DNA from: an uncultured Alistipes sp.
GTDB taxonomy: Bacteria; Bacteroidota; Bacteroidia; Bacteroidales; Rikenellaceae
Length of the DNA stretch: 64,000 nt
Direction: 5' to 3'
Assembly (NCBI RefSeq): GCF_963931675.1
Contig: NZ_OZ007039.1
Location: 149,501 to 213,500 of the forward strand
Position numbers and translations under genes: made by a program. Shown here piece by piece: positions 1 through 64,000 of this stretch (position 1 is the stretch's first letter; each line of letters starts with the position of its first letter). The notes under the pieces are model-generated. The model saw only the letters and a list, made by a program, of their open reading frames with translations. It did not search any database and was not told the origin of the DNA.

Positions 1-1
1 C

Positions 2-391
2 GGAGCCCACTACTACACCATCGGTCAGCGGAAGGGGCTCGGAATCGGAGGCCGCAAGGAGTCGCTGTTCATTCTCGCCACGGACACCGCACAGAATGTC
101 ATCTATGTGGGTGAGGGCGACGCCCATCCGGGTCTGTGGCGTCCGGCATTGCGGATGTTGCCGGGGGAGGTGCACTGGGTGGACCCCGCTCGGGAGTTAC
201 GGGTCGGCGAAAGCGCACGGTTCGCGGTCCGCATCCGTTATCGGCAGCCGCTGCAGGGTGCGCGGTTGTTCATCCGTGAGTCGGGGGCTTATCTGCTCTT
301 CGACGAGCCCCAGCGCGGCATTACGCCGGGGCAGTTTGCCGCCTGGTATGACGGCGACGAACTGGTCGGCTCGGGTGTAATCGACGCTTAG
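2..391 (+). CDS. mnmA: tRNA 2-thiouridylase MnmA, C-terminal part (cut by window edge)
   Basis: The last 129 residues of MnmA, which installs the 2-thio group on U34 of tRNA-Lys, -Glu and -Gln in the cytoplasm using sulfur relayed from a cysteine desulfurase. The reading frame enters from the left edge and opens with AHYYTIGQRKGLGIGG, the conserved MnmA segment ahead of the C-terminal beta-barrel; a VIYVG stretch follows, as in the family. The ATP-binding PP-loop and catalytic cysteines lie outside the window. The stop is followed by a terminator-like hairpin, so this gene ends its transcript. Confidence 0.9.
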   Translation, partial: GAHYYTIGQRKGLGIGGRKESLFILATDTAQNVIYVGEGDAHPGLWRPALRMLPGEVHWVDPARELRVGESARFAVRIRYRQPLQGARLFIRESGAYLLFDEPQRGITPGQFAAWYDGDELVGSGVIDA

Positions 392-472
392 CTCGCCTAA
401 GAGGCGGGCGCATACGACCGTCGGGAGCGGTGTTTTGTTTCCGAACCTTTCAACCTTCCTTCGCCCACAGAA

Positions 473-511
473 CCCGGTTCTTAACCGGGGCTTTTTGCAT
501 CGGCAAAAAGC
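473..511 (+). terminator. Rho-independent terminator after mnmA
   Basis: A 7-bp stem (CCCGGTT 473-479, AACCGGG 483-489) is followed by GCTTTTT. The T-run also belongs to a second 9-bp stem (GCTTTTTGC 490-498 with GCAAAAAGC 503-511), so two hairpins are stacked end to end. No gene is seen between 392 and 639. Confidence 0.65.
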
Positions 512-639
512 GGTTTTATTTGTTTTAAATCAAAAAAGCATTTCTATTTTCCACAAAAGCACCCAGTTATTACTGAGCATCGATTGTGTATACGCAAGCA
601 TACGATTTAAGAAGTTGCATAGCTTTACGAATCAAAACT

Positions 640-876
640 GTGCCACTTGTGATATATCCGATCGACCAATATATTATTGACGCAATTCGCAAAGAGAGAA
701 AACGCCAGAATATTTCGCAATCCATGCTGGCGTATGGAATCGGTGTATCTAAAAGTTTCATCGGACAGGTCGAAAGTCCCAAGTACAATATCAAGTACAA
801 CCCTCATCACATCAACGAGATCGCCAAGTACCTCGGATGCTCACCCCGGGATTTCTTGCCTGAGAAACCGCTTTAA
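640..876 (+). CDS. Small helix-turn-helix (XRE-type) protein, first of a tandem pair
   Basis: A protein of about 78 residues with an XRE/Cro-like helix-turn-helix: IIDAIRKERKRQNISQSMLAY, then VSKSFIGQVESPK as recognition region and IAKYLGCSPRDFLPEKPL at the C-terminus. The next gene is a clear paralogue. I chose the GTG at 640 because it aligns with the GTG start of that paralogue; an ATG at 586 would add 18 residues with no counterpart. Likely a DNA-binding regulator, but no target can be named. No Shine-Dalgarno sequence is visible. Confidence 0.6.
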   Translation: MPLVIYPIDQYIIDAIRKERKRQNISQSMLAYGIGVSKSFIGQVESPKYNIKYNPHHINEIAKYLGCSPRDFLPEKPL

Positions 877-917
877 CAACTTATGCCCTTATAACAAAAG
901 TTTCTCAAAAAATCACC

Positions 918-1151
918 GTGAAACCGAAAAGCGAATTCGATCAGTATGTCAGCGCAGCAGTTCGCCAAAAGCGTATTGCCCAGGATATTACGCAGGCAGA
1001 TCTGGCAATCGGAATCGGTGTAACCGACGGTTTCATCAGTCAGGTGGAGAGCCCCAAACGTCCATCCAAATACAATCTCAACCACCTGAACAGAATCGCC
1101 AAATACCTCGGCTGCTCGCCCCGCGATTTCCTGCCCGAAAATCCCCTTTAA
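918..1151 (+). CDS. Small helix-turn-helix (XRE-type) protein, second of a tandem pair
   Basis: A 77-residue XRE-type helix-turn-helix protein starting at GTG. It shares the layout and tail of its upstream neighbour (ISQVESPKRPSKYN, then IAKYLGCSPRDFLPENPL). The two genes lie 41 bases apart and evidently arose by tandem duplication. With no partner domain, each is probably a small dimeric DNA-binding protein. The gene ends 14 bases before the secreted EEP-fold gene, so co-transcription with it is plausible. Confidence 0.7.
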   Translation: MKPKSEFDQYVSAAVRQKRIAQDITQADLAIGIGVTDGFISQVESPKRPSKYNLNHLNRIAKYLGCSPRDFLPENPL

Positions 1152-1165
1152 CCCGTCAGCCGCCC

Positions 1166-1978
1166 ATGTCGCGTTCGCTGTCGATCCTCGCAATCCTCGT
1201 GCTGGCAAGCCTTGCCGCCGCGGCCAAAAGTCCCGTCGGAATCGTCTTCTATGACGTCGACCGCATCTACGACACCATCCCGGCACTCTTCTACGACGAC
1301 TCCGACTATACGCCCGAAGGGCGTTACGGCTGGAACTCGGAGCGCTATACGCGCAAAATCCGAAATACCGCCGCCGTGATCGACTCCATGGCCCTCGACA
1401 TCGTGGCCCTGTGGGGCGTGGAGAACGAACAGGTCGTCCGGGACCTCTCCGCCGCCTGCCGCGAAGCGTACACCTATCTCCACCGCACGCTCAATACACT
1501 CGACGGCATGGACTTTGCCCTGCTCTTCTTCGCCGACCGCTTCGCGCCCGAACGGGTCGAAACCGGACGCCGCTACCTCTATGTGGAGGGTGAATGCGAA
1601 GGCCGGACCCTGGGGCTGGTGCTCTGCGGCGATGCCCGCACGACCGAATGGCTCGTCGCGGACCTGAGGGAAGAGCATCCCGGCGTGCCGCTCGTCGTCA
1701 TGGGAAGGGTCGGAAGGATCCCCGCCGAGCGGTTCGGACTCCGCGACGCAACGGCCCGCGTCGAAAAGGCCGGAAGAGGCAACATCCGCCGGGCCGGACG
1801 CTGGGAAATGAGGGACCGGATGCTGGTCGACACCCTGCTCGACAGTTCGGATGCCGATGTCTTTGCCCGCCGCTATCTGGTTGACCAAAAGAGCGGTAAC
1901 CCCCTCAGAACCTATTCACGCGGGGTTTACAGGGGCGGATACGGATATTCGCTTCCCGTATTCGTATATATCCGCTGA
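1166..1978 (+). CDS. Secreted EEP-fold (endonuclease/exonuclease/phosphatase-like) protein, probably inactive
   Basis: A 270-residue protein with an N-terminal signal peptide (MSRSLSILAILVLASLAAAA), so exported. The body matches the Bacteroidetes EEP layout: YGWNSERYTRKIRNTAAVID, then a DIVALWGVEN segment, and NPLRTYSRGVY.GGYGYSLPVFVYI at the end. Active members have Glu before the VEN triplet and an SDH-type Asp-His near the C-terminus. Here these positions read G and GYS, so the metal and catalytic residues appear lost. I chose the ATG at 1166 because it starts the signal peptide; the frame is open further upstream but overlaps the HTH gene. Function unknown, possibly a binding protein. Confidence 0.6.
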   Translation: MSRSLSILAILVLASLAAAAKSPVGIVFYDVDRIYDTIPALFYDDSDYTPEGRYGWNSERYTRKIRNTAAVIDSMALDIVALWGVENEQVVRDLSAACREAYTYLHRTLNTLDGMDFALLFFADRFAPERVETGRRYLYVEGECEGRTLGLVLCGDARTTEWLVADLREEHPGVPLVVMGRVGRIPAERFGLRDATARVEKAGRGNIRRAGRWEMRDRMLVDTLLDSSDADVFARRYLVDQKSGNPLRTYSRGVYRGGYGYSLPVFVYIR

Positions 1979-1983
1979 TGAGA

Positions 1984-2015
1984 TTTGTTTTTTTAGAAAA
2001 GTTTTCGTATTTTCG
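1984..2015 (+). promoter_or_regulatory. Candidate promoter of ppdK
   Basis: Bacteroidetes-type promoter: TTTG at 1984-1987, a 20-base spacer and TATTTTCG at 2008-2015, one base off TAnnTTTG. It would give a leader of about 125 bases before the ppdK ATG. Confidence 0.55.
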
Positions 2016-2146
2016 CAATCCCTCCGGAGGAAAAGTTCATTTTAATACGCGGTCGAGATGTCGTAACCGCGATTTTTTCGGATCCGAAGGGTTGATTTTG
2101 TGAATTTTTATTTATTTTTATAGATACAATCCAAATTCAGAAAACT

Positions 2147-4876
<2,730 letters not shown>

Positions 4877-4901
4877 TCCGGGCTCTGCTCGTCGTTCGGA
4901 A

Positions 4902-4930
4902 AACCCGCAGTTTACGCTGCGGGTTTTTCT
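4902..4930 (+). terminator. Rho-independent terminator of ppdK
   Basis: Perfect 9-bp stem (AACCCGCAG 4902-4910, CTGCGGGTT 4917-4925) with loop TTTACG and a T-rich tail, 25 bases after the stop. Confidence 0.9.
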
Positions 4931-5045
4931 TTCGGTTGACAAAACAGCAGGATTCGTTGATTTTTCTTGGCAGAAAGTCGGATTTTTTTTATTTTTGTAT
5001 ATTGGTAAACTTTTGGACGACATGTTCAACAAAAACTACGGGAAT

Positions 5046-5507
5046 ATGAAAAAGATTCTTCTTTCGGCGATCGCCGCGCTGTTCGCGGTAACGGCTGCTT
5101 CGGCTCAGGATGCAGGAAATTGGGCAGTAGGCCCCCGCATGAACATCTACACCAATACGGGTGAAACCGTTGTCGGCCTGGGAGCTTACGGCCGCTACAA
5201 CTTCGATGGCAACTGGCGCATCGAGCCTTCAGTCATGGCTCTGCTGCACGAAGGTTGCTCGCTCGACATCAGTTGCGATGCCCAGTATGTCTTTCATGTG
5301 GGAAGCGGATGGCATCTTTACCCTGCTGCCGGTCTGACGGTCAATGACATCGGCCGCTGGGCCGCCGGTCTCAACATCGGAGGAGGATTCGACGTCGAGG
5401 TTGCACAGAATTGGGATATTTCCGCCGGATTGAAATGGCAGCCCATGTTCGACGACATTCGTCCGAATCCCGTCGTCATCAGCGTCGGCGCCAGCTACAA
5501 ATTCTGA
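5046..5507 (+). CDS. Small outer-membrane beta-barrel protein
   Basis: 153 residues with a clean signal peptide (MKKILLSAIAALFAVTAASA, then Q). The mature part alternates hydrophobic and polar residues (GLGAYGRYNF, WRIEPSVMALL, VVISVGASYKF) and ends in Phe, the usual BAM-recognition signature. It resembles the small OmpW/OmpX-like porin-family proteins of Bacteroidetes. The ATG at 5046 was chosen because it begins the signal peptide; upstream in-frame starts would spoil it. No specific ligand can be inferred. Confidence 0.75.
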   Translation: MKKILLSAIAALFAVTAASAQDAGNWAVGPRMNIYTNTGETVVGLGAYGRYNFDGNWRIEPSVMALLHEGCSLDISCDAQYVFHVGSGWHLYPAAGLTVNDIGRWAAGLNIGGGFDVEVAQNWDISAGLKWQPMFDDIRPNPVVISVGASYKF

Positions 5508-5515
5508 CCCAAGAA

Positions 5516-5602
5516 GGGGGGGGGTGAGAGAGAGTGTGTGTGTGAGTGAGTAAGAGAGAGAAGAGTGAGTGAGTGAGTGAGTGAGTGAGGAGAGAGTGTG
5601 TG
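5516..5602 (+). repeat. Simple-sequence tract (G9, GA/GT runs, six GAGT units)
   Basis: Directly after the beta-barrel gene: nine G at 5516-5524, alternating GA and GT dinucleotides, six tandem GAGT units (5563-5586), then more GA/GT. Entirely purine plus T on this strand. No gene in 5508-5779. Confidence 0.9.
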
Positions 5603-5676
5603 AAAAATCAGGCTCGCTTCCTTTGCCGAGCCGACCGGGTCCCCTCAAAGGGAAGCCCTCCCTGCCCCGAAAACAT

Positions 5677-5708
5677 AAAAAACGTCTTCCGAATGGAAGA
5701 CGTTTTTT
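5677..5708. terminator. Bidirectional terminator
   Basis: Perfect 14-bp inverted repeat (AAAAAACGTCTTCC 5677-5690; loop GAAT; GGAAGACGTTTTTT 5695-5708). A-run and T-run flanks make it work for the plus-strand barrel gene and the minus-strand operon converging on it. Confidence 0.88.
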
Positions 5709-5779
5709 TATGACAGAGAGCAACCAGGAAAGCCCGGAGAAATGCGGCACGCATCCGGATATGGCATCAGGGAACAGGC

Positions 5780-6310
5780 TCAACGCGCCTCGTTCACGCG
5801 GATCATTTCGAAGATCCGGTAGCCGATCGGGGCATACGACCGCCATGCGGAGCGTTTGGCCCGATAGGTCCACGGCTGCCCGTCAATATAGAGCGTTACA
5901 ACGGGCAGATGTGTCTCGTCGAAGAACCCGCAGAGTTGCGAAGCGTCCAAATCGAACGTATAGCGGTGTTTCCAGTCCCGCTTCCCGGGTTCGAGGTAGA
6001 GTTTCTCAACCGGGCCCGCCAGCACCACCCCGCCCGAGACAAAACGCACGGAATCCACCTCGTCGGCACGCGCCATCCGGCACGTGAAGTTCAGCGTCGC
6101 ACGCCCCTCACGGTGCTCCTTGTAGGTGATGTCGAAGGTCAGATCTCCCGCCTCCGGATGTTCGAACAGCGTCACAGGGAAGGTATGGTAGATCACCCCG
6201 TCCGCCTCGGCCTTCGAGACGTAGTGCGGACGGATGTTCTGCCCCGCGGCCGTCAGTGTGGCCCCGGCGAACAGCACAGCAGCCGCTCCCCGTAAAAAGC
6301 GATCAGTCAC
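5780..6310 (-). CDS. Secreted protein of unknown function
   Basis: 176 residues from GTG at 6310, overlapping the end of the upstream TRL gene by 8 bases, which suggests translational coupling. The N-terminus (VTDRFLRGAAAVLFAGATLTAAGQ) is a signal peptide. The rest looks like a compact beta-rich domain (ADGVIYHTFPVTLF, AGDLTFDITYKE, LPVVTLYIDGQPW). I do not recognise the family. It is the last gene of the glyS-ruvX-def-TRL operon and ends at the bidirectional terminator. Confidence 0.65.
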   Translation of the reverse strand: MTDRFLRGAAAVLFAGATLTAAGQNIRPHYVSKAEADGVIYHTFPVTLFEHPEAGDLTFDITYKEHREGRATLNFTCRMARADEVDSVRFVSGGVVLAGPVEKLYLEPGKRDWKHRYTFDLDASQLCGFFDETHLPVVTLYIDGQPWTYRAKRSAWRSYAPIGYRIFEMIRVNEAR

Positions 6311-6611
6311 CGTAGACAATGATGGTGTAGATCGTATAGACCCCGACGTAGGATTTCGACTGGTAGTCCACGTGGTGGATGCGCGTGATGCCGGCTTCGC
6401 GCGCCGCGGTCTGGATGCTCGCATCCCCCATGGCCACCACGCCGACATAACCCTTCACCTCGGCCGTTCCGACCTTGCTCGATCCAGCATTGCCCGTCAC
6501 GGCCAGGCCGTCCTTTACGTCGGTATAGACGCCGCCTACGACCGGCGACTTGACACAGCCCGTGCCCAGCAGGGCCGCAGCAAAAAATGCGCAGGCAAGA
6601 AATTTTTTCAT
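6303..6611 (-). CDS. TRL-like family lipoprotein
   Basis: 102-residue lipoprotein: signal peptide MKKFLACAFFAAALLGTGC with lipobox LGTGC. The mature part (GGVYTDVKDGLAVTGNAGSSK, GTAEVKGYVGVVAMGDASIQ, AAREAGITRIHHVDYQS) has the pattern of the TRL family of small bacterial envelope proteins of unknown role. It begins one base after the def stop and overlaps the next gene, so it belongs to the same operon. Confidence 0.7.
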   Translation of the reverse strand: MKKFLACAFFAAALLGTGCVKSPVVGGVYTDVKDGLAVTGNAGSSKVGTAEVKGYVGVVAMGDASIQTAAREAGITRIHHVDYQSKSYVGVYTIYTIIVYGD

Positions 6612-6612
6612 G

Positions 6613-7158
6613 CTATCTGGTTTTGTAGGCGCAACGGTATTTCCCTTTCGCCAGGTTCAACAGTTTACCCTTGAGCAGCTGCCGCCGCAGGGGCGAGATC
6701 CGGTCCGTAAAGACCTTGCCCTCGATGTGGTCATATTCATGCTGAATGACCCATGCCTTAAGGCCTGAAAACTCCTCGTCGTGCTCCACGAAGTCCGTAT
6801 CCTGGTAACGGATCCGGATCGACAGCGAGCGCGGCACGTCGGCGTAGATCCCCGGAAACGAAAGGCAACCCTCGTTGTAGGTCTTCGTCTCGGCGGAATA
6901 TTCATAGATTTCGGCGTTCACGAACGCCCGCTTGTAGTCGGCGCACGACGGGTCCTCCTCGGCCCACGGCGTGCAGTCGACGATGAAGAAGCGCAGGTTC
7001 CTGCCCACCTGCGGGGCGGCAAGGCCCACACCTCCGGCTTCCTCCAGGGTGAGGAACATATCCTCCTCGAATTTCTTCACATCGAGGCTCTCGGGCGTCA
7101 CCGGTGCGCAGGGCTTCCGCAGCACCTCGTCGCCATAGATCACGATCGGATAAATCAT
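6613..7158 (-). CDS. def: Peptide deformylase
   Basis: 181 residues. Removes the N-formyl group from nascent proteins at the ribosome. All three hallmark motifs are present: GVGLAAPQVG (residues 43-52), EGCLS with metal ligand Cys98, and QHEYDH with ligands His140 and His144 and catalytic Glu141. The start overlaps the ruvX stop by four bases (ATGA). Confidence 0.97.
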   Translation of the reverse strand: MIYPIVIYGDEVLRKPCAPVTPESLDVKKFEEDMFLTLEEAGGVGLAAPQVGRNLRFFIVDCTPWAEEDPSCADYKRAFVNAEIYEYSAETKTYNEGCLSFPGIYADVPRSLSIRIRYQDTDFVEHDEEFSGLKAWVIQHEYDHIEGKVFTDRISPLRRQLLKGKLLNLAKGKYRCAYKTR

Positions 7159-7568
7159 CGGTTGAATTCCATGTAACTTTGTAAAATAATCGTGGCGGAA
7201 ATCTTGTCCACCAACGCCTTGTCGCGGCGGGCCATCCGACCGATGCCGCTTTCGAGCATCGTGCGGTGCGCCAGCACCGAGGTGAAACGCTCATCGTGGA
7301 AAACCACCTCCTTGTCGGGCCACCTCTGTTGCAAACGCCTTGCCAAAGGCTCGATGAAACGCCACGTCTCCGACGGCGTGCCGTCCATCTGCAAGGGCTT
7401 CCCCAAGACGACGGTCGAGACATCCTCCCGCGCGAAGTAGTCCGCCAGCCAGCGTTCCAGATCCTTCGTCGCAACGGTCTCCAGACCCCCGGCAATCAAC
7501 CGCAGAGGATCGCTCACCGCGACCCCCGTGCGTTTCGTACCGTAGTCGATGGCCAGAATCCGTCCCAT
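7155..7568 (-). CDS. ruvX: Holliday-junction resolvase-like protein RuvX (YqgF)
   Basis: 137 residues of the YqgF/RuvX RNase H-fold family, implicated in pre-16S rRNA 5' processing and proposed as a Holliday-junction resolvase. Seen: ILAIDYGTKRTGVAVSDP with the first acidic residue, VVLGKP, FHDERFTS, and a C-terminal DKISATIILQSYM. Normal length. It lies 21 bases after glyS and overlaps def, forming a translation and RNA-processing operon. Confidence 0.93.
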   Translation of the reverse strand: MGRILAIDYGTKRTGVAVSDPLRLIAGGLETVATKDLERWLADYFAREDVSTVVLGKPLQMDGTPSETWRFIEPLARRLQQRWPDKEVVFHDERFTSVLAHRTMLESGIGRMARRDKALVDKISATIILQSYMEFNR

Positions 7569-7589
7569 TCCGGAAGAGGTCGTGCGCGG

Positions 7590-9134
7590 CTACAGGTTCA
7601 GTTTGCGGAACAGTTTGCGGTAGGAGCACTCCTCGTCGACCAGACGGTAGAGGTCGTCGATGGCGACGCGTTCCTGCTGCATCGTGTCGCGGTAGCGGAC
7701 CGTCACGGTGTTGTCTTCAAGCGTCTGGCCGTCGACCGTCACGCAGAACGGCGTGCCGATGGCATCCTGACGGCGGTAGCGCTTGCCCACCGAATCCTTC
7801 TCGTCGTAAACCACGTTGAAATCGTACTTCAACAGGTCGACGATCTTCTGTGCGACCTCCGGCATCCCGTCCTTCTTGACCAGCGGCAGCACGGCAACCT
7901 TCACCGGAGCCAGTGCGGCCGGGAAACGCAGCACGACACGCGAATCGCCGCCTTCCAGCGGCTCCTCGGTATAGGCCGCCGACATCACCTGCAGGAACAT
8001 GCGGTCCACGCCGATCGACGTCTCCACCACATAGGGCACGTAGCTCTCGCCCGTCTCCGGATCGAAATACTGCAGTTTCTTGCCCGAAAGGCGCTGGTGG
8101 TTCCCCAGGTCGAAATCCGTGCGCGAGTGGATGCCCTCGACCTCCTTGAAGCCGAACGGGAAGTTGTACTCGATGTCGGTGGCGGCGTTGGCGTAGTGGG
8201 CCAGCTTCTCGTGGTCGTGGAAGCGGTAGTTGTCATCCCCGAAGCCCAGGGCGCGGTGCCAGGCCATCCGCGTGTTCTTCCACTCGTTCCACCACGCCAT
8301 CTCGGTGCCCGGGCGGACGAAGAACTGCATCTCCATCTGCTCGAACTCCCGCATCCGGAAGATGAACTGACGGGCCACGATCTCGTTGCGGAAGGCCTTG
8401 CCGATCTGCGCAATACCGAACGGCAGCTTCATGCGGCCCGTCTTCTGGACATTCAGGAAGTTCACGAAGATACCCTGCGCCGTCTCGGGACGCAGGTAGA
8501 TCGTCGAAGCACCCTCGGCCGTCGAGCCCATCTGCGTCGAGAACATCAGGTTGAACTGGCGCACCTCGGTCCAGTTGCGCGTCCCCGAAATCGGGCAGGC
8601 GATCTCGCAGTCGAGGATGATCTGACGCAGCTCCGCAAGGTCGTTGGCATTCATCGCCCCGGCAAAGCGGCGGTGCACCTCGTCGCGTTTTGCAGCCGTC
8701 TCGGCCACGCGCGGCGACGTCTCCCGGTATTTCGCCTCGTCGAAGTCCGCTCCAAAGCGCTTGCGGGCCTTCTCGACCTCCTTCTCGATCTTTTCATCCT
8801 GCTTGGCCAGCCACTCCTCGATCAGCACGTCCGCACGGTAGCGTTTCTTCGAGTCCCGGTTGTCGATCAGCGGGTCGTTGAACGCCGCCACGTGGCCCGA
8901 AGCCTCCCACGTCTTGGGGTGCATGAAGATCGCCGCGTCGAGCCCCACGATATTCTCGTGCAACTTGACCATCGAGTCCCACCAGTAGCGCTTGATATTG
9001 TTCTTCAGCTCCACACCGTTCTGGCCGTAGTCATAGACCGCACCCAGACCGTCGTAGATCTCGCTCGACGGAAATACGAACCCGTACTCCTTGCAGTGAG
9101 CGACCAGCTTCTTGAAAAGTTCCTCCTGAGTCAT
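7590..9134 (-). CDS. glyS: Glycine-tRNA ligase (homodimeric, class II)
   Basis: 514 residues. Charges tRNA-Gly. This is the alpha2-type single-chain enzyme, shown by the N-terminal FVFPSSEIYDGLGAVYDYG, the catalytic core with RPETAQGIFVNF and IAQIGKAFRNEI, and the C-terminal anticodon-binding domain (APVKVAVLPLV...GTPFCVTVDGQTL). The ATG at 9134 (MTQEELFKKL) is the natural start; a longer in-frame start 33 bases upstream adds non-conserved sequence. First gene of the minus-strand operon. Confidence 0.96.
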   Translation of the reverse strand: MTQEELFKKLVAHCKEYGFVFPSSEIYDGLGAVYDYGQNGVELKNNIKRYWWDSMVKLHENIVGLDAAIFMHPKTWEASGHVAAFNDPLIDNRDSKKRYRADVLIEEWLAKQDEKIEKEVEKARKRFGADFDEAKYRETSPRVAETAAKRDEVHRRFAGAMNANDLAELRQIILDCEIACPISGTRNWTEVRQFNLMFSTQMGSTAEGASTIYLRPETAQGIFVNFLNVQKTGRMKLPFGIAQIGKAFRNEIVARQFIFRMREFEQMEMQFFVRPGTEMAWWNEWKNTRMAWHRALGFGDDNYRFHDHEKLAHYANAATDIEYNFPFGFKEVEGIHSRTDFDLGNHQRLSGKKLQYFDPETGESYVPYVVETSIGVDRMFLQVMSAAYTEEPLEGGDSRVVLRFPAALAPVKVAVLPLVKKDGMPEVAQKIVDLLKYDFNVVYDEKDSVGKRYRRQDAIGTPFCVTVDGQTLEDNTVTVRYRDTMQQERVAIDDLYRLVDEECSYRKLFRKLNL

Positions 9135-9308
9135 CGTATTCTGTTTTACTGATTTTCCAAAAGGCAAAAATACAAAAAATTAAGAAACCTCGGCCCTCGT
9201 ACCGATTTTATTTCCACTTTTGCCGATGACGGCAACCCGTTCCGGCCGCGGCAAATCCGAAAACACCGTTTTCTCAAGGTCCCATGATCACCTTTCCCTA
9301 TTTTTTCG

Positions 9309-9316
9309 TATCTTCG
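9309..9316 (+). promoter_or_regulatory. -7 box upstream of the cysteine desulfidase gene
   Basis: TATCTTCG, close to TAnnTTTG, 20 bases before the ATG. No clear -33 TTTG at the right spacing. Confidence 0.35.
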
Positions 9317-9336
9317 TTCCGCCAAATCCCAAACAT

Positions 9337-10623
9337 ATGCTGCCTATTACGGAACGCAAACAAATCATCGGCCTGATTCAGCGGGAGGTCATCCCCGCCA
9401 TCGGATGTACCGAACCCATCGCCGTGGCGCTGTGCGTAGCCCGGGCCGCCGAAACCCTGGGCACGGAGCCCGAACGGATTTCGGTGCGGCTGAGCGCCAA
9501 CATCCTCAAGAACGCCATGGGCGTCGGGATCCCCGGCACGGGGATGATCGGACTTCCGATCGCCGTGGCACTCGGGGCAACGATCGGACGCTCGGAGTAC
9601 CAGCTGGAGGTGCTGCGCGACGTCACGCCCGAAGCCGTCGAACACGGTCGGCGGATGATCGACGAAAAACGCATCGCCATCTCCCTGAAGGAGGGTATCA
9701 CCGAGAAACTCTATATCGAAACGGAGGTCGAGGCCGCCGGACACCGCGCCGTGGCGATTATCGCCGGAGGCCATACGGCATTCGTCTACGTCGAACGCGA
9801 CGGCGAAGCACTCCTCGACAAACGCAGCGCCTCATCCTCGAAGGAGGAGGATGGTGAAGTGCCCCTGACCCTGCGCCGCGTCTGGGAGTTCGCCATGACC
9901 ACGCCGCTCGACGAGATCCGCTTCATCCTCGAATCGAAACGGCTGAACAAGGCCGCAGCCGAAACCTCCTTCACCGGGGAATACGGGCACTCTGTGGGCC
10001 GCACGCTGCGCTGCGACCGCGAACAGCGGATCATGGGAGACAGCATCTTCACCCGCATCCTCTCCTATACCTCGGCAGCCTGCGACGCCCGCATGGCCGG
10101 GGCGATGATCCCCGTGATGAGCAACTCCGGAAGCGGGAACCAGGGTATCGCCGCAACACTTCCCGTCGTGGTCTACGCCGAAGAGACGGGGGCTTCGGAG
10201 GAGCAGATGATCCGCGCCCTGACGCTGAGCCACCTGACGGTTGTCTACATCAAGCAGAGCCTCGGACGCCTCTCGGCACTGTGCGGCTGCGTCGTGGCGG
10301 CAACGGGGTCGAGTTGCGGCATCGTCTACCTGATGGGCGGCAGTTACGAACAGGCTGCCGCTGCGGTCAAAAACATGATTGCCAACCTCACGGGCATGAT
10401 TTGCGACGGCGCTAAGCCGAGTTGCGCCATGAAGCTCACGAGCGGCGTCTCGACCGCCGTACTCTCGGCCATGATGGCCATGGACGACCGTTGCGTCAGC
10501 CCCGTGGAGGGAATCATCGAGGAGGATGTCGACCACTGCATCCACAACCTCACGGCCATCGGGCGCGACGGAATGAACGAAACCGACAGCCTCGTGCTCC
10601 ACATCATGACCCACAAGGGCTGA
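9337..10623 (+). CDS. cyuA: L-cysteine desulfidase / serine dehydratase-alpha family protein
   Basis: 428 residues, matching the CyuA/YhaM (former UPF0597) family, iron-sulfur enzymes that degrade L-cysteine to pyruvate, ammonia and sulfide. Seen: AIGCTEP near the N-terminus, MGVGIPGTG, SNSGSGNQGIAATLPV, and the C-terminal cysteines in LCGCVVAATGSSCG and ICDGAKPSCAMK, expected to ligate the cluster. The start at 9337 (MLPITERKQ) sits just after a -7 box; upstream in-frame sequence is not conserved-looking. Monocistronic, followed by a repeat-rich gap. Substrate (cysteine rather than serine) is inferred from the family. Confidence 0.85.
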   Translation: MLPITERKQIIGLIQREVIPAIGCTEPIAVALCVARAAETLGTEPERISVRLSANILKNAMGVGIPGTGMIGLPIAVALGATIGRSEYQLEVLRDVTPEAVEHGRRMIDEKRIAISLKEGITEKLYIETEVEAAGHRAVAIIAGGHTAFVYVERDGEALLDKRSASSSKEEDGEVPLTLRRVWEFAMTTPLDEIRFILESKRLNKAAAETSFTGEYGHSVGRTLRCDREQRIMGDSIFTRILSYTSAACDARMAGAMIPVMSNSGSGNQGIAATLPVVVYAEETGASEEQMIRALTLSHLTVVYIKQSLGRLSALCGCVVAATGSSCGIVYLMGGSYEQAAAAVKNMIANLTGMICDGAKPSCAMKLTSGVSTAVLSAMMAMDDRCVSPVEGIIEEDVDHCIHNLTAIGRDGMNETDSLVLHIMTHKG

Positions 10624-10626
10624 GAG

Positions 10627-10800
10627 GTCGAGTAGCCACAAGGGCAATGGAGGGGGGGGCCGGAGAGGACGAAGGGGCCGAAGTATCCGAAAAGGCCCTG
10701 GAAGGCCTGGAAAATCCACAAGGGCAATGGGGCCGAAGGGACTGGAGAGATCGGAGAGATCGGAGAGATCGGAGAGATCGGAGAGATCGGAGAGGTCGAA
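10627..10800 (+). repeat. Purine-rich tandem and dispersed repeats after cyuA
   Basis: Six copies of a 9-base unit (GGAGAGATC, the last with one change) run from 10744 to 10797. Upstream, CCACAAGGGCAATGG occurs at about 10635 and 10716, echoing the final codons of the preceding gene (CCCACAAGGGC), and an eight-G run lies at about 10652. Nothing coding is evident in 10624-10892. Confidence 0.85.
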
Positions 10801-10832
10801 AAGGCCCGCCGGGATTCCGCCCGACAGAAAAG

Positions 10833-10863
10833 CACCCCGGCTGCGGATGTCGCGGCCGGGGTG
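10833..10863 (-). terminator. Terminator of waaA
   Basis: Perfect 9-bp stem (CACCCCGGC 10833-10841; GCCGGGGTG 10855-10863). Read leftward it is followed by CTTTTC, about 30 bases after the waaA stop. Confidence 0.75.
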
Positions 10864-10892
10864 TTCCGTATCGTATCCGTTTCCGGAAGCCG

Positions 10893-12122
10893 TTACTTCT
10901 GGAAGATGGTCTTGACGATGATGTTCGTGGCACCCTGATGGCGGGTCGTATAGTCCTTGGCGATCCGGCTGGTCTTCTGCAGGAAAACCTCGTTGTCACG
11001 CAGCGGCGTGAACCAGTCGCGCAACTCCTCGTAGTTCGAAACCGAACGGGCCGCCCCCAACGTCACGAGATCCCGGGCCTCCTTGAATTTTTCGTAATTC
11101 GGGCCGAAAGCAATCGGCAACCCGAATGTCGCGGCTTCGAGCGTATTGTGGATCCCCACCCCGAAACCGCCGCCGATATAGCTCCACGTTGCGTATCCGT
11201 AGACCGAGGAGAGCAATCCCACCGTATCGAGAATCAGCAGCTGGCGCGTTCCGTATCCCGTGCGCGAGGTGCACTGCGTATAGCGCAGGGCTCCGCCGCG
11301 GGTCTCCTCGATGAGCCGGGCAATGCGCCCCTCGTCCATTTCGTGCGGCGCGATAACGAACTTCACACCCGGATTGTCGTTCATCAGCCGGATCAGCAAC
11401 TCCTCGTCCGGACCCCAGGTCGAACCCGCCACAAACAGCCGGTCCTCCCCCTTGAAGCGCTCCACAATATCGACGTGCTTCGCCGCCCGGGCAATCTCCG
11501 CTACCCGGTCGAAACGGGTATCCCCCGCCACCAGCACATTGTCGAAGCCCAGCGTGGCCAGCAGCTTCTTCGACTCCTCGTTCTGGACGAACATCACGTC
11601 GAACGACTCCAGCGCCTGGCGCCACATCCCGCCGTAAGGGCGGAAAAAGACCGAATTGCGGCGGAAAATCGCCGACACGACATAGGTCCGGACCTTGCGG
11701 CGGCGAAGTTCGCGCAGCAGGTTCAGCCAGTATTCGTATTTGACAAAGACGGCGATCTCGGGGTGCGCCGCATCGAGGAACCGCCGGGCATTGCGCGGCG
11801 TGTCGATCGGCAGGTAAAAGATGTAGTCGGCACCCTTGTAATCCTTGCGGATCTCGTATCCCGACGGCGAGAAAAAGGTCAGCAGAATCTTGTATTCGGG
11901 ATGCAACTTCCGAAGTTGTTCGATGATGGGACGGCCCTGCTCGAACTCCCCGAGCGAGGCTACATGGACCCAGATGATGCGCGCCGCAGGATCGATACGT
12001 TCCTGCATCCGCCGGAAAAGATCCTTACGCCCTTCGAGCCACAGTTTGGCTTTCCGATGGCGCGGCGCCACGAGCCGAATGGCCCAGACGTAAAGCATCA
12101 GACCGAAATTATAAAACCACAT
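10893..12122 (-). CDS. waaA: 3-deoxy-D-manno-octulosonic acid (Kdo) transferase
   Basis: 409 residues. Transfers Kdo from CMP-Kdo to lipid A precursor at the inner membrane (GT30 family). Seen: an N-terminal hydrophobic anchor (MWFYNFGLMLYVWAI), the acceptor-site motif WVHVASLGEFEQGRP, and the nucleotide-sugar half with AGSTWGPDEE, FVIAPHEMDE and the GGGFGVGIHNTLEAA motif typical of GT30. The ATG at 12122 was chosen because it begins the membrane anchor; 23 residues of upstream frame lie in a repeat. Confidence 0.95.
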   Translation of the reverse strand: MWFYNFGLMLYVWAIRLVAPRHRKAKLWLEGRKDLFRRMQERIDPAARIIWVHVASLGEFEQGRPIIEQLRKLHPEYKILLTFFSPSGYEIRKDYKGADYIFYLPIDTPRNARRFLDAAHPEIAVFVKYEYWLNLLRELRRRKVRTYVVSAIFRRNSVFFRPYGGMWRQALESFDVMFVQNEESKKLLATLGFDNVLVAGDTRFDRVAEIARAAKHVDIVERFKGEDRLFVAGSTWGPDEELLIRLMNDNPGVKFVIAPHEMDEGRIARLIEETRGGALRYTQCTSRTGYGTRQLLILDTVGLLSSVYGYATWSYIGGGFGVGIHNTLEAATFGLPIAFGPNYEKFKEARDLVTLGAARSVSNYEELRDWFTPLRDNEVFLQKTSRIAKDYTTRHQGATNIIVKTIFQK

Positions 12123-12150
12123 CAGCAGTCTACGGTGTTGAATTTTTCTT

Positions 12151-12193
12151 TTTATCGGGAGCCCCTCAAAATTTATCGGAAAACCCCTCAAAA
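12151..12193. repeat. Direct repeat in the waaA leader
   Basis: Two adjacent copies of about 21 bases, TTTATCGGnAnCCCCTCAAAA, at 12151-12171 and 12172-12193, directly upstream of waaA. Remainder of 12123-12326 shows no gene. Confidence 0.7.
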
Positions 12194-12326
12194 CCGACTC
12201 CGCCCGGAACCCTCTCTCACGCAGTCCATCAGATTCATCCGGGCCTCACGCCCACACAACCCGCCGGATTCACCCCCGGAATTGTTCAGCTTGGCAAAGA
12301 TAGCATATTTTGACATTTCTGCAAAA

Positions 12327-12689
12327 TTACCAGTTGTATTCCATGGCGTTTTCAATCAGCTCCACCCGGGCCTCCCCATCCGCAGCCATTTCAACGGCCG
12401 CCACGTCAAACTGAACCTCTCCCGTCCAGCCCGTCGTCCGAAGATAACAACCCGCCGCCCGCGTCAAAGCCCGGAACTTGCGCCGCGTGGCCGCCGCCTC
12501 GGGCGGCGTCAGCGAACCCGACCGCCGGGTCTTGACCTCCACGATGTGCAGCACCTCCCCGTCCGTAGCCACCAGGTCCAACTCGTCCCGCCCCTGCCGC
12601 CAGTTCTGCGCCAGAATCGAGTAACCCTTCGCCCGGAGGCACTCCGCCGCCGCGGATTCGCCCGCATGTCCCGTTTCGGCCGTCGTCAT
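12327..12689 (-). CDS. YraN family (UPF0102) nuclease-fold protein
   Basis: 120 residues. Restriction-endonuclease-like fold protein of unknown cellular role, widespread in bacteria. Seen: GHAGESAAAECLRAKGYSIL, the catalytic-type D-ELDLVA...HIVEVKTR core with the acidic and Lys positions retained, and a conserved C-terminal VQFDVAAV. The start overlaps the tyrA stop by one base (TGATG), so it is translationally coupled to tyrA. Confidence 0.9.
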   Translation of the reverse strand: MTTAETGHAGESAAAECLRAKGYSILAQNWRQGRDELDLVATDGEVLHIVEVKTRRSGSLTPPEAAATRRKFRALTRAAGCYLRTTGWTGEVQFDVAAVEMAADGEARVELIENAMEYNW

Positions 12690-13531
12690 CAGTGGAGAAT
12701 CCGTTGGATGGTGTTGGCTCGCTCCATCGCCGCCTTCAAACCGTCGGCATCGTCGCGTTCGAGCATCTTGCGCAGGATCTGCAGCTGGTGGATGTGCTCG
12801 CGCAGCACATCCAGGACGTTATACTTGTTGCGCAGCAGGATCGGGACCCACGTCGCCGCGGAACTCTTCGCCAAACGCACCGTACTCTCGAAACCGCCGC
12901 CCGCCAGATCGAAGATATGCCGCTCCTCCCGCTCCTTTTCGAGCACGGTGAGCGCCAGGGCGAACGACGTGACGTGGGAGATATGCGACACGTAGGCCGT
13001 ATGCAGGTCGTGCTCCTCGGGATCCATGTAGACGGCCGGGCACCCCAGCGTGCGGAAGATCCGCTCCACGGTGTGCAGGGCGTCGCTGTCGCTGCGCACC
13101 GTGTCGCAGAAGACGACGTTGCGGCCCGAAAAGGCCCCGCGCTGGGCAGCCTTCGGCCCGCTGTACTCCGTGCCCCACATCGGGTGCACGGCCACGAAGC
13201 GGCCCCGGCGGGCATGCATCGAGATCACTTCGCACAACTCGCCCTTGATCGATCCCATGTCGATGACGACCTGGCGGTCATTGACCCGGTTGAGGGCCTT
13301 GACGGCCAGCAGCGGAATGGCATCCACGGGGGTGGCCAGCACGATGAGGTCCGCTTCGGCGAGCCCCTCCTCGAACCGGACAATCCGGTCGGCCAGTCCC
13401 AGACGGAGCGCTTCGGCGGCGTGTTCCTCGGAACTCTCGACCCCGAGGATCTCTTCGGCCAGTTCATGGTCACGCAGGGCCAAGGCGAACGAGCCTCCGA
13501 TCAGGCCCAGTCCGACGATCATTGCTTTCAT
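12689..13531 (-). CDS. tyrA: Prephenate dehydrogenase
   Basis: 280 residues. Oxidative decarboxylation of prephenate to 4-hydroxyphenylpyruvate, the tyrosine branch of aromatic synthesis. The N-terminal NAD-binding motif (GLGLIGGSFALAL) is followed by VVIDMGSIKGE, the HPMWGTEYSG motif and the helical dimerisation domain with HDLHTAYVSHISH. There is no chorismate mutase or ACT domain, so this is the monofunctional form. Coupled to yraN downstream. Confidence 0.93.
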   Translation of the reverse strand: MKAMIVGLGLIGGSFALALRDHELAEEILGVESSEEHAAEALRLGLADRIVRFEEGLAEADLIVLATPVDAIPLLAVKALNRVNDRQVVIDMGSIKGELCEVISMHARRGRFVAVHPMWGTEYSGPKAAQRGAFSGRNVVFCDTVRSDSDALHTVERIFRTLGCPAVYMDPEEHDLHTAYVSHISHVTSFALALTVLEKEREERHIFDLAGGGFESTVRLAKSSAATWVPILLRNKYNVLDVLREHIHQLQILRKMLERDDADGLKAAMERANTIQRILH

Positions 13532-13709
13532 TTGCTGTCGAATTTATGGCTTGTCCTCGTATCCGCCGCATTCGCCCCGCCCCACACCCGGCAGACGGGT
13601 TCCCGCGCCTTCCAACGGCCGGGCCCGTCGTTCGGAGCCCACCGCCGTCCGGCCCGGGAAGTTCCCGGTCCATCCGCAGGATGGCCGCAAATCGGTCGGA
13701 TACCTATAT

Positions 13710-14411
13710 TTATAATAAAAAAGAGAGGTCATCGCCGGGTTGCACCTCGAAAGTCTCGACCCCTTTCCTGAAGATTCGCATCGGACGCGAGCCAAGCAGC
13801 TCCAGGCGCCCTTCGTCATAGCGCAGCATACACCCCTCGCGCAGTCCGACCACCCAGCGCCGCGGATTGGCCTCGATGAACTCCAGGATCCGCTGCTCGC
13901 GCGTCTCTCCGGCGTGCCCCGCAGGGTTGGCATCCAGGTAGTGGGGATTGATCTGGAACTTCACGGCCCCGATGGCCCGGAACGACGCGGGTTCGACAAT
14001 CGGCATGTCGTTCGTCGTCGAAATCGTCGGGCAGCAGACATTGCTCCCCGCCGACCACCCCACGTAAGGCGTCCCGGCCTTGATTTTCCGCAGAATAGCC
14101 TGCATAAGGCCCTGTTGCTGCATCTTCCGCGCCAGGGCAAAGGTATTACCCCCGCCCACGCAGACCGCCTCGGCCGTGCGGATCAGCGCCGCGGGGTCCT
14201 TCGCCCGGTGGACGGAGCGGACCCGGATGCCGAGTTCCGAAAACCGGGCCTGAACCTTCCGTTCATACTCCGCGTAGGAGAAGGTCACGGCGGCATAAGG
14301 TACGAAGACGACCTCCCGGATCCCCGTAAGGAACCGTCCGATTTCCGGCAGCGGATAGCGCAGGTATTCTTCCCCCGCATTGGTCGAATTCGAGATCAGA
14401 AGCAATTTCAT
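13710..14411 (-). CDS. pepE: Dipeptidase E (peptidase S51)
   Basis: 233 residues. Cytoplasmic serine peptidase specific for Asp-Xaa dipeptides. The nucleophile sits in GWSAGSN (Ser120), the family position; INPHYLD carries the His and VGLREG a late acidic motif. Length matches PepE. Isolated on the minus strand between tyrA and the divergent acpP promoter. Confidence 0.93.
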   Translation of the reverse strand: MKLLLISNSTNAGEEYLRYPLPEIGRFLTGIREVVFVPYAAVTFSYAEYERKVQARFSELGIRVRSVHRAKDPAALIRTAEAVCVGGGNTFALARKMQQQGLMQAILRKIKAGTPYVGWSAGSNVCCPTISTTNDMPIVEPASFRAIGAVKFQINPHYLDANPAGHAGETREQRILEFIEANPRRWVVGLREGCMLRYDEGRLELLGSRPMRIFRKGVETFEVQPGDDLSFLL

Positions 14412-14488
14412 AAAGCACTGTATTTTAAATCATTAATCGCAATTTTGTGCTAAATATCGAAAAAGTTGTGAATAAAAAATCACGGTCT

Positions 14489-14522
14489 TTTGTCAAAAGT
14501 AATAAAAAAAGTGTTACTTTTG
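14489..14522 (+). promoter_or_regulatory. Promoter of acpP-fabF
   Basis: TTTG at 14489-14492, 22-base spacer and a perfect -7 box TACTTTTG at 14515-14522. Leader of about 60 bases to the acpP ATG. Confidence 0.7.
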
Positions 14523-14588
14523 CGCAAAATTACTCTGGAAATATACTGAACTGTTTCCAAATAATTGTTTAACTAAAAACTTAAGATT

Positions 14589-14825
14589 ATGTCAGAAGTT
14601 CAATCAAAAGTTGTCGAGATCATCGTTGACAAACTGGGTGTCAAGGAGTCGGAAGTAGTACCCGAAGCCAGCTTCACCAACCACCTGGGCGCAGACTCGC
14701 TCGACACCGTAGAGCTGATCATGGAGTTCGAGAAGGCTTTCGATATCCAGATCCCGGATGAGGACGCTGAGAAGATCGCTACCGTAGGTGATGCTATCAA
14801 CTACATCGAGGCGCACAAGAAATAA
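14589..14825 (+). CDS. acpP: Acyl carrier protein
   Basis: 78-residue acidic protein carrying growing acyl chains on a phosphopantetheine arm in type II fatty-acid synthesis. The attachment site is Ser37 in [10 protein letters not shown]; the rest is the usual four-helix sequence ending [22 protein letters not shown]. It is followed 46 bases later by fabF, the standard acpP-fabF-rnc order. Confidence 0.98.
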
Positions 14826-14871
14826 TTTTTTTATCCGTATTTTCATTCACGGCAATTTAAGTCTTAAATTT

Positions 14872-16119
14872 ATGGCAGAAAGAAGAGTAGTTGTTACGGG
14901 CATCGGTACGATCAACCCGATTGGTAATAATATTGAGGAATATTTTTCGAATCTGGAAAAGGGAGTCAGTGGTGCCGCACCCATTACTCATTTCAACGCC
15001 GAGAAATTCAAGACCCAGTTCGCTTGTGAAGTAAAAAATTACGACCCGAGCCAGTACTTCGATCGCAAGGAGGTCCGAAAATACGACCTCTTCACCCAGT
15101 ATGCCCTCATCGCCGCCACACAGGCCGTCGAGGACTCGGCGCTCGACCTCGAAAAGGTCGACAAGGAACAGGTGGGTGTGATCTGGAGCTCGGGCATCGG
15201 AGGTATCAAATCCTTCTTCGATGAATGTCTGGGCTGGGCCGCTGGGGATGGGACCCCGCGGTTTAGCCCCTTTTTCATCCCCCGCATGATCTCCGACATC
15301 GCTGCAGGGTTCATCTCCATGAAGTATGGCTTCATGGGCCCCAACTACTGCACCGTCTCCGCCTGCGCTTCGTCGAACCACGGCATGATCGCCGCATTCG
15401 ACGCAATCCGCTACGGAAAGGCCGATGTCATGGTAGCCGGAGGTTCCGAAGCTGCCGTCAATGAACCCGCCGTCGGCGGTTTCAACTCCATGCAGGCGCT
15501 CTCCACCCGCAACAGCGATCCCCAACACGCCTCGCGTCCCTTCGATGCCGATCGCGACGGATTCGTGATCGGAGAAGGAGCCGGAGCCCTGGTCCTCGAA
15601 GAGTACGAGCACGCCAAGGCCCGCGGTGCCAAGATCTATTGCGAAATCATCGGTGGTGCGGCTTCCGCCGACGCCTACCACTTCACGGCTCCCCATCCCG
15701 AAGGGAAGGGTGCCATCAAGGCCATGCGCGACGCCATCAAGGATGCCGGAATCCGTCCCGAAGAGATCGACTACGTCAACGTACACGGAACGTCGACCCC
15801 TGCCGGTGACCTCCCCGAACTGAAGGCCGTCGCCGAAGTCCTCGGAGAACACGTCTACGATGTCAATATCTCGTCGACGAAATCCATGACGGGACACCTC
15901 CTGGGTGCCGCCGGCGCCGTCGAGGCCCTGGCCTGCATCTTCGCCATGACCCACGGAATCGTCCCGCCTACGATCAACTGCGAAAACCTCGATCCCGCCA
16001 TCGATCCGAAACTCAACCTCACGCTCAACACGCCTCAGAAACGAGATGTGAAGTGCTGTCTGAGTAACACGTTCGGATTCGGAGGACACAACTCGACGGT
16101 CATTTTCCGCAAACTGTAA
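14872..16119 (+). CDS. fabF: 3-oxoacyl-ACP synthase II
   Basis: 415 residues. Condensing enzyme elongating acyl-ACP with malonyl-ACP. The Cys-His-His triad is visible: Cys165 in TVSACASSNHG, His305 in VHGTSTPAGD and His342 in MTGHLLGAAG. Typical length and C-terminus (SNTFGFGGHNSTVIF). The ATG at 14872 starts MAERRVVVTGIG, the conserved N-terminus; longer frames extend back into acpP. Confidence 0.98.
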   Translation: MAERRVVVTGIGTINPIGNNIEEYFSNLEKGVSGAAPITHFNAEKFKTQFACEVKNYDPSQYFDRKEVRKYDLFTQYALIAATQAVEDSALDLEKVDKEQVGVIWSSGIGGIKSFFDECLGWAAGDGTPRFSPFFIPRMISDIAAGFISMKYGFMGPNYCTVSACASSNHGMIAAFDAIRYGKADVMVAGGSEAAVNEPAVGGFNSMQALSTRNSDPQHASRPFDADRDGFVIGEGAGALVLEEYEHAKARGAKIYCEIIGGAASADAYHFTAPHPEGKGAIKAMRDAIKDAGIRPEEIDYVNVHGTSTPAGDLPELKAVAEVLGEHVYDVNISSTKSMTGHLLGAAGAVEALACIFAMTHGIVPPTINCENLDPAIDPKLNLTLNTPQKRDVKCCLSNTFGFGGHNSTVIFRKL

Positions 16120-16141
16120 TATCCCGTAACGTCCGCACGCC

Positions 16142-16915
16142 GTGATCGATTTCATCCTGCGTCCGCTGCGGCGGAATTTCGGACGTGACCGTGCGTATTA
16201 CAGAATGGTCGACGACCTGTTCGGGTTCATTCCCCACAACGTCGAGATCTACAAGCTGGCTTTGATTCACAAGTCAGCTTCTTTGATTTTGGAGGACGGA
16301 CGGCCCATCAACAACGAACGACTCGAATACCTCGGCGATGCCGTCATCGAGGCTGTCACCTCCGATTACCTCTTCATCGAATTCCCCGACCGCGACGAAG
16401 GGTTCATGACACAGCTGCGGTCGAAAATCGTCTCGCGACAATCCCTCAACGCCCTGGCCGTCGAACTCGGACTCGACCGATACGTGGTTTCGAACGGCGG
16501 GGCCGGAATCGCTCAGAAACATATCTTCGGAGACGCCTTCGAAGCCATGATGGGCGCCGTCTATCTGGATCAGGGCTACGATTTCGTCAACCGGCTGCTG
16601 ATCAACCGGATCTATTACCGCCACCTGAACATGGAGAAACTGACCGAATCGGAGACCGATTTCAAGAGCCGGTTGATCGAATGGAGTCAGAAAAACCACC
16701 ACCGGATCTCCTTCCGCACCGAAACAGAAAAAGGCTCGGCAGCCAATCACCCGCTATTTTACAGCACGGTGATGATCGACGACATGGAGGTCGGACACGG
16801 ATCCGGAGGCTCGAAAAAGGAGGCGGAACAACACGCCGCATTCTCCGTATCGCAATACCTGACTGACGAACAGTGCGCTACGCTGCTGGACAAGGTCGAC
16901 CGCCTGTCGCGCTGA
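16142..16915 (+). CDS. rnc: Ribonuclease III
   Basis: 257 residues from GTG. Cleaves double-stranded RNA, including rRNA precursors. Signature NNERLEYLGDAVIEAV carries the catalytic Glu and Asp; the second acidic site is in FGDAFEAMMGAVYLDQG. A C-terminal double-stranded-RNA-binding domain follows (about residues 175-245; GSGGSKKEAEQHAA). It lies 22 bases after fabF. Confidence 0.95.
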   Translation: MIDFILRPLRRNFGRDRAYYRMVDDLFGFIPHNVEIYKLALIHKSASLILEDGRPINNERLEYLGDAVIEAVTSDYLFIEFPDRDEGFMTQLRSKIVSRQSLNALAVELGLDRYVVSNGGAGIAQKHIFGDAFEAMMGAVYLDQGYDFVNRLLINRIYYRHLNMEKLTESETDFKSRLIEWSQKNHHRISFRTETEKGSAANHPLFYSTVMIDDMEVGHGSGGSKKEAEQHAAFSVSQYLTDEQCATLLDKVDRLSR

Positions 16916-16938
16916 CCGTCGGGCCGAACACAGCAACC

Positions 16939-17574
16939 ATGGAGAACATTCGCAACAAAATGGCTTCCCGGGGCGTCGAAGCGCTCGATGACCGGGAGTT
17001 GCTGGCCCTGCTCATCGAGGATAAGGCATTGGCCGAGCTCCTGCTGAACACTTACGGAGGGTCGTTGGCCCGGCTCGCCGGCGAAGCCGAAGCCCGGCTG
17101 CGCATGGTCGGGGGACTGGGGCTGAAAAGGGCCCGGATGCTGCGGCTCGCCGCGGAGTTCGGACGCAGAGTCGCGGTGTCCGGAGCCGAAGATGCGGACT
17201 TCATCGCCACGAGCGACGATGTCGTGCGCCTGTTCCGTCCGCAGCTCGAACGCCTGCCCCATGAAGAGTGCTGGGCGGTGTACCTCACCTCCTCGAACCG
17301 CATCATCGAACGCCAGCGCGTAAGCCAGGGCGGAGTGACGGGAACGGTGGTCGACCACCGGCTGATCGTCAAACGCGCGCTGGAGCTGCTCGCCACACAG
17401 ATTATCCTGATCCACAACCACCCCTCGGGAACCCCCGAGGCAAGTCCACAGGACAAGGCCCTGACCGATCGGATAGCCCGGGCCGCCGCGCTGTTCGACA
17501 TCCGGCTGCTGGACCACCTTATCATTGCCCGTGACGGGGATTTCTCGTTCCGGCGCGAAGGGTTGATCAACTAA
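16939..17574 (+). CDS. radC: RadC family (JAB/MPN+) protein
   Basis: 211 residues. N-terminal helix-hairpin-helix-like region (GVEALDDRELLALLI, VGGLGLKRARML), then the JAB metallo-domain with HNHPSG and its following Asp (SPQDKALTDR). RadC proteins were named from a misassigned repair mutant, and their role is unknown, possibly replication-fork or mobile-element related. Start 16939 (MENIRNKM) follows rnc by 23 bases; last gene of the acpP cluster. Confidence 0.92.
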   Translation: MENIRNKMASRGVEALDDRELLALLIEDKALAELLLNTYGGSLARLAGEAEARLRMVGGLGLKRARMLRLAAEFGRRVAVSGAEDADFIATSDDVVRLFRPQLERLPHEECWAVYLTSSNRIIERQRVSQGGVTGTVVDHRLIVKRALELLATQIILIHNHPSGTPEASPQDKALTDRIARAAALFDIRLLDHLIIARDGDFSFRREGLIN

Positions 17575-17644
17575 CCGGAGGAGGAGGACAAGAGATCCGC
17601 ATCCGCCTTAAATCGGGCGGGGCCGGGCGAGCGGGGAGGGGTAT

Positions 17645-17755
17645 TTTTCCAAAAAACGGCGGAAAGGCCGGCTAAACAAGGCGGTTCGCGCAAAACTGGC
17701 GGCCGGGAACAAACGGGATTTCCAAAAACGGCGGAAAGGTCGGCAAAACAAGGCG
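17645..17755 (+). repeat. Two 37-base direct repeats in the radC-Nudix gap
   Basis: CCAAAAAACGGCGGAAAGG...ACAAGGCG at about 17647-17683 recurs at 17720-17755 with a few changes, about 72 bases apart. The whole 17575-17920 gap holds no convincing gene. Confidence 0.75.
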
Positions 17756-17908
17756 ACATCTACAAAAAAGATCGGGTGGCGAGGAGAAAAATTCTCCCTC
17801 CGCCCGATTTCGGTGTTCGGCTCCCTTCGATCGACAATCGACAGGGGCGAATCCTCGAAAAAAATGTCGCATCGGTATCCAAATCGCATAAAGATCTGAT
17901 TTTTTCCG

Positions 17909-17916
17909 TATTTTCG
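17909..17916 (+). promoter_or_regulatory. -7 box just before the Nudix gene
   Basis: TATTTTCG preceded by a T-rich stretch, only five bases from the ATG. The same string is found at the ppdK promoter. If used, the message is nearly leaderless. Confidence 0.35.
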
Positions 17917-17920
17917 CAAT

Positions 17921-18502
17921 ATGAAAGACCCGAAAAATCGAAAATGGAAGGTCCTCACGAGCGAGTATCTCTTCCGCAAACCGTGGTTCACCGTGCGGCA
18001 CGAAAGTCTCGAACTCCCCGACGGCCGGCGTGTCCCCGACTACTACGTCCTCGAATACCCCGACTGGATCAACGTCACGGCCATCACCCGCGACGGACAC
18101 TTCGTACTGATCGACCAGTACCGGCACGGTCTCGGCGAAACCTGCTACGAAATCCCGGCCGGAGTCTCCGAACCGACCGACAACTCGATGCTGGCCGCGG
18201 CACAGCGCGAACTGGCCGAAGAGACCGGCTACGGAGGCGGGGAATGGCAACTGCTTACGGTCGTGGCGCCCAATCCGGCCACGCAGACCAACCTTACCCA
18301 CTGCTTCCTCGCAACGGGAGTCGAGCGCATCTCGGAACAGCACCTCGATCCGACCGAGGACCTGCGCGTCCACCTCATGACGCGCCGTGAGGTGCTCGAA
18401 CTGCTCCGCACGAACCGCATCCGCCAGGCTCTGATGGCCGCTCCGCTGTGGCGTTACTTCGCCGAGCATCCCGAACCGGAGGATACCCGTCCCGGGCGAT
18501 GA
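17921..18502 (+). CDS. Nudix hydrolase (ADP-ribose pyrophosphatase type)
   Basis: 193 residues. Predicted to hydrolyse a nucleoside diphosphate derivative such as ADP-ribose. The catalytic half of the Nudix box is intact (AAQRELAEETGYGGG), preceded by CYEIPAGVSEP as in ADP-ribose pyrophosphatases. The Glu normally seven residues before the REL triplet reads Asn, a departure from the strict consensus. Ends just before a flavodoxin/ferredoxin gene that may be co-transcribed. Confidence 0.85.
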   Translation: MKDPKNRKWKVLTSEYLFRKPWFTVRHESLELPDGRRVPDYYVLEYPDWINVTAITRDGHFVLIDQYRHGLGETCYEIPAGVSEPTDNSMLAAAQRELAEETGYGGGEWQLLTVVAPNPATQTNLTHCFLATGVERISEQHLDPTEDLRVHLMTRREVLELLRTNRIRQALMAAPLWRYFAEHPEPEDTRPGR

Positions 18503-18558
18503 TCCCCGCAACAAGCGAATCTCACACCCCCAAGACTTCTCCTCAAAATACGCATCCC

Positions 18559-19446
18559 ATGCCGAACAAGATCTACGACTCGATCCGCACCGTCTACTTC
18601 TCACCGACCGGCACCTCGAAGAAGATTGCCGAAGCCATAACCCGGGGAATTGCGGCCCCCGCAAACGGGAGCACGGTCTTCACACTCCCGGGCTCCGCCT
18701 CCCGCCTCGCCGCGCAGACCATCGATTTGACGCACCTCTCCGAACCCGCAGCGGTCGAGCTCCCCGCCGAAACCGTCACCGTAATCGCCGCTCCCGTTTA
18801 CGGGGGCCGCATCGCTCCGGTGGCCGTAAAAAGGCTGGCCGGGATTCGCGGATCGGGAGGTCCGGCCGTCGTGGTCGCCCTCTACGGAAACCGGGCCTTC
18901 GAACACGCCGTCGCGGAACTGGCCGCACTGGCGGCACATCAGGGATTCGTTCCCGTTGCCGCCGCGGCATTCGTCGGCGAGCACTCTTACTCGACCCCCG
19001 CGACACCGATCGCCGCCGGGCGTCCCGATGCGCAGGACCTGGCTGCGGCCGAGGCGTTCGGACAGGAGGTCCGGCAAAAACTCGAATCCGGAGATGCCGC
19101 CCCGGTCGATGCGTCGCAACTCAAGGACCGCCGGGCCCCAAGTCTGTCGACCCTGCGGTTCATCCGCTTTGTCCTCGGGTACCGCCGCCAGCAGAGACGC
19201 AATCCGGTGGTCTATCTGCCCGAATGTGATGCCGAACGATGCACGCAATGCGGGCGTTGTGCGGCAATCTGCCCCGTCGGGGCCATTTCGCGCGGAGACG
19301 AGACCCGCACCGATCCGGCACGCTGCATCCGCTGCTGTGCCTGCGTCAAGGGGTGCCCGACCGGAGCCCGCACCTTCCATACGCCCTTCGCCGAGGCGTT
19401 GTCCCGCAACTTCTTCCGCCGCAAGAAACCCGTCACCCTTCTGTGA
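18559..19446 (+). CDS. EFR1-type flavodoxin/ferredoxin fusion
   Basis: 295 residues. An N-terminal flavodoxin-like domain (YFSPTGTSKKIAEAI phosphate loop; APVYGGRIAP) joined to a C-terminal bacterial ferredoxin domain with two 4Fe-4S motifs (CTQCGRCAAICPVGAI and CIRCCACVKGCPTGAR). A soluble electron-transfer protein; partners unknown. The ATG at 18559 (MPNKIYDSI) directly precedes the flavodoxin fold; an alternative ATG at 18499 overlaps the Nudix stop but adds unstructured sequence. Confidence 0.85.
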   Translation: MPNKIYDSIRTVYFSPTGTSKKIAEAITRGIAAPANGSTVFTLPGSASRLAAQTIDLTHLSEPAAVELPAETVTVIAAPVYGGRIAPVAVKRLAGIRGSGGPAVVVALYGNRAFEHAVAELAALAAHQGFVPVAAAAFVGEHSYSTPATPIAAGRPDAQDLAAAEAFGQEVRQKLESGDAAPVDASQLKDRRAPSLSTLRFIRFVLGYRRQQRRNPVVYLPECDAERCTQCGRCAAICPVGAISRGDETRTDPARCIRCCACVKGCPTGARTFHTPFAEALSRNFFRRKKPVTLL

Positions 19447-19833
19447 TCGAAAGACTTCCGACACCCGCTCCTCACGAACTCGACGCCCTCACCGCCCTTT
19501 GGGAACGGTCGGTACGCGCCACACACCGGTTTCTCAAACCCGGGGACATCGGCTTCTTCCGACGCATCGTACGCGAGGAGGCCCTCGCGGCCGTGGAGCT
19601 CTTCGTCGTCCGCAACGCTACGGGAGAGTTCGCAGCCTTCGCGGGGGTGGCGGGCGAACAACTCGAAATGCTTTTCGTCGACCCCGCCGAACGCGGAAAG
19701 GGAATCGGCCGCGAACTGGTCCGGCACGTCGTACGGCAGTGCGGAGTCCGACAGGTCGACGTCAACGAACAGAATGCCCAGGCGGTGGGATTTTAGGTAA
19801 TGATGCCAAAAGTGGTTGGTGTCGTATTGGATC

Positions 19834-19865
19834 AAATGACCAGAATTGTACGATTCTGGTCATTT
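19834..19865 (-). terminator. Hairpin overlapping the transposase stop
   Basis: Inverted repeat AAATGACCAGAAT (19834-19846) with ATTCTGGTCATTT (19853-19865), reading over the TGA of the transposase. No strong T-run, so termination is plausible but unproven; it could also block read-in from outside. Confidence 0.55.
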
Positions 19866-20855
19866 GCGTTTCTTAATAATTCCATCATTGCTGTTCAGGA
19901 AAAGATACCACTTTACAAAGTCCTTAAAATGTTGTTCCGAGAGTCCACGATGGATTCTTAAATTATCCTTCAAGTGACCGAAGAACGACTCAATAGAATT
20001 TGAAGATTTAGGTACATTAGGGTATCGCGTGTATGAAAACAGATCGGGTATGGCACGCTTGATATGCGAGACACTTCGATGCAGCATCTTATGCGTAAAC
20101 CACCATCTTCCCGACAGCTCATCTACGGTTTTTTCATTGATAAATGGTTCGTGTCGCCGATACCAGTCAATAAAAGCCCGTATCCATAACTGTGCCTCAT
20201 CATGTGTTTGTACTCCATTTAACAAGTGCACCAGTTCGAGGAGTTCCTGTGCCGCTACGGTCTGTGGTTTGCGTGTAATCCACGTCTCTATCTCTCGCGC
20301 TACATGTACCGTACAACGCTGCAAGATCGCCTCCGGACACACTTCCCGCACCGCTTTTATGATATTGGGAGATCCATCACAGGTGACACTCTCAATTTGA
20401 ATGCCGACATCGCGTATAGCCGTTAGGTCTGCTTTCAAATCCCGCAGCGTTTCACTCCTGGTTATGCGATAGAGGAGGGTCATCTTGATGTTGTGATCCC
20501 GATATACAACCAGACAAATCTTATTTGAGAAGTAGGTGCCGTCGATCAGAAGATTTACCTTCTCGCGTCGCTGTATCTGCCATAAAGGGCACTGGGGCAA
20601 GAGCCGATAGAAGTATCTTTTTAGGGTGCGTTCGCTGTATCCGCTCTCACTCGCAAGGTCACAAATACGCTGTTTACCGCGAACCCAACGCGCGAACCAT
20701 ATAAACTTGTTTTTATCGGAAATCCAGTCTCGACGATCCGTAAAATAGCTGCCACAATTCTTACAATAATAGCGGCTGCAACCGCTACGAGTACCCCATT
20801 TTATTGTCTCTAAAAAGCCACAATGAGGACAGCGTATTTTTCGTTTTTTTGACAT
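19860..20855 (-). CDS. Transposase, IS256-like variant with N-terminal Zn ribbon
   Basis: 331 residues. N-terminal zinc ribbon with Cys9, Cys12, Cys31 and Cys34 (CPHCGF ... CKNCG), a helix-turn-helix-like segment (SGYSERTLKRYF) and a DDE catalytic core: Asp105 in LLIDGTYF, Asp160 in VTCDGSPN and Glu289 in SSNSIESFFGHLK. This corresponds to the IS256 variant with a zinc-binding transposase. No frameshift is seen. The start ATG lies one base from a long hairpin. Confidence 0.9.
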   Translation of the reverse strand: MSKKRKIRCPHCGFLETIKWGTRSGCSRYYCKNCGSYFTDRRDWISDKNKFIWFARWVRGKQRICDLASESGYSERTLKRYFYRLLPQCPLWQIQRREKVNLLIDGTYFSNKICLVVYRDHNIKMTLLYRITRSETLRDLKADLTAIRDVGIQIESVTCDGSPNIIKAVREVCPEAILQRCTVHVAREIETWITRKPQTVAAQELLELVHLLNGVQTHDEAQLWIRAFIDWYRRHEPFINEKTVDELSGRWWFTHKMLHRSVSHIKRAIPDLFSYTRYPNVPKSSNSIESFFGHLKDNLRIHRGLSEQHFKDFVKWYLFLNSNDGIIKKRK

Positions 20856-20856
20856 A

Positions 20857-20900
20857 AAAATAGAGATTAGTAGAAACCCGTTTCTACTAATCTCTATTTT
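20857..20900. promoter_or_regulatory. Perfect 21-bp hairpin directly before the transposase start
   Basis: AAAATAGAGATTAGTAGAAA plus C (20857-20877) is followed by a two-base loop and its exact complement (20880-20900). On the transposase message it ends one base before the ATG. Confidence 0.9.
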
Positions 20901-21139
20901 ATCCTTATAACTACCAAATATTATGTCGGTTACATTTTATACCACCAACCAATTTTGGCATCATTACCGGATTTTACGAACGGATGGGATTCCGCACCTT
21001 CGGGCGCGACCCCCTCGATCCGTCGGGCAAGCCCTACCCCATCCTGCATCTCAGGCTGGAACCATCCGCCCCGCCCCATACGGAAAAGGCGGGCGCCTTC
21101 TGACGGACGCTCGCCTTTCCCGTACCCGACGCAAACGGA

Positions 21140-22330
21140 TCACTCCATGCAGCCCGCGACCGACAGCGGCTCGTCACCCACCTCGACCGTCACCTCCGAA
21201 AGTTCTCCCCGCGCATTCTCATAGCGGAACGTATAGCTCCCGTGCTTCTCCAGCAGGATGCGGAAACCGTCGTTCATGTCCTGTTCGGGAGCGGCTGTAC
21301 GGCCCCCGCCCACCTGTTCCGCACCGCGGAAAACATCGACGTTCACAGCAACACGCCCCGCCGAGGTCCCCTCGACCGATGCCGTGCGGTACATCGTAAA
21401 GCGGACCGGGACGTGTGTTCCTCCAGCCAGCAGCGCCTCGGTGTGTGCGGCTCCGAATTCCCGGTAGCGGCGCGTGACATCCACGCCGTGGACGCTGCGC
21501 GACGTTTCACTCCACACCATCGGGAACCAGTCGCCCGTCGGCCGGAACGACACGGCATAAATCGCATGGGAACGCTCCCCCACCGTGGCCTGCCCCGCAT
21601 CGGCCAGGAACCACGCACGGTCGAAATCCGTAAAATAATACTCCGTAAAGTGCCAGCCGCCGTCGAACCACACCTCCGTCCAGCTGTGGTTGCCGCGGTC
21701 GTCGTGCCACGCCGGGGTCCCGACGAACCGCGCCGGGATCCCCACCGACCGCAGGGCATCGACCAGCAGCACCGAAAGTCCCGTACAGGAGGCCATGTGT
21801 TGGCGCATCGACTCTGCGGGGCTCTGGTTGGTCTTCTCGCGCTGCGTGTTGTACTCCACGCCGACCCGCTCGACGATGGCGCGGTTCACCGCCTCGGCCG
21901 CTTCGCGCAGCGTCCGGCATCCGGCCACACAGGGCGCAAAGCGTTCGTAAAAGTCCGCCCGCCACGAGTCGCGCACCTCGTCGACCACGGCATAGGGCAA
22001 CACCTCGTTCAGAAAGATCGAATCCGGCAGTGTCCTGCTCCACGGGAATTGCGCCCGAGCCCGGCAGGCACAGGAGACGTTCTCGCGCAGCAGGTCGAGC
22101 CGCATCGTATCGCGGTCGCCGCACGGCATCCAGGCAATCAGCCAGGCCATCGCTTCGCGTTCGGCGCGCGGCGTTTCACGCAGCAGCTGCCGCAGGCTGT
22201 CGGCTCGCGGGCTCCCGGAAAGGGCCGCATCGAGCAGCGGATCGTAACATGCGGGGATGCCGCTCCCGTAACGGCTGCCGCCGCAGGCGCAGAGGCCCAC
22301 ACTCAGCAAAAGGATCAGCCATCGTATCAT
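21140..22330 (-). CDS. Transglutaminase-like lipoprotein
   Basis: 396 residues. A short lipoprotein signal (MIRWLILLLSVGLCAC) precedes a helical region and a transglutaminase-like cysteine protease fold: Cys182 in ASCTGLSVLLVDALRSVGIPAR, His215 in GNHSWTEVWFDG, and Asp about 235-237 in YYFTDFD. The triad is complete, so it is probably an active peptidase or amidase in the periplasm. The C-terminus looks like a beta-sandwich. Its start overlaps the cutC stop by four bases. Substrate unknown. Confidence 0.8.
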   Translation of the reverse strand: MIRWLILLLSVGLCACGGSRYGSGIPACYDPLLDAALSGSPRADSLRQLLRETPRAEREAMAWLIAWMPCGDRDTMRLDLLRENVSCACRARAQFPWSRTLPDSIFLNEVLPYAVVDEVRDSWRADFYERFAPCVAGCRTLREAAEAVNRAIVERVGVEYNTQREKTNQSPAESMRQHMASCTGLSVLLVDALRSVGIPARFVGTPAWHDDRGNHSWTEVWFDGGWHFTEYYFTDFDRAWFLADAGQATVGERSHAIYAVSFRPTGDWFPMVWSETSRSVHGVDVTRRYREFGAAHTEALLAGGTHVPVRFTMYRTASVEGTSAGRVAVNVDVFRGAEQVGGGRTAAPEQDMNDGFRILLEKHGSYTFRYENARGELSEVTVEVGDEPLSVAGCME

Positions 22331-23061
22331 CGTTCGAGTTCCTTGAGAATCTGTCGTACCAGCGCCTCGTCGGCACACGGAACCGCGTATTCGGGGATCC
22401 CCGCCACACCGCCCATCGAGACCCGCGGATTGCGGAAGCGCATCCGGCTCTCACGCCAGCCCCGGGCGCTGAAGTGCAGGGCATCGACCCCCGCCGCGGC
22501 CAGCAGACGGGCATTCGAGGCGTTCACGCCGCTGCCCGCCATGATTTCGAGGCGCCCGGCCGCCCGGGCGACCAGTTCGCGGAGCGTCGCAAGTCCCTCC
22601 ACGGCGGTGTTGCAGCCGCCCGAGGTGAGGATCCGGCGGCAGCCGCACGCCACGACCGCTTCGAGTGCCTCGAACGGGTCGCGCGTCATGTCAAAGGCCC
22701 GGTGGAAGGTCACCTCCAGGCCGTCGGCCACCGCAACGAGCGCCGCGGTACGCACCCGGTCGACCTCGCCGTCGGGGGTCAGCACGCCCAGGACCACCCC
22801 GTCGGCCCCGCACGCCCGGGCAAAGCGGATCTCCTCGGCCATCTGCTCCAACTCGGAGTCGGTATAGCAGAAATCGCCGCCCCGCGGGCGGATCATCACC
22901 TGGAGCCGGATGCCCGGGACCTCACGCGCCCGGCGGATCGCGGCAGCCGAAGGCGTCGTCCCGCCCTCCCAGGGCGAAGCGCACAATTCAACCCGTATCA
23001 CCCCGGCCCGGGAAGCGACCAGACACGAATCGACGGAATAGGCACAAAGTTCGGTTGTCAT
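22327..23061 (-). CDS. cutC: CutC family protein
   Basis: 244 residues, a TIM-barrel protein of the CutC family (once called a copper homeostasis protein; the true role is uncertain). Seen: MIRPRGGDFCYTDSE, GADGVVLGVLTPDG, VTFHRAFDM, ILTSGGC and IMAGSGVNASN, all conserved. The start at 23061 (MTTELCAYS) was chosen on conservation; upstream in-frame sequence is random-looking. It is 73 bases after lutC. Confidence 0.93.
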   Translation of the reverse strand: MTTELCAYSVDSCLVASRAGVIRVELCASPWEGGTTPSAAAIRRAREVPGIRLQVMIRPRGGDFCYTDSELEQMAEEIRFARACGADGVVLGVLTPDGEVDRVRTAALVAVADGLEVTFHRAFDMTRDPFEALEAVVACGCRRILTSGGCNTAVEGLATLRELVARAAGRLEIMAGSGVNASNARLLAAAGVDALHFSARGWRESRMRFRNPRVSMGGVAGIPEYAVPCADEALVRQILKELER

Positions 23062-23134
23062 ATACGCGATTTTTACAGCAGGTATCGGGGAAACGGGCTG
23101 CCGCACGACATTTCGCCTCGCCCCCCACACGGCA

Positions 23135-23725
23135 TCACCGGTTCACGCCGCGCAACACCACCGTCACCGACATCGGACCATGGGCCCCGAAAACCAGCGC
23201 CTGCTCGATATCAGCCGTCTTCGACGGTCCCGACATGAAGCATCCGTATCCGAAATCGTCCACCTCGGGGCGCACGACGGCTTCGTGCATCGTATCCACC
23301 AGGGCATCCTGCGGGATGACAATCATCAGGGCCGTAGCGCCGAAATAGAGCGCCTTGTGACGAATATCCTGTGCGATCCACACCGCACCGTTCTCCGCCA
23401 CGCCGAACGAACCCCGGACCACCCCCAGGTCCACATCCACCAACTCCCGCGGATCCTCCACCGCATCGGGATCAATCGTCGCCAACGTCACCTCGGGCAG
23501 CGCCGAGGCAATCCGCCGCGCCTCCGGATAACACCGGCGGATCACCCCGTCGAGGGTCTCCCCCGGCAGCATCCGCACGGCACGCCCCCCGGCCGCCTCC
23601 AGCCGTTCGGCAAACACCGCCTCGCGCGCCTCGAAACGCTGGGGAACAAAATCCATTTCCGGATACGGCGACTCGGGCATCCCGTCCGCCGCAAGACGTT
23701 TCAATATCTCTTCCTTGCTGTTCAT
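23135..23725 (-). CDS. lutC: Lactate utilization protein C (LUD domain)
   Basis: 196 residues, LUD-domain subunit of the LutABC lactate oxidation complex. The C-terminal half carries the conserved stretch GVAENGAVWI and YGCFMSGPSKTADIEQALVFGAHGP. It begins one base after lutB. The start at 23725 (MNSKEEILKRLA) is the natural N-terminus. Confidence 0.92.
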   Translation of the reverse strand: MNSKEEILKRLAADGMPESPYPEMDFVPQRFEAREAVFAERLEAAGGRAVRMLPGETLDGVIRRCYPEARRIASALPEVTLATIDPDAVEDPRELVDVDLGVVRGSFGVAENGAVWIAQDIRHKALYFGATALMIVIPQDALVDTMHEAVVRPEVDDFGYGCFMSGPSKTADIEQALVFGAHGPMSVTVVLRGVNR

Positions 23726-23726
23726 C

Positions 23727-25094
23727 TTACTTCCTTTCCTCTTTTTTCCATCCGGCATTGAAACTCCGCGGCGCAAAGGGCGGCATGGCCCGCCCCGGAG
23801 CACTCCACGGATTCAGGCCGTTTTCGAGCATCCACCGAGGCAGTTTCCCGGCCGCACGCCCCAGTGCAATCGCCCCGTAAAAGCGGTGCGGACCGCCCAT
23901 CACGAAATCCATCCCCTTCACCATCAGTTTCTTCTTCCGATCGGCCAGCCCCAGTTCATCGAGCTGCTGCCGCCACTGGTAGATCTGCTCCCCGAGGTCG
24001 ATCTTCGCCGGGCAGACCCCCGAACACGAATAACAGAGCGAGCAGGCCGACACATTGCCGCGGTGACGCTCCGCAGAACGAAGCATCCCAAGGTTGATCC
24101 CCAGCGGCCCGGGAATGAAATAGCTGTAGGAGTAGCCGCCCGAACGCCGGTAGACCGGGCAGGTGTTCATGCAGGCCCCGCAGCGCAGGCATTTGAGCAT
24201 GTTGCGGTGCCGGGCGTCGGCCAGCCACTCCGAACGCCCGTTGTCGACCAGGATCACATGGATCTCCCGCCCCGGAGCCGGACGACGGTAGAGCGACGTG
24301 TAGGTCGTGACGGCCTGGCCCGTCCCCGAACGCGCCAGCAGCCGCGTGAAGACCCCCAGGGCCTTCATGTCGGGAATCACCTTCTCGATCCCGAGGATGG
24401 CGATATGCAGGTCGGCGAACGACGTCCCCAGATCGGCATTGCCCTCGTTCGTGCAGACGGCCAGCGCCCCGGTCGAAGCCACGGCGAAGTTGACCCCCGT
24501 CATCGAAATATCCGCATCCAGGAATTTCGGACGAAGGGCCCGCCGGGCGGCATGGGTCAGGTAGGTGGGATCGCTGTTGCCCGCCTCGGTCCCCAGCTCC
24601 CGCTCGAACAGCGCACCGACCTCCTCGCGGCGCACGGCAATCGCCGGCAGCACGATGTGGCTCGGCGGCAGATGCAGCAGCTGCATGATCCGCTCCCCGA
24701 GGTCGCTCTCCACCGCCTCGACACCCCGCGCCTCCAGGTAGGGCGTCAACCCGCACTCCTCCGAAAGCATCGACTTGCTCTTGACAAGCCGCCGCCCGCC
24801 GTGTGCGCGGATCAGACCCCAGACCGTCTCGTTCAGCTCCGCGGCATCCGACGCCCAATGGACCGTCATGCCGTTGGCCGTGGCGTTGCGCTCGAACTCG
24901 CAAAGGTAATCCCCCAGATGGCTCAGCGTATGGAGCTTGAGCTCCGACGACAGGCGCCGCAGCGACTCCCACTCGGGGACCGTCGCCATCATCCGGTCCC
25001 GTTTCTCCCGGACGGCATACAGCGCCCGGTCGTGCCACGCCAGACGCTCGGCGTTGGCGACAAAGCGTTTTGCAGATTGGGAATGCGTACTCAT
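23727..25094 (-). CDS. lutB: Lactate utilization iron-sulfur protein B
   Basis: 455 residues. Electron-carrying subunit of the lactate oxidase complex: an N-terminal LUD domain, then two 4Fe-4S ferredoxin motifs (CLRCGACMNTCPVY and CSLCYSCSGVCPAKIDLG) and a C-terminal domain with DFVMGGPHRFY. Overlaps lutA by four bases (ATGA). Confidence 0.95.
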   Translation of the reverse strand: MSTHSQSAKRFVANAERLAWHDRALYAVREKRDRMMATVPEWESLRRLSSELKLHTLSHLGDYLCEFERNATANGMTVHWASDAAELNETVWGLIRAHGGRRLVKSKSMLSEECGLTPYLEARGVEAVESDLGERIMQLLHLPPSHIVLPAIAVRREEVGALFERELGTEAGNSDPTYLTHAARRALRPKFLDADISMTGVNFAVASTGALAVCTNEGNADLGTSFADLHIAILGIEKVIPDMKALGVFTRLLARSGTGQAVTTYTSLYRRPAPGREIHVILVDNGRSEWLADARHRNMLKCLRCGACMNTCPVYRRSGGYSYSYFIPGPLGINLGMLRSAERHRGNVSACSLCYSCSGVCPAKIDLGEQIYQWRQQLDELGLADRKKKLMVKGMDFVMGGPHRFYGAIALGRAAGKLPRWMLENGLNPWSAPGRAMPPFAPRSFNAGWKKEERK

Positions 25095-25831
25095 GGCCTC
25101 GAATTCAAGATTTCAACCAGATGGATCGTCCGGATCGGAAGACCTTCCCGCGTGATGATCCCCTGCATGTGCATCAGGCACGACGAATCGGCTCCGGTAA
25201 TGTACTCGGCTCCGGTGGCAAGATGGCGTTCGACCTTCGCCCGTCCCATGGCCACCGACACGGCGTTCTCCTCCACGGAGAACATCCCGCCGAACCCGCA
25301 GCACTCGTCACGCCGTTCGGGTTCGACAACCTCGACCCCCTCGACCAGCGACAGCAGGTCGCGCAACTTCGAACGGGGAGGCTCCTGCAGCTCGCTCGGC
25401 GACGAAAGGCCCATCTTCCGGACCCCGTGGCAGGAGTTGTGCAGGCTCACCCGGTGCGGGAACCGGGCGTCGAGATGCGTCGGTTTCACAACGTCGTGGA
25501 GAAATTCGCAGATCTCCCAGATCCGCGCATCCAGGCACGCATGTTCCCGGTAATCGGGCAGCAGCCGCGGGTAACCCTCCCGCACGAAAACCGCACAGCT
25601 CGCCGACGGCCCCACCACGTAGTCGTATCCGGCAAAGAGCCGCTCCATGCGTTCGGCCAGCTCCCGGGCATCCTTCTCGAAACCCGCATTGGCCATCGGC
25701 TGGCCGCAGCAGGTCTGATCCAGCGGGTAATCGACCTCGCAGCCCATATGCCGCAACAACTCATACGAAGCACGCCCCACGTCGGGATAGAGCGCATTGA
25801 TATAACAGGGAATGAACAATCCGACTTTCAT
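25091..25831 (-). CDS. lutA: Lactate utilization protein A (CCG-domain)
   Basis: 246 residues. Two cysteine-rich CCG domains: PCYINALYP...QTCCGQPMANAGF and LHNSCHG...DECCGFGGMFSVEENAVS, as in LutA and glycolate/heterodisulfide reductase subunits that bind Fe-S clusters. First gene of lutABC; start at 25831 (MKVGLFIPCY) is set by conservation and by a promoter box 40 bases upstream. Confidence 0.95.
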   Translation of the reverse strand: MKVGLFIPCYINALYPDVGRASYELLRHMGCEVDYPLDQTCCGQPMANAGFEKDARELAERMERLFAGYDYVVGPSASCAVFVREGYPRLLPDYREHACLDARIWEICEFLHDVVKPTHLDARFPHRVSLHNSCHGVRKMGLSSPSELQEPPRSKLRDLLSLVEGVEVVEPERRDECCGFGGMFSVEENAVSVAMGRAKVERHLATGAEYITGADSSCLMHMQGIITREGLPIRTIHLVEILNSRP

Positions 25832-25873
25832 CCGTATTTCCGTTTGCCGGGCCCGCAACGCACGGACCCGCTT

Positions 25874-25881
25874 CAAAGATA
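25874..25881 (-). promoter_or_regulatory. -7 box of lutABC
   Basis: Read leftward: TATCTTTG, a perfect TAnnTTTG box, about 43 bases before the lutA ATG. No good -33 element. Confidence 0.5.
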
Positions 25882-25955
25882 ATCCTTTTCCGCGTTCGCT
25901 GTTCCGTGTCCCGGACTTTTTTCCTCGAAAAACACCCCAAACGCCCCCAAAATGC

Positions 25956-25988
25956 AAAAAAAAGAGAGCCCCGCATTGCGGGACTCTC
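25956..25988 (-). terminator. Terminator of hsp20
   Basis: 11-bp stem with one mismatch (25964-25974 with 25978-25988), followed on the minus strand by a run of eight T, 20 bases after the hsp20 stop. Confidence 0.85.
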
Positions 25989-26008
25989 CCAAACCGGTTA
26001 CCGACCGA

Positions 26009-26446
26009 TCATTTGATCTCGATCTGGCGGGCAGTCGAAGCGGTCTCCATCACCTTCTTCTTCGGAATGTCGATGCTCATCACACCATGCTCCACTTTTG
26101 CGGAGATCTTCTCCCGCTCGACATTGTCCGGAAGCAGCAGACTCTGCTGGAACTGCGTGTAGGAAAACTCCCGACGCAGATAGGTGCCCTTGTGCTTCTT
26201 GTCCTCCTCCTTCTCCTCGTTGTGCTTCTCCATCGAGATGATCAGCTCGTTGTCCTCGTTGATATGAACCTTGAAATCCTCCTTGGTCATACCCGGAGCT
26301 GCGACTTCGATCTTGTACTCGTCGTCGTTCTCAAGGATGTTTACGGCCGGAGCCGTCGTGTTGCGCCGCTCCATCAACCAGTCGTTGTTCAGAAAATCGT
26401 TGAAAATGCTCGGCAGCCAGTTTTGATTCCGTCTTACAGGTACCAT
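26009..26446 (-). CDS. Hsp20/alpha-crystallin small heat-shock protein
   Basis: 145 residues. ATP-independent holdase. Alpha-crystallin domain about residues 35-140 (DDEYKIEVAAPGMTKEDFKV, LRREFSYTQFQQSLLLP), ending with VMSIDIPKK, the family C-terminal motif region. Normal length. Monocistronic with its own terminator. It has an unusually good Shine-Dalgarno sequence for this genome, which suggests high expression. Confidence 0.95.
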   Translation of the reverse strand: MVPVRRNQNWLPSIFNDFLNNDWLMERRNTTAPAVNILENDDEYKIEVAAPGMTKEDFKVHINEDNELIISMEKHNEEKEEDKKHKGTYLRREFSYTQFQQSLLLPDNVEREKISAKVEHGVMSIDIPKKKVMETASTARQIEIK

Positions 26447-26454
26447 AGTTGTGT

Positions 26455-26460
26455 CCTCCT
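26455..26460 (-). promoter_or_regulatory. Strong Shine-Dalgarno of hsp20
   Basis: AAGGAGG (minus strand) with AGGAGG at 26460-26455, eight bases before the ATG. Most other genes in the window have no such site. Confidence 0.7.
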
Positions 26461-26561
26461 TGTTTATTTTGGTTTAACATTTGTTCTTGCGTCCCCGCCT
26501 CTTCCGAAGCGGTTTCAACCCCCAATGGAACAAAACCTGTGCCACAGCATGAAATCGGAAA

Positions 26562-26615
26562 TTTTGTCACTATTTGTCACAAATCCCGACATTTCGGGAC
26601 AGGTTGTGACAAAAA
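26562..26615. promoter_or_regulatory. Clustered TTTGTCAC repeats between hsp20 and a GNAT gene
   Basis: TTTTGTCAC at 26562-26570, TTTGTCAC at 26573-26580 and the inverted copy GTGACAAAAA at 26606-26615, with a small palindrome TCCCGA/TCGGGA between them. Located in the divergent gap, a candidate operator. Confidence 0.45.
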
Positions 26616-26659
26616 GTCAGCCATCCATGCAGACAAGACGACATCCGGCGATCTTTTCG

Positions 26660-26667
26660 TACCTTTG
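26660..26667 (+). promoter_or_regulatory. -7 box of the GNAT gene
   Basis: TACCTTTG, a perfect Bacteroidetes -7 box, 46 to 70 bases before the two candidate starts; no clear -33 TTTG. Confidence 0.5.
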
Positions 26668-26737
26668 TGCCGGGGATCGGTCCGCCCGGCAGCCGGAGCG
26701 GTACCTTCCCGGAATGCCGAACCTGCAGACTCCGCCC

Positions 26738-27259
26738 ATGGAACAGACCCTTTTTCGGTCGGCAACCCCTGCCGACGTCCCGCGCATCCTGCAAATCATC
26801 CGCCAGGCCCAGCGCCGCATGGCCGCCGCCGGAAGCCTCCAGTGGCAGGACAGATACCCCGCCCCCGGGAATATCGACGACGATCTGAAACACCGATACG
26901 GCCATGTGATCACCCGGGAGGGAGCGTCCGGGGGGCCGACGGTCATCGCCTACGGTGCGATTGTCTTCGACGGGGAACCGGCCTACGAGGCCCTCGACGG
27001 AGCGTGGCTCACCCGAGGCGACTATGTGGTCGTGCACCGGCTGGCCGTGGCCGACGAAGCACTGGGAAACGGAATCGGGAGGGAATTCCTGAAACAGACG
27101 GAACAACTCGCCCGCGAACGCGGGATCCGGGCCTTCCGCATCGACACCAATTTCGACAACCGGCGCATGTTGCGGATCCTCGCCCAAACGGGATTCGTGC
27201 GCTGCGGGAAGGTCGTATACCGCAGCGGCGAACGCGAAGCCTTCGAGAAGGTTCTCTGA
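26738..27259 (+). CDS. GNAT family N-acetyltransferase
   Basis: 173 residues. GNAT fold with the acetyl-CoA loop VHRLAVADEALGNGIGREFLKQ and the following RAFRIDTNFDNRRMLRILAQTGF, the usual motif-A and motif-B order. Substrate unknown. ATG 26738 is taken as start; ATG 26714 (eight residues longer) is also downstream of the promoter box and possible. Divergent from hsp20. Confidence 0.85.
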   Translation: MEQTLFRSATPADVPRILQIIRQAQRRMAAAGSLQWQDRYPAPGNIDDDLKHRYGHVITREGASGGPTVIAYGAIVFDGEPAYEALDGAWLTRGDYVVVHRLAVADEALGNGIGREFLKQTEQLARERGIRAFRIDTNFDNRRMLRILAQTGFVRCGKVVYRSGEREAFEKVL

Positions 27260-27358
27260 CTCCCGGAAGGCTCCTCAGAAACAGAACGGCACAAAAAATC
27301 GGAACCGAAACGAATGTTCGATCCCGAATCCTTTGCTCAAATGGACATGTACACTCCG

Positions 27359-27622
27359 TTACACAGCCTTTTCCTCATGTCGGGCGGTTTGCCGCTGCGT
27401 CTCGATCTCCTTAAAAAACTCCTCCAGGGAAATCCCGTAATAATCGCATAAATCGGCCAAAGTCGTCAAGGATATACTGTGGCGGCCGCTTTCGATCCGC
27501 CCGATATTCAGATCGGTGTCGAAACGGACATTCTCCTGGGTCAACCCCCGGGTCCGACGGATTGACTTCAACCGCTCGATCACCTGCTCCACCAAAATGT
27601 CATTACGCCGCTGTCGTTTCAT
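27359..27622 (-). CDS. XRE-family helix-turn-helix regulator
   Basis: 87 residues. HTH region about 12-65: VEQVIERLKSIRRTRGLTQ, VRFDTDLNIGRIESG, LTTLADLCDYYGISLEEFFK, a full XRE/Cro fold. The ATG at 27622 precedes the first helix; longer in-frame starts add unstructured sequence. Minus strand, convergent with the GNAT gene. Boxes matching TAnnTTTG on the minus strand lie at 27807-27814 and 27865-27872. Possibly linked to the mobile-element remnants near tRNA-Phe, but no direct evidence. Confidence 0.8.
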   Translation of the reverse strand: MKRQRRNDILVEQVIERLKSIRRTRGLTQENVRFDTDLNIGRIESGRHSISLTTLADLCDYYGISLEEFFKEIETQRQTARHEEKAV

Positions 27623-28061
27623 AATACAAAGAAGCGGATTTCTGCACTCAAAAGTTACTACACACTTGTCATACGGTTCGGAATCCGCTATTTCCGGATG
27701 CCGGGCGGGGGCTCGAACCGACACTGCCAGATCCGCCCTACTATCGAAAAAAGAGCCGCTTCCGGAGTTCCGGCACACGCCCGACAAGGCAAATTGCGAA
27801 CTGCGGCAAAGGTAAACTTTTTCCAATTTGCATCTGCCGGGCCGCGACCTGTCTTTGATGCGGTCAAAGATACGGAATTAACGACAAAAACAGGCGGGAG
27901 GAGACGAAAATCGGCCTGTACGGCGGATTCAGGGTGGAGGCGGTCGGTCGAAGGATGGGTTAAGGGCGGAAAAAATCGACATTTTTCATCGAAGGATTTG
28001 CAGATTCATTTTTTTTGTTTACCTTTGCACCACGATAGGACCGAAGAGGTTATCGTCGGAT
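27623..28061. other. Intergenic region between the XRE gene and tRNA-Phe
   Basis: About 440 bases with no credible gene. It holds two minus-strand -7-like boxes (27807-27814, 27865-27872) and the plus-strand tRNA promoter at its right end. A stretch at about 27700-27720 resembles a tRNA T-arm on the minus strand but does not fold into a tRNA. Confidence 0.6.
27997..28027 (+). promoter_or_regulatory. Promoter of tRNA-Phe
   Basis: TTTG at 27997-28000, a 19-base spacer and TACCTTTG at 28020-28027: a perfect Bacteroidetes promoter, about 34 bases before the tRNA. Confidence 0.85.
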
Positions 28062-28134
28062 GGTGCCATAGCTCAGTTGGTAGAGCAAAGGACTGAAAAT
28101 CCTTGTGTCCCCGGTTCGATTCCTGGTGGTACCA
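28062..28134 (+). tRNA. tRNA-Phe (anticodon GAA)
   Basis: 73 bases forming a complete cloverleaf: acceptor GGTGCCA with TGGTACC (one G-T pair), D-stem GCTC/GAGC, anticodon stem AAGGA/TCCTT with loop CTGAAAA (GAA), T-loop TTCGATT. One C-U opposition interrupts the T-stem (CCCGG/CCTGG). CCA is not encoded. Flanked by a consensus promoter and a terminator. Confidence 0.96.
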
Positions 28135-28144
28135 CTTGAAAATC

Positions 28145-28176
28145 AACGGCTTACAGCGATGTAGGCCGTTTTTTTG
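28145..28176 (+). terminator. Terminator of tRNA-Phe
   Basis: 11-bp stem with one G-T pair (28145-28155 and 28160-28170), GCGA loop, then a run of T. Confidence 0.85.
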
Positions 28177-28211
28177 TCTTTTTCGTAGCGGTTTTATGCA
28201 TATTTAAACAG

Positions 28212-28235
28212 GTTGTTTAAACCGTTGTTTAAACC
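28212..28235 (+). repeat. 12-bp tandem repeat abutting the integrase start
   Basis: Two exact copies of GTTGTTTAAACC, the second ending at the base before the integrase ATG; each contains the palindrome GTTTAAAC, and a third partial copy (TTTAAACA) lies at 28203-28210. Confidence 0.85.
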
Positions 28236-28324
28236 ATGAGTACCACAATTGAGGTCGTTTGCTACAAATCCAAAGTATTGGCAAACAATGAATCACCGCT
28301 AATGTTACGAATCACGAAAGACCG

Positions 28325-29716
28325 GATACTGTTTCAAAGAGTGTGTCTAGGGGGGGGTAAATAAAAAAGTCTACAGATTTTTTAGATTTGTACAGGGAAT
28401 CAACAAAAAACTAAAAAAGGAGTAGACTTATGGTGTTGACAAAGGAACAACTTTCCGAATTAATATGCAAACATTCGGAGCGAGAAAATGGTCTTCAGGA
28501 TCTGTTGGAGATCTTATTGGAGAGTATGATGGTCTCGGAACGCCGGGAATATCTCCGGGAAAACTCCGCATCAGGAAATAAATGCAACGGTTTCCGTCCG
28601 GGGCATAGTTACGGTCATGGCCGTACGCTGACGTTCCGGATACCTCGAGATCGCTACGGGAATTTTCATCCCCGGATTCTGGCGATCCTGCGCCATCAGG
28701 AGGATGAATGCGAACGCCTTGCCGGAACGCTGTATACGAAAGGTCTTACGCAGGAACAGGTTGGCGAGGTATTCCAGGATATCTATGGCGAGCACTACAG
28801 CAAGGCGAGCATTTCGCGGATGCTGGACTACCTCCGAGAAGATGTCTCGCAATGGCTCACGCGCTCTCTGGAGGCTTATTACCCCATCGTCTTCATCGAT
28901 TGCGTACACATGAAGATCCACCGCAAGCGGAGCGTAGAAACAGAAGCTTTCTATGTGGTGCTAGCTGTGCGTGAAGACAAGCGGCGTGAAGTGCTGGGGA
29001 TCTTCAACAAGCCCACGGAGAGCGCCCTGGGCTGGGGCGAGATGCTCACAGAGCTGCAGGAACGAGGCGTTCGGAAGATCGGCCTGGTGTGTGCCGACGG
29101 GCTGAAGGGTCTGGAGGATGTCATCAGTGCGGTCTTTCCCGGAACCCCGCTACAACGCTGTACGACGCACCTGAAACGCAATCTGCTGAGCTGCGTGCGC
29201 AACGGCGACAAGGGCGAGCTGGCCGAGGATCTGCGACAGGTCTTCCGTACGGGGGATCGCAGCTATACGGTGGAGAGAGCCTGGGAACAATGGCAGGCGC
29301 TCTGTGAGAAATGGGGTCAGGATTATCGCAGTTTTCGACGACGGGGCGAAGACCCAGCCTACAAAGCCTACTTCACCTATCTGAATTACGAGGCAAGGAT
29401 TCAGTCGATGATCTACACGACGAACTGGATCGAGCGTCTGCAGAAGGATTTTCGACGGGTTACACGCATGCGGGGAGCCATGCCCAGCGAGGAGTCGGTA
29501 CTGCTGCTGATGGGTAAAACGGCCATGGATAAGAAGTCCTACCTGAGGCCGGTGCCGCGGATCGACCTGGATCGGGAATTATTCCCCGAGTGAAGACTAT
29601 AACACAAAAATATGAACAACACGCCGCGGCGTGTTGTTCTAAATCAAGAATCGCTATATTTGCATATCTGAAGAATCTGAAGGCGCCTGCACAGACACAC
29701 TTTTTGAAACACTACC
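28325..29716 (+). mobile_element. IS256-family insertion sequence
   Basis: 1392 bp. Imperfect terminal inverted repeats: left GATACTGTTTCAAAGAGTGT, right complement GGTAGTGTTTCAAAAAGTGT, continuing GTCT. Perfect 8-bp target duplication AAAGACCG at 28317-28324 and 29717-29724. A single intact transposase gene inside. The left end contains an eight-G run (about 28350-28357) and a TAGATTTG -7-like box (28383-28390). Confidence 0.95.
28430..29593 (+). CDS. IS256-family transposase
   Basis: 387 residues. Mutator/IS256 transposase with the full DDE triad: Asp157 in VFIDCVHMKIH, Asp223 in VCADGLKGLEDVI and Glu335 in TTNWIERLQKDFRR; the C-terminal motif matches the family signature. A good ribosome-binding sequence (AAGGAG) lies about eight bases upstream, unlike host genes. 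No frameshift, so probably functional. Confidence 0.97.
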   Translation: MVLTKEQLSELICKHSERENGLQDLLEILLESMMVSERREYLRENSASGNKCNGFRPGHSYGHGRTLTFRIPRDRYGNFHPRILAILRHQEDECERLAGTLYTKGLTQEQVGEVFQDIYGEHYSKASISRMLDYLREDVSQWLTRSLEAYYPIVFIDCVHMKIHRKRSVETEAFYVVLAVREDKRREVLGIFNKPTESALGWGEMLTELQERGVRKIGLVCADGLKGLEDVISAVFPGTPLQRCTTHLKRNLLSCVRNGDKGELAEDLRQVFRTGDRSYTVERAWEQWQALCEKWGQDYRSFRRRGEDPAYKAYFTYLNYEARIQSMIYTTNWIERLQKDFRRVTRMRGAMPSEESVLLLMGKTAMDKKSYLRPVPRIDLDRELFPE

Positions 29717-30271
29717 AAAGACCGTAAGTTAAAATATTCCAGCATCGGTATTTCTGTCAATCCCGCATTGTGGGATTTCGAGAAAAACAGACCGCGTAGA
29801 AATTGCCCGAATCGCCTGCATATCGAACGCCTTATTGCAGATAAAATAGAAGCCTATCGTACAAAGATGATTGAATTGCAGGCCGAGAAAAAGGAGTTTA
29901 CCGCGACATCGTTACATGAAAGAGTTGCAGACAAGACTACGAAACGCACCGTTGGCGAGGTGTTCCTATCACAAATTGAGAACTTAAAGCAAACGGGGCG
30001 AACGGGCTATGCGCTATCGCACAGAGAGGTCTACAATTCTTTGGTGAAATTCAACGGACATCTGAACATCTACTTTTCAGACATCGACACGGTTTGGTTG
30101 AAACGCATCCGCAGAGGCACGGAATCGTCTACAACGATAGGAAATTAAATCGAGAATCCGCCAACCATTGCCAGTTTTTGCGCCGGTTCAGGTCCGTTTC
30201 ACGGCGGAGCAGCATCAACGACACCTACGTGCGTTCAAATAAAAGACGGATTTTCCCATCAATACAAACTC

Positions 30272-30307
30272 AAAAAACGAGGCCCGCTCATGTTATGAGC
30301 GGGCCTC
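30272..30307 (-). terminator. Terminator of the left-hand Sus operon
   Basis: Perfect 12-bp stem (GAGGCCCGCTCA 30279-30290; TGAGCGGGCCTC 30296-30307), followed on the minus strand by G and six T, 22 bases beyond the DUF4302 stop. Confidence 0.95.
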
Positions 30308-30328
30308 ATCGCATTACGACTTTCCCAA

Positions 30329-31660
30329 TCAGAAAAGCGCTCCGTGGAAAGCGGCAGGTGCTTCACCGTCAACCAAAACGACCTGACCCATGGAATAGGA
30401 ACCGAAAGTAACCGGCGACCAGTCGATCTTGAAGGTTTTACCCGACCAGAACAGCGGCAAGGCCGTATAAGCACTCGCAAAGAGAGCCCCGTTGCCGTAG
30501 GCATCGTCATCGAACGACATCCCGGTAACCGTAAACTGATCCTCCGTTTCGTTGAACGACAGGGAGTAGGTAACCCAGCCCTGATAACCGCTGCAATCGT
30601 ATACCATCATCATGCGCGGAGCTCCTCCATCCGTCATGTAAAACTCCAGATCCAACTCCTGCAACTGCAACCTGTATCTCTGGGCAATCGACGTATAGGC
30701 CTGGACGAACAGATAGGCAAACTCATTCTCCGAAGCGGAATACGACGGATACATGTCCAACATCGAGGCCAGAACGGTATAAGTCTTATTCGGGCCCAGC
30801 ATGTAATGGAGCGGAATAACCGGATCGGCCTGCGCATCGACAGTCTGCGGAGTCCCCGCAACCTCGGCCTCGAATGCCGACGCCGAAGCATCCCAGGCAA
30901 AACCGGTCAACGTCTCCCCGGCAACCTCGATCGGCTCCAGCAGGCTGATGTTCCCCTCCAGGTCGGTCAGCGTATAACCCGAAGACTGGATCACATTCCC
31001 CTCCGGATCCACATACGAAATGTCGATCGACCGTGCATTGAGAATCAGGCTCACCTTCGTATCGCCGACCATGAAGTAGCAATACTCGCCCGAACGGTAA
31101 CGCTGCGCATTGGTGAGCACATCCATCAAACCGCCCGATTTCACCGAAGCGGACTCTTCGGCCGTGGCCTGCCGCAGCGTCGCCGCAACCCGGTTGACAC
31201 GGCCCGTCAGCGAGAAGACGCCATCCGTGAAGGTCTCGACCTCGAACTCGAAATCCGTCTGAAGACCCATGTTTCCCGAACCGTGGCTGATGCCGTCGTC
31301 CGGATCGTTGATCACGGCCAGATACGAATAGGTGTCGAACGACAGCGTCGGGCGCTGCAGCGAACGAATATTGTAGGTCGAAGTCTTGGGAACCCCGTTC
31401 CACTGCGGATAATAGAGGTTGTCCGTATACATCGTCACCATGTTGTCATCGGTGAACTCCATGTAGAAACGGTAGTTGCCCTCGCTGGTCATCACGTCGA
31501 AAATCCAGCCGTTCTCGGCAGCGGCAAGCTCCGAAATGTAACCCTTGATCACCGCATCGACCCGCGCATCGGCACTGCCGTCCATCGTCACCGTCGACTC
31601 GCACGACGTCAGGAACGACAGGCCGAAGAGTAATGCTATTATGCTGATAGTTTTTTTCAT
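30329..31660 (-). CDS. DUF4302 lipoprotein
   Basis: 443 residues with lipoprotein signal MKKTISIIALLFGLSFLTSC (Cys20). The mature sequence (GYISELAAAENGWIFDVMTS, YRFYMEFTDDNMVTMYTD, STYNIRSLQRPTLSFDTYSYLA) fits the DUF4302 family of surface lipoproteins found beside SusC/SusD pairs and HExxH lipoproteins. Biochemical role unknown. Last gene of the four-gene operon, 24 bases after its neighbour. Confidence 0.85.
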   Translation of the reverse strand: MKKTISIIALLFGLSFLTSCESTVTMDGSADARVDAVIKGYISELAAAENGWIFDVMTSEGNYRFYMEFTDDNMVTMYTDNLYYPQWNGVPKTSTYNIRSLQRPTLSFDTYSYLAVINDPDDGISHGSGNMGLQTDFEFEVETFTDGVFSLTGRVNRVAATLRQATAEESASVKSGGLMDVLTNAQRYRSGEYCYFMVGDTKVSLILNARSIDISYVDPEGNVIQSSGYTLTDLEGNISLLEPIEVAGETLTGFAWDASASAFEAEVAGTPQTVDAQADPVIPLHYMLGPNKTYTVLASMLDMYPSYSASENEFAYLFVQAYTSIAQRYRLQLQELDLEFYMTDGGAPRMMMVYDCSGYQGWVTYSLSFNETEDQFTVTGMSFDDDAYGNGALFASAYTALPLFWSGKTFKIDWSPVTFGSYSMGQVVLVDGEAPAAFHGALF

Positions 31661-31684
31661 GTTCTGTTGTTTTTTGAATGGAAC

Positions 31685-32629
31685 TTACTCCGTCGGCGGC
31701 GTCGCTACAACCGTGGCAACGGCCTCCTGGACATAACTTTCAAGACCGCGCTCGCCCGTCACCTCATTGTCCAGGAACTGAATGCCCCAGGAGTTGAGCA
31801 GATAGGTCTCCACGATCGACAGCTTCTGCTGGAGGGCATTGTAGGCGTCGGTCTCTTCGGACTCCTGGGCGACAGGAAGCACCGTCTCGTCGAACCACTG
31901 CTTGCCGTAGACCAGAATCATCGAGAGAACCTCCACGAAATCCTCGTCCTTGCTGCTCATGGCATAGTTGCTGACAAAACCGCGGGCATAGGATTCCGGA
32001 TTATAATCCTGAGACTGGTTCCGGTCGTACTCCTTCCATCCCGTCGCGCTGTAAAAGCCCGCACTGATGTCCTGATACGTCTTGTCGAACATCACCGTCT
32101 GGTGCAGAATATGGGCAAACTCGTGCAGAATGGTATGCAGGGCCTGCTTCAAACCCGCCTCGTCGGTCGGATCGAAATTGTTGGCATTGAGCAGCAGGAT
32201 CTTGCGGGCGCCCTCGGCCTGGCCCAGCTTGATCGAACCGTTCTGGTATTCGGGGCTGCCGACCAGCACCACCTTCTTCGGAGACATCCGCTTGATGAAG
32301 TCCACGCCCGCGGCCTGGACATAGGGCTTGAACCACACGTCGCGGATCGCCGCCATCATGGGTTTCACGGCATCGTACTCCACGGGCACCAGCCGCGAGG
32401 CAAGCGTCGTGTACATCTGGGCCGCGTCCCAGCGATAAACCACTTCGATGTTGTAGGGCTCGGTGAAATTCTCATAGAGCCATTTGTCCAGTTCGTTGGC
32501 CGCCTCTTCCGTTCCGCCCAGACCGGGAATTACGATATCGTCGGCAATCGTCTCCTTTTCCCGACACGAGAGCGTCCCGAGGGCCAATCCCAGCAACAGG
32601 ACACCATATAGAATCTTGGTCTTTTTCAT
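31685..32629 (-). CDS. Substrate-import-associated zinc metallohydrolase lipoprotein
   Basis: 314 residues; lipoprotein signal ending TLSC (Cys22). Zinc site HEFAHILH at residues 169-176 (HExxH plus a third His), followed by a Met-rich loop and DFVEVLSMIL with a further acidic residue. Predicted cell-surface peptidase that trims a proteinaceous substrate before uptake through the adjacent SusC/SusD. The start at 32629 begins the signal peptide; it is 29 bases after SusD. Confidence 0.85.
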   Translation of the reverse strand: MKKTKILYGVLLLGLALGTLSCREKETIADDIVIPGLGGTEEAANELDKWLYENFTEPYNIEVVYRWDAAQMYTTLASRLVPVEYDAVKPMMAAIRDVWFKPYVQAAGVDFIKRMSPKKVVLVGSPEYQNGSIKLGQAEGARKILLLNANNFDPTDEAGLKQALHTILHEFAHILHQTVMFDKTYQDISAGFYSATGWKEYDRNQSQDYNPESYARGFVSNYAMSSKDEDFVEVLSMILVYGKQWFDETVLPVAQESEETDAYNALQQKLSIVETYLLNSWGIQFLDNEVTGERGLESYVQEAVATVVATPPTE

Positions 32630-32658
32630 ACTCTTTCTTTTTGCTTTTTCTGTCATGA

Positions 32659-34359
32659 CTAACTCCAGGGCTGAGGAATATGGTCGTAAGGATTCTTCTC
32701 AAGGCCCGAAAGCGATGCGGTCTCCGGGATCTGAATCACACGGCGGTCGTCGTCGGGCGTCAGCGTGCTGCTCTCGCCCGAAAGCATCGTGTGCGTAACC
32801 GGAATGTTCCAACGCAGGATGTCGAACCAGCGCATTCCCTCATAGATGTACTCCATGCGGCGGGCATCGAGTACGGCCAGAACCAGGCCCCGCTGCAGTT
32901 TGCCCTCGTAGGTCGAAAGATCGGCCTTAAAACGCCCTGCATTGAAATTGGAATTCATGTAGTGATCCGACAGCGTCAACACATCGGTGTAATAGTCTAC
33001 GACCTTGTCGCGCGAATAGTAATACTGAGCGACATTGGTGCTCTGAACCCGCCGCTGGGAGAACATCGTCAGATCGGCCAGGGCCAGGTCGTATTCGCCC
33101 GTCATGGCGTAGGCCTCGGCACGTGCCAGCAGCGCCTCCTCCAGCCGGAACAGGGCTACCCGGACATACGGCTGGCCCGTATTGGCGTTGATGTTGGACA
33201 CCTTGAAGTCCTCATAGATCTTGGGCAGGAAGCCCGGGGCATCCGCCGGAGCGCCATTGAACCCGTAGGTCGGCATGTGCCAGTTCACGCCCGACGCATT
33301 CGCGCCCAGAATCGCATTGAACTCCTTGCCCCCGTGCGTATAACGGGTATAGGCCGTCGACATCGCGGTTCTGTTGAGCAGCGAGTAGGGTTCCGCAGCC
33401 AATATGACGTTCGCATTGTCGGCATTGCTAAAGGCCAGCTGCAACTCCGTCGATCCCGAATACATGCTCATCGCGCTTCTCCAGTCGAACAGGTTGCTCA
33501 CGCAGAACAGCGATGCGAAATCATTGGGATGCGGGATCTTGACCTCCGAACCGTCGGCATTGAGCAGGGGCTCCTGCTGCTGATTCACGATACTGGCCCA
33601 GGTCGTCGGCTGCGGGATCAGCTGGGAGGCATAGGAGATCACCGTGGGATAATCCCGCTCGAAGAGCGCGACACGCAGCGCCAGCATCCGGGCCGCATCG
33701 AGCGTAAAGTGGAACTTCGGCTGCTCGAAATCCGCGGACGTACCCACCCCTTTCAAGCCTTCGGAGAGGTCGTCCTTCACCTTGGCCAGCGTCGCCGAAA
33801 CCGTTTCACGATCATACTGTTTGTTGACCACATCCTCCGGCTCCGTCACATAGGGGATACCCGGATTGGTTCCGCGGTTGGCCTCGTCGAAGAAGTCCGT
33901 GAAGAGCGTCAGCAGGCAGAAGTGCGCATAGGCCCGGCAAAGCAGCGCCTCGGCACGGTAGGGTTCGCTGCCCTTGGGGTTCCCCAGTTTGTCGAGCGCC
34001 TCCAGGGCATGGTTGGCCGCCGCAATCGCCCCGTAGCAGGAGGTCCAATAGGCTTCGGCATCGTCGGAGTTCTCCATGCTGGGGTACTCGTCCCAGCGAT
34101 AGGCCGTATAAATGAAGGCAAAACTGGAACTCGGCTGCGTTCCGTCCATCGTGGCGCCGTGGTCGGCCATCCCGTCGCAGCGGGGTTCGAGCCACGTCGC
34201 ATAGAATTTTCCCGGATAGGCCGTCACGAGCAACGCCTTGACCTTCTCCAAATTGTCTATCTGTGTCCGGTTATCGGGCATCTCATCGAGGAATTTGTTG
34301 CAGGAGGCAAAAAATACCGCCGCGGAAACGACCGACAACACTGCTATCAATTTTCTCAT
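32659..34359 (-). CDS. SusD/RagB family outer-membrane lipoprotein
   Basis: 566 residues, lipoprotein signal MRKLIAVLSVVSAAVFFASC (Cys20). Substrate-binding lid of a SusCD transporter on the cell surface. TPR-like helices (ALLCRAYAHFCLLTLFTDFF; AEAYAMTGEYDLALADLTMF) and the C-terminal RRMEYIYEGMRWFDILRW segment typical of SusD. 29 bases downstream of SusC. Confidence 0.95.
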   Translation of the reverse strand: MRKLIAVLSVVSAAVFFASCNKFLDEMPDNRTQIDNLEKVKALLVTAYPGKFYATWLEPRCDGMADHGATMDGTQPSSSFAFIYTAYRWDEYPSMENSDDAEAYWTSCYGAIAAANHALEALDKLGNPKGSEPYRAEALLCRAYAHFCLLTLFTDFFDEANRGTNPGIPYVTEPEDVVNKQYDRETVSATLAKVKDDLSEGLKGVGTSADFEQPKFHFTLDAARMLALRVALFERDYPTVISYASQLIPQPTTWASIVNQQQEPLLNADGSEVKIPHPNDFASLFCVSNLFDWRSAMSMYSGSTELQLAFSNADNANVILAAEPYSLLNRTAMSTAYTRYTHGGKEFNAILGANASGVNWHMPTYGFNGAPADAPGFLPKIYEDFKVSNINANTGQPYVRVALFRLEEALLARAEAYAMTGEYDLALADLTMFSQRRVQSTNVAQYYYSRDKVVDYYTDVLTLSDHYMNSNFNAGRFKADLSTYEGKLQRGLVLAVLDARRMEYIYEGMRWFDILRWNIPVTHTMLSGESSTLTPDDDRRVIQIPETASLSGLEKNPYDHIPQPWS

Positions 34360-34388
34360 AACTGTCTCTTTGTTGTTTCAATAATGAC

Positions 34389-37300
34389 TTAGAATCCGAG
34401 GTTCAGCGAAAGCGTGAACTGCGTGGTGGTAGGCATGGCCACACCTCCCGTATTGAAGAACTCGGGATCCTGGCCCTTGAGCGCCTTGTCCGCATAGATC
34501 AGCCACGGGTCCTTGACCGTCAGACGCAGGCTTGCGGTCCGGAAGAAGCGGCTCTTGCTGACCCACGCCGGGGAGAAATCGTAATTGAGCGAAATGGTCT
34601 TCAGACGGATGAAATCACCCTTCACGACCCGAGCCGTCGAATAGTTGTAGTTGACGTAGGGATAACCCACGTCGAGCGAGATCGACTGGTGCACCCAGTC
34701 CGAAATCGACGGCGAGATGTTGTCGCCCGTCATCAGGAAGCGGTTCTTGAATTCGTTCGACATGGCGTCCAGATCGCTGTACTGGGCGTTGTAGGCGGGC
34801 GTCAGACGGATCTTGTTCCCGGCCTGGTAGGTGAAGAAGGCGTTGAACGTGAAGTTCTTGAAACGAACCGACGTATTGAAACCGCCCGTGTATTTCGGGT
34901 CCACCGGGCCTTCGTATTTCAGGAAGTCGGTCTCCGTACCCTGCATGTTCACATCCTGGCTCTCCACACCGTCGGCATTGATGAACAGCGGAATACCGGT
35001 CTGGGGATCGAGCCGCGTAAAGGGAATCGAGAAGAGGCTGTTCACCGGATAGCCCTCCTTGTTGCCGCCCTCGCTCTTCACCAGATCGTAAACCGACGGT
35101 TGGTCCTTGGCGTTCTTGATCGTATTCTCCGAATAGCCGAACGTGAAGTTTGCGGTCCAGGTCACGTTCTTCGTCCGGATGAGCGTACCGCCCAGCGTGA
35201 TGTCCACACCGTGCGAGTCGAGGTCGGCGTAGTTGGCCAGTTTCCACGACTGCCCGCCGATTCCCGAGGTCTTGATATAGGCGATCAGGTCAAAGCCCTG
35301 ACGGTTGAAATAGTCGATCGAGAAGTTGAGCCGGTTGTCGAAGAGCGTGAGGTCGAAGCCCGCATTGAACTGGTAGCTCTTCTCCCACGTCAGTTCGGAG
35401 TTGGCCAGCGCATCGATGCTGATCTGGTTCTCGCTCCAGCCCGGACGGTATACCTGGGAGCTGTAATAGACGGCTGCGGCATTCGACGCATTGGGCATAC
35501 TGGCCGTCAGACCGTAACTCAGACGCGCGCTCAGCACATCGATCCACTCCACATCCTCCAGGAAGGGTTCGTTCTGCAGGTTCCACTTGGCACCGAAGTT
35601 CCACGTAGGAAGCCACCGGGCGCTCGAACTCGAACCCAGCGCATTACTTCCGTCGTAACGCACCGTGGCCGAAACGGAGTATTTCCGGTCGAAGGCGTAG
35701 TCGGCATTGGCATAGAAGGCCACGAAACGATCCTGATAGGTCGTCGCCGTGAAGAGATCCAGCTGGCGGTCGTTCATCATGCGGTAGAACAGCGGGTTGT
35801 TGAAGACCACGCCGCCCATGTTGTACTGATAACCGGCCTGGATCGCCGTCTCCTCGTCACGCTCCAGGTACTTGATCTGCGTACCGGCCAGGATGCTCAG
35901 CTCATGCGTGCGGGCATTGTTCCAGACCTTATTGTAGGCGAACGAGGCGCGCACCTCGTAGTTGAGCATCGTATTGTTGGTCGTGTTATAGAAACCACCC
36001 TGCTCCATGACCGAAACCGGCTCGGCATTCGGGTCGTCGGGATTGGTCCACAGGTAGCGGTTCCGCTGGCGGATCGTCGAGTTGCCGTCGGCACGGTAGG
36101 CTCCGGCGACGTTCGACTCCTCGGTAATCCGGTGAACCTGGTCGCTCTTGACATAACGGAGCATTCCCGTGAAGTTGAACCGGAGCCCCTTGACGATGTT
36201 GTAGTCGAACTGTCCCTGCAGTTTGGCATCCATCACATTGAGCTGTATCTTGTTCTCCTGCAGCTCTTTGAGAATGTTGAACGGAGCGTAGTTCATCGTC
36301 ACGTACTCCAGATTACCGTCGTTGTCGTAGGGGCGGACCGTCCGGCTCGTATTGAGCGCATAGCTGAAGGGGTTGATGTCGAAGTCACGCGACCACTCGC
36401 CGCTCACCACGTCGATCGACCGCTGATAGGATCCCGGCGCCTCCTGCTGACGCAGCGATGCCACGGCCTGGAAGCCGACCGAGATCTTGCGGCTGATGTC
36501 GTAATCGTTGCGGAAGTTGAGCGTATAACGGCTCACATTGTCGGCAACCGACCATCCGGCGTCGTTCATGAAACCGATCGAGGCGTAGGTCCGCGACTTT
36601 TCGGTACCGGTCGAGATGCTCAGCGAGTGCTCCTGAAGCAGGTTGTGCGTAAAGAGAAGATCGAACCAGTCGGTATTCGCCTTGGCATACTGCATCAGGA
36701 AGGCATTCCGCGCCTCCCGCGTATTGGCCAGTCCGAATCCGGTTTCGGGGTCGTAGGCCGCAATGGCATTGTACATCAGTCCGTAGACACCCGAATTCGA
36801 GGTGTTGACGATATCCTGATTGAGGAGGCCCTTGCGTTCGAACTCCGAATAGACGGCCATCTGGTCGGCGGAGTTCATGATGTCGAAATTCGAATAGCGC
36901 GGTTTGGTACGGATCGTGAAGTTGCCCGTATAGGAGATCCGGGGAGCGCCCTGCTTACCTTTCTTGGTGGTGATCACTACGACACCGTTCATGGCGCGGG
37001 CACCGTAGAGAGCCGTTGCGGCGGCATCCTTCAGGATGTCGAACGTCTCGATATCCGAGGCGTTGATACCGGCCACGGAGGATCCGAGCAGCGTCGTGGG
37101 GTCACCGCTCGAAAGCTGGTCGTTGGAGATGTTGACCACATCCTCCAGGACGACACCGTCCACGACCCAAAGGGGTTTGTTCTCACCGCTGAGCGACGTC
37201 ACACCACGGATACGGACCTTGGGGGCCGAACCGAACGTACTGGAGACGTTCTGGACCGAGACACCGGCTACCTGGCCTTCGAGCATACGGCTCACGTCGG

Positions 37301-37706
37301 TCACACCGGCGATAGCTATATCATCGGCACTGATCTTGACCGAGGATCCCGTAAAAGTCTCCTTCTTGGCATTTTTGAAACCCGTCACGACGACATCGTC
37401 GATTGCGGTGGTCGATTTTTCGAGTTTCACGTCCACACGGGTCATACCCTTCGACACGGCGATCACCCGTTCCTGATACCCGAGGAACGAGACGATGATC
37501 GTTCCGGGGGTGGAAGGCAGCGAGATGGTAAACGCACCTTTCGTATCGGTGACGGTTCCGCTGGAGGTTCCCTTCACAGTCACGGTAGCACCGATAACCG
37601 GCATTCCGTCTTCGGAATCCGTCACGCTACCGGACACCTTAACCTGTGCAAAAGCACTCGACAAGCTCAGGTTAATGATGATTAACAGCAGTAAAAATTT
37701 TCTCAT
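34389..37706 (-). CDS. SusC/RagA family TonB-linked outer-membrane protein (left system)
   Basis: 1105 residues. TonB-dependent importer: signal peptide (MRKFLLLLIIINLSLSSAFA), CarboxypepD-regulatory-like domain about 24-105 (VSGSVTDSEDGMPVIGATVTV), TonB-box-like IDDVVVTGF, plug (VRIRGVTSL, LWVVDGVV, ILKDAAATALYGARAMNGVV) and a beta-barrel ending in LSLNLGF. The start at 37706 begins the signal peptide. The four-gene operon has tight spacing and a terminator, but I find no promoter box in its leader in the present DNA orientation. Confidence 0.97.
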   Translation of the reverse strand: MRKFLLLLIIINLSLSSAFAQVKVSGSVTDSEDGMPVIGATVTVKGTSSGTVTDTKGAFTISLPSTPGTIIVSFLGYQERVIAVSKGMTRVDVKLEKSTTAIDDVVVTGFKNAKKETFTGSSVKISADDIAIAGVTDVSRMLEGQVAGVSVQNVSSTFGSAPKVRIRGVTSLSGENKPLWVVDGVVLEDVVNISNDQLSSGDPTTLLGSSVAGINASDIETFDILKDAAATALYGARAMNGVVVITTKKGKQGAPRISYTGNFTIRTKPRYSNFDIMNSADQMAVYSEFERKGLLNQDIVNTSNSGVYGLMYNAIAAYDPETGFGLANTREARNAFLMQYAKANTDWFDLLFTHNLLQEHSLSISTGTEKSRTYASIGFMNDAGWSVADNVSRYTLNFRNDYDISRKISVGFQAVASLRQQEAPGSYQRSIDVVSGEWSRDFDINPFSYALNTSRTVRPYDNDGNLEYVTMNYAPFNILKELQENKIQLNVMDAKLQGQFDYNIVKGLRFNFTGMLRYVKSDQVHRITEESNVAGAYRADGNSTIRQRNRYLWTNPDDPNAEPVSVMEQGGFYNTTNNTMLNYEVRASFAYNKVWNNARTHELSILAGTQIKYLERDEETAIQAGYQYNMGGVVFNNPLFYRMMNDRQLDLFTATTYQDRFVAFYANADYAFDRKYSVSATVRYDGSNALGSSSSARWLPTWNFGAKWNLQNEPFLEDVEWIDVLSARLSYGLTASMPNASNAAAVYYSSQVYRPGWSENQISIDALANSELTWEKSYQFNAGFDLTLFDNRLNFSIDYFNRQGFDLIAYIKTSGIGGQSWKLANYADLDSHGVDITLGGTLIRTKNVTWTANFTFGYSENTIKNAKDQPSVYDLVKSEGGNKEGYPVNSLFSIPFTRLDPQTGIPLFINADGVESQDVNMQGTETDFLKYEGPVDPKYTGGFNTSVRFKNFTFNAFFTYQAGNKIRLTPAYNAQYSDLDAMSNEFKNRFLMTGDNISPSISDWVHQSISLDVGYPYVNYNYSTARVVKGDFIRLKTISLNYDFSPAWVSKSRFFRTASLRLTVKDPWLIYADKALKGQDPEFFNTGGVAMPTTTQFTLSLNLGF

Positions 37707-38066
37707 GCATAAATGGTTTAAAGGTGAGTGTACGAGTCCATAATGCCCGAAGGATGTATTCGGGTTCTTCAAGTTGAATGGGATAAAATGTTATTTCGCT
37801 GTTTTTTTAAAATAAAAAGTCCACAGGACGGGCATAACCGCCGGTTCCCTGATTGTGAGTATGTTGACACGACGATCCGCATAAATCCGCAAATTGTTGA
37901 TTGTGAGCGGACAATCGATTTTTCCGATCCGAAGATGCTGGTGTTCCGTTACCGGGAGGTAACTCCGGACAAGGGATTATTCCTCTGAGAATATGCTCTT
38001 TGGATTTGACCATGGGAGATTCCGTCGTTACTTAAACGTTACCTTTAGGGATCGAAATCGTAGGTT
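37707..38066. other. Gap between the left SusC and the recombinase
   Basis: Holds the left 21-bp inverted repeat (37804-37824). The 97 bases between the repeat and the SusC start, and the sequence just inside the repeat, contain no leftward TAnnTTTG box. On the plus strand TACCTTTA at 38040-38047, 20 bases before the recombinase ATG, is a likely -7 box for the recombinase. No gene is called here. Confidence 0.65.
37804..37824 (+). repeat. Left arm of 21-bp inverted repeat
   Basis: Exact reverse complement of 39542-39562; on the minus strand it begins GTGGACTTTTTATTTT. It lies in the leader of the left SusC operon. Confidence 0.95.
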
Positions 38067-39305
38067 ATGAGTATGAGAAACACGTTTAAAATCCTGTTTT
38101 ACGCCAAGAAAAATGCCCCGCTGCGGAATGGGAATATTCCGATCATGGGGCGCATCACCCTCAACGGCGAACGCACGCAGATCTCAACCCGCCAATCCGT
38201 CCCGCTCAAGCTTTGGAATGCCAGTCTGGGACGTGCCGTCGGACGGAGCAGCCAGGCGCTGCTCGTCAATGAGCAACTCGACCGGATCCACTATCGCATT
38301 GAACATTGTTACCACATGTTGCTTTGCGAACAGGTCCCGGTAACTCCCTGCATGATCAAGGAGCGCTATTGGGGAATCGATCAGCGAAAACACGGCCTGC
38401 TGGACTTTTTCCGCAGGCACAACGACGAATTTTTCCGCATGGTCGGAATCTCCCGAAGCAAGACGACCTATTATAAATACAGAAGCGTATACCGTCATCT
38501 TGAAAGGTTCATTCCGGAGCATTATGGGTGCAACGACATACATTTCAAAGAGATAGACCGCAAATTCCTGGCGGATTTTCACCGTTACATGATGTTGGAA
38601 TGCAACCGCAAGAAGAATACGACCTGGGTCTATATGATTGCCTTCAAACATATCCTCATGCTGGCGCGGGAACACGGATACATGGATCGTAATCCGTTCG
38701 CCGACTACAAGTTGAGTTGCGAATCCGTCGCCCGGAACTACCTTTCCATGCCGGAACTGCGGAGCATCATACGCCTCAGACCCGAGTCGCCGACCCTGCA
38801 ACTGATCCGGGATGCCTTTCTGTTCAGCTGCTTCACGGGACTCTCCTATATCGATCTCCGCAGGCTGACGCCCCGGCACCTCCAAAGGACACGCGATTGC
38901 CTGTGGATCCATACGTTCCGGCAGAAAACCGGCGTTCCGGTCCATATACGGCTGTTCGACGTGGCCTGTGCGATCGTCCGGAAATACCTGCCCGAGGAGT
39001 GTGACCGTCGGATATTCGACCTGCCGACCAACGGTTGGTGCAATGCGTGCCTTGAGCGGCTGATGGCCATGGCGGGCATCAGCCGTCGGATTACGTTTCA
39101 CGCGGCCCGCCACACGTTCGCCACCACGATTACGCTGTCGCAGGGGATGGCAATCGAGACGATCAGCGAGTTGTTGGGACATAAAAGCGTGCGGACGACA
39201 CAGATCTACGCAAAAATCACCCCCTCGAAACTCGAAAGGGAGATGATGCTTCTTTCGAAAAAGATCGACAGGCTCTATCAGGATCCGGTTCCGGTTGAAA
39301 TCTGA
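38067..39305 (+). CDS. Tyrosine-type site-specific recombinase (candidate invertase)
   Basis: 412 residues. N-terminal arm/SAM-like region typical of Bacteroidetes integrases (FKILFYAKKNAPLRNGNIPIM), core-binding helices, then the catalytic domain: Lys of RQKTG (about 287), HAAR (His345, Arg348), GHKS (His372) and nucleophile Tyr381. The usual first Arg (TGLR) is Ser260 in FTGLSYIDL, as in CTnDOT-type integrases. It stands alone between two SusC operons, with no mobilisation or phage genes, and inside a perfect inverted repeat, so it is more likely a DNA invertase than an element integrase. Confidence 0.93.
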   Translation: MSMRNTFKILFYAKKNAPLRNGNIPIMGRITLNGERTQISTRQSVPLKLWNASLGRAVGRSSQALLVNEQLDRIHYRIEHCYHMLLCEQVPVTPCMIKERYWGIDQRKHGLLDFFRRHNDEFFRMVGISRSKTTYYKYRSVYRHLERFIPEHYGCNDIHFKEIDRKFLADFHRYMMLECNRKKNTTWVYMIAFKHILMLAREHGYMDRNPFADYKLSCESVARNYLSMPELRSIIRLRPESPTLQLIRDAFLFSCFTGLSYIDLRRLTPRHLQRTRDCLWIHTFRQKTGVPVHIRLFDVACAIVRKYLPEECDRRIFDLPTNGWCNACLERLMAMAGISRRITFHAARHTFATTITLSQGMAIETISELLGHKSVRTTQIYAKITPSKLEREMMLLSKKIDRLYQDPVPVEI

Positions 39306-39316
39306 TCATCGTCCGA

Positions 39317-39338
39317 GGGCCTGGAAAGGGCCTGGAAA
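39317..39338 (+). repeat. Two 11-bp repeats after the recombinase
   Basis: GGGCCTGGAAA twice in tandem (39317-39327, 39328-39338), then GGGG. Rest of 39306-39507 is AT-rich with no gene. Confidence 0.7.
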
Positions 39339-39507
39339 GGGGTGGAACCTGGAGAAAAAAAGGCGAAAAAGGGAATTTACGGCCCAAAAACCGCGAAAAT
39401 GCCGGTTTCAAATTATAACTTACCATCCCCAAACACTGTCAAAATGCAATGTATTTTTACAATAAACGAGCAATAATATCACCTTGCTTGATTTTTTTAA
39501 CCGTTAA

Positions 39508-39539
39508 TTTGTAAAGCATTCCGCATTTATCTACCTTTG
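39508..39539 (+). promoter_or_regulatory. Consensus promoter inside the invertible segment, now driving the right SusC
   Basis: TTTG at 39508-39511, a 20-base spacer and TACCTTTG at 39532-39539: a perfect match. The -7 box ends two bases before the right inverted repeat, and the ATG of the right SusC is 41 bases further. Confidence 0.85.
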
Positions 39540-39541
39540 CC

Positions 39542-39562
39542 GTGGACTTTTTATTTTAAAAA
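39542..39562 (+). repeat. Right arm of 21-bp inverted repeat
   Basis: GTGGACTTTTTATTTT followed by five A; exact reverse complement of 37804-37824. It overlaps the expected transcription start of the right SusC operon. Confidence 0.95.
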
Positions 39563-39580
39563 CAATTAAAATTAACGCTT

Positions 39581-42500
39581 ATGGTAAGAAATTTCCTACT
39601 ATCGTTAATTGCCATTGTGGGGGGGGGAGTGTTGCTCGCCTCCGCGCAAAGTAAGCAAGTAACCGGTACGGTTGCCAATACGGACAATCGACCGATCGCC
39701 GGAGCTACGGTTCTGGTGGAGGGTACGACTGTCGGTACGACAACCGATGCCAACGGACGTTTTTCAATCTCGGCTCCCGCTGACGGTACACTGAAAATCT
39801 CGTTCATCGGCTACCAGACCCAAACAGTATCAGTTGCCGGCAAGACCCAAATCAACGTATCCTTGCAGGAAGATACCCAGGCCATCGACGATGTGATTGT
39901 CGTGGCATACGGTACCGCCAAAAAGGAGTCCTTTACGGGATCCGTCAGCGCAGTATCCGGGGAGGAACTCAAAAAATTGCAGGTCTCCAACGTTTCTAAA
40001 GCTCTCGAAGGTCTTGTTCCCGGTGTTCAGGTAGCCTCCCAAACAGGACAGCCAGGATCGAGTTCCACCATCTCGATCCGAGGTATCGGCTCGATCAACG
40101 CTGGAAGCGACCCGCTCTATATCGTGGACGGAGCTCCGTACAACGGCAGCATCGCAGCCATCAATCCGGCGGATATCGAATCCATCTCCGTTTCGAAGGA
40201 TGCCGTGTCAACCGCACTGTACGGTTCCCGTGCCGCAAACGGTCTGGTGATCATCACCACCAAAAAAGGTAACGCCACCCGCACAAATGTCCAGTTCGAC
40301 GCTCGCGTGGGTGTCAACTCCCGCGGTATCGGCAATTACGACATCATGACCTCTCCCGACCAGTATCTGAAGACCTTTTATCAGTATCTGGTCAATACGG
40401 AAGGGGATGGAGCTACGGCAGCAAGCGTCATCTTGAATCGCTTGGGATACAATCCCTATATTTCGGCCACTCCCGACAAACTCATGACCGAAGACGGAGA
40501 ACTCATCTCCACCCAGCGCCGTTATACGGATGACTGGAGCGACGAAGCGCTTCATGCCGGTCTGCGCCAGGAGTACAATGTCAGCATCTCGGGTGGAAAT
40601 GACAAACTCAAGCACTTCATGTCTCTGGGTTATCTCAACGACGAGGGTATCATCAAGAATTCAGACTACTCGCGCTATTCGGGACGTGCCAATGCCTCCT
40701 ACCAGGTCAACAAATGGGTCGACCTCTACGGAAATCTCGCCTATTCGCACGGAGAACAGAATGCACAGATGATCTCCTCGCTAGCCAATTACAACAACAC
40801 GTTCATGTTCATCCAGAGCATCGCCCCGATCTACCCGGTCTACGCCTACGACAAGGACGGAAATCTGATCCGCGACGAGAACGGAGGTCGGATCTACGAC
40901 TTCGGAGACGGCACCTATGGAACCCGCTCCTGGGGTAAGGGACAGAACATCGTGGCTACGGATAAGGCCAACAAGAATGAAACACTGACCGATCAGATCA
41001 GTGCCCGTGCCGGTATCAACCTGAATATCCTGTCAGGGTTGAAATTTTCGGCCAACCTCTCTTATGACCTGACCAATCAGCAGAATGTCAGTTTCATGAC
41101 GCCTTCGTACGGCGACGCCAAGACCTACAACGGAACAGGAACCCGCTATACGCTCCGTGATCAGACCCTGACAGGCAACCAGTTGCTTACCTATGAAAAG
41201 AAGATCGGCAATCACGCCTTCAGCGTCATGGCAGGTCATGAGTCCTATAAATGGGAATACCGCTATTTCACGGGAACCAAGCAAAACTACTACGACCCGG
41301 AAAACAGCGAATTCAGCAATGCCATCTCCATGCAGAATCTCAACTCGTACACTTACGACGAAACGATTGAATCGTGGTTCGGAAGCATCCATTACGAATA
41401 TGGCAATCGCTATTACCTGGATGCCAATATCCGTGGTGATGGTTCGTCCCGCTTTGCCAAGGAGAACCGTTGGGGTGTATTCTGGTCGGTTGGAGCCAAC
41501 TGGCGGCTTTCGCAGGAAAATTTCCTCAAAGACGTGGCATGGATCAACAATTTGGCGCTCAAAGTCTCTTACGGTACGACCGGAAACAACCAGATTCCGA
41601 ACTACTATCCCTACAAGGATCAGTATTCCGTAAGTCCCAACGGGGATGAATTCTCCGTCACCCAGGTCTATTGGGGTAATCCGGATCTGACGTGGGAGGT
41701 TTCCAACAACCTCAATGCAGGTATCAACGCATCGCTGTTCGACGCACGGCTCAACCTCAACGCGGAATATTTCCACAAGAAAACGAGCGACATGCTTTAT
41801 GACATGCCGTTCTCGCCGTCAACCGGCATTCCCAGCAAGCCGATGAACATCATGACCATGATCAACAAGGGCTTCGAGTTCACGCTCAGCGCCGTTCCTC
41901 TGCGGACGAAAAACACGTCGCTGGAGGTAATCCTGACCGGAACGACCTATACCAACTCCGTGACGGATCTGCCGGCCGACAAAGTGGAAACGGGTATCAC
42001 CCACCTCGCCTATTACAACATCAAGGACGGCGGCTCGGTATGGGACTTCTACGGGCTCAAATCGGCCGGAGTGGATCCCGAAACCGGAGATGCCCTTTAC
42101 TGGCACCGTGAAACCGGAGAAAACGGAGAAGAGACGCTGAGCAAGGTAACCTATGAGAATGTGGATGCCGTAGGTGACAAATTCTATCTCGGTACGGCCA
42201 TTCCCGATTTCATTGGCGGCATCACGGTCAACTTCAACTGGAAAGGGCTGGATTTCTCGATTGCCGGAAACTACCAGATCGGCGGCAAGGTGTACGATGC
42301 GATGTACAATGGCCTGATGCACGCCGGCACTTCGGACGGCGCCAACTGGCACAAGGATATTCTGAATGCCTGGACCCCCGAAAACACCAACACCAACGTG
42401 CCCAAACTCAACGGCGGCACCAATCAGACCCAGGCTCTGGATCCCTATATGATCAGCGCCTCTTACTTCAACCTGCGCAACATCACCCTGGGATACACCT

Positions 42501-42682
42501 TGCCGCAAAAGTGGGCAAAGGCCATCAAGATGTCGAGCGTGCGCATTTATGTTGCGGCGGACAATGTGGCCTTGCTGTCGAAACGAAAGGGTCTTGATCC
42601 GCGCCAGTACATTCAGGGACAGTCGCAGGCAAACTACTCGGTTCTGCGCACCGTTTCTGGCGGCGTTACCATCAACTTTTAA
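39581..42682 (+). CDS. SusC/RagA family TonB-linked outer-membrane protein (right system)
   Basis: 1033 residues. Signal peptide MVRNFLLSLIAIVGGGVLLA with SAQ cleavage region; CarboxypepD-regulatory-like domain (VTGTVANTDNRPIAGATVLV); TonB-box-like IDDVIVVAYG; plug (ISIRGIGSINAG, PLYIVDGAPY, VSKDAVSTALYGSRAANG); long barrel ending VSGGVTINF. Forms a pair with the SusD 13 bases downstream. There is no extra enzyme gene in this operon, so the substrate cannot be guessed. A nine-G run sits in its signal-peptide codons. Confidence 0.97.
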   Translation: MVRNFLLSLIAIVGGGVLLASAQSKQVTGTVANTDNRPIAGATVLVEGTTVGTTTDANGRFSISAPADGTLKISFIGYQTQTVSVAGKTQINVSLQEDTQAIDDVIVVAYGTAKKESFTGSVSAVSGEELKKLQVSNVSKALEGLVPGVQVASQTGQPGSSSTISIRGIGSINAGSDPLYIVDGAPYNGSIAAINPADIESISVSKDAVSTALYGSRAANGLVIITTKKGNATRTNVQFDARVGVNSRGIGNYDIMTSPDQYLKTFYQYLVNTEGDGATAASVILNRLGYNPYISATPDKLMTEDGELISTQRRYTDDWSDEALHAGLRQEYNVSISGGNDKLKHFMSLGYLNDEGIIKNSDYSRYSGRANASYQVNKWVDLYGNLAYSHGEQNAQMISSLANYNNTFMFIQSIAPIYPVYAYDKDGNLIRDENGGRIYDFGDGTYGTRSWGKGQNIVATDKANKNETLTDQISARAGINLNILSGLKFSANLSYDLTNQQNVSFMTPSYGDAKTYNGTGTRYTLRDQTLTGNQLLTYEKKIGNHAFSVMAGHESYKWEYRYFTGTKQNYYDPENSEFSNAISMQNLNSYTYDETIESWFGSIHYEYGNRYYLDANIRGDGSSRFAKENRWGVFWSVGANWRLSQENFLKDVAWINNLALKVSYGTTGNNQIPNYYPYKDQYSVSPNGDEFSVTQVYWGNPDLTWEVSNNLNAGINASLFDARLNLNAEYFHKKTSDMLYDMPFSPSTGIPSKPMNIMTMINKGFEFTLSAVPLRTKNTSLEVILTGTTYTNSVTDLPADKVETGITHLAYYNIKDGGSVWDFYGLKSAGVDPETGDALYWHRETGENGEETLSKVTYENVDAVGDKFYLGTAIPDFIGGITVNFNWKGLDFSIAGNYQIGGKVYDAMYNGLMHAGTSDGANWHKDILNAWTPENTNTNVPKLNGGTNQTQALDPYMISASYFNLRNITLGYTLPQKWAKAIKMSSVRIYVAADNVALLSKRKGLDPRQYIQGQSQANYSVLRTVSGGVTINF
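39619..39627 (+). repeat. Nine-G homopolymer in the SusC signal-peptide codons
   Basis: Codons 13-16 of the right SusC (Val-Gly-Gly-Gly) contain nine consecutive G. A one-base slip would shift the frame within the signal peptide and abolish the protein. Confidence 0.9.
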
Positions 42683-42695
42683 ATAGCAGACAAAC

Positions 42696-44207
42696 ATGAA
42701 AGCAAATCATATCAAATACCTTCTCGTGCTGGGCACGGGGGCTCTGATTGCATCTTGTTCAAGTGATTTCCTGGAAACCGAGCCCACGAACGTAGTGTCG
42801 GGGGATCGGCAGAACGAGATACTCCTCGAAAAACCCGAGATGCTCGCCTCCATCATCAGCGGTGCCTATACGACTATTTACAGCGGTGATCCCTATATGA
42901 GTTCATCCCAGGATGACTATGGAATGTCCTCTTACAAGATCGCAACGGATGTCATGTGCGATGACATTGCCTTCTTCATCAACTCCGGAGGGTTCGCCTC
43001 CGACCAACAGTTGATCTTCCGGGAGCCGGATTATCGGCGCCCCGTTTCGATGTGGCGGCAGTTTTATCACATCGTATCCTCGGCGAACTCCGTTATTAAG
43101 GTTCTGAAGGATGTCGAGGGTACCAACAATGACCTCGATGCGATGTTGGGTCAGGCGTATGCTTTGCGGGGATGGGCCTATTATTGGCTCATCAACATGT
43201 GGCAGCAACCCTATGATGCCAATCCCGACGCATTGGGCGTTCCGCTGATTCTCGAAGAGGAATCCGAGAGTATCTCCGGACGGGCTCCCGTCAAAACTGT
43301 GTATGCACGCATCGATACCGACCTGTCCAAAGCCTGCGACCTGCTCAAAGACAAGCAACTCGGCAATACGGCCCTCAATGAATACGCCGCATCGGGAATC
43401 TATGCCAATGTGCTGATGTTCCTGGGTCGTTACGATGAGGCGGCCACGCGGGCTGAATATGCTACCAAAGGTGGCCGACTGGCCGGAGCCGATGAGTTGC
43501 TGGCCGGAATGAACAGCGTCTCGATGAGCGAGGTGATCTGGGGTTATGCCGTCACCGAGGAGTGGAATCTTGTCTACGGATCCTTCATGTCCCACATGAA
43601 TCCTTATGTCGACGGATATGCGCCTCCCGGATACTTCCCGAAACTGGGTGCCAGCGCCCTGGTTGACAAAATCGATGCAAACGACATCCGCAAAGGATGG
43701 TTCGGATACAGCGAGACCCTCAATACCAACAAGTTCGACTTCTCCCAGATTGAGCAGGCCGGGTTCGCGGCCTATGTTCCCAACAAGTTTCTCTGCCCGA
43801 ACAGTTTCCTGTGCGATCTGATCTACATGCGTGTAGCCGAGATGTATTTCGTCGCAGCCGAGGCCCACTACCTCAACGATGATGAAACGAATGCCCGCAA
43901 ATGGCTCACCGACGTCATGTCGACCCGTATTCCGGGATACGATGCATCCGGCAAGTCGGGAGATGCGCTCTACGAGGAGATTTGCTTCCAGAAGCGGGTT
44001 GAGACATGGGGTGAGGGGTGCCGCATCTTCGATGCGAAGCGCCGCAACGAAACCATCGACCGAACGAAATCCACCAACTTTGCAGCATCTCTGGCCAGCA
44101 CGGATGCCATGACATACAGCGCCCGGGACTATCGGATGATCTACAAGATTCCGACCTTAGAGATGGAGAACAACACGGAAATTTCCTCGGATCAGCAGAA
44201 TCCTTGA
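42696..44207 (+). CDS. SusD/RagB family outer-membrane lipoprotein (right system)
   Basis: 503 residues; lipoprotein signal MKANHIKYLLVLGTGALIAS with Cys21. SusD fold: LGQAYALRGWAYYWLINMWQQPY, YASGIYANVLMFLGRYDEA, a VAEMYFVAAEAHYLNDDE segment and a C-terminal EICFQKRVETWGEGCRIFDAKRRN. Surface substrate-binding partner of the adjacent SusC; operon ends with a strong terminator. Confidence 0.95.
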   Translation: MKANHIKYLLVLGTGALIASCSSDFLETEPTNVVSGDRQNEILLEKPEMLASIISGAYTTIYSGDPYMSSSQDDYGMSSYKIATDVMCDDIAFFINSGGFASDQQLIFREPDYRRPVSMWRQFYHIVSSANSVIKVLKDVEGTNNDLDAMLGQAYALRGWAYYWLINMWQQPYDANPDALGVPLILEEESESISGRAPVKTVYARIDTDLSKACDLLKDKQLGNTALNEYAASGIYANVLMFLGRYDEAATRAEYATKGGRLAGADELLAGMNSVSMSEVIWGYAVTEEWNLVYGSFMSHMNPYVDGYAPPGYFPKLGASALVDKIDANDIRKGWFGYSETLNTNKFDFSQIEQAGFAAYVPNKFLCPNSFLCDLIYMRVAEMYFVAAEAHYLNDDETNARKWLTDVMSTRIPGYDASGKSGDALYEEICFQKRVETWGEGCRIFDAKRRNETIDRTKSTNFAASLASTDAMTYSARDYRMIYKIPTLEMENNTEISSDQQNP

Positions 44208-44236
44208 TGGAAATTAAGTCCACACCGAAATTCAGA

Positions 44237-44274
44237 ATCACCTCTGTTGCAACGGCAACAGGGGTGATTTTTTT
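44237..44274 (+). terminator. Terminator of the right Sus operon
   Basis: 14-bp stem (44237-44250 and 44255-44268, one G-T pair) with AACG loop and seven T. Confidence 0.93.
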
Positions 44275-44359
44275 GTAGACTTCCTCGATATGAAATTTGC
44301 AGACAACCTTAAAAAAGGGTCTACAGGGAAAAGAAAGATTCATATTTCTGTTTTTTTCG

Positions 44360-44367
44360 TAAATTTG
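44360..44367 (+). promoter_or_regulatory. -7 box of the flavodiiron protein gene
   Basis: TAAATTTG, a perfect -7 match, 23 bases before the ATG; -33 element not evident. Confidence 0.5.
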
Positions 44368-44389
44368 CGCAGAACAAAACTGGACGTTT

Positions 44390-45583
44390 ATGGCAATCAC
44401 TCAAATCGCACCCGGCATCCACTATGTCGGCGTCAACGACCGGACCACAACCCGTTTCGAAGGGCTCTGGTCGCTGCCCCAGGGCGTTTCGTACAACGCC
44501 TACCTCGTCGTCGGCGAAAAGGTCGCACTCATAGATACCGTCGAGGAGGCTTTCGGCAGCCGCCTCGAAGCCAATATCCGCGAAATAATCGGCGACCGCA
44601 AGGTCGACTACCTCGTCGTCAACCATATGGAACCCGACCACTCGTCGTCGATCACCGCCCTGCGGCGCATCTACCCCGACCTGCAGATCGTCGCCAATGC
44701 CAAGGCCCTGCAGATGATCGAGGGTTTCTACGGCCTCTGCGGCAACACGGTCGAGGTCAAGGAGGGCGACACGCTCGATCTGGGCGGCAAAAGCCTCTCG
44801 TTCCGCATGATCCCGATGGTCCACTGGCCCGAAACGATGGTTTCGTGGTGCCCCGAGGAGCAGGCGCTCTTCTCGGGCGACGCCTTCGGATGCTTCGGGG
44901 CCCTCGACGGAGGCATCACCGATTCCGAGGTCGATCCCGAACGCTACTGGGACGAGATGCGCCGCTACTACGCCGCAATCGTCGGCAAATACGGCGCTCC
45001 GGTGCAGAAGGCGCTCCAGAAACTCGCCGGGCTCGAAATCCGAAGCATCTGCCCGACCCACGGTCCCGTCTGGCAGGAGCAGATTGGCCGGGTGGTTGAC
45101 CTCTACGACCGCATGAGCCGCTACGAAGGGGAACCGGGCGTGGTCATCGCCTACGCCTCGATGTACGGGAACACCGAGCAGCTGGCCGAGCGCATCGCCC
45201 GCGAACTGGCCGCCGAGGGGGTGCGCAACATCCGCATCTACAACCTCTCGTATGCCGATCCGTCGGTCGTGCTGCGCGACATTTTCTGTTTCGACACGCT
45301 GCTGGTCGGAGGGCCCACCTACAACGCCGGGCTCTTCCCGCCCGTAGCCGAGTTGCTCGACAAACTCGCCGCACGCTGCATTCCGCAGCGGCGCTTCGGC
45401 TGGTTCGGCTCCTTCACGTGGGCCGGAGCCTCGGTCAAACTGCTGGGAGAGTTCGCCCAGAAGATGAAGTGGGAAACGCTCGGCGCACCCGTGGAGATGA
45501 AGCAGGGTTTCTCCCCGAAAATGTACGACAGCTGCCGGGCCCTGGCGCATGACGTCGCCGAAAAGTTCCACGGCAAAGCCTGA
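44390..45583 (+). CDS. Flavodiiron protein (FprA family A-type flavoprotein)
   Basis: 397 residues. Reduces oxygen and/or nitric oxide to protect anaerobes. N-terminal metallo-beta-lactamase-like domain with the diiron ligands HMEPDH (NHMEPDHSSS), the MVHWPETM histidine, SGDAFG aspartate and CPTHGPVW histidine; C-terminal flavodoxin domain with the FMN loop SMYGNTEQLA and a GPTYNAG loop. All ligands are present. Followed after six bases by ugd, probably co-transcribed. Confidence 0.95.
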   Translation: MAITQIAPGIHYVGVNDRTTTRFEGLWSLPQGVSYNAYLVVGEKVALIDTVEEAFGSRLEANIREIIGDRKVDYLVVNHMEPDHSSSITALRRIYPDLQIVANAKALQMIEGFYGLCGNTVEVKEGDTLDLGGKSLSFRMIPMVHWPETMVSWCPEEQALFSGDAFGCFGALDGGITDSEVDPERYWDEMRRYYAAIVGKYGAPVQKALQKLAGLEIRSICPTHGPVWQEQIGRVVDLYDRMSRYEGEPGVVIAYASMYGNTEQLAERIARELAAEGVRNIRIYNLSYADPSVVLRDIFCFDTLLVGGPTYNAGLFPPVAELLDKLAARCIPQRRFGWFGSFTWAGASVKLLGEFAQKMKWETLGAPVEMKQGFSPKMYDSCRALAHDVAEKFHGKA

Positions 45584-45589
45584 CGCCCA

Positions 45590-46906
45590 ATGATGAGGAT
45601 CGCCATCGTCGGGACCGGATACGTCGGGTTGGTTTCGGGCGCCTGTTTCGCGGAGATGGGGCTCGACATCACGTGCGTCGACACCGACGTGCGGAAGATC
45701 GAGATACTGAACGCCGGGCGGATCCCGATCTACGAACCCGGGCTCGAAGCGCTCGTCGGGCGGAACGCCGCCGCCGGAAGGCTCCACTTCACGACCGACC
45801 TGGCATCGTGCCTCGACCGGGTCGAGGTGGTCTTTTCGGCCGTCGGAACCCCGCCCGGGGAGGACGGTGCGGCGGATCTGAGCCAGGTGATGGAGGTGGC
45901 CCGCACCTTCGGGCGCCACATCCGCCGCTACACGCTGCTCGTCACGAAGAGCACCGTGCCCGTAGGCACGTCAGCCCGTATCAAGGCCGTGATCGAGGAG
46001 GAGTTGCAGGCCCGGGGCTGTGAGGTGCCGTTCGACGTCGCCTCGAACCCGGAGTTCCTGAAGGAGGGTGCGGCAATCAAGGACTTCATGTCGCCCGACC
46101 GCGTGGTGGTGGGCGTCGAAAGCCAGCGCGCCCGGGAGTTGATGGCGCGGTTGTACCGTCCCTTCCTGATCAACAACTTCCGCGTGCTCTTCATGGACAT
46201 CGCCTCGGCCGAAATGACCAAATATGCCGCCAACGCCATGCTGGCAACCCGCATTTCGTTCATGAACGACATCGCCAACCTCTGCGACCGGGTGGGTGCC
46301 GACGTGGAGATGGTCCGCAAGGGCATCGGCTCCGACGCGCGCATCGGCAACAAGTTCCTCTACCCGGGGTGCGGATACGGGGGTTCGTGCTTCCCGAAGG
46401 ATGTCAAGGCCCTGGCCCGCACGGCCCGCGAACACGGCTACACGATGCAGGTCATCGAGGCCGTGGAGCGCGTCAACGAGGCGCAAAAGAGCGTGGTCTT
46501 CGGGAAACTCCGCACGGCCTTGGGCGATTTGGCCGGGAAACGGGTGGCGATCTGGGGCCTCGCCTTCAAGCCCGAGACGGACGACATTCGCGAAGCCCCG
46601 GCCGCGGAGGTGATCGGGCGGTTGCTCAGGGCCGGAGCCGAGGTGTGCGTCTGCGACCCCGTCGCGGTTCCCGAATTCCTCCGCAAACACGGCGATTGGG
46701 AGTTCCGCACGGCCCGCACGATGTACGGAGCGGCAGAGGGGGCCGATGCCGTGGCACTGCTCACCGAATGGAAGGAGTTCCGGATGCCCGACTGGGCACA
46801 ACTGCGCGGCACGATGCGTGGCGACGCGGTCGTCGACGGCCGCAACATCTACGACAAGCAGGAGGTCCGTGCCGCGGGGTTCCGCTACTTCGGAATCGGG
46901 AAGTAG
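45590..46906 (+). CDS. ugd: UDP-glucose 6-dehydrogenase
   Basis: 438 residues. Oxidises UDP-glucose to UDP-glucuronate with two NAD, feeding capsule or surface glycan synthesis. N-terminal Rossmann motif IAIVGTGYVGLVSGACFAEMG; catalytic Cys267 in YGGSCFPKD; C-terminal IWGLAFKPETDDIREAP. Start ATG 45590; the neighbouring ATG at 45593 is equally possible. Directly after the flavodiiron gene. Confidence 0.96.
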   Translation: MMRIAIVGTGYVGLVSGACFAEMGLDITCVDTDVRKIEILNAGRIPIYEPGLEALVGRNAAAGRLHFTTDLASCLDRVEVVFSAVGTPPGEDGAADLSQVMEVARTFGRHIRRYTLLVTKSTVPVGTSARIKAVIEEELQARGCEVPFDVASNPEFLKEGAAIKDFMSPDRVVVGVESQRARELMARLYRPFLINNFRVLFMDIASAEMTKYAANAMLATRISFMNDIANLCDRVGADVEMVRKGIGSDARIGNKFLYPGCGYGGSCFPKDVKALARTAREHGYTMQVIEAVERVNEAQKSVVFGKLRTALGDLAGKRVAIWGLAFKPETDDIREAPAAEVIGRLLRAGAEVCVCDPVAVPEFLRKHGDWEFRTARTMYGAAEGADAVALLTEWKEFRMPDWAQLRGTMRGDAVVDGRNIYDKQEVRAAGFRYFGIGK

Positions 46907-46920
46907 GCGGCGGAAACGCA

Positions 46921-46968
46921 CGGAGAGGCGGAGAGGCGGAGAGACGGAGAGGCGGAGAGACGGAAAGG
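46921..46968 (+). repeat. Six tandem 8-bp repeats after ugd
   Basis: Unit CGGAGAGG (variants CGGAGAGA, CGGAAAGG) six times in a row, 14 bases after the ugd stop. No gene in 46907-47164. Confidence 0.92.
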
Positions 46969-47041
46969 CGAAATGTATAAGCAGCGTAATGCAGTTTAGT
47001 GCGGCGAAACGTCCCGAAACAACGGCAATTCACTCATCTCA

Positions 47042-47070
47042 CGATCCCGGCCCATTGAGGGCCGGGATCG
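47042..47070 (+). terminator. Hairpin after ugd
   Basis: Perfect 11-bp stem (CGATCCCGGCC 47042-47052; GGCCGGGATCG 47060-47070). No T-run, so its terminator role is tentative. Confidence 0.5.
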
Positions 47071-47137
47071 CCTGTTGCGTTCCGGAAATGAACAAAACCC
47101 GCCCACAAACGACCGCTTCGAAGTTGGGAATCCGCCG

Positions 47138-47145
47138 TACTTTTG
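47138..47145 (+). promoter_or_regulatory. -7 box before the transporter vestige
   Basis: TACTTTTG, a perfect -7 box, 20 bases before the vestigial ATG; TTCG at 47117-47120 is a weak -33 candidate. Confidence 0.45.
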
Positions 47146-47164
47146 CAGCGTCAAACTTCAAATC

Positions 47165-47308
47165 ATGAACGGAAACAGCAAAACCTTCCTGCTCGTCCTG
47201 CTGGGGATGCTCACGGCATTCGGGCCCTTCGTCACGGACATCCGCCAGTTCATCGCCTCCCTCCACCGAAACACCCCTGCCGCCTCAATGCGACAGGGGT
47301 GTTCATAA
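47165..47308 (+). pseudogene. Vestige of a Bcr/CflA-type MFS efflux transporter
   Basis: A 47-codon frame opening MNGNSKTFLLVLLGMLTAFG PFVTD, which is the first transmembrane helix of Bcr/CflA drug transporters up to the conserved Asp that normally precedes MYLP. The sequence then turns into unrelated codons and stops at a hairpin. Nearly all of the expected 400 residues are missing, while the -7 box is kept. It may be expressed as a short peptide, but the simplest reading is a large internal deletion. Confidence 0.6.
47270..47303 (+). terminator. Hairpin at the end of the transporter vestige
   Basis: 10-bp stem AACACCCCTG (47270-47279) with CAGGGGTGTT (47294-47303), overlapping the vestige stop; weak T tail. 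Confidence 0.6.
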
Positions 47309-47374
47309 CACGCCGGGAATAAAAGGCCCCGGAATAACAGGTCCAACAAGTCCCCGGGAAGCGGAAAGCCGGAA

Positions 47375-47824
47375 CTACTTGCGCACCTTGACGATGATCT
47401 TGCGCACCGTGCCCTCACCGACCATCGGGGCGTGGCCGTCCTCGGGGAAGAGCACCGTGAACTGGCCCGGACGCAGCGTGTAGTAGGTCTGGGGCTCATC
47501 GTCAAAGAGCTGAATATCCTTCTCGGCGTTGAATTCCGACTGCGGCTGGCAGAGGTCCTTGCGCTCGCTCCAGCCGAAGGTCTCCGACTTTCCGGAGATC
47601 AGCACCTGGATGTCGATATACTCGTTGTGGACCTCCAGTTTGGCATCCTTCTTCAGTTTGAGCTCCCGCTCCATGACGTTGACGTAGATATCCTTGCCGT
47701 CGAGTTCGTGGATTCCCGGCTCCACCTTCGTCCAGTCGGTCGAGGCGATCCGTTCGAATGCCTTCTGCATACGCGGGTTTACACCGTAGTAAAGCGCGCT
47801 GTTTTTCAGTGAATCTAAAATCAT
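47375..47824 (-). CDS. YhcH/YjgK/YiaL family protein
   Basis: 149 residues, cupin-like fold of the YhcH (DUF386) family, linked to sugar-acid or sialic-acid metabolism and in some members a beta-galactosidase accessory role. Seen: VNVMERELK, AKLEVHNEYIDIQVLISGKE-type strand, YYTLRPGQFTVLFPEDGHAP with metal-binding His, and a C-terminal RKIIVKV. Last gene of the minus-strand operon, 34 bases after the EEP gene. Confidence 0.9.
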   Translation of the reverse strand: MILDSLKNSALYYGVNPRMQKAFERIASTDWTKVEPGIHELDGKDIYVNVMERELKLKKDAKLEVHNEYIDIQVLISGKSETFGWSERKDLCQPQSEFNAEKDIQLFDDEPQTYYTLRPGQFTVLFPEDGHAPMVGEGTVRKIIVKVRK

Positions 47825-47858
47825 AGCTCGTCTGTTTAAGTTTGTAGATGGTCGTATT

Positions 47859-49007
47859 TCAGTTTTTATCCGTCTTCTTCAGGCGCACGACAACCGGATG
47901 GTGATCCGAATATTCGACCGGCAGGGTTTCGTAAGTCACCGGTTCGAGCCCCCTGCTCAGCACGTAGTCGATGCGCAGCGTGTTGAAAAAGCCCCGGAAG
48001 GTGTGCGAATAGCCCGAACCGCAGACCCGGAAGGCATCGCGCGAACCCCGGGCCATCGTCCGATAGACGTAAGACATGGGCGTATCGTTGAAATCGCCGC
48101 AGATGATGCGCCGCGTGCGGGTCTCCCCGACCACCCGGGCGATGCTGTCGACCTGGGCGGCGCGCAGGACGCTGTTCTCACGCAGGCGTTCGACGATGCT
48201 GCGGATCTTCGTCTCGCGGGCCGTATCCGAGAGGAAGCGGTGTTCGGTGATGTATTCGTTGTCCGCGGCGTTGATGGCCGTGGAGTGGAGGTGGTTGTTG
48301 AAGACCCGCACGGTGTCGTCGCCCACCAGCACATCGGCCCACACCGACGAGGCGGGGGTCAGCAGCGTCCGCGAACGCAGGATCCGGAATTTGCTCAGGA
48401 TCGCCAGCGGCGCCTCATACATGGAGTCCGGAGCCGCCGTGCGGCCGAAACCCGCACTCTCGTACTTCTCCTCCAGCAGCGAAAACTCCTCGGACCGGGC
48501 CGCCAGCCGGGCATTGAACTCCTGCAGGCAGATGATGTCCGGATCCTGTTCGTCGATCAGCCGCAGGATGTCCTCCACGCTGCTGTGCCCGTTTTCGCCG
48601 TAGAAGCTGCGGACGTTGTAGGTCATCACCTTGAAGGTTCCGCGGTCGGAGTCCTCGGCCTCTTCATAGACGCGGCGGATGTCGGGACGCCAGAAGAGCG
48701 AGACCTTGAAGAAACCGACAGCCACGATCACGATCATCACACCGGCCCGGAGCCAGCGCCAGCGGATGATCCAGTAGAGCATCAGGATCACCGCCGCCAC
48801 ATAGGTGATCGGAGCGGCGAGCCCCAGCACGGGGAAGAACCAGACGCGCGAAGGGTTGACATGGGGCACGAAATAGGTCAGCACCAGGGTGACGGCAACC
48901 ACGAGCGAGAGGGCCGTCATCACGCCGTCGAGGAGCCAGAGTGCCCAGCTGCGGCGGCGTTTGCCTGCGGGGCGCTCCCCGTATCCGGAGTAGTATTCGG
49001 AAGCCAT
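47859..49007 (-). CDS. Membrane-anchored endonuclease/exonuclease/phosphatase family protein
   Basis: 382 residues. Three hydrophobic segments in the first 110 residues (LDGVMTALSLVVAVTLVL, VLGLAAPITYVAAVILMLYW, AGVMIVIVAVGFF), then an EEP domain with intact catalytic motifs: VMTYNVRSF, CLQEF, NNHLHS, CGDFND, RIDYVL and SDHHPV. Probably a periplasm-facing phosphoesterase. It contrasts with the degenerate EEP protein at the left of the window. Four bases after the rhomboid gene. Confidence 0.9.
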   Translation of the reverse strand: MASEYYSGYGERPAGKRRRSWALWLLDGVMTALSLVVAVTLVLTYFVPHVNPSRVWFFPVLGLAAPITYVAAVILMLYWIIRWRWLRAGVMIVIVAVGFFKVSLFWRPDIRRVYEEAEDSDRGTFKVMTYNVRSFYGENGHSSVEDILRLIDEQDPDIICLQEFNARLAARSEEFSLLEEKYESAGFGRTAAPDSMYEAPLAILSKFRILRSRTLLTPASSVWADVLVGDDTVRVFNNHLHSTAINAADNEYITEHRFLSDTARETKIRSIVERLRENSVLRAAQVDSIARVVGETRTRRIICGDFNDTPMSYVYRTMARGSRDAFRVCGSGYSHTFRGFFNTLRIDYVLSRGLEPVTYETLPVEYSDHHPVVVRLKKTDKN

Positions 49008-49010
49008 GGT

Positions 49011-49625
49011 CTAAAAGCGGATCATACCGCGGCGTTTCCACCAGTAGAGCAGCAGGAAGCCCCACAACATACCGCCCACATGGGCGAAATGGGCGACGTT
49101 GCCCACACCCCGCCAGCCGAGGAAGAGTTCGATGACGGCATAAATGATAACGAACCACTTGGCCTTCATCGGGATGGGCGGGATCAGGAGCATGATCACG
49201 GCGTTGGGGTACATCACGCCGAAGGCCAGCAGCAGTCCCATCACGGCGCCCGACGCCCCGACCAGGGCCATCGGCTGTCCGAGCCCCCAGGCGATTCCGG
49301 CCTGGATCAGCGCCGCACCCACACCGCAGGCCATGTAGTAGATCAGGAATCGCCGCGACCCGAGGTCGTATTCCAGCGTGCGGCCGAACATCCACAGGGC
49401 GAACATGTTGAAGAAGATATGTTCGAAATTGGCGTGGAGGAACATGTAGGTGACGAACTGGTAGGTATGGAACTTATACCCGAGCATCCGGGGGCCGACC
49501 TGAAGCGCCCCGAACTCATTGAGAAAACGGTAGGCTTCGGGGATCAGCGCCATCGCCATATAGACGAGCAGGTTGATGATGATCAGGTTCTTGACAACCG
49601 GAGGGGTCTGAAAATAGCGATTCAT
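49011..49625 (-). CDS. Rhomboid family intramembrane serine protease
   Basis: 204 residues, six hydrophobic segments. Catalytic Ser in GASGAVMG and His in HFAHVGGMLWGF; the loop-1 pattern FEHIFFNMFALWMFG with HxxxN-type residues is present. Cleaves transmembrane substrates in the inner membrane; target unknown. In an operon between mutL and an EEP gene. Confidence 0.92.
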   Translation of the reverse strand: MNRYFQTPPVVKNLIIINLLVYMAMALIPEAYRFLNEFGALQVGPRMLGYKFHTYQFVTYMFLHANFEHIFFNMFALWMFGRTLEYDLGSRRFLIYYMACGVGAALIQAGIAWGLGQPMALVGASGAVMGLLLAFGVMYPNAVIMLLIPPIPMKAKWFVIIYAVIELFLGWRGVGNVAHFAHVGGMLWGFLLLYWWKRRGMIRF

Positions 49626-49665
49626 TCGAGATCAATTTTTGCAAAGGTAACTTTTTTCCGCCGGA

Positions 49666-51720
49666 TTACCCCAATTTGGCACGTAAATCTTCCGGGGTAA
49701 TTTCGGCGAGGATGGTTTTGCCCGAGGGCGTGAAGCTGACGTTGCCCGTCTGGGCCAGGCGGTCGAGCAGCACCGCGGCCTCTTCGCGCGAGAGGTTCCG
49801 CATGCCGCATTTCGCACCCGAAACGGCCATCACCGCGGCAATCTTCTCGCGGCGCACGTCGGCCAGCGACACGGGCGTCGCAAAGACCTGCAGCAGATCG
49901 AACAGCAGTTGGTCCACCGAATCGGCGGGCAGGTCGGCCGGAGTTCCCTTGACCTCCACGGCCCCTGCGCCGCAAAGATCGAGGTCGAAGCCCAGGGCGG
50001 CGAACTCCACGGCATGTTCCTCCAGCAGGGCGTATTCGTCGCCCGAGAGGAGCAGCCGTTCGGGGAAGAGCAGCTGCTGGCTGACGGCCGAGCCGTGGCC
50101 CAGCATCCGGAGATACTCCTCGTAAAGGACGCGCTCACGGGCCCGGCGCACGTCGACCGCCACGAAGCGGCCGTTCAACAGTGCGACGAGGTAACCGCCC
50201 GGCAGTGGCAGCGGATCGGTGAATTCGGGTTGCGAGGCAATATCCAACCGCTGCTGTTCGAGAGTAACCGACGAGGGGATGAAGTCGAGCGAACTCTCCC
50301 CGAATCCGCCGTCTGCGGAAGGGGTTCCGAGGCCGTCGTCCGGGAGCGATCTTCCCGAGAAATCGCTTCCCGATTCGAAATCCTCGAATTCGTCGGACTC
50401 GGAGGAGGCGAGCACGCCGCCGCGCAGGAACGAAGGAATCCGGGCTCCTGCGCCCCGGAAGCCGGATGTCCCCGAAACACCCGTCCTCATCGACGGTCGT
50501 CCCGCTGCGGCGGCTCCGCCAGCTGAGGCTGCCGCATCCGCGTCACTGAAGGGGACGTCGAAACCCGTAAAATCGACATTCGGATCCGGAGCCGAAGGAT
50601 CGATGTACTCATCGCGGAAGGGGTTGTAATCGCTGTTCGACATCGCCGCAGGCTCGCTGTAGACCGCACCTTTCTGCAGGACGGGAATCTCCAGCGCCCC
50701 TTCGCGGTCGAAATCCATCATCGGAACCGCACCGGTCTTGGCCAGCGTCTCGCGCACGGCGGCATTGACGATCTGCCATACGGCCTCCTCGTCGGCAAAA
50801 CGCACCTCGGTCTTCTGCGGGTGGACATTCACGTCGATACGCGCCGGATCGATCGTCAGATAGAGGAAATAGGAGGGCTGGCAACTCTCCGGAATCAGCT
50901 TTTCGTAAGCTTTCAGGATGGCGCTCGTGAAATAGGAGATCTTGAAGAAGCGGCCGTTAACGAAGAGATACTGTTCGGTATTGCGTTTTTTGGCCGCGGC
51001 AGGCCGCCCGACAAACCCGTCGAGGCGTGCGATCGAGGTATCGGCCTCAACCTCCAGCAGATTCTGTTTGATATGGCGTCCCACCACGTCGACAATCCGC
51101 CCGGCCAGCGAGGCGGGCTGCAGGTTGTAGACCGGGGCGTCATTGGCATAGAGTTCGAAGGCCACCTGCGGGTAGCAGAGGGCGATGCGCTGGAATTCCG
51201 TGCGGATCTGCGAGGCCGACGTGGTGCTCTTGTCGAGGAAGCGGCGCCGGGCCGGGACGTTGTAGAAGAGGTTGCGCACGAAGAACTGCGATCCCACGGG
51301 ACACATCACCGGGGTCTGCCCGACGAACTGACCGCCGTTGATTTCGGTCTGCGTACCCACCTCGTCACCCTCCTGCCGCGTGCGCAGTTCGACCTGCGCC
51401 ACGGCGGCGATCGAAGCCAGGGCCTCCCCGCGGAATCCGAACGTATGCAGCGCATAGATATCCTCCACGACGCCGATCTTGCTCGTGGCGTGGCGGTCGA
51501 AGGCCATGCGGGCGTCGATGGGCGACATGCCGCAACCGTCGTCGACGATCTGGATGAGGTCCTTGCCGCCGTCGCGGAAGTTGACCTTCACCGAGCGGGC
51601 GCCCGCATCGAGCGCATTCTCCATCATCTCCTTCACCACCGAAGCCGGGCGGTTGACCACCTCTCCGGCCGCGATCTGGTTGGCGACGACTTCGGGTAAG
51701 AGTCTGATCTTGTCTGCCAT
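49666..51720 (-). CDS. mutL: DNA mismatch repair protein MutL
   Basis: 684 residues. N-terminal GHKL ATPase with ENALDAGA, DDGCGM, FGFRGEALASIA and a VNVHPQKTEVRF transducer motif; a long acidic/serine-rich linker (about 365-470); C-terminal dimerisation domain. The DQHAxxExxxxE endonuclease motif region reads VDVRRARERVLYEE, keeping Asp and Glu but not the Gln-His. Three bases after a small membrane protein gene. Confidence 0.96.
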   Translation of the reverse strand: MADKIRLLPEVVANQIAAGEVVNRPASVVKEMMENALDAGARSVKVNFRDGGKDLIQIVDDGCGMSPIDARMAFDRHATSKIGVVEDIYALHTFGFRGEALASIAAVAQVELRTRQEGDEVGTQTEINGGQFVGQTPVMCPVGSQFFVRNLFYNVPARRRFLDKSTTSASQIRTEFQRIALCYPQVAFELYANDAPVYNLQPASLAGRIVDVVGRHIKQNLLEVEADTSIARLDGFVGRPAAAKKRNTEQYLFVNGRFFKISYFTSAILKAYEKLIPESCQPSYFLYLTIDPARIDVNVHPQKTEVRFADEEAVWQIVNAAVRETLAKTGAVPMMDFDREGALEIPVLQKGAVYSEPAAMSNSDYNPFRDEYIDPSAPDPNVDFTGFDVPFSDADAAASAGGAAAAGRPSMRTGVSGTSGFRGAGARIPSFLRGGVLASSESDEFEDFESGSDFSGRSLPDDGLGTPSADGGFGESSLDFIPSSVTLEQQRLDIASQPEFTDPLPLPGGYLVALLNGRFVAVDVRRARERVLYEEYLRMLGHGSAVSQQLLFPERLLLSGDEYALLEEHAVEFAALGFDLDLCGAGAVEVKGTPADLPADSVDQLLFDLLQVFATPVSLADVRREKIAAVMAVSGAKCGMRNLSREEAAVLLDRLAQTGNVSFTPSGKTILAEITPEDLRAKLG

Positions 51721-51723
51721 TTA

Positions 51724-52134
51724 CTACTCCTGTTCCTCCTGGTAATCGTTCGGGACAACGACGATCGGCGCATAGGGGTTGAACTCCCCTTCGGCCTGCG
51801 CAGCCGGAACCGGGCGTTGCGGAGACTGCTGCAACAGCAACCCCCAGTTGGCCAGCTTCGGATAGAGCAGGTAGATGAACAGCAGCAGCAGCACCGCTGC
51901 TCCGGCGATCTTGAAAAACCGCATCCGTCCCCGATCGTCGGTTCCGGAACGCCGTGCCGCACGCGCTTCGCGCTGGGTCCGGATGTATTGTCCGGGGGTG
52001 TATTCGCGGTCCGCATCTTCGGCGCGTTCACCGCGCAGTTCGGTGCGGCGCTGTTCGCGCGCCTCCTTTTCGGGGTCGTAGTAACGCGGGATATAGTTGA
52101 ATTTGTTCGCGTGTCTTTTGAACGGGGTAAACAT
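51724..52134 (-). CDS. Single-span membrane protein of unknown function
   Basis: 136 residues: a charged N-terminal region rich in Arg/Glu (residues 20-73), one transmembrane segment about 74-93 (FKIAGAAVLLLLFIYLLYP) and a Pro/Gln-rich tail. I do not recognise a family. The ATG at 52134 (MFTPFKRHANKF) gives a sensible N-terminus. First gene of the operon with mutL, rhomboid, EEP and YhcH genes; a TATCTTTA box (minus strand, 52162-52155) lies 20 bases upstream. Confidence 0.7.
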   Translation of the reverse strand: MFTPFKRHANKFNYIPRYYDPEKEAREQRRTELRGERAEDADREYTPGQYIRTQREARAARRSGTDDRGRMRFFKIAGAAVLLLLFIYLLYPKLANWGLLLQQSPQRPVPAAQAEGEFNPYAPIVVVPNDYQEEQE

Positions 52135-52502
52135 GGTATTGTCCTCTTTTTCGGTAAAGATACGAATATCTTTGCAAATTATTGTATTTCCGGGCTGAAA
52201 AGGCGGCCATGACGATACGACAAGCCCCTCCCGAAGGAGGGGTCTTCGTGACGCCGGGTCCGGACACAAGGCCGACAAGCAAGTTCCGAGAGCCGGCATC
52301 GGCCCACAACGGCCGCCTTTTGCCGACACCTGCCGCCTCTGCCGTTTCCTCCGTCTCCTGCCGTTCCTGTCGCTCCTGCCGTCTCCGGCCGCCCCTGTTT
52401 ATCTCCTGCCGGCCCTGTTTATCTCTTGCCGGCCCTGTTTATCTCTTGCCGGCCCTGTTTATCTCCTCCGGCCCTGCCGCCTCCGGCCGGACGCAGCCGT
52501 CG
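52135..52502. other. Gap between dnaJ end and the mutL operon
   Basis: 368 bases between minus-strand genes. It contains the -7-like box for the mutL operon (52155-52162), a C/T-rich stretch (about 52330-52390) with near-repeats of CTGCCGTCTCC type, and four 20-bp tandem repeats. No gene recognised. Confidence 0.7.
52391..52469 (+). repeat. Four tandem 20-bp repeats downstream of dnaJ
   Basis: Unit GGCCCTGTTTATCTCYTGCC at 52391-52410, 52411-52430, 52431-52450 and 52451-52469, with one or two differences between copies. Confidence 0.93.
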
Positions 52503-53669
52503 CTACCGGAAGAAACTCTTCATGCGTTCGAAGATGTTCTGGTTCTTGACCGATTCGGCCCGCTGGAACGAGGGCTGGGCCGCCAACTGTTCGACCAGAC
52601 GCTTCTCTTCGGAGGTGAGTTTCGACGGGATCGTGATGTCCACGACAACCAGTTCGTCGCCGCGTCCGTATCCGTTCACGTCGGGCAGTCCCTTGCCGCC
52701 CAGTCGCAGCACCTTGCCGGCATGGGTTCCCGGGGCGATCTTGATCTTGGCACGGCCGTCCACGGTCGGGACCTCCACCGTACCGCCCAGCAGCGCCGTC
52801 GTTACGGTGATGTTCAGGTTGTGGATCAGGTCGTTGCCGTCGCGGACCAGTTCCGGATTGGGCTCCTCCTCGATGACGACCTGCAGGTCGCCGTTCACGC
52901 CGCCCTGACGCGCCGCATTACCCTTGCCGGTAACCGTGAGGACCATTCCCTCGCCCACTCCGGCCGGGATCTGGATCTCGACGACCTCCTGGCCGCGCAA
53001 CGTTCCTTCGCCCCTGCACTTGTCGCACGTCGCCGTGATCACCTTGCCCGTGCCGCCGCACGTCGGGCAGACGCCCTGGGTCTGCATCCTTCCGAAGAAG
53101 GTGTTTTCCACGCGCGTAACGTATCCCGTTCCGTTGCAGGTCGAACAGGTTGCGTAGGCATTGGCGTCCCTGGCGCCCGAGCCGCCGCACTTGTCGCACG
53201 CCACGGTCTTGTTGATCTTGAGTTTCTTGGTGACGCCCGAGGCGATCTCGGCAAGCGTCAGCCGAACGCGCACCCGGATGTCCGACCCGCGGTTGACGCG
53301 GCGCGAGCCGCCCCCCGACGAGCGGAATCCGCCGCCGAAGTGTCCGCCGAAAATATCGCCGAACTGCGAGAAGATGTCCTCCATGGAGAATCCCCCGCCG
53401 CTGAAACCTCCGAAACCTCCGGCACCGCCGCCTGCCGCGCCGCTCATTCCGGCGTGTCCGAACTGGTCGTAACGGGCCCGCTTGTCGGGATTCGACAGCA
53501 CGTCATAGGCTTCGGCGGCCTCCTTGAACTTCTCTTCGGCCTCCTTGTCCCCGGGGTTCTTGTCCGGGTGGTATTTGATCGCGGCCTTTCGGTAGGCCTT
53601 CTTGATCTCGTCGGCGTTGGCATTGCGCTCGACGCCGAGCACTTCGTAATAATCTCTCTTCTCTGCCAT
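52503..53669 (-). CDS. dnaJ: Chaperone DnaJ
   Basis: 388 residues. Hsp40 co-chaperone of DnaK. J domain with [10 protein letters not shown] (HPD), Gly/Phe-rich region, four CxxCxGxG zinc motifs ([32 protein letters not shown]) and the C-terminal substrate domains. Type I DnaJ of normal length. Five bases after grpE. Confidence 0.98.
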
Positions 53670-53673
53670 GGCC

Positions 53674-54306
53674 TTACTCTCCTACGACAACCTTAGCGAA
53701 ACGCAGCACCTTGTCGCCCAGCATGTAACCCGTCTGGACGACATCGATGACCTTGCCCTTCATCTCCCCGCCGGCCGCGAACTTGGCCACCGCCTCCGCA
53801 ATGTCGGCATCGAACTCCTTCTCTTTCAGATCCATTTCGACAACACCCTTTTGCCGCAGGGCCTCGGTGAACTTCTGCGAGATGAGCTGCACGCCCTGCC
53901 GCAGGGCCTCCACGTCATCGCTCTTCTCCATGGCCGCCACGGCGCGCTGCACGTCGTCGCGCACCGGAAGCATCGCCAGCAGGACGTCGCGTCCGCCGGT
54001 CTGCACGAGGTCCATCTTCTCCTTGAGCGTGCGTTTGCGATAGTTGTCGAATTCGGCCTGCAGGCGCAGGAACTTGTCCTTCCACTCGGCCACGGCCTCC
54101 TCTACGGCCTGCGCCACGGCTTCGGGCTGTTCCGAGGAGTCGGCATCGCGGTTCACGGCGTCATCGTCTGCCATTTTGGCAGACTCTTCGGCGGCTGCAC
54201 CTGACACATTGGCATCTGAGGCCGCTCCGCCCGAAGGATTCACGCCTTCCGAGGCCGGTTTTTCATCCTCTCTAACAGCCTCATTATAAACCTTTTCCTT
54301 TTTCAT
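53674..54306 (-). CDS. grpE: Nucleotide exchange factor GrpE
   Basis: 210 residues. Releases ADP from DnaK. Acidic, disordered N-terminus (about 1-65), a long coiled coil ([25 protein letters not shown], the GrpE signature), and the C-terminal beta domain with [17 protein letters not shown]. The start at 54306 ([10 protein letters not shown]) leaves a short gap to the upstream methyltransferase. Operon grpE-dnaJ. Confidence 0.97.
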
Positions 54307-54361
54307 ATCTGGTATTTTTTTCAGTTTCCGAAGGATCTTTCGCACAAATTGCATACCAACG

Positions 54362-55075
54362 CTATCCGATGATGAATATGGCCGGGCGTTTGTTCAGTTC
54401 GGGCAGCGCCATCCGGCGCCACTCCCCCACCGTCCGGGTTTCGATCCGCTCCGCGGGAGCCGTGAGGTCCGCAGCCACCGTCAGGCGCGTTTCGGGTGCC
54501 AGGGTCTGCAGGAACTGCTCCAGGAGTTTCGCATTGCGGTAGGGCGCCTCGATGAAGAGTTGCGACTGCCCTTCGCTGCGGGCCCGCCGTTCGAAGAAAC
54601 GGATGGCCTTGCCCCGCTCTGACGGCTTGACGGGCAGGTAGCCGTTGAAGGCGAACGACTGCCCGTTCAGCCCCGAAGCCATCAGGGCGAGAAGGATCGA
54701 CGAGGGCCCCACGAGCGGCACGACCCGGACTCCGCGGCGGTGGCAGGCTTCGACGACCAGCGCCCCCGGATCGGCCACGCCCGGCACACCGGCTTCGGAG
54801 ATCACCCCGGCTGAGCGTCCCTCCAGAATCGGAGCCACCAGCTCCTCGACTTCGCGCCCGGCGACCGTATGTTCGTTCAGTTCGCGGAACTCCAGCGTGT
54901 CGATCGGCCGCGCGACACCCGCTTTCGAGAGAAACCGCCGCGCCGTGCGGGTATTCTCGACGATGAAGTAGTCCAGTGCGTCCATCACCGCGCGGTTGGC
55001 GGCGGGCAGCACGTCCCAGGGTGCCGTTTCGTCCGAAATCGGGCACGGGATCAGGTAGAGGGTTCCGTAAGCCAT
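54362..55075 (-). CDS. RsmI-family SAM-dependent methyltransferase
   Basis: 237 residues of the tetrapyrrole-methylase fold. Seen: GTLYLIPCPISD, FIVENTRTARRFL, VISEAGVPGVADPGALVV and VVPLVGPSSILLALMASGLNGQSFAFNGYLP, all typical of RsmI (16S rRNA C1402 2'-O-methylation). Bacteroidetes carry more than one member, so I do not assign rsmI itself. It starts one base upstream of the murF-alr stop. Confidence 0.85.
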   Translation of the reverse strand: MAYGTLYLIPCPISDETAPWDVLPAANRAVMDALDYFIVENTRTARRFLSKAGVARPIDTLEFRELNEHTVAGREVEELVAPILEGRSAGVISEAGVPGVADPGALVVEACHRRGVRVVPLVGPSSILLALMASGLNGQSFAFNGYLPVKPSERGKAIRFFERRARSEGQSQLFIEAPYRNAKLLEQFLQTLAPETRLTVAADLTAPAERIETRTVGEWRRMALPELNKRPAIFIIG

Positions 55076-57445
55076 TTACTCCTTGAGATAGATGCGTTTG
55101 ACACGGCCCGATATGGAGGTCATGATCTCGTAGGGGATCGTATCCAGTACGCGGGCCATGGTTTCGAGGTCGTTGCCCGGGGCGGCCGAGAAGACGACGG
55201 CCTCGTCGCCCTCCTCCACGCCCGGAATATCCGTAATGTCGATCATGCAGCTGTCCATGCAGACCCGCCCGACGATCGGGGCCGGCTGCCCGGCGACGAG
55301 CATCGACCAGCGCCCGCACCCGAGGTGGCGGTCCAGGCCGTCGGCATAGCCGATCGGGACGGTGGCCGTGACGGTCGTGCGGGTCAAGCGCCCGGCGCGG
55401 CCGTATCCGACCGCATCGCCCGCTTCGAGGTGCTTGATCTGCACGATGCGGGTCTTCAGCGCCGAGACGGGCCGCAGCGCCGGATTGTGCTGCCATCCGA
55501 AGCCGTAGAGCCCCAGCCCGAGGCGGCACATGTCGAACTGCGCCTCGGGGAAGCGCTCGATGGCCGCCGAGTTGGCCGTATGGCGGATGACGGCGTAGGG
55601 CAGCGCCTCGACGAGCTGCGTGCTCATGCGGTCGAAGCGGTCGATCTGCGCCCGCGTGTAGGCATCCTCCCCGGGCATGTCGGCGCAGTTCAGGTGCGAG
55701 AAGACCGAGGCGACCTTCACGGCCGGGAGCTCCTTCAGCACGTCGCACAGCCGCCCGATCTCCCCCTCCATGAATCCCAGGCGGTGCATTCCGGTATCCA
55801 GCTTGACGTGAATCGGATAGCGGATCTCCCCGGCGTGGTTCACGGCCCGGGCGAAGTCGTCGAGCGACCGGAAGCTGTAGATTTCGGGCTCCAGGCGGTT
55901 GGCGATCATCTGGTCGAAGCTGTCGGCGTCGGCATTCAGCACGACAATGGGCATCGTGATGCCGCGTTCGCGCAACAGCACCCCCTCGTCGGCAAAGGCC
56001 ACGGCGAGGTAGTCGACCCGCTGGTGCTGGAGCATCTGCGCCACCTCGAAATCCCCGGCGCCGTAGGAGCCGGCCTTGACCATGGCCACAAGTTTCGTAC
56101 GGAAATCGAGTTTCGACCGGAAATAGTTGAGATTGTGCGTCATGGCGTCGAGATCGACCTCCAGCACGGTGGTATGGCTCTTGTGCGAAAGGGCGTGGGC
56201 CAGCTTCTCGAAGCGGAAATCGCGGGCGCCCTTCAGCAGCACGGCACGCCCGGCCACGACGCGGCGCCCGATCCGGGCGATGCACTCGTCGGTCGAGGCG
56301 TAGAAAACCTTGTCGCAGTCGAAGAGCGCGGCATAGCGTTTCAGTTTGGGACCGATCCCCACGAGGGTGTCGATTCCGGCCCGGGCAACCATCCCGGCCA
56401 CCCGGCCGTAGAGTTCGTCGTCCGAGAGGCCGCTCTGGGCGATGTCCGACAGGACGAGCGTGCGGCGGCGCGTCAGGGCCACGCTGTGCAGGTAGTCCAG
56501 CGCCAGCGCCAGCGAATTGAGGTCGAGGTTGTAGGCGTCGTTGATGAGCACCGAATCGTTGATTCCGTCCTTGACTTCGAGACGCATGGCGACCTGCGGA
56601 GCCGCGGAGAACGACGGGGCTGGGAATCCCATTGCCGAGCAGAAGGCCTCGACGATCTGGGCGTTGCGGCGCGAGGCCTCGTTGCCGATCACCGCCTCGG
56701 GAAGCTGCGGAGCCGCGGCCGCATCGAAGAGTTTCCGTTCGGCGAAGCGCGAGGCGATCAGGCGCCCGAGGGGTTCGTAGTGGCTGTGGTAAATGATCAC
56801 CCGGGCGCGGTGTGCCAGGACCATCTTTTCGAGACACTTCTGTTCGAGATTGAGGAAATTCTCCTGATGGGCGTCGCCGATCGAGGTGAAGACCACCACG
56901 TCGGGGCGGATGATACGTTCGAGGCGCTCCATCTCGCCGGGTTTCGAGATTCCGGCCTCGATCAGCGCCAGTTGTTCGTCGCCCTCGATCATCAGCACCG
57001 ACAACGGCACGCCCAGCTGCGAATTGTAGCTCTTGGGCGAGCGGTAGCACTTCATCCCGGCAGGCAGCTCCTCGGCGATCCACTCCTTGATGACGGTTTT
57101 TCCGTTCGAACCGGTGATTCCGACGACCGTACCCCTGAAATGGGCGCGGTGATAGGCCGCCAGGCTCTGCAGCGCCGCGATGGCGTTCTTCACGACCACA
57201 TAGCCGCACCCGGGCAGTTCCTCGACGGGGCGTTCGACCAGGAAAGCCCGCACGCCGCGGGCATACATCTGCGGGATAAAATCGTGCGAGTCGTGATTGG
57301 CCCCGCACATGGCGACGAACATCGGGCAGCAGCCCAGTTCGCACGAGAGCGAGCGGCTGTCGGTGACGACCGACCGCACATCGGACTCCTCGCCCGAGAA
57401 GCGACCGCCGACGATGGCGGCAATCTGCGAAAGTTTGTAATTCAT
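55076..57445 (-). CDS. Fused MurF - alanine racemase
   Basis: 789 residues, two cell-wall enzymes in one chain. The N-terminal half is UDP-MurNAc-tripeptide:D-Ala-D-Ala ligase (ATP loop GITGSNGKTVIKEW; DVVVFTSIGDAHQENF; INDAYNLDLNSLALAL). The C-terminal half is PLP-dependent alanine racemase (PLP Lys457 in AMVKAGSYGAGD, HVKLDTGMHRLGF, RLGLGLYGF, and a GRVCMDSCMID tyrosine/Met loop region). This fusion is known in Bacteroidetes; it couples D-Ala formation to its use. Confidence 0.96.
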   Translation of the reverse strand: MNYKLSQIAAIVGGRFSGEESDVRSVVTDSRSLSCELGCCPMFVAMCGANHDSHDFIPQMYARGVRAFLVERPVEELPGCGYVVVKNAIAALQSLAAYHRAHFRGTVVGITGSNGKTVIKEWIAEELPAGMKCYRSPKSYNSQLGVPLSVLMIEGDEQLALIEAGISKPGEMERLERIIRPDVVVFTSIGDAHQENFLNLEQKCLEKMVLAHRARVIIYHSHYEPLGRLIASRFAERKLFDAAAAPQLPEAVIGNEASRRNAQIVEAFCSAMGFPAPSFSAAPQVAMRLEVKDGINDSVLINDAYNLDLNSLALALDYLHSVALTRRRTLVLSDIAQSGLSDDELYGRVAGMVARAGIDTLVGIGPKLKRYAALFDCDKVFYASTDECIARIGRRVVAGRAVLLKGARDFRFEKLAHALSHKSHTTVLEVDLDAMTHNLNYFRSKLDFRTKLVAMVKAGSYGAGDFEVAQMLQHQRVDYLAVAFADEGVLLRERGITMPIVVLNADADSFDQMIANRLEPEIYSFRSLDDFARAVNHAGEIRYPIHVKLDTGMHRLGFMEGEIGRLCDVLKELPAVKVASVFSHLNCADMPGEDAYTRAQIDRFDRMSTQLVEALPYAVIRHTANSAAIERFPEAQFDMCRLGLGLYGFGWQHNPALRPVSALKTRIVQIKHLEAGDAVGYGRAGRLTRTTVTATVPIGYADGLDRHLGCGRWSMLVAGQPAPIVGRVCMDSCMIDITDIPGVEEGDEAVVFSAAPGNDLETMARVLDTIPYEIMTSISGRVKRIYLKE

Positions 57446-57536
57446 CTTTTCCGCAACTTTTATAGCATCCGTCCGGCCTTCCCCGGGGCTTTCCCAATCC
57501 CGACGGCAATCCGGACCTTTCCGAATTCACGCGCCA

Positions 57537-60029
57537 TTACGAGAGATCGAACGTCACGATCGTAATCCCGGCACCGCCGCGGTCGGCGTGTTCGTCGACA
57601 GCAGAAACCACTTCGGGCACGGTCCGGAGGTAGCGGCGGATCTCCTCCTTCAAGGCTCCGGTGCCCTTTCCGTGGAGGATCGTCACCGACCCGACGCCTA
57701 CCATCAGGGCGTCATCCACCAGGTCCTGCACCGCCTCCAGCGCCTCCGCCGCGCGCATTCCGCGCACGTCGATGTGGTCCTTGAAGTTGAGCTTGCGCGA
57801 CGAGATGTCGACCGACACGACGGTCCGGGCCGTTGTCGGGCGCGTGGCCTCGCGGTATTCGTTGTTCGAGACGACCGTCAGCGATGCCTTGTCGACCGTC
57901 GTGAGAATCTGCCCGAAGGCCACCTGCGCCCGCTTGCCCTTCACCGACTGCACCACGCCGACCATCGCCTGCCCGGCCATGCGGACCTTCGACCCGACCT
58001 CCACCTCACGCGGTTTTTCGGGCTCCGCCGCCGACTTCTCCGAGCCCTTTTCGCCCTGGCGCTCGCGCCGCTCGGCACGCCGCTGGCGCCGCCGCTCGAT
58101 GCGCTCCATCTCGCGGGCCACCTGCTCGTCGCGCTCCGACGCATCCTCCTTCCCGACCGTCTCGCGGAAATCGTCCAGTTCGCGGCGGGCCAGCCGCGTC
58201 AACTCCTTCTCGGCCTGCGCCTCGCGGATCGTCTTGATCGTATTCTCGATCTGCCGGTTGGCGTCGGCAATCAACCGTTGCGCCTCCTCCTTGGCACGTT
58301 TGAGAATCTCCTGCCGCTCGGCGCGGATCTTCGTGAGCTGCTCCGCGTAAGTCTGCTCCAGCTCCTCGACCTTGCGGTCCGTCAGCCGGATGCGGTCACG
58401 CTTCTGCTCCCAATAGTGCTTGTCGCGGGCGATCTCGCGCAGCTGCTTCTCGATATTGATATGATCCGAGCCGGCCTTCTCGCTGGCCCGGCGGATGATC
58501 TCCTCCGGAAGCCCGATCTTGCGGGCGATCTCCACGGCAAACGAACTGCCCGGCTTGCCCGTCTCCAGTTTGAAGAGCGGCCGGATGTTCTGCACGTCGA
58601 ACATCATCGCCCCGTTGGCAATCCCCTCCGTATTCGACGCATAGTATTTGATATTGGCATAGTGGGTCGTGATGACGCCGTAGCACCCCTTCTCCAGCAG
58701 GCGTTCGAGAATCGCCTCGGCAATCGCCCCGCCGATGACCGGCTCGGTGCCCGACCCGAATTCGTCGATCAGCACCAGGGTCCGCGGCGACGCCCCGGCC
58801 AGCATGTGCTTCATGTTGAGCAGGTGGGAGGAGTAGGTCGACAGGTCGTTGTCGATCGACTGCTCGTCGCCGATGTCGATGCAGAGGCTCTCGAAGACGG
58901 GCAGCTCGGAGATCTCCGACGCCGGGACCGGGAACCCGCACTGGAACATGTACTGGACGATGCCGGTGGTCTTCAGGCAGACGGATTTTCCGCCGGCATT
59001 GGGTCCCGAAATGACGAGGATATGCTTGCGGCGGTCCAGCTGCAGGTCGAGCGGGACGATTTCGCGCCCAGAGGCGCGCAAGGTCTGCTGCAAGAGCGGG
59101 TGGCGGGCGTTTTTGAGCACCAGCCGGTCGTCGGTCGAGAGGATCGGCTTCACGCATCCGTTCTCCGAGGCCCAGCGCCCCTTGGCGCGCAGCATGTCCA
59201 TCTCGGCCAGGTAGTCGCCCGACGCGGCGATCAGCTCCGCATCGGGACGGATCCCTTCGGTGAACTCCGTGAGGATGCGCACGATCTCGCGCCGTTCGGC
59301 ATATTCCAGCTCACGCAACTCGTTGTTGATCTCCACCACCTCGACCGGTTCGACATAGAAGGTCTTTCCGGTGGCCGACTCGTCGTGGATGAAACCGTTG
59401 AGCTTGCGTTTGTTCGAGGCCGAGACGGGGATCACGGCCCGTCCGTCTCGGATCGAGATCTGGGCGTCGCTCTCGACGATCCCCGCCCCCTTGGCGGCGG
59501 CCAGCACGGCCTGCAGCCGTTTGGCGGCCTGTCCCTCGCGTTCGCGGATCGCACGGCGGATCTCCTGCAGCGCCGGGGAGGCGTTGTCCCTCACGTTGCC
59601 GAAGCGGTCGACAATCGCCTCGATGCGCCGCACGATCTCCGGGAAGGCCTCCACGCCCCGCGTGCGGGCATGGAGCGTCGGGTAACGCTCCGCACGGTTC
59701 AGGATGAACGACACGATGCCGCCGATCGTCGTGAGGGCACGGTCGAGGGTGACGACCTCCTCCACGTCGAGGAACGAACCCTCGACGCGCAGTTTGGCGA
59801 CAAGCTGATCGACATCGGGATACTCCCCGCCGGGGAAGTCGCGCTCCATTTCGAGCACCAGACGCATCTCGTCGGCCAGGGCCAGGCGGCGCTCGATCTC
59901 ACGCGGGGAGGTCGAAAATCCCTCGGCAGCGATCCGTTCGCGGGCGGCCTGCATCGTACAACGTTCGGCAACCTGTTCCCGCAGGCGGTCGAACCCGATT
60001 TTCTGCTCGAAAGTGGCTGGATAGATCAT
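57537..60029 (-). CDS. mutS2: Endonuclease MutS2
   Basis: 830 residues. MutS-like ATPase with a C-terminal Smr nuclease, implicated in suppressing recombination or in ribosome rescue. Walker A SGPNAGGKSVCLKT, Walker B LVLIDEFGSGTEP, a long coiled coil rich in Arg/Glu (about 510-640), and the Smr domain IDVRGMRAAEAL...LHGKGTGALKEEIR. The start at 60029 (MIYPATFEQKIG) is the conserved N-terminus; a longer frame is random-looking. Confidence 0.96.
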   Translation of the reverse strand: MIYPATFEQKIGFDRLREQVAERCTMQAARERIAAEGFSTSPREIERRLALADEMRLVLEMERDFPGGEYPDVDQLVAKLRVEGSFLDVEEVVTLDRALTTIGGIVSFILNRAERYPTLHARTRGVEAFPEIVRRIEAIVDRFGNVRDNASPALQEIRRAIREREGQAAKRLQAVLAAAKGAGIVESDAQISIRDGRAVIPVSASNKRKLNGFIHDESATGKTFYVEPVEVVEINNELRELEYAERREIVRILTEFTEGIRPDAELIAASGDYLAEMDMLRAKGRWASENGCVKPILSTDDRLVLKNARHPLLQQTLRASGREIVPLDLQLDRRKHILVISGPNAGGKSVCLKTTGIVQYMFQCGFPVPASEISELPVFESLCIDIGDEQSIDNDLSTYSSHLLNMKHMLAGASPRTLVLIDEFGSGTEPVIGGAIAEAILERLLEKGCYGVITTHYANIKYYASNTEGIANGAMMFDVQNIRPLFKLETGKPGSSFAVEIARKIGLPEEIIRRASEKAGSDHINIEKQLREIARDKHYWEQKRDRIRLTDRKVEELEQTYAEQLTKIRAERQEILKRAKEEAQRLIADANRQIENTIKTIREAQAEKELTRLARRELDDFRETVGKEDASERDEQVAREMERIERRRQRRAERRERQGEKGSEKSAAEPEKPREVEVGSKVRMAGQAMVGVVQSVKGKRAQVAFGQILTTVDKASLTVVSNNEYREATRPTTARTVVSVDISSRKLNFKDHIDVRGMRAAEALEAVQDLVDDALMVGVGSVTILHGKGTGALKEEIRRYLRTVPEVVSAVDEHADRGGAGITIVTFDLS

Positions 60030-60096
60030 GTGTGAGGTATCGAAAAAATCGGTCCCGCGGCTCGCCCGGGACCGAAGCATTTTACATTTCGGGATT

Positions 60097-61098
60097 TCAG
60101 CGCAGAGCCTTGAGCGAATCCCGCCGGGCCCGTTCTGCGGCCTTGGCGGCCTGGCGTTCGGCCTTGGCCTGCATCTTCTCGGGACTGCGGCCGAAGAGCG
60201 AGAAGTGGACATAGCGGCCGGGGTACTGCTCCAGGTTGGCCAGCAGCGAGGCCAGGTTGTCGCTCGCCTCGTTCAGCGACTCGTAGAGCGACGGATCGTT
60301 CAGCAGCCGTCCGACGGTCCCGTCGCCCTCCTGGATGCGCTCCAGCAGGAGATTCATCTCCCCGACCGTTTCGGAAAGCTCCCGGGCGAATCCCGCATCG
60401 GCCAGTTCCGTGGTGATACGGTTCAGGTTTCCCATCATGCTGTCGACCCGCGGGGCATTCTCGCCCAACATTTCGGAGAAGGCCGTCAGGTTCTCCACGG
60501 CAGAGGCAAGATTCTGTTTTTCGGTATCGAGCAGGTCGGCCAGATCGCCCGACATGGCATCGAGATGCCGTAACGTTCCGTTGATACTCTGCGCATTGTC
60601 CTCCATCAGGAGATTCAGGTTGTCGAGCGTCCGCGAGAGGTCGGCGGTCACCTGCGAGATCTTTTGTTTGAAGAACTCCAGCTCCGACCCGGCCATATCC
60701 ATCAGATCGCGGCCCCGCACCGAACGCAGCGTATCGCCCTTTTCGAGATACTCCGACGACTTGCCGTAGACGATTTCGATAGCCTTTCCGCCCATGAATC
60801 CGTCGCTGAAGATCCTGGCTTCGGAGTCCTTCGGGATGCGGAACTGGCGTTTGATGGTGAACTGCAGCACGACGTTGTCGCTGTGCTGGGGATCGAGCGA
60901 GATGCCGGTGACCGTTCCGACCTTGACCCCTTTCAACATGATGGGCGAGGCGGCCTGGATTCCGCTCACCTGGTCGTAGGAGGCGTAGTAGACCGCATTG
61001 CGGCTGAGGATGTCCAGTCCCTGCAGGAACCGGATTCCGGCCCAGGCGGCCACGATCATCGTCACGGCGAATATGCCGATCTTGACTTCTCTTTTCAT
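60097..61098 (-). CDS. MlaD/MCE-family phospholipid transport protein
   Basis: 333 residues. One N-terminal transmembrane helix (KIGIFAVTMIVAAWAGIRFL), an MCE domain about 35-115 (YYASYDQVSGIQAASPIMLKGVKVGTV), and a long helical region (about 125-290) with repeated LxxL-like spacing. Periplasmic substrate-binding part of an Mla-type ABC lipid transporter; the permease and ATPase genes are not in the window. Eight bases after the amidase gene. Confidence 0.92.
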   Translation of the reverse strand: MKREVKIGIFAVTMIVAAWAGIRFLQGLDILSRNAVYYASYDQVSGIQAASPIMLKGVKVGTVTGISLDPQHSDNVVLQFTIKRQFRIPKDSEARIFSDGFMGGKAIEIVYGKSSEYLEKGDTLRSVRGRDLMDMAGSELEFFKQKISQVTADLSRTLDNLNLLMEDNAQSINGTLRHLDAMSGDLADLLDTEKQNLASAVENLTAFSEMLGENAPRVDSMMGNLNRITTELADAGFARELSETVGEMNLLLERIQEGDGTVGRLLNDPSLYESLNEASDNLASLLANLEQYPGRYVHFSLFGRSPEKMQAKAERQAAKAAERARRDSLKALR

Positions 61099-61106
61099 AT
61101 GCTATT

Positions 61107-62387
61107 TTACTTTCTTACAATTTGCGTACCCCGGCAGCAGACGACAAAGGCATCGGGGAACGTTTTGCGGACTTCAGCGACCCTGCGCTGGGCGGCGGCG
61201 CGCGAACCGTACTCGCCGACACCGTACTTGTAGGGGAATCGTCCGTCCGAGAGATATTGTTTCACCTTGCCGCGGTAGGCCCGGAACTGCGCGGAGTTCA
61301 GCGGAACGGGCTTGGATGAAGCGAGCACCTGCACCGTATAGCGCAAGGGTTCCGATGCCGCAGCACCTCCTTTCGCCGATCCGTCCTTTGCGACCTTCTC
61401 CTCCTTTTCGCCCTTGGAGGAGTTTTTCCCGGCCGGCTCGGCCTTCGGGTCGGGTTTTGCCGCGCTCTTCCCGGCGGAGGAATCCGCCTTCGCGGCATCT
61501 CCGGCAGCGGGTTTCGAGGCGGATTTCGAGGCGGCGGGAGCCTCCTTTTCCGTCCCGGCGTCCGGCTTCGCACGCTCCGCGGCGGCACCCTCCTCGGCCA
61601 TGCGGGTTTCGAGCACGTAGGACGAATACTCCTTCACGGCGCGGTAGATCGACGCGGCGATTTCGTTCTGGCCCTTGTCCGACTTCATGTAGGCCAACTC
61701 CTGGGCATTGGTCATGAACCCGATCTCGGTCAGCGCACCGGGCATGTCCGTGGCATACAGCACGCGCAACAACTGCCGTTTCACGCCCCGGGAGTTGCGT
61801 CCGGCCTTGGTGTACTGCGTCTGGATGCAGCGGGCGATGGCCATGCTGTACTCGCCGTAGGTGAACTGCAGGTTCTGGATATAGGCCCGCACGATGGCAG
61901 CGGTTCGCTCGTCCGACATGTCGATCAGGTCCTCGCGGTTGCTTTCGTAGAGGGCATTCTCGTTATAGCGCTGCTCCTTGGGGGTCTCGCCCATGATGAG
62001 CGTCTCGACGCCCCTGACAGCCGTGGCCCGCGGCGCCGCATTGGCATGGATCGAAATGAAGAGATCGCCCCCGGCGTTGTTCGCAATATCGGCCCGTGCC
62101 TGGAGGTCCGTCGCCAGATCGGCTCCCAGGGCCTTGTCGGTGGTTCGCGTGTAGACGACCTTGACGCCCGGCATTCCCTCCTCGATGAGTTTGCCGAGCT
62201 TGAGGGCCACCTTCAGCGTGAGGTCCTTTTCGTAGACGCCGCCGTAGTGAGCTCCGGGGAATTTGCCGCCGTGCCCGGCATCGATCACCACGACCCCGAC
62301 GCCGTGCGCAATATTCCCCGCGGCAACCGCGTTTGTACAGACGGAGGCAACCGCGAAAGCGAGGAGCAGCAAAAGGCGCGTGCGCAT
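61107..62387 (-). CDS. N-acetylmuramoyl-L-alanine amidase with SPOR domain
   Basis: 426 residues. Zinc amidase that splits peptidoglycan stems, as in cell separation. Signal peptide MRTRLLLLLAFAVASVCTNA; Amidase_3 domain with VVIDAGHGGKFPG, EKDLTLKVALKL, SIHANAAP and ALTEIGFMTN; a low-complexity Ala/Lys/Ser linker (about 265-340); a C-terminal SPOR domain (YTVQVLASSKPV...AAQRRVAEVRKTFPDAFVV) that targets denuded glycan at the septum. Start 62387 begins the signal peptide. First gene before mlaD and mutS2. Confidence 0.95.
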   Translation of the reverse strand: MRTRLLLLLAFAVASVCTNAVAAGNIAHGVGVVVIDAGHGGKFPGAHYGGVYEKDLTLKVALKLGKLIEEGMPGVKVVYTRTTDKALGADLATDLQARADIANNAGGDLFISIHANAAPRATAVRGVETLIMGETPKEQRYNENALYESNREDLIDMSDERTAAIVRAYIQNLQFTYGEYSMAIARCIQTQYTKAGRNSRGVKRQLLRVLYATDMPGALTEIGFMTNAQELAYMKSDKGQNEIAASIYRAVKEYSSYVLETRMAEEGAAAERAKPDAGTEKEAPAASKSASKPAAGDAAKADSSAGKSAAKPDPKAEPAGKNSSKGEKEEKVAKDGSAKGGAAASEPLRYTVQVLASSKPVPLNSAQFRAYRGKVKQYLSDGRFPYKYGVGEYGSRAAAQRRVAEVRKTFPDAFVVCCRGTQIVRK

Positions 62388-62428
62388 ATTTAATGGTGCC
62401 AAGTGCAAGCTTTCTGTAATTTTTTACC

Positions 62429-62436
62429 TATCTTTG
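62429..62436 (+). promoter_or_regulatory. -7 box upstream of lptD
   Basis: TATCTTTG, a perfect -7 match, about 92 bases before the proposed lptD start; divergent from the amidase gene. Confidence 0.45.
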
Positions 62437-62527
62437 TCGAGCCGAAAACGCGGCAGGAGGGCTTCCAAGGCCCGATCCGGGCGTTTTTGCCGACCTGTCG
62501 GCAAAGGTACGGAAAATTTTTGGAATT

Positions 62528-64000
62528 TTGGATAAGGTAAGGGCAAAATATCTCTTGTCGGCGGCCGTGCTCATGCTGTTCGCCCAGGGCGTATTGGGCG
62601 GCATGGCACCCCGCACCGCCCCGTTCCGGCTCGGAGAGGATACCCTGTTGCAGGCGCACGCCGTTCCCCGGGACGCGGACTCCGCAGCTCGGGCTTCCAC
62701 GGCATCTGCCGTTTCGTCCGAGCCGCCCGCATCCTCCGCACTCTCCGCCCCCACATCGCCGTCCGCTTCGGTTTCGCGCCGCGAAGCCCGCCGCGAAGCC
62801 CGCCGTGAAGTCCGGGCCGCCCGCGAACAGGCCCGGCGCAACGCCGCCTTCAACGCCCTGAGCCAGCAGGAGAAGGATTCGCTCTTCTCGGCCCAGGTCG
62901 ATTCGCTCATCGCCCTGAAGAGCGATTCGCTGGAGATGCGGGCCGACTCGCTTGCCACGGATTCGCTCGCCGCCGACACGATGCGGCGCGACACGGTCAA
63001 GAAACCCCGGCCGGCCGGGGCATTCCTCGACGACCCGATTTCGGGCAAGAATACCGACTCGCTGGTCTACGACGTACGCAACAAGCTGGTCTACATCTAC
63101 AACCAGGGCGACGTGACCTACCAGAACAGCAACCTCAAGGCCGACTTCATGCGCATCGACATGAACTCGAAACTGGTCCACGCCTACGGCAAGCCTGACT
63201 CGCTCGACGGCAAACCGATCGTCACGAAGCCCGAATTCTCGGACGGTTCGGCCTCCTACCAGATGGACACGATCACCTACAACCTCGATTCGAAAAAGGC
63301 CAAGATCAAGGGTGTGGCCACGCAGCAGGGCGACGGCTGGCTCGTGGGCGGGAGCGTGAAGAAGATGCCCGACAACACGATCAACATCCAGCACGGCAAG
63401 TACACGACGTGCGACGAGACCGACCACCCGCACTTCTACCTGGCGATGACCAAGGCGAAGGTGATCCCCGGCAAAAAGGTCATCACCGGCCCGGCCTATT
63501 TCGTCATGGAGGATGTCCCGATCTACTTTCTCGGCATTCCGGAGGGCTTCTTCCCGATCAGTTCGGGGCCGAAATCGGGACTTCTGATGCCCACCTACGG
63601 CGAGGAGTATTCCAAGGGTTTCTTCCTGCGCGACCTGGGCTACTACTTCACGCTGGGCGACTATGCCGATCTGGCCGTGCGCGGAGGCATCTATACGCTG
63701 GGGTCGTGGGAGGCTTCGGCCGCCTCGCGCTACATCAAGCGCTACAAGTACAGCGGCAGTTTCAACATGGAGTTTTCGAGCGTGAAGACCGGCGAGAAGG
63801 GAGAACCCGACTACATCAAGCAGAACAACTTCCGCGTACAGTGGACCCACTCGCAGGATGCCAAGGCCAACCCGGGCTCGACCTTCTCGGCCTCGGTGAA
63901 CTTCGCCACGAGCGGTTACAGCCGCTATTCGGCAACGAACCTCAACGACATTCTCGCCACGCAGACCAACTCGTCGATCTCCTACTCGAAAAACTGGGCC
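62528..64000 (+). CDS. lptD: LPS-assembly protein LptD, N-terminal part (cut by window edge)
   Basis: At least 491 residues, frame open to the right edge. Outer-membrane translocon delivering LPS to the cell surface. Signal-peptide-like N-terminus (DKVRAKYLLSAAVLMLFAQG), a low-complexity Ala/Ser/Arg stretch, the OstA/LptA-like beta domain (DLVYDVRNKLVYIYNQGDVTYQ, YQMDTITYNLDSKKAKIKGV, HGKYTTCDETDHPHFYL), and the beginning of the LptD barrel (GPKSGLLMPTYGEEYSKGFFLRDLGYY). No ATG begins the signal peptide; TTG at 62528 gives the best one. GTG 62567 and ATG 62573 are alternatives. Confidence 0.88.
   Translation, partial: MDKVRAKYLLSAAVLMLFAQGVLGGMAPRTAPFRLGEDTLLQAHAVPRDADSAARASTASAVSSEPPASSALSAPTSPSASVSRREARREARREVRAAREQARRNAAFNALSQQEKDSLFSAQVDSLIALKSDSLEMRADSLATDSLAADTMRRDTVKKPRPAGAFLDDPISGKNTDSLVYDVRNKLVYIYNQGDVTYQNSNLKADFMRIDMNSKLVHAYGKPDSLDGKPIVTKPEFSDGSASYQMDTITYNLDSKKAKIKGVATQQGDGWLVGGSVKKMPDNTINIQHGKYTTCDETDHPHFYLAMTKAKVIPGKKVITGPAYFVMEDVPIYFLGIPEGFFPISSGPKSGLLMPTYGEEYSKGFFLRDLGYYFTLGDYADLAVRGGIYTLGSWEASAASRYIKRYKYSGSFNMEFSSVKTGEKGEPDYIKQNNFRVQWTHSQDAKANPGSTFSASVNFATSGYSRYSATNLNDILATQTNSSISYSKNWA

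What the first reader, a model, noticed from the sequence alone, without database searches (positions are those of the whole stretch)
37804..39562. Self-encoded invertible promoter that may toggle between two SusC/SusD uptake operons
Seen: a perfect 21-bp inverted repeat (37804-37824 and 39542-39562) encloses a tyrosine recombinase gene and a single perfect promoter (TTTG 39508-39511, N20, TACCTTTG 39532-39539) whose -7 box ends two bases from the right repeat. It faces the right SusC gene. The left SusC operon, on the minus strand, has the other repeat in its leader and no TAnnTTTG box of its own. Inversion would place the same promoter at about 37827-37858 facing left. Inferred: only one of two importers is expressed at a time, switched by the recombinase in the same segment. 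Promoter inversion is known in Bacteroides; one segment choosing between two flanking Sus operons while carrying its own recombinase is a neat and possibly undescribed arrangement.
Basis: partly seen in the sequence, partly recalled or inferred. Interest (0 to 1): 0.95.

Follow-up and report, generated by a model that had tools for sequence, protein, structure and literature searches.

The report
Self-flipping switch between two importers
In a gut bacterium of the genus Alistipes, a 1.76-kb DNA segment that carries its own recombinase gene and one predicted promoter lies between two nutrient-importer operons, sits in the opposite orientation in a sister species, and is predicted to switch on only one of the two importers at a time.

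Summary
Perfect 21-bp inverted arms (37804-37824, 39542-39562) enclose a tyrosine recombinase gene and one Bacteroidota-type promoter match facing the right SusC. The arms have no other copy in the genome within 3 mismatches. In a sister Alistipes species (G183) the same two operons flank the same segment inverted, with breakpoints at the arms: the promoter faces the left SusC and the right SusC lacks one. G203 and G168 are a second inverted pair. In 19 of 19 loci with SusC on both sides, the better promoter match is at the recombinase 3' end (0-1 mismatches in 18). Arm pairs co-vary within loci. At 12 loci sharing a chromosomal neighbour, 7 segments point towards it and 5 away (at least 4 changes on the tree). 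One species has a different SusC in the right bay. I read it as an inherited, self-encoded (Hin-like) inversion switch choosing between two SusCD importers. Not shown: switching within a strain, expression, and that this recombinase does the flipping; two close relatives have broken recombinase genes and may be locked. SusC/SusD inversion and Hin-type segments are known; this combination was not found in the papers searched.

The parts
37804..39562 (.). invertible segment, arm to arm (1,759 bp)
   Evidence: found inverted in G183 relative to both flanks: window 30108-37824 direct 98.2%, 37804-39562 inverted 91.8%, 39540-45500 direct 94.2%
37804..37824 (-). left arm, in the leader of the left SusC operon
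   Evidence: perfect 21-bp inverted repeat of 39542-39562; two copies only in the genome within 3 mismatches
39542..39562 (+). right arm, in the leader of the right SusC
38067..39305 (+). tyrosine recombinase gene (412 aa), inside the segment
   Evidence: Pfam PF17293, PF13102, PF00589; relatives in 42 of 180 genus genomes, own included, at E <= 1e-90; K287, H345, R348, H372, Y381 invariant in 13 sequences (their catalytic role is recalled); dN/dS 0.10-0.18
39508..39539 (+). predicted promoter TTTG-N20-TACCTTTG, facing the right SusC
   Evidence: perfect consensus match; same place in 19 of 19 loci with 0-2 mismatches
38037..38047 (+). CGTTACCTTTA upstream of the recombinase ATG, candidate element for its own expression
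   Evidence: TACCTTTA present in 8 of the 19 loci printed (window, G179, G183, G067, G070, G072, G007, G009); no TTTG box seen at the usual spacing; function inferred
39581..42682 (+). right SusC (SusC_R), operon ON in this orientation (predicted)
   Evidence: TIGR04056 823 bits
42696..44207 (+). right SusD (SusD_R)
   Evidence: PF14322, PF07980
34389..37706 (-). left SusC (SusC_L), operon without promoter match in this orientation
   Evidence: TIGR04056 633 bits; 99.4% identical in G183, where the promoter faces it
32659..34359 (-). left SusD (SusD_L)
   Evidence: PF14322, PF07980
31685..32656 (-). substrate import-associated zinc metallohydrolase lipoprotein
   Evidence: TIGR04549, PF15890
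30329..31660 (-). DUF4302 protein, last gene of the left cluster
   Evidence: PF14135
44390..45583 (+). chromosomal neighbour used as orientation anchor (metallo-beta-lactamase-fold plus flavodoxin domains)
   Evidence: PF19583, PF00258; flanks 12 of 19 loci

Best explanation
The 1,759-bp segment 37804-39562 is bounded by perfect inverted arms and encodes a tyrosine recombinase that is predicted to flip it, so that its one outward-facing predicted promoter would drive either the right SusC/SusD pair or the left SusC/SusD/metallohydrolase/DUF4302 operon but never both; the same segment is found inverted at exactly these arms in a sister species. Shown by sequence: the arms, the enclosed recombinase gene, the single promoter match, the inverted state in relatives, several orientation changes at one chromosomal site, and a different SusC in one bay of one relative. 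Inferred: that this recombinase acts on the flanking arms, that the -33/-7 match is the working promoter, that the promoterless operon is silent, and that switching goes on within one population.
For: Arms beyond chance and private to the locus. G183: inversion of the same segment between the same two operons, breakpoints at the arms. G203/G168: SusCs 95.5% and 96.7% identical on swapped sides. Promoter match at the recombinase 3' end in 19 of 19 loci: 12 perfect, 6 with one mismatch, 1 (G180) with two; other side never better than two (4 of 19 at two) (mononucleotide-shuffled stretches reach <=1 mismatch in 4.2%). Within-locus arm pairs match better than re-paired ones: sum 479, reached in 0 of 2000 permutations. 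Orientation against the shared neighbour: 7 towards, 5 away, at least 4 changes on both the recombinase tree and the neighbour-gene tree. Recombinase under purifying selection (dN/dS 0.10-0.18).
Against: No reads: both orientations were not seen in one strain. No expression data. The recombinase gene of G183 has an in-frame stop at codon 162 and that of the same-species G177 is split over two contigs that run on into other sequence. In 3 of 19 loci (G073, G070, G168) the left leader shares a longer exact stretch with a right leader of another clade than with its own, and in 4 more (G072, G007, G009, G173) it ties. 7 of 33 recombinases on the same branch lack the two-operon layout and 2 lie outside the promoter segment.
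Confidence: 0.8

Rival explanations
1. The inversions are rare evolutionary rearrangements and each lineage is now fixed; the locus is not a reversible switch within a population.
For: Recombinase genes are broken in G183 and G177. Assemblies show one orientation per genome. In some loci the repeats run far into the SusC genes (350 bp in G171 = L100), where homologous recombination could act.
Against: At least 4 orientation changes among 12 loci, no more clustered than shuffled labels (357 of 500 shuffles as low; only 12 rows, so low power). Intact, selected recombinase in the window, G179, G067 and others. Arms of only 21-23 bp in the window's clade fit a site-specific enzyme better than homologous recombination (inference).
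Confidence: 0.12
2. The segment is inverted, but by another recombinase acting in trans; the enclosed one is a passenger.
For: The genome has 48 Phage_integrase matches. In Phocaeicola vulgatus a promoter still inverts although its neighbouring recombinase is defective (passages of PMC13114119).
Against: The arms have no other copy in the genome. Arm sequence follows the recombinase clade. The recombinase lies inside the segment in 19 of 19 two-SusC loci of this layout.
Confidence: 0.05
3. It is an ordinary ON/OFF promoter for the right operon; the left operon has its own promoter elsewhere.
For: The left leader is longer (97 nt from arm to ATG) and different; a weak or unusual promoter there could be missed by a consensus scan.
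Against: No box better than 3 mismatches in the left leader. In G183 the same promoter stands in front of the left operon. The promoterless side recurs in 19 of 19 loci.
Confidence: 0.03

Closest known systems
Hin / fljBA flagellar phase switch of Salmonella (H segment)
   Same: Recombinase gene and an outward promoter inside one inverted segment flanked by short inverted sites (layout recalled; history and serine type of Hin seen in passages of PMC11868660)
   Different: Hin is a serine recombinase; here a tyrosine recombinase. In Hin one side is an operon with a repressor (recalled); here each side is a complete SusCD operon read directly.
Tsr0667 and SusC/SusD shufflons of Bacteroides fragilis
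   Same: Tyrosine recombinase, DNA inversion, SusC/SusD output (passages of PMC4747536; the 2009 paper itself is not held)
   Different: Tsr0667 is described there as a global enzyme for three SusC/SusD clusters and nine other regions; here the arms have one pair in the genome and the enzyme is inside the segment.
Mpi / capsule invertible promoters and Tsr19 (BF2766) of B. fragilis
   Same: Inverted repeats around a promoter of a surface-molecule operon (passages of PMC4747536 and PMC12632263)
   Different: ON/OFF of one operon, enzyme outside the inverted segment and acting on several or distant sites; here one promoter is shared by two operons.
Sister layout in Alistipes G198 and G144
   Same: Recombinase of the same branch; two divergent SusC genes with similar arms, promoter match on one side only (right in G198, left in G144)
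   Different: Recombinase lies outside, downstream of one SusCD operon; the presumed invertible part is about 0.5 kb.

Membership tests
Bacteroidales invertible promoter | promoter of the -33 TTTG / -7 TAnnTTTG type between inverted repeats | tested here: met
   (consensus recalled)
Bacteroidales invertible promoter | both orientations exist | tested here: met
   between species: G183 against window, G168 against G203; not within a strain
Bacteroidales invertible promoter | orientation sets transcription of the flanking operon | not testable with these tools
   needs RNA data
Hin-type self-encoded inversion segment | recombinase gene inside the inverted segment | tested here: met
   19 of 19 two-SusC loci of this layout
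Hin-type self-encoded inversion segment | serine recombinase of the Hin family with an enhancer | tested here: not met
   tyrosine recombinase domains; works like Hin but is not a member; enhancer not looked for
Tyrosine recombinase family | C-terminal catalytic domain with conserved His/Arg/Tyr | tested here: met
   PF00589 48.1 bits; H345, R348, H372, Y381 invariant in 13 sequences; a Ser (S260) stands where the first Arg is usual, as recalled for IntDOT
Tsr0667-type SusC/SusD shufflon | one enzyme, many sites with a shared motif across the genome | tested here: not met
   only two arm copies within 3 mismatches
SusC/SusD importer | adjacent SusC and SusD genes | tested here: met
   both sides

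The most novel reading that the evidence does not exclude
Alistipes carries an inherited two-bay importer switch: a self-encoded segment with one promoter enforces either/or expression of two SusCD systems at a fixed chromosomal site, flips often enough that its orientation keeps no visible phylogenetic signal, and lets the bays trade in new SusC operons through their shared 5' ends.
Probability: 0.6. Interest if true: 0.78.

Novelty: new variant of a known kind. Interest (0 to 1): 0.68.

Why it matters
SusCD complexes are main nutrient portals of gut Bacteroidota, and SusC can be a T-cell antigen (passage of PMC10939037). A single-locus, self-contained either/or switch would split a clonal population into two feeding or antigenic types with no repressor and no outside enzyme. 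It could be moved to E. coli as one DNA piece for testing and read in public metagenomes from two short junctions. It would show how Alistipes, for which the papers searched here gave no described inversion switch, diversifies its surface.

Tried and rejected
Chance inverted repeat: rejected. Stray integrase of a mobile element: rejected, since the two-operon layout with matched arms recurs in 19 loci and the same neighbour gene flanks 12 of them. Repeat as a by-product of SusC duplication: in the window's clade the two SusC leaders share only the 21-23 bp arm. A first impression that the promoter lay at the recombinase 5' end in L010 and L011 (note) was wrong: those loci are in contig orientation; oriented by the recombinase it is at the 3' end. 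Leader hairpin of the left operon: no better than shuffles (z 0.14). Other switches of this layout in the own genome: in 39 further stretches around recombinases none had arms of 18 bp or more with a perfect outward box; L210 has 18-bp arms and a one-mismatch box, L211 13-bp arms and a perfect box. Not examined in context: 6 of the 51 places (36-39% identity); only 10 candidates were scored in many genomes, so its counts are lower bounds. Solved structures gave no substrate for either importer; the recombinase has only distant relatives there.

Literature: nine searches bear on the arrangement and one on the left operon. None listed a paper that I recognised as describing it; I looked at passages of six papers, none read whole. 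Nakayama-Imaohji 2009, Lan 2023 and Jiang 2019 are not held, so absence in print is not established.

Full report
What is there. A perfect 21-bp inverted repeat, 37804-37824 and 39542-39562, bounds 1,759 bp that hold a 412-aa tyrosine recombinase gene (38067-39305, +) and, at the right end, a perfect Bacteroidota-type promoter match (TTTG-N20-TACCTTTG, 39508-39539; consensus recalled) facing the right SusC. To the right lie SusC and SusD; to the left, on the minus strand, SusC, SusD, a zinc metallohydrolase lipoprotein and a DUF4302 protein. The repeat is beyond chance: 500 shuffles of the region gave at most 15 bp and 30 shuffles of the window at most 18 bp, and the arm has two copies only in the 3.38-Mb genome within 3 mismatches.

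The inverted state exists. Of 180 genomes of the genus (own included), 42 have a recombinase match at E <= 1e-90, at 51 places (lower bounds, since only 10 candidates were scored in many genomes). I looked at 45 of these 51 places, the window included, and at one weaker one (G005), in up to 20 kb of context. The nearest are the same-species G177 (99% over 352 residues), G179 (94%), G183 (92%) and G067 (83%). Against the window, G183 (contig length equal to CALUNH010000004.1, uncultured Alistipes sp.) matches directly over 30108-37824 (98.2%), inverted over 37804-39562 (91.8%), and directly again over 39540-45500 (94.2%). The breakpoints are the arms. In G183 the promoter match now precedes the left SusC (99.4% identical to the window's), and the right SusC (97.1%) has the arm but no promoter match. 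G203 and G168 are a second such pair: their SusCs are 95.5% and 96.7% identical and on swapped sides.

One promoter match per locus, at the same end of the segment. Nineteen loci have SusC genes on both sides. Combining the scan from the ATG with the scan from the arm edge, the box at the recombinase 3' end is perfect in 12, has one mismatch in 6 and two in 1 (G180). On the other side no locus is better than two mismatches (4 of 19 at two: G067, G007, G203, G151). Mononucleotide-shuffled stretches reach one mismatch or better in 4.2% of 7,600 trials. Four more loci are cut by contig ends (G177, G163, G189, G013), and G201 has a SusC on one side only. The other half of G177 is on contig C60 with the promoter match, the arm and SusC_R (99.6%), so this same-species genome has the window's orientation.

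The arms behave like recombination sites. They differ between clades, yet left and right arms resemble each other within each locus. Summed longest matches of true pairs (479) were not reached in 2000 random re-pairings. Against this, 3 single loci (G073, G070, G168) match a leader of another clade better and 4 (G072, G007, G009, G173) tie, partly because leaders are alike across the genus.

Orientation changes repeatedly at one chromosomal site. The gene right of the window's locus (44390-45583; metallo-beta-lactamase-fold and flavodoxin domains) flanks 12 of the 19 loci (in the other 7 it was not in the stretch fetched). The recombinase points towards it in 7 (window, G179, G067, G070, G073, G168, G007) and away in 5 (G183, G203, G171, G072, G009). 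At least 4 changes are needed on the recombinase tree and 4 on the tree of the neighbour gene (3 forced by well-supported branches), and the label is no more clustered than when shuffled (357 of 500 shuffles as low in each; 12 rows give little power). So the site is inherited while the orientation is not visibly so.

Exchange of cargo. G067 keeps SusC_L (98.6%), the promoter, the arm, about the first 165 bp of the right SusC gene and the same right neighbour (92.9% in DNA), but its right SusC is 34% identical to the window's, with no match to the window's SusD_R at E <= 1e-15; among the SusCs compared the closest is the one in the promoterless bay of G007 (74.6%). One SusC type stands in the promoter-facing bay in G013 and G168 and in the other bay in G203, G180 and G173 (65-97% identical). 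SusC_L has dN/dS 0.02-0.05, SusC_R 0.08 and the recombinase 0.10-0.18.

Limits and contrary results. The G183 recombinase gene has an in-frame stop at codon 162; the G177 one is split over two contigs, each running on into other sequence, which I take for an insertion. These two may be locked, in opposite orientations. In G171 the repeat runs 350 bp into the SusC genes, where homologous recombination could also act; in the window's clade the arms are 21-23 bp. The branch of 33 recombinases (support 100/100) holds the 19 two-SusC loci, the 5 incomplete ones, 2 (G198, G144) that sit outside a ~0.5-kb promoter segment between divergent SusCs, and 7 without the layout; the 24 other recombinases in the tree have none of it. 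Assemblies show one orientation per genome, and no reads were available.

Mechanism (inference). The recombinase pairs the two arms and inverts all between them, its own gene included. Since the only promoter match lies at one end and points outward, one SusCD operon is read at a time. The recombinase would need its own promoter inside the segment; TACCTTTA 19 bases before its ATG (38040-38047), present in 8 of 19 loci, is a candidate, though without a TTTG box at the usual spacing.

Comparison. It works like Hin (enzyme and promoter inside the inverted segment; layout recalled) but has a tyrosine recombinase and would drive two operons directly. Promoter inversion, also near SusC/SusD genes, is well known in Bacteroidales (passages of PMC12632263, PMC4747536, PMC10939037); the enzymes described there act on many regions (Mpi, Tsr0667) or on a local and a distant promoter (Tsr19). 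Nine full-text searches listed no paper that I recognised as describing this arrangement or an Alistipes switch; several key papers are not held. I call it a new variant of a known kind.

Noticed in passing
L085 (G198) 1790-2328 and L086 (G144) 2761-3310, coordinates after orienting by the recombinase: Second layout: a ~0.5-kb segment between two divergent SusCs with near-identical signal peptides, arms like CTTTTTATTTAYAAAACAC, promoter match on the right in G198 and on the left in G144; the recombinase lies downstream of one SusCD operon, next to a response-regulator-like gene (label by eye).
   Followed up: partly
L076 (G177:C61) and L197 (G177:C60): The recombinase gene of the same-species genome is split near codons 338-349, both contigs running on into other sequence; looks like an insertion with a short shared stretch at the break.
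   Followed up: partly
L075 (G183:C4): The recombinase in the inverted locus has an in-frame stop at codon 162; the switch may be frozen with the left SusC facing the promoter.
   Followed up: partly
L210 4931-5149 (own genome C1:1760930-1761148): 18-bp inverted arms 219 bp end to end beside another recombinase, with a one-mismatch outward promoter box: candidate short ON/OFF switch.
   Followed up: no
L043 (G034:C4), recombinase-oriented 1839-4490 and 4642-7674: Two divergent SusC ORFs without N-terminal signal regions lie about 150 bp apart: recombination inside the genes or an assembly artefact.
   Followed up: no
L198 (G009:C28) 2793-3385: A second promoter-arm-SusC start on a 3.4-kb contig of G009, 99% identical over 594 bp to that of G007: a second copy or contamination.
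   Followed up: no
39317-39346: G-rich tandem repeat (GGGCCTGGAAA) between recombinase stop and promoter; more copies in the same-species G177.
   Followed up: no
34389-37706: SusC_L is unusually conserved (98.6-99.7% in four relatives, dN/dS 0.02-0.05) while its SusD is 91-97%.
   Followed up: partly
28430-29593: IS256-family transposase gene left of the left operon.
   Followed up: no
L200 400-1574 and L238 1525-2699 (own genome): Two 1,175-bp stretches with 27-bp inverted ends, probably copies of one insertion sequence.
   Followed up: no
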